From Methanobacteriota archaeon (GTDB taxonomy: Archaea > Thermoplasmatota > Poseidoniia > Poseidoniales > Thalassarchaeaceae), in assembly GCA_002713585.1 (NCBI GenBank), contig PATD01000047.1:1-39331 (forward strand): DNA of 39,331 bases, written 5' to 3'. Below the pieces are notes generated by a model. That model did no database searches. It was not told the DNA's origin and saw only the letters and a program-made list of their open reading frames with translations. A program made the position numbers and the translations under genes. Positions 1 to 39,331 of this stretch are shown one piece after another (positions within the stretch are counted from its first letter, which is position 1; the number at the start of each line of letters is the position of its first letter).

Positions 1-1
1 A

Positions 2-661
2 GGTGGTGCGATTCCGTTGATGCGTGAGCATAGTCGCCGCCGTAGCATTGAGCGCGCTCTCCCTGAGATGTTGGAGTTGATTTCCGCTGAACTAGGCGCG
101 GGGCTTGGTCTTGAACAGGCCTTCGCTGATGTTGCTAAATCTAGAAATGACGAGGCAGGCAAGTTGCTCGATGTCGCTCTTGAACGGGCTCAAGCCACAT
201 CATTCAGTGCGGCTCTGGCCCGTTTCGCTATTGAGACTAGGAGCACTATGGTTCAGCGAGTCGTAAATTTGCTCGATGCTGCGCTTGAACAGAATGCTCC
301 GCTTCAGGATGTCACCTATCGGATGAGCATTGAGTATGAGAAACTCAACACTCTTCTTCGCATGAAAGAGGAGAAGGTGTTTGGTCAGGCCTTTACCATG
401 ATTATTCTCATGGCACTGATGCTTCCAGTGATTACAGGATTCATTGTCGGCGTGTTTGCAGGGCCTGCTACAGGTTATCCATTAGGCTCAACCTTGAATG
501 CCCTCTACATCTTCTCCGCGGCTGCTACAGGTGTGACAGTTGTGATTAGTGGTCGCATGCTCGACCGGTTGGGTCAGTATGTATGGACCGCCCCACTGGG
601 GATGCTCATATCGACCGTTCTTTTCCAAGGCGTCTATTTGGTCGCAGGGAATCTATTTTGA
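2..661 (+). CDS. Type II secretion/Tad-type pilus assembly membrane protein (T2SF domain, TadC-like), probably 5'-truncated by the window edge
   Basis: ORF track 17..661; the frame is open upstream to base 2 (GGAIP-). 'RRSIERALPEMLELISAELGAGLGLEQAF' is typical of T2SF/TadC cytoplasmic domains, followed by hydrophobic TM segments. Confidence 0.75.
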   Translation, partial: GGAIPLMREHSRRRSIERALPEMLELISAELGAGLGLEQAFADVAKSRNDEAGKLLDVALERAQATSFSAALARFAIETRSTMVQRVVNLLDAALEQNAPLQDVTYRMSIEYEKLNTLLRMKEEKVFGQAFTMIILMALMLPVITGFIVGVFAGPATGYPLGSTLNALYIFSAAATGVTVVISGRMLDRLGQYVWTAPLGMLISTVLFQGVYLVAGNLF

Positions 662-670
662 GGGAATTAC

Positions 671-1909
671 ATGGCAGATATCATTGATCAATACGGCGAC
701 GTCATCATCTACAGTGAAGAAGGGCATCCTACGCCGTTTTACGAATTCAATGGGCAGATTGCTGCAAACCCCTACGGTGTATTGCAGGTACTCCTCGATG
801 ACGATGATCTTGAGGAAGTGATGTACAATGGTGGGAAGCAGTGCGTGAAGATTGCTCATCGTAAGCATGGAATGTGCCGAACAAACATCTGGGTTGAGGA
901 TGAAGAGGGCATTCAGATTTCCAAGAATATTGCATCATTCACTGACGTTCCCTTGGGTGATGGTCCAGGCATGGTCCCGATTTTCGATGGGCGTCTACCT
1001 GACGGTTCGCGTGTCAATGGTACCATCCCCCCCGTTTCACCTGACGGTCCAACTCTCACAATCCGAAAGTTCCGTGAAGATCCAATCACCATTGTGGACC
1101 TCATCCGTTGGGGGACTGTTTCACCACGACTTGCTGCGATGTTCTGGACTTGGGTTGATGGTATGGGTGCCAAGCCTGCAAATTTCGTTATCGCAGGAGG
1201 TACTGGTTCAGGTAAGACTACCACGTTGAATTGTCTTGGGATGTTTGTTCCATGGTCTGATCGTGTCCTATCGGTGGAGGATACTGCTGAACTGTCCATT
1301 CATCACGATCATTGGCTGCGAATGGAAACACGTGCACATCGCCCAGACGGTACTTCTGAGATTGACATGAACGATTGTCTGAAGTCAAGCCTCAGGATGC
1401 GCCCAGATCGCGTGATTGTCGGTGAGGTTCGAGGTCCAGAAGCCGCAACTCTACTCATGGCGATGAACACAGGACACGATGGTTCGTTCGGGAGCCTTCA
1501 CGCCAACACGGCGAACGAGACGGTCAAGCGTCTGGTAAATCCTCCAATGGCAGTTCCAGCCATTATGCTCAGTGCACTTGATTTGATTATCATGCAGGCG
1601 CGTTTGAATGTAGGTGGCAAGAACATCCGCCGGATCACCGAGGTGGCTGAGATTGCAGGCATGGAAGGCGACACACCACGACTGAATCCTATCTGGAAGT
1701 ATGATGCAGGCCAGGGCAAGATTGTCGAGACCGGTGTTCCGAGCAAGGTTCGAGAGATTATCTGCGCCGCAAAGGGCTGTACACCTGCTGATTTCGAAGC
1801 GATTGTCCGGCAGAAGGAACAGATTCTCACTGATCTCGTGAACCGTGAGATCCGTGATATTGAATCTGTGACGCGAGTCATCCAGACCTATCACGCGACA
1901 GTCAACTAG
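671..1909 (+). CDS. Type II/IV secretion system ATPase (TadA/CpaF/VirB11-like)
   Basis: Walker A 'GGTGSGKTTTLN', 'RVLSVEDTAEL', 'MRPDRVIVGEVRGPEAATLLMAMNTGHDGSFGSLHANT' are secretion ATPase hallmarks. Confidence 0.93.
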   Translation: MADIIDQYGDVIIYSEEGHPTPFYEFNGQIAANPYGVLQVLLDDDDLEEVMYNGGKQCVKIAHRKHGMCRTNIWVEDEEGIQISKNIASFTDVPLGDGPGMVPIFDGRLPDGSRVNGTIPPVSPDGPTLTIRKFREDPITIVDLIRWGTVSPRLAAMFWTWVDGMGAKPANFVIAGGTGSGKTTTLNCLGMFVPWSDRVLSVEDTAELSIHHDHWLRMETRAHRPDGTSEIDMNDCLKSSLRMRPDRVIVGEVRGPEAATLLMAMNTGHDGSFGSLHANTANETVKRLVNPPMAVPAIMLSALDLIIMQARLNVGGKNIRRITEVAEIAGMEGDTPRLNPIWKYDAGQGKIVETGVPSKVREIICAAKGCTPADFEAIVRQKEQILTDLVNREIRDIESVTRVIQTYHATVN

Positions 1910-3610
1910 TCAGGCGCCTTCTTCGGTCATCTTACGGAGGCGGTCAAGGACCGCATCTGCCGCATCGAGAGTCCGTCGAGCGACCTCTGCCTCGTCGGCT
2001 ACCCCCTCTTCGCTATTTTTGTCAAGTTCTTCCACCGTTCTAGCTGGCTTCCGTCCGAATGATTCCAAAACTTCGTTCAGCGTTTCGACTACATTGGTGA
2101 CACGTTCTGGGTCGAGTGCAATCTGTCCTGGTAAAGTGGGCATTTGATCCTCGGAGATGTAGCCCATCTCGACGGCAAGAGCTCCTGCTGCTGCAATCAG
2201 ACGTGGGCGAACTTCTGGATGGTTTGCATCCCATCCTCGCCGTTCAAGGAATCGAATCATGAGGGAGTGTTCCAATGAAGTGAATTGTCCATCATTTCTA
2301 CGAATCACAGTCTCTACGATACGCTCTAGTGATTCAATTTGCATTTCCATTCGTTCAAGAGTTGCACGAGCGGTCGCATCGATTTCGTCGACTCTGCGGA
2401 GTAGTAGGCGAATGGCTCGGTCGCGCCGTGCTGCGACTGGGTCAACATTCATTTCCATTTCATTTAGTGAAATTTGGAGGTCAAAAAGAGCATGTATTCG
2501 GCCGCTGATTGCAGGTAGATCAAGGTCTAATCCGCTCTCACGAGCATGATTTTCGAACCCCATCCTTGCGGCGGGGATGTCTCCTCGTGCAGAGAGAAGG
2601 GTTTCTTCAAGAACATCGAGGAGGGAGTTACGCTGCTCTTCAAACCGGCGAATTGCCTGCCTCTCACGCCAAGATCCTGGAAGGAGTGATTGTGCTTCTT
2701 GCTCTGCAGCTCGTCGTTCTGCCATCTCTTCCACTAGGTTAAGGACAGCGTCTCTTACAATCGAATGTTCGACTGCGAAACCGCGTGGTGTTAGGTCCTC
2801 AATGAATGCCGAGATGTCCTCAGGAGTCTGCTCGCCTAGTAGTAGGAAGTCCCTGATTAGTGATCGAACCTCCGCCTCGCGGCTTTGAAGGTCATTCAGT
2901 GCAATTTCTGCGCCGGCTTCAATAGTTGAATTGAGGGGCCTTGTTTCGACCACCTCCTCCTCTGTTACCTCATCAGAGACCTTCTCATCAAGAGGTACCT
3001 CTATCACTTCATCTTCAGAAGTATCTTCTTCGATAGCCGTTTGCTCTTGGATGATTGACACATCCATTTCTTCCTCTTGGCTGGGAGTTTCCTCTACTGT
3101 GACGGGGACTTCTTTCCGGGCGGCTGGAACTCTTGCAGGTGCAACAGCCCCTCGCTTGACGGATCGCTTGATGCGCCCCCATGCACCTTCTTGTGATGAG
3201 AGAACTCCTCCTACACGAGCAACCAATTGCGTCTTGTTCCCTGACCGTGGCATCTCTAGTCGAGCACACAGTTCGTGAAGGTCATCGCGATTCATGTCAG
3301 AGAGTGTGTCTATACTCAGCGTCTTCGGGTCTTGGTGAACATGGAGCCATAGGCGCTGCCTCTTGTCCTTGTGTGATCCTGAACTCTTGATTCCGAACAC
3401 CTTCAGGATATCTGTAAGGTGACGATTCGACATATCCTGGATGCCATCCCAGGCCAGTTCTTCTTCGTCAAGAATCAATTGTTCGATAAGTCGAACGCGC
3501 AACCGTTCAACAGAACCTGTACGAGAGATACTGTGATTCGCAGCAATCTCCTTCAGTTCTTCAAGACGGCCAGTCTGGATGGTCACCAGAAGGTCTGCCC
3601 GGTCCGCCAT
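1910..3610 (-). CDS. SAP-domain protein with three tandem N-terminal SAP-like motifs, an acidic linker and a long helical C-terminal region
   Basis: SAP-like segments 'GRLEELKEIAANHSISRTGSVERLRVRLIEQL', 'MSNRHLTDILKVFGIKSSGSHKDKRQRLW', 'MNRDDLHELCARLEMPRSGNKTQLVARV'. Confidence 0.7.
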   Translation of the reverse strand: MADRADLLVTIQTGRLEELKEIAANHSISRTGSVERLRVRLIEQLILDEEELAWDGIQDMSNRHLTDILKVFGIKSSGSHKDKRQRLWLHVHQDPKTLSIDTLSDMNRDDLHELCARLEMPRSGNKTQLVARVGGVLSSQEGAWGRIKRSVKRGAVAPARVPAARKEVPVTVEETPSQEEEMDVSIIQEQTAIEEDTSEDEVIEVPLDEKVSDEVTEEEVVETRPLNSTIEAGAEIALNDLQSREAEVRSLIRDFLLLGEQTPEDISAFIEDLTPRGFAVEHSIVRDAVLNLVEEMAERRAAEQEAQSLLPGSWRERQAIRRFEEQRNSLLDVLEETLLSARGDIPAARMGFENHARESGLDLDLPAISGRIHALFDLQISLNEMEMNVDPVAARRDRAIRLLLRRVDEIDATARATLERMEMQIESLERIVETVIRRNDGQFTSLEHSLMIRFLERRGWDANHPEVRPRLIAAAGALAVEMGYISEDQMPTLPGQIALDPERVTNVVETLNEVLESFGRKPARTVEELDKNSEEGVADEAEVARRTLDAADAVLDRLRKMTEEGA

Positions 3611-3711
3611 AGATGCCCCTCAGGGTTTAGGTTCCGCCTCGTGGCCATTGTATATCTTCCGCCCCTTATGAGGGCCAGCGCACGGTTCTGAGGGTTGAAC
3701 TCGATGCGGCG

Positions 3712-4692
3712 TCAAGGTTGGATGAAACCATCTGCTTCAGTCATGAACCGTTCGAGTATAGAATTCCAATCGTTCATCATGAATTGAATGTCAACGCTGA
3801 GGCGGCTTATTGGACCAATGCGCTCGATGGAAGTAGTTCGCAGACCATGCTTGCTGAGAAGTTCAACGATGATTTCGTAGCGTGGTTGGTCATCCACATC
3901 ACCTTCTGGGTCAATGAGATTATCGAGAATGAAGAGGTCATTCACTCGTTCTGCTTCAGTAAGAATTGAACCAATCTGTTGTTGTCGGTAGTGGATGCCT
4001 ACGAATTCATGGAGTTCAGCGGGGGTTCGATGCATAACTGTCCTTTGTACTATCCACGAATTGAAAGCATGTTCATCTGTCCAATCAGAGAGGGTGTGGC
4101 CCGGATATCCTTGGCGAGCGATTATGACGATTAGATCACAGAACGGAGTGGGGACAAATCGAGGCAATCCTCTTGCTTCTGGATCATTGTGTAATGCGTG
4201 TCTTCGTCCATTCAGGCCAGCGGCATCGTATGCTCCTCTGTGAGTTACAAATCCGTTGATTTCTCCTGATTGAATTAGATTCTGAGCAGTACGCAGACCT
4301 TCAGCCGTAGTTGGTTCGATTTCCATAGTGTCGAATTTACGGATATCAATTTTATTTCGCCTTCGCCTAATCTGTCTGTGAATTAGAGGTTCATCACAGA
4401 GGACGATGCCTCCTGCAGGGAAGTGTTCTAGCCCATCTTCACTGACGAGTACGTGGTGCGGATGGTTGCGTGTTAATGCGGCGACCACATCAAATTGCAT
4501 TGAAGCGAGTTTTATTCGGTCATTCCAAACGAGGTTTGCGGGTGCCAGAACAAGATCCAGATCTCCTGAATCTAGAGCTAACCATGCATCCTCAAGATTC
4601 TGGACCTCTTCAAGTTCAATATCCTTAATCCGTTCCCGGACGACCTCAAGGCGGTCATTCGATGGATGGTGTATGGTAGAGTATACTCCCAT
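3712..4692 (-). CDS. Hydroxymethylbilane synthase (HemC)-like protein, divergent and probably non-canonical; start uncertain (track starts at 4749, MGVYST at 4692)
   Basis: 'GDLDLVLAPANLVWNDRIKLASMQFDVVAALTRNHPHHVLVSEDGLEHFPAGGIVLCDEPLIHRQIRRRR' resembles the HemC pattern 'GEIDIAVHSLKDVP..L..AAVLEREDPRDALVSRDG..LP.GA.VGTSSLRRQAQ'. A 'VPTPFCDLIVIIAR' segment corresponds to 'LPAPGQGALAIE'. Confidence 0.5.
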   Translation of the reverse strand: MGVYSTIHHPSNDRLEVVRERIKDIELEEVQNLEDAWLALDSGDLDLVLAPANLVWNDRIKLASMQFDVVAALTRNHPHHVLVSEDGLEHFPAGGIVLCDEPLIHRQIRRRRNKIDIRKFDTMEIEPTTAEGLRTAQNLIQSGEINGFVTHRGAYDAAGLNGRRHALHNDPEARGLPRFVPTPFCDLIVIIARQGYPGHTLSDWTDEHAFNSWIVQRTVMHRTPAELHEFVGIHYRQQQIGSILTEAERVNDLFILDNLIDPEGDVDDQPRYEIIVELLSKHGLRTTSIERIGPISRLSVDIQFMMNDWNSILERFMTEADGFIQP

Positions 4693-4773
4693 TCGCTCCA
4701 TACGCCAGTCCCTCGATTGTATTCGACCGGACACCCGTTGATATAGCACACCCTGCGGTATCCATCCATACCC

Positions 4774-5754
4774 ATGGTTGAACTCGATGCGCTACAGGCC
4801 GAACTGTCATCTCGACGGGACATTGTAGAGAACGCTTTGGAGGAGCTTGTCCAGTCAGAACTTGCAGGGCCGTCTAGCGATGCGATGCGGATGGCCCGTT
4901 CCATCTTGATGGCCGGCGGTAAGCGTTGGCGTCCGGTGTTGACACTTCTCGCACACGAGGCGGCTGGTGGTGACAGTCATACGCCGATTCTAGATTTAGC
5001 CCTCTCATTCGAACTCATTCATACTGCGACACTTGTTCACGATGATCTGAACGATGGGGCTCGCCTTAGACGTGGAGCCCCTACACTTCACACTACTTAT
5101 GGAGACGCTGAGGCCATCGTTGTGGGGGATTATTTGTTTGCAATAGGTTTCGGCTTAGGTGCTAAGTCAGAGGACCGGATTGTGGACGCAGTAATGCGTA
5201 CCTGTTCTGCTATCGCAGCGGGGGAACTCAAGCAGATGAATCATATCCGTGATTTGACTACACGTCCCGAGGATTATGATGAGATTGTCCGGGGGAAGAC
5301 CGCCGGGCCATTCTCCATTGCATGTGGATCGGCTGCTGTAGTAGCGGGGGCCTCGGAAGAGGTAGTAGCGCACCTAGAGGCCTTTGGGATGGGGATCGGT
5401 ATTGCCTTTCAGATGGTGGATGACCTTCTTGATCTGACTGGGGACGTGCATATGGGCAAGCCCAGAGGTACCGATGTCCATGAGGGTAAGATGACGCTAC
5501 CACTTATCCATGCGCTGACGATGTTACATGGTGAGTCGCGAAATAGAATAGCAGAGATTCTTGCTGATTTCAATGACTCCCATTGGGATGAACTTCTCCT
5601 TCTTCTTGAAGAGGCCGGCTCTCTAGAATACACAATGAATCTGATTGAGACCCAACTTATGATAGCACTAGACCATCTTCGTTCTCTCCCTGAATCTCCG
5701 GCTAGACGTCTAATGGAGGGTCTTGCAGAGATTTCGATTGGTCGGAGGGTATGA
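4774..5754 (+). CDS. Polyprenyl synthetase (GGPP/FPP synthase family)
   Basis: First Asp-rich motif region 'LVHDDLNDGARLRRGAPTLH', second 'FQMVDDLLDLTGD', 'GGKRWRPVLTLL'. Confidence 0.92.
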   Translation: MVELDALQAELSSRRDIVENALEELVQSELAGPSSDAMRMARSILMAGGKRWRPVLTLLAHEAAGGDSHTPILDLALSFELIHTATLVHDDLNDGARLRRGAPTLHTTYGDAEAIVVGDYLFAIGFGLGAKSEDRIVDAVMRTCSAIAAGELKQMNHIRDLTTRPEDYDEIVRGKTAGPFSIACGSAAVVAGASEEVVAHLEAFGMGIGIAFQMVDDLLDLTGDVHMGKPRGTDVHEGKMTLPLIHALTMLHGESRNRIAEILADFNDSHWDELLLLLEEAGSLEYTMNLIETQLMIALDHLRSLPESPARRLMEGLAEISIGRRV

Positions 5755-5755
5755 A

Positions 5756-6856
5756 ATGGCCAAAATTGGTGAGCATGATGTTGTAATCATAGGTGGAGGT
5801 CCAGGGGGTAGTACAACTGCAAGATATGCCGCTCAGAGTGGTATTGATGTTCTTGTGATTGATGGTAGAGACTCGATTGGAACACCGTTACAATGCGGCG
5901 AATTGGTCCCCAGCAATGATGAGATGCGTCGTCTTTGTCCAGATGTACCTGATATGGACGATTTGTTTCTAACTCCTGATCATGCAATATCGCGATATTC
6001 AACCGAGATGCATGTGGTCCCCCCATCTGGAAAACCACTAAAATATCCCTTTGAAGGTTTAGTATTGAATCGTGTTGCGCATGATGAGGCTCTAGTGGAA
6101 TTAGCAAAAAAAGCAGGAGCAAAATACCTAGTTGACCAATATGTGAAATCCGTCGAAGGAAACACAGTACATCTTCGGAACGGAGATACGATCGTTGCCA
6201 AGATTATCGTTGGAGCTGGTGGCCATAGCGACCCTATAAGACGAGATTACTGGGATGAGAAATCATTGAAAATTCCAGTTAAATTTGTTTTGATGGAGGG
6301 GGATTTCGGTGATGCTGTGGAGTTGCATTTCGGTTCATCTGCCCCTGGAGGCTATGCTTGGATGTTCCCGAAGACAGGATTTGCCAATATTGGACTTGGT
6401 ATCCAACGAAATTTCTCTAAGGGTAAGACAATGAATGCATATGCGGATGATTTCATTTCAAAATACGATGGTAAAATTACCTTCAGAGGTGCAGGAGCTC
6501 TGCCTATGTCTGGCACAATCAAAAAATTCGTCAAAGGAAATTACATGCTAGTTGGAGATTCAGCAGGGATGGTTTTGCCATCTAATGGAGCTGGAATTAC
6601 TATTGCGATGGTAGGTGGGAGGATTGCAGGTCAAGTAATTGCGGAGCATTTGGTAAATGGTCTCCCACTAACGGAATATGAGTCCAGATGGGAATCCCAA
6701 ATGGGTAAAGTCATGCGTAATTCAAAGCGTTCATTCAAGTTTGGTAGTATCCTATTCAGGCTACCTGATTGGATGTTGAATTTATTTTTCAACAGGCTAA
6801 CAAAGAGCATCATATGGCGGGCTGTAACTTGCCGAAGGATGTTTGGAGTGTTCTAA
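5756..6856 (+). CDS. Geranylgeranyl reductase family FAD protein (digeranylgeranylglycerophospholipid reductase-like)
   Basis: N-terminal Rossmann 'HDVVIIGGGPGGSTTARYAAQSG', 'LQCGELVP', 'GYAWMFPKTGFANIGLGI', 'YMLVGDSAGMVLPSNGAGI'. Start set at ATG 5756 rather than the track start 5723. Confidence 0.88.
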   Translation: MAKIGEHDVVIIGGGPGGSTTARYAAQSGIDVLVIDGRDSIGTPLQCGELVPSNDEMRRLCPDVPDMDDLFLTPDHAISRYSTEMHVVPPSGKPLKYPFEGLVLNRVAHDEALVELAKKAGAKYLVDQYVKSVEGNTVHLRNGDTIVAKIIVGAGGHSDPIRRDYWDEKSLKIPVKFVLMEGDFGDAVELHFGSSAPGGYAWMFPKTGFANIGLGIQRNFSKGKTMNAYADDFISKYDGKITFRGAGALPMSGTIKKFVKGNYMLVGDSAGMVLPSNGAGITIAMVGGRIAGQVIAEHLVNGLPLTEYESRWESQMGKVMRNSKRSFKFGSILFRLPDWMLNLFFNRLTKSIIWRAVTCRRMFGVF

Positions 6857-6886
6857 TTTCAGTGCTATCTTGACTATGGATTGAAG

Positions 6887-7597
6887 TCAAGGCTTCTGCC
6901 CTTGCCAGATTGTCGACATTCCCGGGAATATGACCTTTGATTTGACCTCAATAAATCCAGTTTCTTTCAACATTCGGACGTAATCTTTCGTGGTTCCAAA
7001 GTGGACATATGTCTTGGTCAACCACTTCCATGGATGGTCCTTTTGCCGACAGATAAAGCGAGCATATGATCCCACCCATATGCGCATGTATAGGTAACCA
7101 AGCCATCCGTGAATCCGATTCATTTTTGCTGGATCGACGATTACAATTTTGCCACCTGGCTTCAGTACTCTGAGGACTTCTTTCAGCCCAGCCGGCTTGT
7201 CGTACCAATCTCGAAATGAAAATAATGTGCAGACAGCATCGAATGTTCCATCTTCGAAAGGCAAGTTTTCAGCGGTGCCCTCGACAAAAGTAGCTGGATT
7301 ATAACCTCGCGCAGTTCGTTTTCCGTTGACTCGGGGCTCGGCGACAGCTAACATTGCAGGAATTGGGTCAAGGCAGGTAAGTTCGCGCCCGTCCAAGTTT
7401 TCTGCGAAGGTACCTGGGCCGCACCCTACCTCGAGGATTCGGCCTTCGGAGGGGAGTCGTTCTTGGACCATCCGTCGCCAGCGTTGATCTTGGCCGAAGG
7501 TTGCGAAGCGATTAATCCGGTCATAGACCGGGATGGTTGCTTCGAGGTTTGCTTGAAGGGTGGACCAGTCATCCTCACCGATTCTGATGTGGTCCAC
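6887..7597 (-). CDS. Class I SAM-dependent methyltransferase (UbiE-like)
   Basis: 'RILEVGCGPGTFAENL', 'AENLPFEDGTFDAVCTLFSFRDWYDKPAGLKEVLRVLKPGGKIVIVDPAK'. Confidence 0.88.
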   Translation of the reverse strand: MDHIRIGEDDWSTLQANLEATIPVYDRINRFATFGQDQRWRRMVQERLPSEGRILEVGCGPGTFAENLDGRELTCLDPIPAMLAVAEPRVNGKRTARGYNPATFVEGTAENLPFEDGTFDAVCTLFSFRDWYDKPAGLKEVLRVLKPGGKIVIVDPAKMNRIHGWLGYLYMRIWVGSYARFICRQKDHPWKWLTKTYVHFGTTKDYVRMLKETGFIEVKSKVIFPGMSTIWQGQKP

Positions 7598-7688
7598 ATT
7601 TATCCGAAATCGGTGGTTGATTTGAGTTTATGCTGTTCTTCTGTGCTAAGAATGAGTATGATTTTCAATGGTGAATATGATAAGCCCA

Positions 7689-7697
7689 TCTTTATTC
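7689..7697 (+). promoter_or_regulatory. Putative archaeal TATA box (TCTTTATTC) for the ATP synthase operon
   Basis: Centre about 26 nt upstream of ATG 7720. Confidence 0.35.
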
Positions 7698-7719
7698 CCG
7701 CGTCACAGGGTAGGCTATA

Positions 7720-8034
7720 ATGGGTCGAAATGACATCTTGCGAACAATCAAAGATGCCGAAGCTGCGGCTGAGGAAACGGTTCGTTCTGCTAAGGATAAG
7801 GCTGCAAAGATTCTGAGTGAAGCACGCGCATCTGCTAGCGATGCGCTCAATACTGGGAAGAAGGATGCTGATTCTTCTGCTCAAGCAGCGATTCAGTCCG
7901 CCCGGGATGCCGCGGCAGGTGATGCCGCAGTTGTTCAGAAGGATGGATCGGCAAACGTCGATTCAATCAACACTTCTGCTGAATCTAATCGTGATGCCGC
8001 GGTTCAATCTGTTATCGACACCATTCTTTCATGA
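7720..8034 (+). CDS. A/V-type ATP synthase peripheral-stalk subunit H (G-like)
   Basis: 104 aa Ala-rich coiled coil 'ILRTIKDAEAAAEETVRSAKDKAAKILSEARA', first gene of the ATPase operon. Confidence 0.75.
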   Translation: MGRNDILRTIKDAEAAAEETVRSAKDKAAKILSEARASASDALNTGKKDADSSAQAAIQSARDAAAGDAAVVQKDGSANVDSINTSAESNRDAAVQSVIDTILS

Positions 8035-8062
8035 GGCAGTTTACTGAGGAGGTTGTTGAGAT

Positions 8063-10276
8063 ATGGTTGGTGAACTGACGAATCGCCCTATGGCGCGATT
8101 CAATGCCGCCGGTCTTCGCAAGGACCTTGATTCCGTGATGCACATCTTATGTTCCTTGAAGGCGGTTGATCTAATCGACTTCGATGGTGAGGAAGGAAAT
8201 CATCTGAATCTTGGCTCTCCCCGAGACGATCACGATGCTGTAGCAAAGAATCTCTCGACTTATCGGAGCATATCGAAGTGGGTTGAATCATCCCGTCCCG
8301 AAGGCACTCAGTCCGAGAAGACCGTGCGTGGCTGGATTAATGGAGAACTCACAACTGAAATTCAGTCTATTTCTGAGACCATTTCTGAGATTGAGGATAA
8401 GCGATCAGAGGCTAACGCCACTGAAGAGAGGATCGCTGCCCTCGGCTCTTTCGTTGAATTAGGTGTCGACCTTGATTTGTTCGACGGGTATCGCACAGCT
8501 ACAGTATTCAGCGGTAACATTGGTGACAAGGGCACTGGTCAAGATGCACTGCAATCTGCCGGTGTCAGTGGCCATGTTGCTTCAGGTGGCGGCTTGACAA
8601 TGGTCGTCGTTGCAAATGAGGATGCAGCCGCAGTCAACAATGCTCTGGAATCGATGCGATTTTCGGCAGTTCAACCCCCGGCTGGAACGGGCTCTCCACG
8701 AGAAGCTCTGACCGATTCAACCACTCTACTCAAGGACCTCAACTTAGAGATTGAGAAACTCGAATCTACCCTCGATTCCTGGGCGTTGAAGCACGGGGAA
8801 AAGTTGGTCTGCGGTCTTGAGCTCCTCGAACGCGACTTCATCGAAGCTACCGCTCCTGCTCGTGTCGCGGTTAGTCAGCACGCTTTCATGATTGATGGTT
8901 GGATAGTTGCTGACCGTGAAGATGAGGTCCGTGCGGCTCTCAAAGGCCTATGCAGTTACATCGATGTAGATACTGATGTTGCACCCAAGCATCACGGCGT
9001 CCATGGACATGGCCATCACAATGATCCAAGTCCTCCAGTAGCCTTTGGCGACCATGGTCTCTCTCGACCGATGGAACTCCTAACGGATGCAGTCGGACGC
9101 TCTGATTACGGCAAGATTGACCCTACAGTATTCATGCTAATCACCTACCCTCTCTTTTTCGGATTGATGCTTGGAGATATGCTCTATGGGTTCATGACGC
9201 TCGGTCTTGCGGGCCTGATTTACTCTCGCGTCAAGGATTCAGGTAATGATCTAGGTATCCTCGGTGCGAAACTTGTTGCTTACATTGGGCTGTCTACAGT
9301 TCTGTTCGGTTACATCTATGGCGAGTTCGCAGGGTTTGAGATATTGCCGCACTACGAATCCTGTAGCGCGTATGCAGGGACATCGGGCCGTGCTCTTGCA
9401 GATGGGGCATCTGGAGAGTGCCACAAGGGCTGGCACCCATATGATGGAGTCCCAGCTTGGGCAAGTTCCTTTTCAGCACTCTACCCCTATGGAGGGGAAT
9501 TCCCCAATGTCGTCGAACATTATGGCGAGCACAGCCTATGGGAGACGCGCCTTCCGATGGGCGTTGTTCTTGCCTTCCCATTCCACCGTGTATCCTACAA
9601 TCTAACGGATCTCATCCTTCTGACGATTTATCTCGGCATTGCTCACCTTATGGTGGCATTCATTCTCGGTGCCATCGATGAGATACGTCATGGACACGGT
9701 TGGTCAGGCGCTATCTACGGAAAGGTGTCCTGGATGCTTGTGCTCGGTGGCGGTTTCTTCTTCTCGTATGCATACCTAATCTCAGGAGGTGGCCCCAGTC
9801 CGGAATATGCCGAGTTACTTTCCAATCTCAAGATGGGTGGCCTCATTGCAGCTGCAATTGGAGTGCTTCTTCTTCTCGTACATTTAGTGCATGAGGGAGT
9901 GCCTTTGTGGGTCGCATGCTTACTTGCTCCAATCGAGGCAATCGGGATGCTCCCTACCACTCTGTCATATGTTCGCCTCTTCGCAGTAGGTATCGTCGGC
10001 GTCAAAATTGCCGAAGCAGGCAATTCTCTACTTTATCCGATGATCGTTGAAGGGTTTTCAACGGGCGGTTCAATTCTCGTTGCTGTCCTAGCTCTAATCG
10101 GTTGGTTCTGTGTCCAAATTTTCGCATGGATTCTTGGCGTCTTCAGTCCAAATATTCACGCTGCTCGTCTCCACTTTGTTGAGTGGATGCGCCAATTCTA
10201 CACTGCTTCCGGGAAGGCCTTCGCGCCTCTCGGGGGACGGTCCCGATTCGTGGAGGCGGATAAGGGGCAACAATGA
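8063..10276 (+). CDS. A/V-type ATP synthase subunit I (a subunit)
   Basis: 737 aa; N-terminal cytoplasmic domain and C-terminal TM region. 'MLGDMLYGFMTLGLAGLIYS', 'TTLSYVRLFAVGIVGVKIAEAGN' with the conserved channel Arg. Confidence 0.93.
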   Translation: MVGELTNRPMARFNAAGLRKDLDSVMHILCSLKAVDLIDFDGEEGNHLNLGSPRDDHDAVAKNLSTYRSISKWVESSRPEGTQSEKTVRGWINGELTTEIQSISETISEIEDKRSEANATEERIAALGSFVELGVDLDLFDGYRTATVFSGNIGDKGTGQDALQSAGVSGHVASGGGLTMVVVANEDAAAVNNALESMRFSAVQPPAGTGSPREALTDSTTLLKDLNLEIEKLESTLDSWALKHGEKLVCGLELLERDFIEATAPARVAVSQHAFMIDGWIVADREDEVRAALKGLCSYIDVDTDVAPKHHGVHGHGHHNDPSPPVAFGDHGLSRPMELLTDAVGRSDYGKIDPTVFMLITYPLFFGLMLGDMLYGFMTLGLAGLIYSRVKDSGNDLGILGAKLVAYIGLSTVLFGYIYGEFAGFEILPHYESCSAYAGTSGRALADGASGECHKGWHPYDGVPAWASSFSALYPYGGEFPNVVEHYGEHSLWETRLPMGVVLAFPFHRVSYNLTDLILLTIYLGIAHLMVAFILGAIDEIRHGHGWSGAIYGKVSWMLVLGGGFFFSYAYLISGGGPSPEYAELLSNLKMGGLIAAAIGVLLLLVHLVHEGVPLWVACLLAPIEAIGMLPTTLSYVRLFAVGIVGVKIAEAGNSLLYPMIVEGFSTGGSILVAVLALIGWFCVQIFAWILGVFSPNIHAARLHFVEWMRQFYTASGKAFAPLGGRSRFVEADKGQQ

Positions 10277-10325
10277 CATTCCCGCGCGGTTTCGCGCCGG
10301 ATACAAACACACGGAGGAAGAAGAA

Positions 10326-10643
10326 ATGAACCCGAAATTGATGAGGAACGCACTACGAATGATGATTGTCCTGTTGGCCGTTATTGGCTTGACAGACGTG
10401 GTCGCGGCGGCCGGAGCAGATGCTGCTCTGAACGGCAGCGGCTACTCTTGGGGTATGCCCCTGGGCGCCGGGATTGCTCTCGGTCTAGCCGGTGTTGGCA
10501 CTGGTCTTAGCCAGGGTCAGATCGGTGCAGCAGCAGTCGGCATGGTCGCTGAGGACGGAGACAAGTTCGTCACAGGTCTGATCTTCACGGCACTGCCTGA
10601 GACAATTGTCCTGTTCGGTTTCCTCGCAATGTTCCTAATGTGA
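10326..10643 (+). CDS. A/V-type ATP synthase subunit K (c/proteolipid)
   Basis: 'GAGIALGLAGVGTGLSQGQIGAAAVGMVAEDGDKFVTGLIFTALPETIVLFGFLAMFLM' is a proteolipid hairpin with the ion-binding Glu. ATG at 10326 chosen over track start 10110, which lies inside the subunit I gene. Confidence 0.9.
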   Translation: MNPKLMRNALRMMIVLLAVIGLTDVVAAAGADAALNGSGYSWGMPLGAGIALGLAGVGTGLSQGQIGAAAVGMVAEDGDKFVTGLIFTALPETIVLFGFLAMFLM

Positions 10644-10696
10644 ACATCTGCGTGAACCGTTCTGAACACACTAATGCAATACATGAGGACAGTGAC

Positions 10697-11263
10697 ATGA
10701 GTCTAGAAAAACTTGCCAAGGATATCGCGGCACAGGCCGAAGCTGAGGCATCGGAGATTATCGCGGAAGCGAAGGCAGAAGCGAAGCGGATTTCCAAAGG
10801 AGCAAGCTCCGAGGTCGCCACCATTAGCTCTGATGCGATGGCTATGGCTGAGAAGCAGGCCGCTCAAATCGGTGTAGAATCTGTAGCTAGCGCTCGCCAG
10901 ACCAACCAGAAGGACATCTTGATTGCAAAGCGCGTGCAAATTGATCTGACCTACGATGCAGTGCGTGAGAAACTCGGAAGCCCGAAACTCGGCAAGCGTT
11001 CAGCAATGTTGGATTCCCTATTGAAGGATGCCAAGGCAGAAGCGAAGGGTAAGATGACTCTCCGCCCTGCAGCAATCGACCGTTCTGCTCTCGAACAGAA
11101 GGCAAGCGGCTTCACTTTGGGTGATGACGTAGAAGCGCTCGGTGGCTTTATGCTGGTATCTGACGATGGAAGTATCAGTTTGGATTACACCTTCGACTCG
11201 AAATTGAATGATGCGTGGTTGACTTCTCTTGGAGACGTCAATCGGACCCTCTTTGGAGCTTAA
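10697..11263 (+). CDS. A/V-type ATP synthase subunit E
   Basis: 'MSLEKLAKDIAAQAEAEASEIIAEAKAEAKRI' helical stalk; operon position between K and C. ATG at 10697. Confidence 0.85.
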   Translation: MSLEKLAKDIAAQAEAEASEIIAEAKAEAKRISKGASSEVATISSDAMAMAEKQAAQIGVESVASARQTNQKDILIAKRVQIDLTYDAVREKLGSPKLGKRSAMLDSLLKDAKAEAKGKMTLRPAAIDRSALEQKASGFTLGDDVEALGGFMLVSDDGSISLDYTFDSKLNDAWLTSLGDVNRTLFGA

Positions 11264-11277
11264 TCGGTGGGATCAAT

Positions 11278-12321
11278 ATGTTCGGTCGAGGAAATTGGGC
11301 TAATGCGGCGGCGCGTGCTCGCTCCCGTCGTGGACGCCTCCTTGATCGAACGCGAATTCGTCAGTTGATTAAGCAGAAACCAGATGCTATCGCAGCAAGT
11401 ATCGGAGATGCAGGCTATCGCCAGGATATCGACTTGTATGCTCACCGGCTTGCCGGTGCAGAACTCGTTGAAGCCGGGTTGAGCCACAATCTCGATCGCG
11501 AGGTACATCAAGTGCTCAAGTTCTGCCAAGGCGAACTTTCTGATATCGTCGGTGTTTGGGCTACTAAGATTGATCACAATAAGGCAAAAACAGTACTGCG
11601 GGCTGTTGATAGAGAGATTGAAACGGAGCGTCTCAGTACTAGCGCTCTACCCAAGGAGAATCCTGAGAATGCAGAATGGATTGCCATTGTTGAGGCCTCG
11701 TCGACACTTGAAGAAGCCGCATCTGCTATCTCAAAGACGGGGCTGGGGCGACGTATTTTCCGTGATATGAGTCCTGAAGCAACCCTCGCTGATTACGAGG
11801 ACGCCCTAGATCGTTCTTACTATCAGTCAGCATTGTCAGTAATCCCCAATCGTGGACCTAATGCTTCACTACGCCGATACCTCAAGATGGAAATTGCTCA
11901 CAGAGATGTTCTCAATATATTGCGGGCAATGCGTCAAGGGATTTCGTCTGAGAAACGTGCCGCCATCTTCCTCCCCGGTAGCGGACTTTCCCGCGCCACT
12001 GAGGCGGCCTTGATTCAGGCGAACAATCTCGATGATGTTCTCCAAGCAGTTCGACGCACATTATCCTTCGACGATAGTGGTCTTGAAGAGGCCCTACAGA
12101 TGTATTCAGAGTCCCGTACTATGGACCCTGTCGTTGATTTGTTCCACCACAAGAGGAGCGAACTTCTGCTTCGTTTTTCACACCTGCATCCGATCTCGGC
12201 GATGCCGATTGTATACTATATCGAGCGTAAATTGCTCGAAGTCGAGAATCTCCGTCTACTTGTGCGTGGTAAGGCGGCCGGTCTCCCTGAGCCCGTGATT
12301 GAAGCGCATTTGACATTGTGA
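11278..12321 (+). CDS. A/V-type ATP synthase subunit C
   Basis: 'NWANAAARARSRRGRLLDRTRIRQLI', 'YYIERKLLEVENLRLLVRGKAAGLPEPVIEAHL' C-terminal signature. Confidence 0.9.
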   Translation: MFGRGNWANAAARARSRRGRLLDRTRIRQLIKQKPDAIAASIGDAGYRQDIDLYAHRLAGAELVEAGLSHNLDREVHQVLKFCQGELSDIVGVWATKIDHNKAKTVLRAVDREIETERLSTSALPKENPENAEWIAIVEASSTLEEAASAISKTGLGRRIFRDMSPEATLADYEDALDRSYYQSALSVIPNRGPNASLRRYLKMEIAHRDVLNILRAMRQGISSEKRAAIFLPGSGLSRATEAALIQANNLDDVLQAVRRTLSFDDSGLEEALQMYSESRTMDPVVDLFHHKRSELLLRFSHLHPISAMPIVYYIERKLLEVENLRLLVRGKAAGLPEPVIEAHLTL

Positions 12322-12330
12322 GGATTGAAT

Positions 12331-12630
12331 ATGGAAATCGCGATTATCGGTAGCCCGGAATTCACTCTTGGATTCCAGCTTGCTGGTGTAACGCATCTCC
12401 ACAATCCCGCGGATGAGGAGGAACTTGCCTCTCTCTGCCGCTCGATGATCGCCGACAAAGACGTCGGCATTGTCGTTCTCGACTCTGGGGACCTTTCCCG
12501 ACTCCCAGAGCGAATTCGCGATGAGGTTAACCTCAGCGTGACCCCTACCTTCCTTGGTATTGGAACCGAGGAGGACAACACCCTACGGGAGTCCATTCGG
12601 AAGGCACTCGGTGTCGACCTTTGGAAGTAA
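12331..12630 (+). CDS. A/V-type ATP synthase subunit F
   Basis: 'MEIAIIGSPEFTLGFQLAGV', 'DVGIVVLDSGDLSRLPERIRDEV', 'ESIRKALGVDLWK'; operon position. TTG 12325 is an alternative start. Confidence 0.9.
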   Translation: MEIAIIGSPEFTLGFQLAGVTHLHNPADEEELASLCRSMIADKDVGIVVLDSGDLSRLPERIRDEVNLSVTPTFLGIGTEEDNTLRESIRKALGVDLWK

Positions 12631-12654
12631 TAAAAAAAAACGGAAGTGAAAGAA

Positions 12655-14397
12655 ATGAGCAATAATGAAGGCGTCATCTACCGAATTTCAGGACCTGTCG
12701 TGACTGCGACAGGGATCGATGCAAGAATGTACGAAGTGGTTCGAGTTGGCCATGAGAAATTGATGGGGGAAGTTATCGAGATACATGGTGAACAATCCGT
12801 CATTCAAGTGTATGAGGACACCTCGGGTATTCGTCCAGGCGAGCCCGTTCTCAGCACTGGTCAGACACTCTCGGTCCAGTTGGGCCCGGGTCTGCTGACC
12901 TCTATCTATGACGGAATCCAACGTCCTCTTCAGACTCTGGAAGAAGTCATGGGTGTATTCATCACTCGTGGTGTAGATGCCGATGGACTCGACCTTGAGA
13001 AGAAGTGGGACTTCGTTGCTACTGCTTCTGCGGGTGATGAGGTCGTTGGTGGGCAGATTATTGGTACCGTCCAAGAAACGGAAACCATCACTCACAAGAT
13101 CATGGTGCCTCCAAAGGCTTCTGGGACAATCAAGAACATCGATAGTGGCGAGTTTACAGTGACCGAGACTGTGTGCACCCTTGACGATGGCACTGAGATT
13201 CAGATGATGCAGGAATGGCCTGTTCGTCATCCTCGCCCTTACACTCAGAAGTACGCACCAGATACACCACTTGTTACTGGTATGCGTATCCTTGACTTCC
13301 TTTTCCCACTCGCTAAGGGCGGTGCAGCAGGAATCCCCGGTCCGTTTGGTTCGGGCAAGACGGTAACTCAGCAGTCTCTTGCGAAGTACTCCGATGCACA
13401 ACTTGTGGTCTACATCGGTTGTGGTGAGCGCGGAAATGAAATGACTGAAGTGCTAGACGAATTCCCTGGACTCATCGATCCAAATACTGGCAAGCCACTG
13501 ATGAACAGGACCGTTATGATTGCAAATACCTCAAACATGCCAGTGGCTGCCCGCGAAGCATCTGTTTACACAGGAATTACGATTGCCGAGTATTTCCGTG
13601 ATCAAGGATACGACGTTGCTCTCATGGCTGATTCCACCAGTCGATGGGCAGAAGCCATGCGTGAGATTTCCAGTCGTCTTGAGGAGATGCCTGGTGAGGA
13701 AGGATACCCTGCGTATCTGTCTAGCCGCCTAGCGGAATTCTACGAGCGTGCTGGTCGTGTTGAGACTCTCAATGGCGACGATGGGTCCGTCACTGTCATT
13801 GGTGCCGTGTCCCCTCCTGGTGGTGACATCTCTGAGCCGGTTAGCCAAGGTACTTTGCGAATTGTGAAGGTTTTCTGGGGACTAGACGCTGGTCTTGCTC
13901 GGAAGCGTCACTTCCCCGCAATTAACTGGCTCAACTCCTACTCTCTATACCCGCAGAGTCTGAATCAGTGGTTCCGTGATAATATTGCAAGCGACTTCCC
14001 GGAGGTCCGAACTGAGATTAGTGCCTTGTTGAAGGTTGAAGCAGAACTCCAAGAAATTGTACAGCTCGTCGGTTCTGACGCACTGCCTATCGATCAGCAA
14101 CTCACTCTCGAGGTTGCCCGTATGATCCGCGAGTACTTCCTACAGCAGAATGGGTTCGACCCAGTCGACGCTTACAGCGGCGTCGAACAGCAATACGCGA
14201 TGGCCAAGGCCATCCTAACCTTCCAGGACGAGGCGAAGAAGGCCATGGCTGCCGGTGCCCGCCTTCAGGACGTTGTGAACGTCCCAGCGCGAACTGAACT
14301 TATGCGAGCTCGATTCGCAGAAGGTTACTTGGAGAGTATTGGAGGCCTTGTCGACGACATGGTCGGTGAAATCACTGGCACGGTGGAGGCCAACTGA
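12655..14397 (+). CDS. atpA: A/V-type ATP synthase catalytic subunit A
   Basis: '[15 protein letters not shown]', P-loop '[43 protein letters not shown]', '[43 protein letters not shown]'. GTG 12646 is an alternative start. No intein. Confidence 0.97.
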
Positions 14398-14411
14398 AGG
14401 AGGGATCGTGA

Positions 14412-15788
14412 ATGACTAGCAAGGAATACAAGACAATCACAGACATCAAGGGACCATTGGTGTTCCTAGAAAAGACCGAACCAGTCGCCTATGGCGAGAT
14501 CGTGACGATTCGTCTGAGCGATGGTTCGATGAAGAACGGCCAAGTGCTCGATACTTCAGATGACGCGGTCATCGTGCAGGTATTCGAAGGCACAGAAGCA
14601 ATCGATAGACAGGCAGGAGTCAAGTTCCTTGGCGATGTCTTCAAGCTCCCTGTGAGCCGGGACCTTGTCGGGCGAATCCTCGATGGTGCAGGGCGCCCTC
14701 GTGATGGCGGCCCAGATATCGTAGCAGAAGAGAAGGCAGACATTATCGGTGCGGCAATCAACCCGTACTCGCGTCAGTCTCCTCACGACTTCATTCAGAC
14801 CGGCGTCAGTGCAATTGACTGTTGTACCACGCTTGTCCGTGGTCAGAAGCTCCCGATCTTCAGTGCATCCGGTCTCCCGCACAACGACATTGCTCTCCAG
14901 ATTGCTCGTCAGGCGAAGCTCAAGGATAGCGATGAGGAGTTCATTGTAGTATTCTGCGCGATGGGTATTACTGCGGAGGAGTATAACTTCTTCAGAACGG
15001 ATCTTGAGCGCACCGGTGCTCTAGAGAATGCAGTTCTTTTCGTCAATCTCGCTGACGACCCTGCAGTCGAGCGGCTGATTACGCCGCGTCTAGCGTTGAC
15101 TGCGGCCGAGTATCTCGCATTCGAGCACGACTATCACGTGCTGGTTATCTACACGGACATGACGAACTACTGTGATTCACTACGTCAGATTGGTGCTGCT
15201 CGTGAAGAGGTTCCAGGTCGACGTGGTTATCCAGGATACATGTACACTGACCTTGCAATGCTCTATGAGCGTGCAGGAATCGTGAAGGGCAAGAAGGGAA
15301 GCATCACACAATTCCCAATTCTAACGATGCCCGGTGACGACATCACGCACCCAATTCCTGACCTCTCCGGTTACATTACTGAGGGTCAGATTGTGATTTC
15401 CCGTGAATTGCATCAGGCCGGTATCTATCCGCCAATCAACGTCTTACCTTCGCTTTCCCGGCTCATGGGTGGTTGCATTGGTGAGAAGACGACCAGAGAT
15501 GACCACAAGAAGGTCAGCGATCAGATGTACGCTGCTTATGCAGAAGGACGCGAACTACGTGGACTCGTAGCGATTGTAGGCGAGGATGCCCTCAACGAGC
15601 GTGATTTGCAACTGCTGAAGTTCTCTGATATCTTTGAAGACAAGTTCCTGCGTCAGGATCGTGACGAGGATCGGACGATTGACGAAACTCTGGATCTATG
15701 TTGGAATCTCATGTCGAGTATCGATGAGAAGTACCTTGTGCGACTGGATCGCGAACTCATCGACAAGTATGGTCAGCACACAGAATGA
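14412..15788 (+). CDS. atpB: A/V-type ATP synthase subunit B
   Basis: '[40 protein letters not shown]', '[43 protein letters not shown]'. Confidence 0.97.
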
Positions 15789-15826
15789 TGAGATGGACCG
15801 AGAAGATTGAGCGAGGAGGTGAGTGA

Positions 15827-16444
15827 ATGGCGTTGGATATCAAGCCTACACGTAGCGAACTCATCAATCTAAAGCGTCGCATCAAGCAGACTCAGAATGG
15901 CTACAAACTCTTGAAGATGAAGCGAGACGGACTCTTCCACGAGTTCCGTACACTCCTAGCGGAGATGATTACCGCACGGGAGGAACTAGTACAGACCTTC
16001 CGTGAAGCGAAACAAGGCATTGATCTAGCTAGTGCAGTTGAGGGTGGAATCGTTGTTCAGAGCGCTGCAATGGCGATTTCGAATCATCCTGAAGTTATGG
16101 TCGAGCGTCGTAATATCATGGGCGTCGTCGTTCCGAGTGTGACTGGTGAACATCTAACCAGTACGATTGACGAGCGTGGTATGGGCCTTGTTGGCGGTTC
16201 ACCCTATATCGATGAGGCTGCGGATGGATACTCTGCACTAATCGAGAAGATAGTGAAGGCGGCCGAGATGGAAGCCACTCTCAAGCGTCTGCTTGAGGAG
16301 ATTGAAGCTACAAAACGTCGTGTGAATGCGCTTGAATTCGTCGTTATTCCTCAGATGGAGGAGGCAAAGGTGTTCATCCAACTTCGACTTGAAGAGATGG
16401 AGCGTGAAGAGACGTTCCGGCTCAAGCGATTCAAGAATAAGTGA
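15827..16444 (+). CDS. A/V-type ATP synthase subunit D
   Basis: 'IKPTRSELINLKRRIKQTQNGYKLLKMKRDGLFHEF', 'EATKRRVNALEFVVIPQM'. Confidence 0.95.
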   Translation: MALDIKPTRSELINLKRRIKQTQNGYKLLKMKRDGLFHEFRTLLAEMITAREELVQTFREAKQGIDLASAVEGGIVVQSAAMAISNHPEVMVERRNIMGVVVPSVTGEHLTSTIDERGMGLVGGSPYIDEAADGYSALIEKIVKAAEMEATLKRLLEEIEATKRRVNALEFVVIPQMEEAKVFIQLRLEEMEREETFRLKRFKNK

Positions 16445-16524
16445 TGTTCAACCCAATTTATTCGCCCATTGAGTTGTAATGTGGGAAGTGAAGGGTCATA
16501 TCGGACCGTATCGAGCGAAATCAC

Positions 16525-19035
16525 ATGAGCGACGACGATTCGGCGGTTCCGGCCCTCAAGGTCGAGCGTCGCGCTTGGGGACAGCGTGAGTTCCTAGAGC
16601 GAATTATCTCCGAATATTTCGTCCTCATCGCAGAGTCAGAAGGCGGTATTTCTTGGCGTGTGGATGCTATTGATTCCAATGTGTCCGTGGCATTGAGTAA
16701 TCTGACTAAGCGATTGGAACCTCTCGGTTGGCTTCCGTTGCTAGAGGAGGAGGAGCCGTATATCATTGAGATTACTCAGTTCCCAATCCGTCCGGTAACG
16801 ATTTCGAAGTCAATGCATGTTGTCCTCTGGATCTGTAGCCTGTTATTTCTGACACTAGTCGGCTCATCCTGGGAGGTTCGTGTTAATCCGGATTCTACGG
16901 TATTGACCGGTTCTTCATTAGTGTCTGGCTTCCTCCTGTACGCTCTCCCTATGATGGGAACAATCGCGCTAGCAAGCATCCTCCGCCGAGCGGTTGCATC
17001 TGCACATGGCGTCCGTGTTGATCATTTATTGCCGCTTAGCTTACCGTTTACAATCACAGGTCTAAATCCGATTTGGCCGTTTGGCTTGATTGGGATCCTC
17101 CATCTCCGTCGTGTCGATCAGATTCTATTTCCTGACCGTGCAGTTCTTGCTCGAGTATCCATTGTGGTTCCAGCTACACTAATTATATCGGGGCTTATCT
17201 TTTCCATTCTAGGTCTTCGAGCAACACCCGGAATCCCTCCGGAGTTTACCGAAATGCCCTTTGTTTTAGATTTGAACTGGCTTGTTGAGATTACTGGAAC
17301 ATTGCTCGGTTTTGATGTGGTGGCCCGTTCTCAATGGGCATCTCCCCTCTTACTTTCCGGACACGGTCTAATGGTTGTCGGTTTCATTCTTCTTCTCCCT
17401 ATCCCTAACTTCCCGGGGGACCATCTCTACACAGCCTTACGTGGGAGTCAGGATGTAGTTGATACCCCTGAGCAGGCGCGTCTTTTGCTTATGACGGTAA
17501 TTCCAGTAATTATTGTCTATTTCACGGGCCAGTATTGGGTGTGGATTGCAATCGGAAGCCTTGCTGTTTGGCGCCGTTTTCAATCGGATGCAATCCCCTT
17601 GCCATTGGTGCTTAACGAAGCCACGCCTCCTGAGCGAAGCCCTGGTAATTGGGTTATACCGGTTATCCTCTGTCTTCTTGTTGCCTCCTTACCATCTCTG
17701 CAAATATCTCATGCGATGGCTGATTGGGATGGCGATTTGGACACATCGGATTGGCTTACTGAATTTGACATTGGTATGGAAAACGAGACAGTTCTCAAAT
17801 TCGACCTGCAGAGTAGTGGAGTTCAATCTAGGTCCGGATTGATTCACGTTTCTGCAACTGGGGCCGTAAGTGGTTGGTTATTCGATATCAGATGTGATGA
17901 TCAATCGGATTTCAATGGAACAGATTGTACGTATTCCATCAATGCAGTGGAACCTGGATTGTTGGAAATCCGTGCAGTTCGTCCGAATCAAACAATCGTT
18001 GGGATGATCAATATTGGAATCCATATTGAAGGTAGCCGGGGTGACATGGAGGTCCATCATTCGATGATTCTCAATTCTTCAGGAGTGCCACGTATTCTCG
18101 ATCAAGGTTGGTCAAAGAATGTCGAGGCGCCGTCGCATTGTGTTCAGATGGTCTTAGATTCTATCGGGCAAGCCGCCAACTTGTCCCTTTCTACATCGCC
18201 TTCATCTCATTCGGATTGGACCCTCATAGGGGGCCATAATATTCCAATTGTAGACTCGATGAATTTCACAGAGAATGAACCGTTGACTGTGTGTGCTAGT
18301 CCCTCAGAAATTACGATTCCAACCTCTGAGCGTTCTACAGACGGGAGATTGCTTGGGCCGACCTTGGTTCTTGAACTCGATGATGGCGTTCGTTTCGTTC
18401 TTGAAGCACCTCTTCTAGATGTCATTACTTCAGTAGTCGTCCCCGTTGATGGATGGCCAGTAAATGGTACTCTCCCATTCATAGGTGGAGCGATTGGATG
18501 GAGTCAGAATATGTCCTCTCCATGTGCTGAATTTGTTAGATTAGATCCTATGGAGAATTTTACTTGGTCGCCGGTTTCTGGAGTTGAGGGCCATCAGATT
18601 GAACGCTTCTCTGAGCCTATTGGAAATGGTACATTGAATCCGCCCCCGGAGGGCATTATCACAACCTGTGAAGGTGGCGAACCTACCATTCATTCTCTTG
18701 TTGAAGGGCCATCTATCCTCGTTGATGATGGATTCTTAGTTCTCGAAAGTATGTATTCTGGAACCGGTGATCTCGTTCTGAGCAATTTCGGTTCACAGGA
18801 TGTCCCCTTGTCATCTGTTTTGCTTGCTTCCGCTCCGTTGGCTTCAGTATGGGATGTTGATTTACCGCAGTTTATCCCTAGTAACGGCACTGTAGCAGTG
18901 TCAATGGACCGTGCTGAGGTCCAAGGAGGTGTATCAGGGCTTTGGTTTGAGATTTCAGGAGATGGATTGCTAATCCGTTATGTCGCCCTCTGTACAAACA
19001 GTCCAAGCGAGTCCTGTTCTGTTGTAGAGGAGTGA
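16525..19035 (+). CDS. Multi-TM protein resembling M50/site-2 protease but lacking HExxH, with a large C-terminal extracytoplasmic region
   Basis: 'ALASILRRAVASAHGVRVDHLLPLSLPFTITGLNPIWPFGLIGILHLRR' matches the context of 'HExxHYxxARRHGV...P.PF...G..GxxxxxR'. 'VGFILLLPIPNFPGDHLYTALRG' matches the second M50 motif region. Confidence 0.6.
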   Translation: MSDDDSAVPALKVERRAWGQREFLERIISEYFVLIAESEGGISWRVDAIDSNVSVALSNLTKRLEPLGWLPLLEEEEPYIIEITQFPIRPVTISKSMHVVLWICSLLFLTLVGSSWEVRVNPDSTVLTGSSLVSGFLLYALPMMGTIALASILRRAVASAHGVRVDHLLPLSLPFTITGLNPIWPFGLIGILHLRRVDQILFPDRAVLARVSIVVPATLIISGLIFSILGLRATPGIPPEFTEMPFVLDLNWLVEITGTLLGFDVVARSQWASPLLLSGHGLMVVGFILLLPIPNFPGDHLYTALRGSQDVVDTPEQARLLLMTVIPVIIVYFTGQYWVWIAIGSLAVWRRFQSDAIPLPLVLNEATPPERSPGNWVIPVILCLLVASLPSLQISHAMADWDGDLDTSDWLTEFDIGMENETVLKFDLQSSGVQSRSGLIHVSATGAVSGWLFDIRCDDQSDFNGTDCTYSINAVEPGLLEIRAVRPNQTIVGMINIGIHIEGSRGDMEVHHSMILNSSGVPRILDQGWSKNVEAPSHCVQMVLDSIGQAANLSLSTSPSSHSDWTLIGGHNIPIVDSMNFTENEPLTVCASPSEITIPTSERSTDGRLLGPTLVLELDDGVRFVLEAPLLDVITSVVVPVDGWPVNGTLPFIGGAIGWSQNMSSPCAEFVRLDPMENFTWSPVSGVEGHQIERFSEPIGNGTLNPPPEGIITTCEGGEPTIHSLVEGPSILVDDGFLVLESMYSGTGDLVLSNFGSQDVPLSSVLLASAPLASVWDVDLPQFIPSNGTVAVSMDRAEVQGGVSGLWFEISGDGLLIRYVALCTNSPSESCSVVEE

Positions 19036-19037
19036 TT

Positions 19038-19961
19038 ATGCGAATCGGTATTTTTGGGATAGGTGCCATCGGCGGCCTTTTCCTACATCGATTGTCTGGA
19101 ATCGAATCTGAATTGCATTTGCTGGCCCGTGGCCGTACTAAGGACGTGCTTGATGAGAGGGGTCTGCTAGTGCATTATGGTGAACACTCAGATGTTCTAG
19201 AGGTGGTGCCGCCGCAAAGGTTCCAACATCTTGTTCCTTCAACAATGCTTGATCTTGTAATCGTCTGTGGGAAGAATTACGATGTCACGGAACTTACTGG
19301 AGTCGCCACTCAACATTTAGATGAAAACGGTGCAATTCTCTTTGTCCAGAATGGTATCGGGCATCTTGAGAGAGCAGTTAGCCTAGTGGGTAAAGAACGC
19401 GTATTCGCTGGCTGTGTGACTCACGGTGTAACACGATTGAATCCAGGTGAGATTCGGTTGGCTGGCGTCGGCGAGGTAGTCATTGGTCCTGTCCGCCCTG
19501 ATACTTCAGTTATGGATCGGGTTGAAATGATCAGTGAGATATTTGAGCGAGCTGAACTGTTTCCTCGTGCTGTTGCAGATGGCTCGGTAGCAGTATGGAG
19601 GAAGTTGCTTCTGAATCTTGCAATCAATCCTGCGGCATCTATTGCAGGTGTTGAGAATGGTAAACTTCTGGAATCCCCACTACGCGAGGTGTCTGTCGCG
19701 GCTTTGATGGAAGGTATTGAGGTGGCCCGCCTTGAAGGAGTGGTTTTTGATGCGCACAAACTGGTCGAGGACCTTGAGCAAGTATTGACCTCGACTGAGA
19801 ATAACCGCTGCAGCATGTTGCAGGACATTATCCATGGACGTAGGACTGAAGTGGACTCGATTTGTGGTGCTCTAGTGGCTAAGGCAGAAATTCATGGGTT
19901 CGCAGTGCCTCGAATTGAGACGTTGTGGAATCTAGTTCGTTCCATTGAGAATGTATCTTAA
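19038..19961 (+). CDS. Ketopantoate reductase (ApbA/PanE family)
   Basis: 'MRIGIFGIGAIGGLFLHRLSG', 'DLVIVCGKNYDV', 'LFVQNGIGHLE', 'WRKLLLNLAINPAASI' with the conserved Lys. Confidence 0.85.
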   Translation: MRIGIFGIGAIGGLFLHRLSGIESELHLLARGRTKDVLDERGLLVHYGEHSDVLEVVPPQRFQHLVPSTMLDLVIVCGKNYDVTELTGVATQHLDENGAILFVQNGIGHLERAVSLVGKERVFAGCVTHGVTRLNPGEIRLAGVGEVVIGPVRPDTSVMDRVEMISEIFERAELFPRAVADGSVAVWRKLLLNLAINPAASIAGVENGKLLESPLREVSVAALMEGIEVARLEGVVFDAHKLVEDLEQVLTSTENNRCSMLQDIIHGRRTEVDSICGALVAKAEIHGFAVPRIETLWNLVRSIENVS

Positions 19962-19962
19962 T

Positions 19963-21594
19963 TCACTCAAGATCCATATTGTAATGCAATCCGATGTTGT
20001 TCCTGCGCTTTTTCGCCGCCTGAGTCACTAACCTCGCGACAATCGACATGTTTCGCAACTCTACGAGGCCCTTCGTCGGCTTTGATGCTCTCCAAGTCCG
20101 TTCTATTTCTTCGCCTGTATGGTCTAACTTTCTAAGGGCGCGATTCAATCTCTCATCCCTGCGTACGAGTCCCACGTCATCGGACATTATGGTCCTCAGT
20201 GCAATTCTGTCTGCCTTGATTGGAGCATGTTCCTGGAGACGATGTAGCCCATCTGCTCTCCATACTGGAGCATCCTTGAGTTCAAGTGGGTACTCATCGA
20301 TGTGTTCCAAAAGGTGGTTGCGGGCGCGGTGGGACATCACGATAGCTTCCAAGAGGCTGTTTGAGGCGAGTCGATTCGCACCATGGAGGCCGGTGGAAGC
20401 AACTTCTCCGATGGCATATAGACCGGGATACACGGAGCCATTTGTAGTGATGCATTCTCCATTTTTTCCTACATCGATACCACCCACGATGTAGTGGGCA
20501 GCCGGAGTCACAGGAATTGGATCAGGGCCAAATTGAATTCCATGGGCCTGAAGCTTATCTGCAATCGTAGGGAATCGATTTTTGAGGTCTTTTGAGTCCA
20601 GATGTTCTGTGACAAGTAGGGCGTGAGGTTCCCCACTTTTCTTCAACATCTGATCTGTTGTTCGTGCAACTATATCTCTAGTGGCTAAGGATCCTCGAGG
20701 GTCTTTTTCCAACATATAGGAATGGTTTTCTGGTTCCCCTCCCTCCTTTCTGAAAATTTGATGTCCTTCAATTGTCATTAAGATTGCACCATGACCGCGC
20801 AACGCCTCTGTGATTAGGAAAGGTCTCTTGCCCTGAATCGCAAGAGCTGTAGGGTGGAATTGGATGAACTCCAGATGTTTCACTCCAGCTCCGGCTCGAT
20901 GAGCCATTGCAACTCCGTCCCCGGTAGCAACGGTAGGATTCGTGGTTTCTCTCCAGAGTTGCCCGGCTCCACCTGTAGCGAGGACGAGTGCTCTACAACA
21001 GATTGTGTGTACATTACCTTCTGCATCTAGGCACCAGATTCCACGTACTCCATTCTGAGGTTGTCCACGTTTTCGCATGACTAAGTCGATTGCCATCCAT
21101 TGTTCAAGGATGGTAACGTTCTGTTGTTTGAGGCGTTCAATGAGCGTGGTCTCGATTGCTTCTCCAGTCCGATCTTTCACATGGAGAATACGTTTTTCTT
21201 GATGTCCGCCTTCCTTGGCGAGGTCGTATTCACCATCGCTTTTTCGTTCAAATGGGACTCCTTCTTCGATCAGTGCTCGGATACGGACTGCTGCCTCTGA
21301 TATGACGTCGCGAACTAATTCTTCATCGCATACTCCTGCTCCTGCTGAAATCGTATCATCGATATGGCGTTCAATTGCGGCCTGGTTTGAGGAATCGAGG
21401 ACTCCAGCGATGCCTCCTTGTGCCCAATTGGTTGAGGAATCTTCCAGCCGTTTCTTGGTGACGACTGCCACATCTTTTCCGGCGCGTGCGATTTCAAGCG
21501 CCATTGTCAATCCAGCGATGCCTGAGCCGACTACTACGACATCGAAGCCGAGAACTTCTTCGGGCATATTTGGTGGCGCTCCTTTCGCTTTCAA
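19963..21594 (-). CDS. nadB: L-aspartate oxidase
   Basis: 'FDVVVVGSGIAGLTMALEIARAGKDVAVVTKK...STNWAQGGIAGVL', 'HLEFIQFHPTAL', 'YAIGEVASTGLHGANRLASNSLLEAIV'. Confidence 0.92.
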   Translation of the reverse strand: MKAKGAPPNMPEEVLGFDVVVVGSGIAGLTMALEIARAGKDVAVVTKKRLEDSSTNWAQGGIAGVLDSSNQAAIERHIDDTISAGAGVCDEELVRDVISEAAVRIRALIEEGVPFERKSDGEYDLAKEGGHQEKRILHVKDRTGEAIETTLIERLKQQNVTILEQWMAIDLVMRKRGQPQNGVRGIWCLDAEGNVHTICCRALVLATGGAGQLWRETTNPTVATGDGVAMAHRAGAGVKHLEFIQFHPTALAIQGKRPFLITEALRGHGAILMTIEGHQIFRKEGGEPENHSYMLEKDPRGSLATRDIVARTTDQMLKKSGEPHALLVTEHLDSKDLKNRFPTIADKLQAHGIQFGPDPIPVTPAAHYIVGGIDVGKNGECITTNGSVYPGLYAIGEVASTGLHGANRLASNSLLEAIVMSHRARNHLLEHIDEYPLELKDAPVWRADGLHRLQEHAPIKADRIALRTIMSDDVGLVRRDERLNRALRKLDHTGEEIERTWRASKPTKGLVELRNMSIVARLVTQAAKKRRNNIGLHYNMDLE

Positions 21595-21657
21595 GAAGAT
21601 TCGTGTTCGGTGTTAATTGACGCAACCGTGAAGAGGCATTGGAACCGAATCGACTCC

Positions 21658-22389
21658 ATGAAGCCTGTAGTCCGGATCTTAATCCTAGGGCTATGCCTCC
21701 TGATTTTATGCACTGTGCTTCTAAATATTGAATACGGCCTCTGGCAAGACGATTTCGTTCGTCAGAAAGTCGAATTAGTCGGTTTGTTTTCAGGGGAGTG
21801 TTCTGAACAAGAAATCCTTGATGACATCTCTAACACTGGAACTTCGGATTGTTTGCTTCCTTTGGGGAACTATGCCTTGGTTGATTTCCTTCTTATCTTT
21901 GTGTCTGGTCTAATTTCAGTCCTCTCCGCAAGCATTCTGCTCGGCGGCGGAAAATCATCCAGAAGCCGTTCTCGCCGCCGTTCTTGGGTATGGATGCTCC
22001 TCGGTTCTTGTGTTGCAATATTCTCCCTTCTTGATTTGTTGGGCCGCTCGGTTCCGGGTCAGCCAGGGATTGCATGGGAGGAAATAGTAGGTTTACCGCG
22101 AATTTTGGTTGATTGCATTCTTATCGTCGCAGGACTACTTCTCTTCCGTCGAGGGTCGCAGAACCATACTCAAATTTTGGATTCAAATAAACGAGTTCTT
22201 CAGCGCCGCCTCATCGATGTCGACCCCGATAATCTGAGTATTGGACAGATGCGTTCTGCCCTGGGACTTACTATTCTAGAAGATGTATTCCAACTCGGCT
22301 CATCTGATGGAATTGATGACCCTGGTCGCGTTTGCCATTACTGCAGTGGTGCAGGTTGTGCAGAATGTGGCATGGCTGGCTTGTTGTGA
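21658..22389 (+). CDS. Hypothetical membrane protein with a C-terminal CxxC-x4-CxxC zinc knuckle
   Basis: Several hydrophobic segments and a terminal 'VCHYCSGAGCAECGMAGLL'. ATG 21658 preferred; track start is 21610. Confidence 0.6.
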   Translation: MKPVVRILILGLCLLILCTVLLNIEYGLWQDDFVRQKVELVGLFSGECSEQEILDDISNTGTSDCLLPLGNYALVDFLLIFVSGLISVLSASILLGGGKSSRSRSRRRSWVWMLLGSCVAIFSLLDLLGRSVPGQPGIAWEEIVGLPRILVDCILIVAGLLLFRRGSQNHTQILDSNKRVLQRRLIDVDPDNLSIGQMRSALGLTILEDVFQLGSSDGIDDPGRVCHYCSGAGCAECGMAGLL

Positions 22390-22519
22390 CTTTGGCGTTC
22401 AACGTTCTGTGGAAAAAATCGCCCGTAATACTGGGCCCTACCGTGTTGGTTTAAGTGGTCTAATGCCCGAATGTGTCATTGGGGTGCACGAATATGTCTG
22501 CGAATTATGAGGTGATGGT

Positions 22520-25500
22520 TTGCATCTGAAGCGAATCGAATTAGAGAATTTCAAGTCCTTTATGGGCGAGTTGACGATTGATCTCGAACAGGGATTCACC
22601 GCAATAACTGGCCCAAACGGGTCAGGGAAATCGAATAGCGGTGATGCAATACAGTTTGTTCTTGGGACTCGCTCCACCAAGTCATTACGTGCCCAGAATG
22701 TCAAGGAATTGATCTTTAATGGAGGTGGGCGCGCCAAGCCTGCACGCCATTGCAAGGTAACTCTAACCTTCGCGAACCCTGTGAATGACAAGGGCTCAAG
22801 ACGCCTCAAGGTAGATGGGGACGAGGTCCGATTTACTCGGGCGGTTCGCCTGAATAGCAAGGACAAGGCAGTGTCCGACTACCGTCTGAATGATGCTCCC
22901 TCTTCAAGTACCGAGTTTCGGCGCCTCTTGATTGAAGCCGGCGCTCGAGGGGATGGGTACAATATCGTACTCCAGGGTGATGTGACTAATCTTGCGAGCA
23001 TGTCTGCACTTGAACGCCGGCGTGTCCTTGAAGACGTCGCAGGGGTCACACAGTATGATGATGAACTCAAGAAGGCAGACCGCCAGAGGAAACAGGTTGA
23101 ATCTCAACTGGAAATGATCGAGGTCTTTGAGGCAGAGCAGACGCGTCGCGTAGAGTCTCTGGAGAAAGAGCGTGAAGATGCACTCAAGTTCCGTACCTTG
23201 ATGGAAGATTTGCAGACTTCCCGCTCCTTGCTGATGCAGGCGAAGCACCGTTCAAACTTCGAAGAGATCAGGATGTTAGGGGACGAGAAATCACGCTACA
23301 TCGAGTCATCTGAGGAGTTGAAGGACGAGTGTGAACGTTCAGAATTGCGAATCCAAGAGCTTGACGACGAGATTGTACGCCTTCAGAAGGAGATGGAGGC
23401 TCTTCTCGGGACGGATCAGCGTGGCACTATGGAGCGTATCCGGAAACTGGAGTTACAAGTTGATCGCGCAAGTGATCGAGTCAGTGAATTGGATTCAACT
23501 TCCGAGAAATCCCTCATTGAGGCGAAGACCCTCTCTAAGGAAATCAAGCGTGCTCGAGATGCTGTCGAGAGCAACCTGAAAGTAATCGATGAGGCGACAG
23601 AGAGCCTCAAGAGTGCGAAGGCAGCGATGGCTGCTGCCAAGAAAGAAGAATCCGATGCAAGGAAGGCTATGGAGCAAGGGGATCGTGCCACGATGGACCT
23701 TAATCGAGCCTATGGAAAGGCATCTGAAGAGGTAACTCGTCTCGCAGATCGACTCCAAGTTAGTACACTTGAGATGGAACGTGCACGGCAAGCAGCGGAT
23801 ATTTCTCATGGGCGGCTCGCAGACCTCCAAGAATCTCTCCAAGATGCTGAGATGGAAGTTAACGATCTAGATTTAACCCTCGAGGAAATGGATGTTGTCG
23901 ATAGTGCAGAAGAACGAACTCGTCTCGGTGAGGAACTACGCCGCTTAGATAACCAGCAAACGACCCTTCAACGTGAGGAGGGGCGTGCTCGAGCCAATAG
24001 GAACGAGGCAGAGCGAGCCCTCGTCCGAGCTCAGCAGCAGATGGAGAGTCGCTCGGGACGTTCATCAAATCAGGCGCAAGCTGTGGCGGCCATCTGCGCG
24101 ATTCGCGACAGCGGGGGTATCGAAGGCATCCTTGGTCCACTTAACGAACTCTGTTGTCCAAAGGACGACGCACACGCTCTCGCTCTATCTTATGCTCTAG
24201 GCGGCGGGATGAACCACATAGTCGTCGAGAATGACGAGGTTGCAACCCAATGTATTCGTCGCCTCAAGGCGGATCGGCTGGGTCGCGCGGTATTCCTGCC
24301 TCTCAACAAGATGCAGGTTCGTCGTGCTGGCGGACGTTCTCTGATGGTCTCTCGGCAACCTGGTATCGTCGGCTTTGCTGCCGACCTTCTCGAATTCGAT
24401 GAGTCGATTGAGAATGCTGTGCGAAACGCCGTTCGTGATACTCTAATCGTACAGAATATGGAGATTGCAAGGAAGAATATGGGCGGTGTGCGAATGGTTA
24501 CTGTCGATGGTTCAGTATTCGAAGCATCTGGGGCGATGGTTGGTGGAGCTAGTAAGGCGCCATCAGCAACCTTTGGTGGCGGTAAAACCCCTGGGTTATC
24601 TGCCGTTGAGAAGGCACAAGTCGCCCTTTCTGAGGCCGAACTTGTCCTGATGACAGTGACCAGTGCTTTGGAGGAAAACAGGCTCTCTCAGACGACGATT
24701 CGTGAAAAGATGTCTCAGGTTTCTGATATTGATGGTAGTTTACGTCTCCGCGAGGTGAAGGCCGATTTACAACGTGCTCGAAATCTCCAGAAGGACCTGA
24801 TCAATCAGGTGAAAGCAGCGGAGAAGGACCTCGCGCACCAATCTAAGGCCCTTGAGAAGGTCGAGTCAGGCGCCGCAGCAGCTGAGGCAGCTCGAGATTC
24901 CTCGGTTGATGAGCGTGACCGCCTCCTAGAACAACTTCGTTCCCAGACGCCAGAGCATCTTGCGAAGCGTTTGCGTGATGCGGAGACACAGTACACTGAG
25001 TCATCTCGGAAAGCACTTGCATCGGAGTCTACCCTCACCACTGGCAAGGAACGTCTGAGCATGATGGGGGACGAGGTTGACAAGCTTGAAGCACGCAAGA
25101 AGGAGGCTGAAGAGACATCCAAGAACAGTATCTCTGAGATTGAGCAGATTAAAGCCGACAGTGTTGGATGGGTTAGCGAACTCGATGAACTCAAGGAAGC
25201 ACACAGTCAGGTGAGCGAAGAGCACCGTGAATTGGACGTACTTCGGACATCTCACTTTGAGGAGCGTGCAACGCTAAAGGCTCAAGTGGATGCGATGGGC
25301 TCTAAGAGAGTCACAATCATGACTCGGATAACTGAACTGAACACTGAGATCGATCGCAAGCACATCGCACTGAAGAATCTCGTTGATGAGATGGCGGAGA
25401 ATGAAATTTCCATACCTGCAGAGCACGAGGCTATCCCCGCCTTTACCGAGATTGAGACTAAGGTCCGCAATCTCGAACGCCGTGTCTCTAACATGGGCAG

Positions 25501-26458
25501 CGTCAACTTACTTGCTATCGAGCAATACGATGAAGCAGCCTCCCGTGTCGCTCAACTTCAAGCTGATGCGAATGCACTCCGTGAGCGTCGTGAGCGACTT
25601 CTTGCAATTGCTGATCAGTTGGAGATGGAGCGTAGGACACGTCTGACCGATGTCCTTGACCGTGTATCTGCGAACTTTAGCCGTGTTTACCGAATCCTAC
25701 AGCCAGGTGGTGCCGGAGATTTACGTCTTGAGAATCCAGAGGATCCGTTTTCTGGAGGCCTCCAGATGTGGGCGAAGCCGCCTGGAAAGAGCAACCAAAT
25801 CGAACTCCATCTGTTATCCGGTGGAGAGAAGTCGATGGCCGCACTTGCCCTCATATTTGCGATACAGGACTTTGAGCCATCGCCGTTTTACTACTTTGAT
25901 GAAGTCGATCAGAATCTTGATTCCTTCAATGCAGAGAGCATTGCTCAACTTTGCCGCCTTCGAAGCGAGCGTGCCCAGTTCCTCATGGTCACGCTACGCA
26001 AGGTTAGTCTGCAGTTGGCAGATCATCACATCGGTGTCACTCATGGTGGTGATGGGTGCAGTCGCCTAATCATGAACTTTGATCGCGATGCAGCAGTTGA
26101 ACTCGGAGAGGCTGCAGAGCGTGAACGTGAAGCACAAGAAGCGGCTCAAGCCGAGATGGAAGGTCTTGAGGAACTTCCGAGGCTGGAGGATCGCCCCAGG
26201 GTTCCAGAGGCATTACCCACGCCCGAGAGCCTTGGAGGTATCCGTGAGGACGGGGCTGAAGTGGAAGCGACTGAAGTGGCGCCTCCAGAGGTTGATTCTC
26301 AAGCGGCCAGCATCGCCCATCTCGGTGATCGTGCAGCCGATACTAAGGAAGATCTTGATGAGCGTCTTGAATGGGAGAATCGCCTCGAAGAATCTATTGC
26401 ATCAGAATCAGAGGATATTGAATCCGAGATTACGGAAGAATCGGATATTGAGGAGTGA
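22520..26458 (+). CDS. smc: Chromosome segregation protein SMC
   Basis: 'LKRIELENFKSFMGELTIDL', Walker A 'GPNGSGKSNSGDAIQFVLG', long coiled coils, hinge region, 'LLSGGEKSMAALALIFAIQDFEPSPFYYFDEVDQNLDSFN'. TTG start with GAGGTGA upstream. Confidence 0.96.
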   Translation: MHLKRIELENFKSFMGELTIDLEQGFTAITGPNGSGKSNSGDAIQFVLGTRSTKSLRAQNVKELIFNGGGRAKPARHCKVTLTFANPVNDKGSRRLKVDGDEVRFTRAVRLNSKDKAVSDYRLNDAPSSSTEFRRLLIEAGARGDGYNIVLQGDVTNLASMSALERRRVLEDVAGVTQYDDELKKADRQRKQVESQLEMIEVFEAEQTRRVESLEKEREDALKFRTLMEDLQTSRSLLMQAKHRSNFEEIRMLGDEKSRYIESSEELKDECERSELRIQELDDEIVRLQKEMEALLGTDQRGTMERIRKLELQVDRASDRVSELDSTSEKSLIEAKTLSKEIKRARDAVESNLKVIDEATESLKSAKAAMAAAKKEESDARKAMEQGDRATMDLNRAYGKASEEVTRLADRLQVSTLEMERARQAADISHGRLADLQESLQDAEMEVNDLDLTLEEMDVVDSAEERTRLGEELRRLDNQQTTLQREEGRARANRNEAERALVRAQQQMESRSGRSSNQAQAVAAICAIRDSGGIEGILGPLNELCCPKDDAHALALSYALGGGMNHIVVENDEVATQCIRRLKADRLGRAVFLPLNKMQVRRAGGRSLMVSRQPGIVGFAADLLEFDESIENAVRNAVRDTLIVQNMEIARKNMGGVRMVTVDGSVFEASGAMVGGASKAPSATFGGGKTPGLSAVEKAQVALSEAELVLMTVTSALEENRLSQTTIREKMSQVSDIDGSLRLREVKADLQRARNLQKDLINQVKAAEKDLAHQSKALEKVESGAAAAEAARDSSVDERDRLLEQLRSQTPEHLAKRLRDAETQYTESSRKALASESTLTTGKERLSMMGDEVDKLEARKKEAEETSKNSISEIEQIKADSVGWVSELDELKEAHSQVSEEHRELDVLRTSHFEERATLKAQVDAMGSKRVTIMTRITELNTEIDRKHIALKNLVDEMAENEISIPAEHEAIPAFTEIETKVRNLERRVSNMGSVNLLAIEQYDEAASRVAQLQADANALRERRERLLAIADQLEMERRTRLTDVLDRVSANFSRVYRILQPGGAGDLRLENPEDPFSGGLQMWAKPPGKSNQIELHLLSGGEKSMAALALIFAIQDFEPSPFYYFDEVDQNLDSFNAESIAQLCRLRSERAQFLMVTLRKVSLQLADHHIGVTHGGDGCSRLIMNFDRDAAVELGEAAEREREAQEAAQAEMEGLEELPRLEDRPRVPEALPTPESLGGIREDGAEVEATEVAPPEVDSQAASIAHLGDRAADTKEDLDERLEWENRLEESIASESEDIESEITEESDIEE

Positions 26459-27480
26459 GGTGGTTCTCCGTGGAACCTCTTGTCTCACATGATTTGCGTG
26501 CTGATATTGTCACACGTCTTCTGGGTGGCGAGGAGGATGCGGATGCGATTCCGTTTATCGATCGCCTAGTCGAGATTGCGGAGATGGAGAACGGAGAGCA
26601 TCAGATGCTTGTAGACCCAATCGATCGATCGATAGCCCTAGTTTTCGAGTTATTCCAATCCGAGTCTCTTGATCCATGGGATGTTGATTTGACGATGTTC
26701 ATTGATCTGTTCGGGGAACGAATCGAGACAGCCGAGAATATCGATTTGCCTAGTTGTGGCCGCCTTATTCGTATGGCTTGGAACATCCTCCACGCCCAGA
26801 CATTTTCTCTGATTGAGCGACATGAAAACTGGGAGGATGAGGTTGATGACGATGATTGGATGTCAGATATTGGCTGGGAGGCGGATTTTGACGATAATGA
26901 GTATGGATTCTCAGTCAATGTTCTGACAGGCCGGGCTAAGGATGCCCTCCCTGGTCTTTTCCAGGGTCGTATTCGTAGAACTACTGAATCACGGCCAGTC
27001 ACACTTTCTGAGATGCTATTCTCACTCAAAGCCGCGCATGACCAGGCTGAGGATCGCCGATTAAGGGAGGCCGCTCGGATTCGTCATCAGGCGGACGTCG
27101 AGGAGGCCATGGCGAACGTATCATCGAGGATGCACCGTGAGAACCTAGAGGAGGATATACAGCGTTGCTGGTCAGCCTTACGAAAACTTGGGAGAGGTGG
27201 TGCGCCCGTTGAACTTGCTGATGTTCGCACCTACCTTTCCTCACTTGCCATCGAAGAGGGTGCATCGGAAGACGAAGCTGAAGCCGAGGGCGAGATTTCT
27301 GGATTTGTCGCATCCCTATTCCTTACTCATCGTGGATTCGCGGAAATATGGCAGATGGGTGAAGCGACTCAGGGTCGTATTTTCCTTCGGGATCGCTGGC
27401 CGAAAGTTGAGACGTTCGATGAAGCATGTGTCGCTATCGCTCATGAGCGTGGTATTACTCTTGAAGAGGTGGAGGCGTGA
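26455..27480 (+). CDS. scpA: Segregation and condensation protein A
   Basis: 'DRSIALVFELFQSESLDPWDVDLTMFIDLFGERI' matches the ScpA N-terminus; start overlaps the smc stop. Confidence 0.87.
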   Translation: MRWFSVEPLVSHDLRADIVTRLLGGEEDADAIPFIDRLVEIAEMENGEHQMLVDPIDRSIALVFELFQSESLDPWDVDLTMFIDLFGERIETAENIDLPSCGRLIRMAWNILHAQTFSLIERHENWEDEVDDDDWMSDIGWEADFDDNEYGFSVNVLTGRAKDALPGLFQGRIRRTTESRPVTLSEMLFSLKAAHDQAEDRRLREAARIRHQADVEEAMANVSSRMHRENLEEDIQRCWSALRKLGRGGAPVELADVRTYLSSLAIEEGASEDEAEAEGEISGFVASLFLTHRGFAEIWQMGEATQGRIFLRDRWPKVETFDEACVAIAHERGITLEEVEA

Positions 27481-28097
27481 CTGATCCGTCCATCGAATCT
27501 ATCGTAGAAGCATTGTTGTTCTGCTCTGGTCGATCCTTGAAGTCCTCCGAGATATCTGAGCAGTCAGGACATCCTGAATCAGTGGTCGTTGAGTCTCTTG
27601 TGACGCTTCAGAGCCAGTATCGTCGTAGACGGGACAGCGCTCTTTCAATTGTCGAGGTTGGAGGTCGGTGGTCCATGGAAGTCCATCCACGCCTCTCAGC
27701 ACATCTACCGAGTGAGCTTCGTGGTGATATTCCAGACAGACTTCAACGTGCTGCTGCTCTAATTGCATATCATCAGCCCATGATGCAGAGTGATCTAGTC
27801 CAGATGATGGGGCCTATTGCCTATGACTACGTCCGTGCATTAGCACGTCTTGGCTTAGTCGATCGCCGTAGACAAGGTAATTCTCGTCGTTTGCGGACAA
27901 CTCGTTACTTCGCTGAGCGTTTTCAATGCCCTCACACTGAACCAAAGAAGGTTCGAGAGTGGTTTAGGGGCCAAGCAGAGGCTTCAGGTATTACTTCGCA
28001 GAATCTTGTTGACTCAATTAGGGAACTTGACCCCGATGTGGGGGACATGGATTTCGTTCCGGAATCCGATGGCACAGAGGAAGACATCGAAGATTAG
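27477..28097 (+). CDS. scpB: Segregation and condensation protein B
   Basis: 'SIVEALLFCSGRSLKSSEISEQSGHPESVV...LSIVEVGGRWSMEVHP...LQRAAALIAYHQPMMQSDLVQMMG...YVRALARLGLVDRRRQGNSRRLRTT'. GTGA overlap with scpA. Confidence 0.88.
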   Translation: MTDPSIESIVEALLFCSGRSLKSSEISEQSGHPESVVVESLVTLQSQYRRRRDSALSIVEVGGRWSMEVHPRLSAHLPSELRGDIPDRLQRAAALIAYHQPMMQSDLVQMMGPIAYDYVRALARLGLVDRRRQGNSRRLRTTRYFAERFQCPHTEPKKVREWFRGQAEASGITSQNLVDSIRELDPDVGDMDFVPESDGTEEDIED

Positions 28098-29422
28098 ATT
28101 TGACGATGTGTATCTAGCATCATGTCTACCAAGGATTGTGTGATGGGGCCTCCGTGATTGCGGACCGCATCTGCAACAGCGTCTATTTCGCCTCCATTTG
28201 CTCCCGCAGAGATTACCATGTTTCGAAGATGAAGGCGCATGTGGCCTTCTTGAATCCCTTTCGTAGCTAAAGCGCGCATCGCACCGAGGTTTTGTGCTAA
28301 TCCTGCACATGCCATCAGAGATGCTAGATCTTGGGATCCGTCTACATCTGCTAATCTCAAATTCAATCGCGCGACTGGATGTACTTTCGAGGCGCCACCA
28401 ACGGTCCCAACGGCCAGGGGTATCTCGATTGAACCGTTAATCCAACCATCTCCGTCAACCCACCAACGAGTCATGGAACGGTATCTCCCACTCAGAGCGG
28501 CATAGGCATGGGCTCCTGCTTCGATAGCCCTCCAATCTTGCCCACAGGCTACTCCAATGGCAGAAACAGCGTTCATGATGCCTTTGTTGTGTGTTGCTGC
28601 ACGCCAGGGGTCGGCGTCAGCGAATTCGTAGGCGAGGATGACATCCTCGATGATTCTGTGCCCCTCCTCTGTATCTCCTTTACTGGAGATTGCCTCGGGC
28701 GAGAGTCGAACCGTTGCCCGTGCAAGCCGTTCAGTCGCGAGATTCGATAGGATGCGGAGAAGTACACGCCCTCCTGTGATTGATTCAAACCAGGGCGCCG
28801 CTCTCTCAGCCATGGTATTAACTGCATTTGCACCCATTGCGTCTCTTGTATCGACGACTAGGTGGACGATGAGCATCGTTTGCGACGTTGTTTCTAGTGT
28901 TCTACAGCGTATGTCTTTGCAACCGCCTCCGAGTCTAATCATGGTGGATTCAATGTCGTTGCATCTTTCGATGATACTAATCTTTTCAGATTCGATGGCC
29001 TCGATGGCTGCGGGGATGTCATCAACATCGAGAATCTGGAGTTGGCCGATCATCATAGGCGGATCCATCTTAGTTTGAAATCCTCCGCAGGGATGGGCAC
29101 GTTTTGCGATATTACTTGCAGCGGCGACTATGCTGGATTCTTCAACGCAGAAGGGGATTAGTCGAGGTATCCCGTTAACGAGAAAGTTCATTCCAATGCC
29201 TACGGGTAGCGAATATCGGCCTACGACGTTCTCAATCATCCGGTCAGCTGTATCTGCGTTCATCGAATCAGGATCTGACCATGCGGACATCTCCTCGAGT
29301 CCTATCCCTGTATAATCTGCTATGATTTTCCGTCGTTCATCTATATCTAGTGCGTAGAACCCACTAATCCGACTATCGTCCACTGGCATTGTCTCGCCCC
29401 ATTCCATCCGAAATCGGGGCAT
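28094..29422 (-). CDS. Hydroxymethylglutaryl-CoA reductase, class II-like
   Basis: 'DERRKIIADYTGI', 'VGIGMNFLVNG', 'EESSIVAAASNIAK', 'VDTRDAMGANAVNTMAE', 'THNKGIMNAVSAI', 'GHMRLHLRNMVISAGANG'. ATG at 29422 (MPRFRM) or 29389 (MPVDDS); track start is 29503. Confidence 0.9.
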   Translation of the reverse strand: MPRFRMEWGETMPVDDSRISGFYALDIDERRKIIADYTGIGLEEMSAWSDPDSMNADTADRMIENVVGRYSLPVGIGMNFLVNGIPRLIPFCVEESSIVAAASNIAKRAHPCGGFQTKMDPPMMIGQLQILDVDDIPAAIEAIESEKISIIERCNDIESTMIRLGGGCKDIRCRTLETTSQTMLIVHLVVDTRDAMGANAVNTMAERAAPWFESITGGRVLLRILSNLATERLARATVRLSPEAISSKGDTEEGHRIIEDVILAYEFADADPWRAATHNKGIMNAVSAIGVACGQDWRAIEAGAHAYAALSGRYRSMTRWWVDGDGWINGSIEIPLAVGTVGGASKVHPVARLNLRLADVDGSQDLASLMACAGLAQNLGAMRALATKGIQEGHMRLHLRNMVISAGANGGEIDAVADAVRNHGGPITQSLVDMMLDTHRQI

Positions 29423-29485
29423 CCTATGTCCCTTGCCCATGCAAAGGTGTGGAGGGATTGGCCTTGGAATGGTGCTATTCACGGG

Positions 29486-29512
29486 ATTAACGCGTTTATT
29501 CAAAGCGTTAAT
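29486..29512. repeat. Inverted repeat ATTAACGC-(g)TTT-attc-AAA-GCGTTAAT
   Basis: Perfect 8-bp arms with an inner 3-bp pairing and 4-nt loop, in the divergent intergenic region. Confidence 0.8.
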
Positions 29513-29602
29513 TTCCGTTATTTCCTGCTAATCATAAATCATATATTGCCTCTCAGTTCTCGTTTTATCACTCTGGCTACGTAGAAAATCATTGAGAAAT
29601 GC

Positions 29603-29629
29603 GTGAATGTTCTGTGAATTTGTGTGAAT
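29603..29629 (+). repeat. Three phased GTGAAT direct repeats (29603, 29614, 29624)
   Basis: Read directly; spacing 11 and 10 bp, ending 2 nt before a TTTATAT TATA-like box. Confidence 0.85.
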
Positions 29630-29631
29630 TG

Positions 29632-29639
29632 TTTATATC
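29632..29639 (+). promoter_or_regulatory. Putative TATA box (TTTATATC) for the ORC-like operon
   Basis: Centre about 25 nt upstream of ATG 29660. Confidence 0.5.
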
Positions 29640-29659
29640 AGTGCCTCGATGGGGCAGCG

Positions 29660-31786
29660 ATGGTTGGTGCAACAAGGCTCCCTACAGGTCCAACCATTCG
29701 TTCAGACCCATTCGTACTACGTGCCCTGAACAACTCTCAACAGAGTATGTTGGTCGGCCGCCAGGAGGTAGCCTCTATCATCATCGATCAAATGACTCAT
29801 GGGATGCCTGCTATCCACCTAATAGTGGGTCCAAGTGGTTCAGGGCGGACTAGCCTGTTGAATTGTCTGGCTCCCGAGGATTCACGACATATTGGAAATA
29901 TCTGGAATGAGGAAACGAAGACCACGGGCGTCATTCACGAGGCGGTTGCCAAATTCACGAATCAATTCCAGATTCCTCCAACACCCCAGTCTGCTGCCGA
30001 TTACTTGCGGCGCCATCTGGAGGATCGAACGGGTAATCTAGACCTCATAGCCTTCGATTACCCATACATCCCGACCTCTGACCTCTTTGCAATTGTTCAG
30101 AATATTGTTCCAGCACTACGCACGATGAGGGCTATGACTGTAGTATCCATGAGTGATGACCAATATCGCGATCTTGGCCGTTCAATTGAGACGTCATTCG
30201 ACATGGTTCACCATCTTCGTCCATTGTCTTTGGAAGAGACTAGGATTTTAGTCGATTTGAGAATGACTTCAGTATCTAATCAGACCATCCTCGAGCAGGG
30301 CGACGGGATATCACGCCTACATTCCTATACCGGCGGCAATCCAAAAGAGATAGTTCGTCAATGTGGGTTGCATTTAGGCCATCTGAGGTTTCCTGATCGG
30401 AATCCACAGGCCCCGTTCATGGACCTGCAACTCCCAATCACTTCCCCGATGCAGTCTAGCTCTGAGAACCCCCATTCTTCTAGCAGCCGTATGGGGTCCC
30501 GGCCTGAGCCTCCACGCCCTCTTTTCCCAGCCACAACAGTTCTTCCAGTTCAAGCAGGTCCTCCTTCATCTCATGATGTGTTTGATGACGGTTATGACGC
30601 TTGGTTTGCTGATTCCAAGGTCGCAAATCAGTTTACAGAATCCATTGAATCGAATCAGATGGATGTATCATCGGTTGATATTGAGGATGATAATCGCCCA
30701 CTCTTCGAATCTGTCGAGGACGACTCTCATGGTGACATAGGATTCGATCCGGAGGTGATTCACATTGCGAATCAAGACGAGGTCCACGATTTTGATGACA
30801 GCCAGGTACTGTATCTTGAAACGGATGAAATGGAACCGGAAACTCCGAATCTGTTAGATCAGGGAGGTGAGATGTTTGATGACTCGGATAGAATATTGGA
30901 TTCCAATGACATGGAACTCGGGTCATTGGATACAGAACCTGTATCTGATATTCAGACCGTTGACCAGTATTTGGAAACTGATGTAACTATTCGTTCTGAA
31001 CCAATTGAATTCGAGCCATCATCTGATTTCGAATTACTGGAGCCAGAAATCACTCCTCAGGAAGATATTGTGAATGTTCCTGGGCGGCCTCGTAGCGGAA
31101 TTTCAGGGCTTGCAGATAGGATGCGAGAGACCAATATACGAATGGATCTCGCTCCGCAGGCTCCTCAAACGGAGATTATCGAAGCTATTGATTGGGGACC
31201 TGAAGAGAAATCTAAGAATGATTCTCCGCCCTCTCTAGATCCTCCTGAATCGCCACCTGTCGCGGATGCTAGGCCTCAAATGCGGACTATTGATCCAATG
31301 ACTTCTAGGCCCCCTGATATCGATCGGGAGGGCGCTCAACTCTGGATGGACCCTAGTTTGACCCCCCTATCTCCTCCTCCTGCTGTTCCAGATTACTCGC
31401 CTGCTCCTACCCCCGCCCCCGAGGAATACGTGCCTCATGAGGCTCCAGTAGGGGAAAATCGTCCGGTTTTCAATGCTAAAAGGGTCATAGATGGAATTCA
31501 TGCCTTCAGAAAGGTCCGTTGGGAACAAGATATGCCATTGGATCCTACGCGCCTGAAAACGATGTCTGAAGCAGATGTCCAGATTTTAACTGCAGCTGCT
31601 GAGCGTGAGGTATCTCCATCGGACATAGCATTGCAGGCTCGTCTCCAAGTGGGTCGTTCTCGCTTATCTCAGAGATTCAATGATTTACGTCGCACGGGTT
31701 ACCTATCCGTTCGAACAGAAGGGCGAAGCCGTTACTATCGGCTGACAGAGGCTGCATCCTGCCTCTTCTCAGAGGTGAATGAATGA
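29660..31786 (+). CDS. ORC1/Cdc6-like AAA-family protein with Walker A Lys to Arg, long acidic/Pro-rich linker and C-terminal winged helix
   Basis: 'MLVGRQEVASIIIDQMTHGMPAIHLIVGPSGSGRTSLLNCL', 'LDLIAFDYPYIPTSDLF', 'SYTGGNPKEIVRQ'; C-term 'SDIALQARLQVGRSRLSQRFNDLRRTGYLSVRTEGRSRYYRLTEAA'. ATG 29660 preferred over track GTG 29624. Confidence 0.65.
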   Translation: MVGATRLPTGPTIRSDPFVLRALNNSQQSMLVGRQEVASIIIDQMTHGMPAIHLIVGPSGSGRTSLLNCLAPEDSRHIGNIWNEETKTTGVIHEAVAKFTNQFQIPPTPQSAADYLRRHLEDRTGNLDLIAFDYPYIPTSDLFAIVQNIVPALRTMRAMTVVSMSDDQYRDLGRSIETSFDMVHHLRPLSLEETRILVDLRMTSVSNQTILEQGDGISRLHSYTGGNPKEIVRQCGLHLGHLRFPDRNPQAPFMDLQLPITSPMQSSSENPHSSSSRMGSRPEPPRPLFPATTVLPVQAGPPSSHDVFDDGYDAWFADSKVANQFTESIESNQMDVSSVDIEDDNRPLFESVEDDSHGDIGFDPEVIHIANQDEVHDFDDSQVLYLETDEMEPETPNLLDQGGEMFDDSDRILDSNDMELGSLDTEPVSDIQTVDQYLETDVTIRSEPIEFEPSSDFELLEPEITPQEDIVNVPGRPRSGISGLADRMRETNIRMDLAPQAPQTEIIEAIDWGPEEKSKNDSPPSLDPPESPPVADARPQMRTIDPMTSRPPDIDREGAQLWMDPSLTPLSPPPAVPDYSPAPTPAPEEYVPHEAPVGENRPVFNAKRVIDGIHAFRKVRWEQDMPLDPTRLKTMSEADVQILTAAAEREVSPSDIALQARLQVGRSRLSQRFNDLRRTGYLSVRTEGRSRYYRLTEAASCLFSEVNE

Positions 31787-32814
31787 GCGATTGGCAAGTC
31801 ATTTGGAGTCATCAGGTCGAAGGTCCAGTCAACGATGTTAACGTTGATGAGCATGGAGCCCTCGTTGCTTCGGGTCAGACATTGTTCTCACTCCGAACCG
31901 ATGGGAGCCTCCATTGGAGGTCTGACCAGATTTTTGATGTATATTCGATTGAGGTTGCCGGTTCCTCAGTCGCGATACTTACAGGGACATCAATCCATGT
32001 CCTCGATAGACACAGCGGTCGTCCGCTTAGTGATGGAAGAAGTATCCCCGGCGGTTATCGGCAGGGTCTCTCTAGGCCTGGAGGTGGTTGGGTTGCCTCC
32101 GATCGAGGCGACCATCTCCACGTCTTCAGGCCAAACGGCCGTGGTATACGCCGTCTACGAGTTGGGTCAATGCGCAGATTGATTGGATGGTTAGACCGGG
32201 AGCATCTTCTCATGCTTGATCTCGATGGAGCATTACGTTGTGTTCGTTTGCATGGAGAGCATGCGCAGCGACGTATAGAGGATCGTCGTTGGATGTGGTG
32301 CAGTTCACTGGAACGAGGCCGGCTACTCCTGCTCGATGTTGAAGGTGCGTTACATGAGGGTGTGCCGAATCCCTTTGGATGGGATGAGCTTGATCGTATC
32401 TCAGATGGTGACATTGAGCCATACCGGGCTGTTCGTTGTATGGACGGATGGTGGTCGATGGATCTCGAAGGTAGGGTCCGGCATGCATTGGAGGCCAATC
32501 ACCTTGGGTTTGGTGATGACGTAGTCGATCATCTCTCATCGGATGGAGCCGGCAGCATACTGACCGCTACGAAGGAGGGTTTGCTCCGTTGGAGTGTAGC
32601 GCCAGGCATCAGTGGCCTTCGAGCAGAAGGCCGTCGTTCACAGGAAGAAGAGGAACGTCGTCGTCTGGATTGGCTTCAGCGATCTACCATGTTTGAATCC
32701 GCACAACAGGCGGAGGACGAAGGTTTGTGGTCACGTGCATTGGAACTCTATAGGGCACTGGGTAGAGAAGAGGATGTGCGCAGGATTCTCGGACTTCAGG
32801 AGGGGAGTGATTAA
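31783..32814 (+). CDS. Beta-propeller (WD40/PQQ-like) protein with C-terminal helical region
   Basis: Repeated beta-rich units ('GALVASGQTLFSLRTDGSLHWRS', 'GGGWVASDRGDHLHVFRPNGRGIRRLRV', 'DREHLLMLDLDGALRCVRLHG'). C-term helices 'QAEDEGLWSRALELYRALGREEDVRRIL'. ATGA overlap with the upstream gene. Confidence 0.6.
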   Translation: MSDWQVIWSHQVEGPVNDVNVDEHGALVASGQTLFSLRTDGSLHWRSDQIFDVYSIEVAGSSVAILTGTSIHVLDRHSGRPLSDGRSIPGGYRQGLSRPGGGWVASDRGDHLHVFRPNGRGIRRLRVGSMRRLIGWLDREHLLMLDLDGALRCVRLHGEHAQRRIEDRRWMWCSSLERGRLLLLDVEGALHEGVPNPFGWDELDRISDGDIEPYRAVRCMDGWWSMDLEGRVRHALEANHLGFGDDVVDHLSSDGAGSILTATKEGLLRWSVAPGISGLRAEGRRSQEEEERRRLDWLQRSTMFESAQQAEDEGLWSRALELYRALGREEDVRRILGLQEGSD

Positions 32815-33101
32815 TGGAGGCGTTAACCGTTGAACGTGTCCAAGAAGCGATGGCTATCACTGATGCTGCACGGGCCAAGGCGACGCCACTCGTTGTTCCG
32901 GGAAGTCATGATGAGGAACGTCTGAATGACATGCTTCGGATGTGTGATGATTACCGTAAGGACGCCTCACATTTTCTTGAGGCAGGAGATCTTGTTCGTG
33001 CCTTTGGTGCGATATACTACGCTCATGCTTGGGTGGACGCAGGTGTGAGGATTGGATGGCTGGATGGGCATGGTGACGATGAGCTATTTACGCTACCATA
33101 A
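32814..33101 (+). CDS. DUF357-like small helical protein
   Basis: 'RLNDMLRMCDDYRKDASHFLEAGDLVRAFGAIYYAHAWVDAGVRIGWL' resembles archaeal DUF357. TAATG overlap with the propeller gene. Confidence 0.65.
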   Translation: MEALTVERVQEAMAITDAARAKATPLVVPGSHDEERLNDMLRMCDDYRKDASHFLEAGDLVRAFGAIYYAHAWVDAGVRIGWLDGHGDDELFTLP

Positions 33102-33833
33102 TCACTGTTTTTCTGGTGCTATAATTTCTGATGGTTTAGGACGATTTGCGTTGAAAGAATTTATTTTTTCATTGCTTGGATAACCAAGGCAAATCCCGCA
33201 AAGTAATGAGTAATTTTTACTGATTTCAAACTCCTTGCGAACCGCATCTTCCCAAACTGCAACTGCGCCTTGTGGACATGTACCCAATCCTTTCGAATGA
33301 GCTGAAAGTATCAGGTTCTGCATGAATAACCCTGCATCAGAGGCTGAATATTTGCCTAATGATTTGTGTGTGAAAATAAACAACTCTACAGGTGCTCCAA
33401 AGAAATCATAATTCCTAGCCCAAGATTCATCACGGGCGTTTTTATCATCTCTGTCAATCCCAATAAATGAGAAAAAATCCTTGCCTTGATTTTTTGACCT
33501 ATTGACCAAATCTTTGTGATAGGGTCTCGTAATTATCCAATTACTCGTCGGTAATCCCTTTCGTTTAAGGACGGCTTTGATCTTTCCAAAAAAGCTATTT
33601 CGAGCATCTTTTATTGCCTCCCATCTTGAAAGGAAATCTTTCGAAAGTCGATCACGCACATCGCCTTTTGCAACGGCTACCTGAATGGGTCTAGTGTTAC
33701 TCCAACTAGGCGATGTGAGTCCATCAGTAATTATTTCTTCAATTATTTCATCAGAAACTGGAGTAGGTAAAAAATCACGTGTTGAACGGCGTGATGATAC
33801 AAATTCTTGAAAATTATTAGAATCAAAATCCAT
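33102..33833 (-). CDS. Nitroreductase family protein
   Basis: 'FQEFVSSRRSTRDFLPTPVSDEIIEEIITDGLTSPSWSNTRPIQVAVAKG', 'GLFMQNLILSAHSKGLGTCPQGA', 'LLCGICLGYP'. Confidence 0.85.
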   Translation of the reverse strand: MDFDSNNFQEFVSSRRSTRDFLPTPVSDEIIEEIITDGLTSPSWSNTRPIQVAVAKGDVRDRLSKDFLSRWEAIKDARNSFFGKIKAVLKRKGLPTSNWIITRPYHKDLVNRSKNQGKDFFSFIGIDRDDKNARDESWARNYDFFGAPVELFIFTHKSLGKYSASDAGLFMQNLILSAHSKGLGTCPQGAVAVWEDAVRKEFEISKNYSLLCGICLGYPSNEKINSFNANRPKPSEIIAPEKQ

Positions 33834-33869
33834 ATTTTCAATCCACCGGACAATTTACGCTGCCATAAT

Positions 33870-34229
33870 TCAGTCTACGAGTCGCAGGCTACGGTCACGT
33901 ACTACTTCGAGATAGGCGCATCCTGCAGCGGTAAGCCGCCGTTTCAGAGCCTTATCCACTGTTAGTACGGGCGCATCTAGGCGTTGTGCAAGATGGACTA
34001 GAACATCATCGGTGTACCCCTCTTCTCCATCAATAATTGAGGCTCGAGTAGTGAGTAGGTCGAGAAGTAGGTCGTTACGTCCCTTTGCTAATCGTTCGAT
34101 TTCTTCTTTCGCTTGTGTAGGGAGAATCCATTTCGCTGGACCAATAGTACGTTCTATCTCAAGGTCGATATTGATTCGCGCATCAACGACAGCAACCCAG
34201 CCGCAGGCATCGATGAGAAGATTGGGCAC
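33870..34229 (-). CDS. PIN-domain protein (archaeal Fcf1/VapC9-like)
   Basis: 'LLIDACGWVAV', 'TDDVLVHLAQRLDAPVLTVDKALKRRLTAAGCAYLEVV'; directly downstream of aIF2-gamma. Confidence 0.82.
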   Translation of the reverse strand: MPNLLIDACGWVAVVDARINIDLEIERTIGPAKWILPTQAKEEIERLAKGRNDLLLDLLTTRASIIDGEEGYTDDVLVHLAQRLDAPVLTVDKALKRRLTAAGCAYLEVVRDRSLRLVD

Positions 34230-34233
34230 GGAC

Positions 34234-35466
34234 TCACCCGCTTATGGTGCCATGTCCGATGAGGCGCCATCGAGAATCAATTCGTCGGGAAAGTGTCACA
34301 CGGCTTGTGATTTCTGCACAGATGGGGAGTCGCAGAGTCAGCGTGGTCTTGCCCTTAGAGACCTTGGTCACGGTACCGACAGATGTGGCGGTTGAGGCGT
34401 TAATCATGAGCATCTCGCCGAGGGCAAGCGGCTTGACCATGTCCGCGCTTCCTTCGTCACCTGCAACCATTCTCTCAAGCAGGGTGAGATCGAGATTGAG
34501 TGAATCCCATACAGGAGGCATTTCCCCTTTCCGTGCCATCACCTGGCCACTTAGGTTGTCTGCTTTTGTCATGGTAGGGTCAAGGGGTGTTGCGATGCCA
34601 CAGAGTCCACCTGCGTGCATCTCACCAAGGTCCTTACCTCCTCCTTTCATTGAGATGATTCTTGTGTGGATTGGCTCCCAAGAATGCTTAGATCCCTTCG
34701 TTATCCGTCGTCCAGGTGCGATGACAACTTCATCGTCCACAGCAAAGGTTCCTTGGATAATCGAACCGCCGATTATACCTCCTTTGAGTTGACTTGGTCG
34801 AGCTCCTGGTCGGTTTATGTCGAATGACCGAGCAATCTGCATCACACCTTCCATTTCTCCGGTCCTATCAGGGGTTTGAATCCGATCTTCGATTGCCTCG
34901 ATGAGGATATCTAGATTTACATCATGATGTGCAGATACTGGAATAATCGGGGCACTCTCTGCAATAGTTCCCTTCACGAAGTCATTGATTTCCTGATGTG
35001 ATTCCATCGCACGTTCTCGGCTAACGAGGTCAATCTTGTTATGGACGATCACTATATTCTCGATACCTGCGATTTGTAGAGCCGCGAGGTGCTCACGGGT
35101 TTGTGGCTGCGGGCATGCTTCGTTAGCTGCGATTAGGAGAAGAGCTCCATCCATAATCGAGGCTCCAGAGATCATAACTGCCATCAGGGTCTCGTGACCG
35201 GGAGCATCAACGAATGAGATAGTTCTCTGGAGTTCCTTAGGCTCGTCTTTTCCACCATCTGGGCGCTTACCCATCGCATAGTGTTGGCCGTCATCGGTCC
35301 GATAGAACGCAGTGTCAGCATATCCAAGCTTGATTGAGATGCCACGTTTCCTTTCTTCAGAATGAGTATCTGTCCATGTACCCGAAAGTGCCCGCGTCAG
35401 CGTTGTTTTTCCATGGTCGACATGTCCCACAAGTCCGATATTGACCTCTGGCTGACGAGGTAGCAC
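34234..35466 (-). CDS. Translation initiation factor aIF2 subunit gamma
   Basis: 'VNIGLVGHVDHGKTTLTRALSGTWTDTHSEERKRGISIKLGYAD', 'SFVDAPGHETLMAVMISGASIMDGALLLIAANE', 'VHNKIDLVS'. Confidence 0.96.
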   Translation of the reverse strand: MLPRQPEVNIGLVGHVDHGKTTLTRALSGTWTDTHSEERKRGISIKLGYADTAFYRTDDGQHYAMGKRPDGGKDEPKELQRTISFVDAPGHETLMAVMISGASIMDGALLLIAANEACPQPQTREHLAALQIAGIENIVIVHNKIDLVSRERAMESHQEINDFVKGTIAESAPIIPVSAHHDVNLDILIEAIEDRIQTPDRTGEMEGVMQIARSFDINRPGARPSQLKGGIIGGSIIQGTFAVDDEVVIAPGRRITKGSKHSWEPIHTRIISMKGGGKDLGEMHAGGLCGIATPLDPTMTKADNLSGQVMARKGEMPPVWDSLNLDLTLLERMVAGDEGSADMVKPLALGEMLMINASTATSVGTVTKVSKGKTTLTLRLPICAEITSRVTLSRRIDSRWRLIGHGTISG

Positions 35467-35489
35467 GGACAGACTTCATCCACTCCAAG

Positions 35490-35990
35490 TCACTCGTCGC
35501 TGGATTCGCCGGCGCCGAAGATGTCGCCGAGGGCACGTGCTCCCTTGTCAACGACTGTGAGATTAATCTGGCGAGTGTCCACGGAAATCGTGTTACCTCG
35601 TAGGTTTCTGCGTCGGCGAATGCCGTCGTATTTGTAGCGGTAGACCTTCCCGTTCTTGCGAACGTAACGCTTCCCTTTGTAGCCAGTCCCCGGTCCGACA
35701 AGGACTGCGTTAACACCTGCACCGTGGAGATCCGGGCGCATTGGAGTTCCAGTCTTGTCACTACCGCCAGTGATGCGGAGGGTGTAGCCGTTCATGTCAT
35801 CATGGATGTTGATACCGGATACATCGTCTCCAATCTTCTTCCCAAGGAGTGCGTTGTAGTTATTCCCAGAGACCTCTGTTTGGTATGACGGAGAGTAAGT
35901 TCTCTTGTCTCCTTTCGCGTTCTCACGCTCCATTTTGGTCTTTGAGTCATTGACAACGGCCTTGAAGACTCGGTCCGACATTGTACTCAC
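35490..35990 (-). CDS. 30S ribosomal protein S6e
   Basis: 'LLGKKIGDDVSG', 'ITGGSDKTGTPMRPDLHGAGVNAVLVGPGTGYKGKR', 'GIRRRRNLRGNTIS'. Confidence 0.94.
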   Translation of the reverse strand: MSTMSDRVFKAVVNDSKTKMERENAKGDKRTYSPSYQTEVSGNNYNALLGKKIGDDVSGINIHDDMNGYTLRITGGSDKTGTPMRPDLHGAGVNAVLVGPGTGYKGKRYVRKNGKVYRYKYDGIRRRRNLRGNTISVDTRQINLTVVDKGARALGDIFGAGESSDE

Positions 35991-36045
35991 CGCAACTCGC
36001 CGACAATTGGCCCCTATAAGAGCGGTTCGCTACATTCGTAGATGC

Positions 36046-37230
36046 TCAATTAGCCTTTACATCCCGATTTAGTTCTTGTTCCAATCGTTTCTCTATGGTC
36101 GCGGGAAGGATGTTCATGGCCCGAATCAATGTGGTTCGACCGCGTCCCTGTAGGGCGTTTCCTGTCTGTGTTGAGACAAAGCCAATCTCCTCAAGTCGCT
36201 TGATATAACCCCAGAAGGAAGTATGTCCTCTCCTCTCCTTGTCGAATTCTTCGCATACAACATGGTAGAGTTTCTCCGCATCTCCGCTTGTCACAGTATC
36301 GGCTCTCCTTAGGCGACGGCACAGAGCAAGCAAAGCCATCTTCTGTTGGTCGGTGAGTCCATCGACCATATCTGGTTCAATACTAGCTGAAAGGCGAGTA
36401 CTGGGTTGAATGTCCTCGATAGTTATCTCGTTACGCCCCTCCTTCTCGGCTCTTCTGATGGAACTTTGGAGTAATTCGATGGCGTGTCGGGCGTCTCCTG
36501 TGCCAGCCGCGTAGCCGGAGATTCGAGATAGTGCCTCATCTGGGATACTACCTGGACGGCATGAAGCGGCGGATCTCTGTGTTACAATGGCGTGGAGCCC
36601 TTTCTCATCATAGGAGTCGAGGCGGACGCGATTACTTTGTCCGAATCTAGACTTGACGGCGGCTTCAAAGAGATGTACAATTGGTTCTTGACTTACAAGA
36701 ATCAGAGATAATGTTCCTGATTCATTGCGCCCCTCATCGATTCGGAGTAACTGATAGAGTAGATCATCCCCTTCCCTTAGCAGGAGAACACTGACTTCGT
36801 CGAGGACAAGTAGCATGTGACGTTCTGAACTGATTAGATTCCTCCTGATGCTCTGGATAATCTCACCTGGACTGAATCCCCGTTCAGGATGTCCGTGGTC
36901 TAATTGATGAGCGATTCGTTGTAGGACTTGAGAAGTTGTAGGGTGATTTCGACAGTTGATGTGGACTGGTTGTATTCTCCTCCTTCCATCTAAGTGTCTC
37001 ATTAGGTCCTCTGAGAATCTGCGCACAAGTACGGTTTTACCACTACCTACAGGGCCGGTGACTATCGCACATCCACTAGATTGTGCAGCGTCAATTCCGA
37101 GGAACATAGAGGCTAAATCTCCCAGTTGCTCGTCCCGGCCCACTAACTCTTGAGGAATCCAGTCAAACGATAGAGGGTTAGGGTCGAGCAGAATCTTACC
37201 TGCTCCAATCCGGTCTAGATAGTCCGCCAT
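36046..37230 (-). CDS. cdc6: Orc1/Cdc6 replication initiator ATPase
   Basis: 'ELVGRDEQLGDLASMF', Walker A 'GPVGSGKTVLVRRF', 'HINCRNHPTTSQVLQRIAHQL', Walker B 'MLLVLDEVSVLL', 'GTGDARHAIELLQSSIRRAEKEGRNEIT', C-terminal winged helix. Confidence 0.92.
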   Translation of the reverse strand: MADYLDRIGAGKILLDPNPLSFDWIPQELVGRDEQLGDLASMFLGIDAAQSSGCAIVTGPVGSGKTVLVRRFSEDLMRHLDGRRRIQPVHINCRNHPTTSQVLQRIAHQLDHGHPERGFSPGEIIQSIRRNLISSERHMLLVLDEVSVLLLREGDDLLYQLLRIDEGRNESGTLSLILVSQEPIVHLFEAAVKSRFGQSNRVRLDSYDEKGLHAIVTQRSAASCRPGSIPDEALSRISGYAAGTGDARHAIELLQSSIRRAEKEGRNEITIEDIQPSTRLSASIEPDMVDGLTDQQKMALLALCRRLRRADTVTSGDAEKLYHVVCEEFDKERRGHTSFWGYIKRLEEIGFVSTQTGNALQGRGRTTLIRAMNILPATIEKRLEQELNRDVKAN

Positions 37231-37278
37231 TCAGGGTGAGGTTCTGCTCAGCCGTTCTTAGAGATATTGAGGTCCAAA

Positions 37279-37284
37279 TTAAAT
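37279..37284 (+). promoter_or_regulatory. Putative TATA-like box (TTAAAT)
   Basis: Centre about 25 nt upstream of ATG 37307. Confidence 0.3.
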
Positions 37285-37306
37285 CCTGATTCTATTTGCC
37301 AGAAAT

Positions 37307-38797
37307 ATGACGTCTCTTGCTGAACATTATGCAAGAGCATTTGGCCCGGATCGTTTCTTTGGATTAGACATGGTCATAAATTGGATTGCGTTAGTGATTA
37401 TTGTATGGATCATTGGTCTTTCATATTTAGTGTTGAAGTCTGATTCAACAAATCTTCAAACTAGATTCGTGAGTATATTGCTGTTTTTTGAAGGCCTCAA
37501 AGGACTTTGGCAGGCCTCTAACATCGTCCCTTATTCATTTGAGTTTCAACAAATATGGGATGTGGTATGGATTCTAAAAATTGATGTTTTCATGATTGCA
37601 AACATTACCGCAGTAATCCTCTACTTATTATTCCCAGTATATTTTAGAATAAACGCATTGAAATTTATGTTTAATGAAAAAGTCCAGAGATTTGCATGGT
37701 GGATTGCCCCTATTATCGGAGTAATAACTTGGATTTTAATCAAGGACACTCCCCCGTTTATCCTAGAGAATGCGTCGTGGCTAAGTTGTTCAGCGGTTGG
37801 TGTTGAACCTGTTTTGCATGTTTGGTATGGCCAAATTACTGCCGAAGCAGAAAATATTCGAAGTTCAATTGGGCCGTGTCCGGCTGTATTTGATAGCCTT
37901 GTTAGTGATCAACGATTGGCACTTTGGTTCCTTACGCTTATAGGGACGCCGATATCGATTATTGCTTTGATTTTCATTAGGATTACGCTCAAACAAGGTG
38001 ATATCGATGGTGAGTATGTAATCCCCAAGCCATTTTACACGGGGTTCTTGGGTAAGGTTATTGCAAATACAATATTCTTCTCAACAATAGTGATATTCAT
38101 GCCTTTGATTAATGGAGGGCCTGCTGGATTCTTGGCTGTTTTAGAATGGAGATATATTGACCGGTCAATCATGGCGAATGTAAAATATTTCATTTGGACT
38201 CTTAATTTAGGGCTCCCCATTATTGCTGTTGGTTTCGAAGCTATGATGTTTGTATATGCGTCAACAAAAGATACTGTTCTCGGTATAGATGATAGATTGA
38301 GAAAAACATTTACCAACACAATTTTTACTGGTGTAGGGGCTATTTCCTTTATTGCTGCAAGTGAAATAATGGAAAATTTACTTGGATTTGGATTGATAGG
38401 AGGTGTTGTACTGGGTGTTGGTCTATTTGTAGCCAGAAAACCAGTAATTGGAATTCTTGATGGAATGTCTCATCGTCTTATTCCTTCTGAATTTAGTAAG
38501 CAAGAGGAAGAATATCTGAAATTATATACAGAATCAATTAGTGATGGTGAAATTACTGGAAATGAGAGAGTTTTGTTGAAAACTTTAGCTACAGCATACG
38601 GAATTACTAATCAGAGAATTGAAGAAATTGAAGGTAGTTTACCTAGACATGATACTGAAATTTCTTCTGAAAATAATGTGACTTTGTTGACCGAAATACC
38701 ACAACAATGGACTGATGATTCGGGGTATTCCTGGCGTAAATTTAGCGATGGCACTATTCAATGGTGGAATGGTACCACTTGGGATGATTACAAATGA
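37307..38797 (+). CDS. Multi-TM membrane protein with possible TerB-like cytoplasmic segment and Trp-rich C-terminus
   Basis: Several long hydrophobic segments. 'LKLYTESISDGEITGNERVLLKTLATAYGITNQRIEEIE' is TerB-like; C-term 'YSWRKFSDGTIQWWNGTTWDDYK'. Confidence 0.65.
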   Translation: MTSLAEHYARAFGPDRFFGLDMVINWIALVIIVWIIGLSYLVLKSDSTNLQTRFVSILLFFEGLKGLWQASNIVPYSFEFQQIWDVVWILKIDVFMIANITAVILYLLFPVYFRINALKFMFNEKVQRFAWWIAPIIGVITWILIKDTPPFILENASWLSCSAVGVEPVLHVWYGQITAEAENIRSSIGPCPAVFDSLVSDQRLALWFLTLIGTPISIIALIFIRITLKQGDIDGEYVIPKPFYTGFLGKVIANTIFFSTIVIFMPLINGGPAGFLAVLEWRYIDRSIMANVKYFIWTLNLGLPIIAVGFEAMMFVYASTKDTVLGIDDRLRKTFTNTIFTGVGAISFIAASEIMENLLGFGLIGGVVLGVGLFVARKPVIGILDGMSHRLIPSEFSKQEEEYLKLYTESISDGEITGNERVLLKTLATAYGITNQRIEEIEGSLPRHDTEISSENNVTLLTEIPQQWTDDSGYSWRKFSDGTIQWWNGTTWDDYK

Positions 38798-38800
38798 GGC

Positions 38801-39019
38801 ATGATTAGAATGTGGGATGCTATTTTGTGTCTGTTATTCGTTGTCTTTCTAGTGCTTTGGTTAGCAGGTAAGGGCGCATCTTTGAATGTATCCGAATCTC
38901 AGTTTTCTTACTCTAGTAACTCTGTAGTATCAAATGAAAGTGAAGGAATCTCTCTTGACCCGACAGATATCAGTGAGCCAGCCAATATGGCGATGTGGAT
39001 GGAGCTCGGAGAACTCTGA
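38801..39019 (+). CDS. Small single-TM hypothetical protein (72 aa)
   Basis: 'WDAILCLLFVVFLVLWLAGKG' TM plus Ser/Asn-rich tail; 3 nt after the upstream stop. Confidence 0.5.
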   Translation: MIRMWDAILCLLFVVFLVLWLAGKGASLNVSESQFSYSSNSVVSNESEGISLDPTDISEPANMAMWMELGEL

Positions 39020-39091
39020 TTATCCACCTCTATACCATCGTTTTATTTTGCAAATATTGCTTCACCCCTCTCATTAATATAGGGGACAACC

Positions 39092-39331
39092 ATGGTCGAA
39101 TTTATGTTCGATAATTACCCCCCTGTAGAAGATGGATTCATCCGTTGTGCAACTGTCCAATCAGAAGCCATGCTAGCTAAATTGTTAGCCGAAGGAATTC
39201 ATCAACCATCAAGAATAGAAACAGACACGCATAGTAAGGAAACATCCGGCTGCTCATCTTGTGATGATTCTAATCAGTGGTGCAGGAGTGATGCATATAC
39301 ATGGATGTATGAACAGTGCGCATTACGTCTG
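39092..39331 (+). CDS. Partial hypothetical protein, Cys-containing, truncated at the window end
   Basis: Manual translation MVEFMFDNYPPVEDGFIRCATVQSEAMLAKLLAEGIHQPSRIETDTHSKETSGCSSCDDSNQWCRSDAYTWMYEQCALRL with no stop. AGGGGAC lies upstream of ATG 39092. Not in the ORF track. Confidence 0.5.
   Translation, partial: MVEFMFDNYPPVEDGFIRCATVQSEAMLAKLLAEGIHQPSRIETDTHSKETSGCSSCDDSNQWCRSDAYTWMYEQCALRL

Follow-up and report, generated by a model that had tools for sequence, protein, structure and literature searches.

A lineage-specific operon of Candidatus Poseidoniales encoding a predicted ORC-clade AAA+ protein, a predicted beta-propeller and a DUF357 protein beside a near-unique phased repeat array

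The parC/ParR system of plasmid R1 has a centromere of about 11-bp repeats that lies in the par promoter, and AspA, ParB and ParA constitute a partition set in archaea. For repeats next to initiator genes, precedents have been described (PMC4010727), and in Sulfolobus the winged-helix initiator WhiP is encoded beside its own origin, oriC3, at a locus without ORBs (PMC4010727). A conventional origin at orc1/cdc6.1 has been reported for the related Methanomassiliicoccales (PMC4153887). Among the uncharacterised protein families of archaea, DUF357 has been given top priority, and the genes reported in its context elsewhere are DUF555 and a TagD-type cytidylyltransferase (PMC6393860).

The locus described here lies in a stretch of 39,331 nucleotides from a member of Candidatus Poseidoniales (Marine Group II), which was analysed as a whole and is referred to as the window. 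It comprises three genes:

29660..31786, + strand: P1, 708 aa; predicted ORC-clade AAA+ domain, acidic disordered arm and ArsR-type winged helix
31783..32814, + strand: P2, 343 aa; predicted beta-propeller (residues 1-272) with a three-helix C-terminal tail (276-342)
32814..33101, + strand: P3, 95 aa; DUF357 (PF04010, arCOG01224)

P1 shares with archaeal Orc1/Cdc6 (PF13401/PF22703/PF09079) the AAA+ core and lid, the P-loop and a C-terminal winged helix, and is likewise encoded next to a repeat cluster. It differs from them in the missing Walker B Glu and conserved arginine finger, in an additional disordered arm of ~350 residues and in a winged helix that resembles the ArsR type and not Cdc6_C. 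The likeness to Sulfolobus WhiP/oriC3 is one of arrangement, in that a winged-helix DNA-binding protein is encoded beside the candidate locus; P1, by contrast, is an AAA+ protein. With par systems the trio has in common phased short promoter repeats, a predicted wHTH DNA-binding protein and an NTPase in the operon, whereas it is chromosomal, and neither a ParR fold nor a ParA/ParM-type NTPase was found; no ParA or ParM family is among the matches listed for the trio. The archaeal STAND-like AAA ATPases (AAA_16, ATPase_2; PDB 2FNA, 2QEN) are related through Foldseek and through AAA_16, which is matched by all 29 P1 orthologues; the P1 of the window itself stays below the curated cut-offs and, in contrast to this group, has a separate winged helix and the arm. 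Profile and PADLOC searches returned no family or defence system spanning the three-gene set, and within the libraries and papers searched the trio appears to be undescribed. A defence system was dismissed since PADLOC gave weak winged-helix and P-loop matches alone, none of which covers the genes, and so was a viral origin, as no relative of P1 was found in IMG/VR.

An earlier note on this DNA had described the three open reading frames and their overlaps, ATGA (31783-31786) and TAATG (32812-32816), and both are exactly as given there. P1 starts with ATG at 29660 and stops with a TGA ending at 31786, P2 extends from an ATG at 31783 to a TAA ending at 32814, and the ATG of P3 is at 32814. The TATA-like TTTATAT at 29632, which is kept within the genus about 22-28 bp 5' of the P1 ATG, suggests a leaderless mRNA and supports the start at 29660. 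Among the 25 loci with a complete trio, the P1-P2 overlap is 4 or 1 bp long in 21 cases, and the distance between P2 and P3 is -8 to +8 bp throughout, so the coding overlaps are preserved more than expected by chance. Purifying selection acts on each of the three proteins, with dN/dS values, computed against the nearest relative at a dS close to saturation, of 0.08 for the AAA+ domain, 0.21 for the arm and 0.06 for the winged helix of P1, 0.04 for P2 and 0.07 for P3.

The earlier note had named a lack of co-occurrence in relatives as what would speak against a module; the order of the trio is kept across Ca. Poseidoniales. P1 is present in 37 of the 39 genomes of the order, two of the 37 having a short P-loop match only, and P3 in 33 of the 39. 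Genomes without P1 or P3 are mostly incomplete assemblies. The order P1-P2-P3 occurs in all 25 whole-genome loci that have the three genes, and in 80 public loci centred on P2, this gene is preceded by P1 and followed by P3 in every case in which the contig extends far enough. Elsewhere in the phylum sample, the P1 and P2 profiles retrieved P-loop-sized or short scraps and no further relatives. The P2 search covered 84,980 species genomes, and the titles of the best 80 of its 181 matches are Poseidoniales or consistent with Poseidoniales. Unlike P1 and P2, DUF357 is nearly universal in the phylum sample, and neither P1 nor P2 stands beside it in the 28 loci read from the rest of the phylum. 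The three genes form one lineage-specific operon of Ca. Poseidoniales. The association is not obligatory, however, since seven genera of the window's family have lost P2 and have P1 and P3 as direct neighbours.

The neighbourhood of the trio is fixed and consists of SMC, ScpA, ScpB, HMG-CoA reductase (HMGR) on the opposite strand, the trio, PIN, eIF2-gamma, S6e and Orc1/Cdc6. The following of its members were located in the window:

22520..28097, + strand: SMC, ScpA and ScpB (SMC and ScpB by Pfam; ScpA by position and synteny only)
28094..29440, - strand: HMG-CoA reductase, divergently oriented to P1, with the array in between
36046..37230, - strand: Orc1/Cdc6 paralogue, one of two per genome (AAA_22, Cdc6_lid and Cdc6_C matches)

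Because synteny extends over the entire stretch between SMC and Orc1, adjacency by itself says little, and the three genes might be neighbours through inherited synteny without any joint work. The loss of P2 and the different neighbours of DUF357 in other Thermoplasmatota agree with this explanation. We nevertheless consider it unlikely, as the coding overlaps have been kept despite an identity of 17-28% to the P1 of the window for most P1 orthologues outside the genus, P1 and P3 close up to a distance of -14 to +11 bp where P2 is missing, and the trio is whole in the two genera in which the downstream PIN-eIF2-gamma-S6e-Orc1/Cdc6 block is inverted.

P1 could be divided into the following parts, based on an alignment of 29 orthologues, on the AlphaFold model and, for the AAA+ domain, also on hhalign:

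29690..30427, + strand: AAA+ domain, residues 11-256
29828-29854, + strand: Walker A, G57-S65, with the glycines and S65 invariant in the 29 orthologues
30056-30058, + strand: Walker B D133, an invariant Asp that is never followed by Glu in the 29 orthologues
30428..31474, + strand: disordered arm, residues 257-605, with a net charge of about -55 and 14% proline
31106..31150, + strand: GLxxR linear motif in the arm, with R487 invariant and a predicted helix at 483-497
31475..31777, + strand: winged helix, residues 606-706, with an invariant SPSD

The AAA+ domain is modelled with a pLDDT of about 90. Its profile matches that of the neighbouring Orc1/Cdc6 in hhalign with a probability of 95.6% and an E-value of 1.1e-8 over 217 columns at 17% identity, in an alignment running from the P-loop to the lid, and the nearest structures found by Foldseek are RFC small subunits, the Aeropyrum Orc1 and metazoan ORC. 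Together with the absent Walker B Glu, this agrees with the degenerate ORC-like ATPase that had been proposed. The description as a 'DNA-binding pseudo-ATPase' holds insofar as the catalytic Glu is missing; the Walker A motif, however, is invariant, so the domain reads as hydrolysis-impaired, and ATP binding by P1 is probably kept. The alignment of the 29 orthologues shows no conserved arginine at the finger position. Judged from its sequence, P1 is probably a non-hydrolysing ORC-clade AAA+ protein. The disordered arm noted previously is borne out by a pLDDT mostly below 50 and by the acidic composition, which is shared by all orthologues.

The winged helix belongs to the best-conserved portions of P1, with invariant positions in the recognition helix (R666-x-R668-x-S670-Q671) and in the wing (G688-R689-x-R691). 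An ORC-like nature of this domain was not borne out. The domain resembles an ArsR/SmtB-type profile (E-value 4e-6, 26.5 bits, below the curated cut-off of 55), its profile could not be aligned with the Cdc6 winged helix (probability 0.8%), and Cdc6_C matches in 2 of the 29 P1 members with a best E-value of 0.015. For this reason, P1 was not filed as Orc1/Cdc6.

A beta-propeller with a short helical tail had been predicted for P2, and the quoted tail sequence is present. The AlphaFold model shows a propeller and three helices at a pLDDT of 88, and Foldseek returned diverse propellers at 10-16% identity, so that the propeller fold can be regarded as a safe prediction. An assignment of P2 to a named propeller family was rejected, as there was neither a Pfam match over the cut-off nor a PDB sequence match. 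Calling P3 'DUF357-like' captured the relationship and understated it, since P3 is a full member of DUF357 above the curated cut-off (PF04010, E-value 1.2e-18, 67.3 bits against a cut-off of 29.4, residues 15-82), with 2OO2 and 2PMR as sequence relatives in the PDB. DUF357 (arCOG01224) is a pan-archaeal family, and the AAA+/propeller pair found here differs from its DUF555/TagD context elsewhere (PMC6393860). In one other genome each, DUF357 is found beside eIF2-gamma/S6e and near SMC-ScpA, which is too few to interpret. A lineage-specific DUF357 tail as a docking motif was discarded, because the LFTL-type tail is also found in other Thermoplasmatota.

The region between HMGR and P1 contains a repeat array that is a new observation beyond the earlier note and makes the finding stronger than first described. 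In the window, two elements were located:

29487..29520, strand not assigned: array core, TTAACGCG...GCGTTAA...CGTTA, with sites at 29488, 29506 and 29516
29603..29638, + strand: three phased GTGAA repeats (29603, 29614 and 29624) and the TATA-like box TTTATAT (29632-29638)

In relatives, the gap holds (G)CGTTAA repeats in both orientations. A total of 450 CGTTA/TAACG sites were counted in 70 nonredundant HMGR-P1 regions compared to 58.4 expected from first-order shuffles, figures that express the strength of the signal and do not represent a blind test since the motif was noticed and tested on the same genomes. Each region has between 2 and 9 sites (median 7), with at least three in 69 of the 70. 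Distances between sites on the same strand peak at 11, 21-22, 31, 42 and 53 bp, and this spacing of about one helical turn places the sites on one face of the helix. In many members of the second family, the repeats form two divergent blocks that join at TAACGCGTTA. The GTGAA repeats, which abut the TATA-like box of the operon and are partly conserved in five members of the genus, may represent variant GCGTTAA sites. When folded as a single strand, the array region is unremarkable (z -0.28).

Stronger evidence than the shuffle counts comes from the position of the array within whole genomes. When 24 whole Poseidoniales genomes were searched for three spaced CGTTA repeats, 16 of them yielded matches, 26 in total, and 25 of these 26 sit 108-181 bp upstream of P1. 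The remaining eight genomes, including that of the window, were missed by this pattern because their arrays are sparser or mixed in orientation. A composite fitted to the genus has a single occurrence in the genome of the window (29487-29520) and was found at the homologous place in two relatives. In CM001443, the array is the top cluster within the 1.2 Mb sampled, and in 30 related genomes outside the order the matches were scattered and no more frequent than those of a reversed-pattern control.

The leading explanation, which we hold to be about evenly balanced as a joint reading, combines the operon with oligomers of P1 on the array, autoregulation and one marked chromosomal locus. In the simplest account, P1 would bind DNA through its ArsR-like winged helix, and its molecules would assemble cooperatively, all on one side of the double helix, on the (G)CGTTAA array that lies just upstream of the P1 gene. 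We infer P1 to be the binder from its adjacency to the array, the restriction of both to the same order and the conserved DNA-binding domain, although the repeats could instead be recognised by the Orc1/Cdc6 paralogue or by a different protein. The ATP-bound AAA+ domain may multimerise, with ATP binding favouring assembly, and the acidic arm with its GLxxR helix may hold partners. Of these, P3 (DUF357) would be the more constant partner and the propeller of P2 an accessory scaffold, such that P3 and usually also P2 would dock on the nucleoprotein of P1 and the array. This nucleoprotein would control the promoter of the operon and, given that the genome has essentially no second array of this kind, mark one chromosomal locus beside SMC-ScpAB and the Orc1/Cdc6 paralogue. 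Among the points against the leading explanation are the location of the array in a divergent promoter region, where an ordinary operator is expected, and the dispensability of P2 in seven genera.

The first of these points corresponds to a rival reading, according to which the array is merely an operator and P1 a large autoregulated regulator of its own operon, and perhaps also of the divergent HMGR gene of the mevalonate pathway, with no chromosome-level role. An ArsR-like winged helix, a single target site per genome, the phased GTGAA repeats abutting the P1 TATA box and the divergent HMGR-P1 arrangement, seen in loci reaching that far, are all consistent with such a regulator. Nevertheless, the median number of phased sites, seven, is high for an operator, a local repressor would not usually combine an ORC-clade AAA+ domain and a long arm with a propeller and DUF357, the link between P1 and HMGR could be positional only, and the surroundings are rich in chromosome genes. 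The operator reading is a real possibility, which we rate below even. Over transcription alone we lean towards a replicator-initiator or partition-like role. That the single phased GCGTTAA array is a lineage-specific replicator or centromere, bound by P1 acting with the propeller and DUF357, is put forward as a tentative and somewhat doubtful proposal.

The position beside SMC-ScpAB and Orc1/Cdc6, from which a chromosome- or replication-linked function had been hinted at, is conserved in relatives. The phased array beside P1 adds weight to that hint; the skew and ORB searches are neutral or speak against it. The flanks of six genomes show no consistent change in the sign of the GC skew at the array, and in CM001443, where the array is located at 694.9 kb, the curve is noisy and dips weakly around 660-680 kb; GC and AT skew were discarded as proof of an origin, being noisy and inconsistent. 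Three two-mismatch matches to ORB-like motifs in the window are no excess over chance. The other Orc1/Cdc6 copy has an ORB-like motif at a distance of ~5.4 kb in both CM001443 and one relative, which suggests that a conventional origin is located in that place. The array could still be a second origin or a centromere-like site serving the nearby Orc1/Cdc6, with P1 as an accessory or bystander. This second Orc1/Cdc6 is ~6.5 kb off in a conserved neighbourhood, origins in archaea consist of clustered repeats close to genes for initiators (PMC4010727), and the HMGR-P1 gap has a higher AT content than the coding sequence around it, with a mean GC content of 42.9% over the regions examined, and of 41% for the gap of the window compared to 50% for the whole window. 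We regard this as improbable, since it is P1 and not orc1 that adjoins the array, the array stays with P1 in the genera with the inverted PIN-eIF2-gamma-S6e-orc1 block, the repeats are not ORB-like and the skew does not change consistently. For a chromosome-level role of the array as such, the ORC relationship, the company of SMC-ScpAB and Orc1/Cdc6 and the near-single-site array were counted in favour, and its probability is placed in the range from a tentative to an even one; the site is not called an origin.

In the sunlit ocean, Poseidoniales count among the archaea of highest abundance. To our knowledge, the order has no cultured member, and the biology of its chromosome is therefore known from sequence alone. 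The trio is best ranked as a predicted ORC-clade AAA+ protein together with a candidate cognate repeat array, and P1 with its near-single-site phased array provides a testable candidate for what marks an origin or segregation site in these archaea. The trio also supplies a candidate partner set for DUF357, and if the reading as a replicator or centromere is true, it would give this pan-archaeal family a functional setting.

Further features of the window and of related genomes are listed here; P3 is the DUF357 gene of the three-gene operon:

33102-33833, - strand: nitroreductase-family gene
36046-37230, - strand: Orc1/Cdc6; Poseidoniales genomes each carry two divergent copies, of which this is one
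CM001443 (G024), 1824164: ORB-like motif; the second Orc1/Cdc6 copy of this genome lies ~5.4 kb away
G026, contig C9, 36788: ORB-like motif, at about the same distance (~5.4 kb) from the second copy in that genome

The nitroreductase-family gene is probably a recent insertion, given its low GC content (38% vs 50% for the window) and its absence from the P3-PIN interval of the close relative G003 (L031) and of the other loci compared. DUF357 lies downstream of S6e and eIF2-gamma in one other Thermoplasmatota genome (L077, 6256-8219), and SMC-ScpA is found ~3 kb from DUF357 in another single one (L075, 507-8297). Across 24 Poseidoniales genomes searched, the sole triple-CGTTA match not upstream of P1, the ORC-clade gene, is at G019:C3:16893-16917.

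The window contains A-type ATP synthase genes (8063-15785); in Methanomassiliicoccales, such genes have been reported near the putative origin (PMC4153887).

Each of three sister-lineage genomes tested has a single Orc1/Cdc6 match, scoring similarly to the other copy, which suggests that the window copy may be an order-specific paralogue. The ORB-like sites near the second copy in the two genomes are candidates for a conventional Poseidoniales origin.
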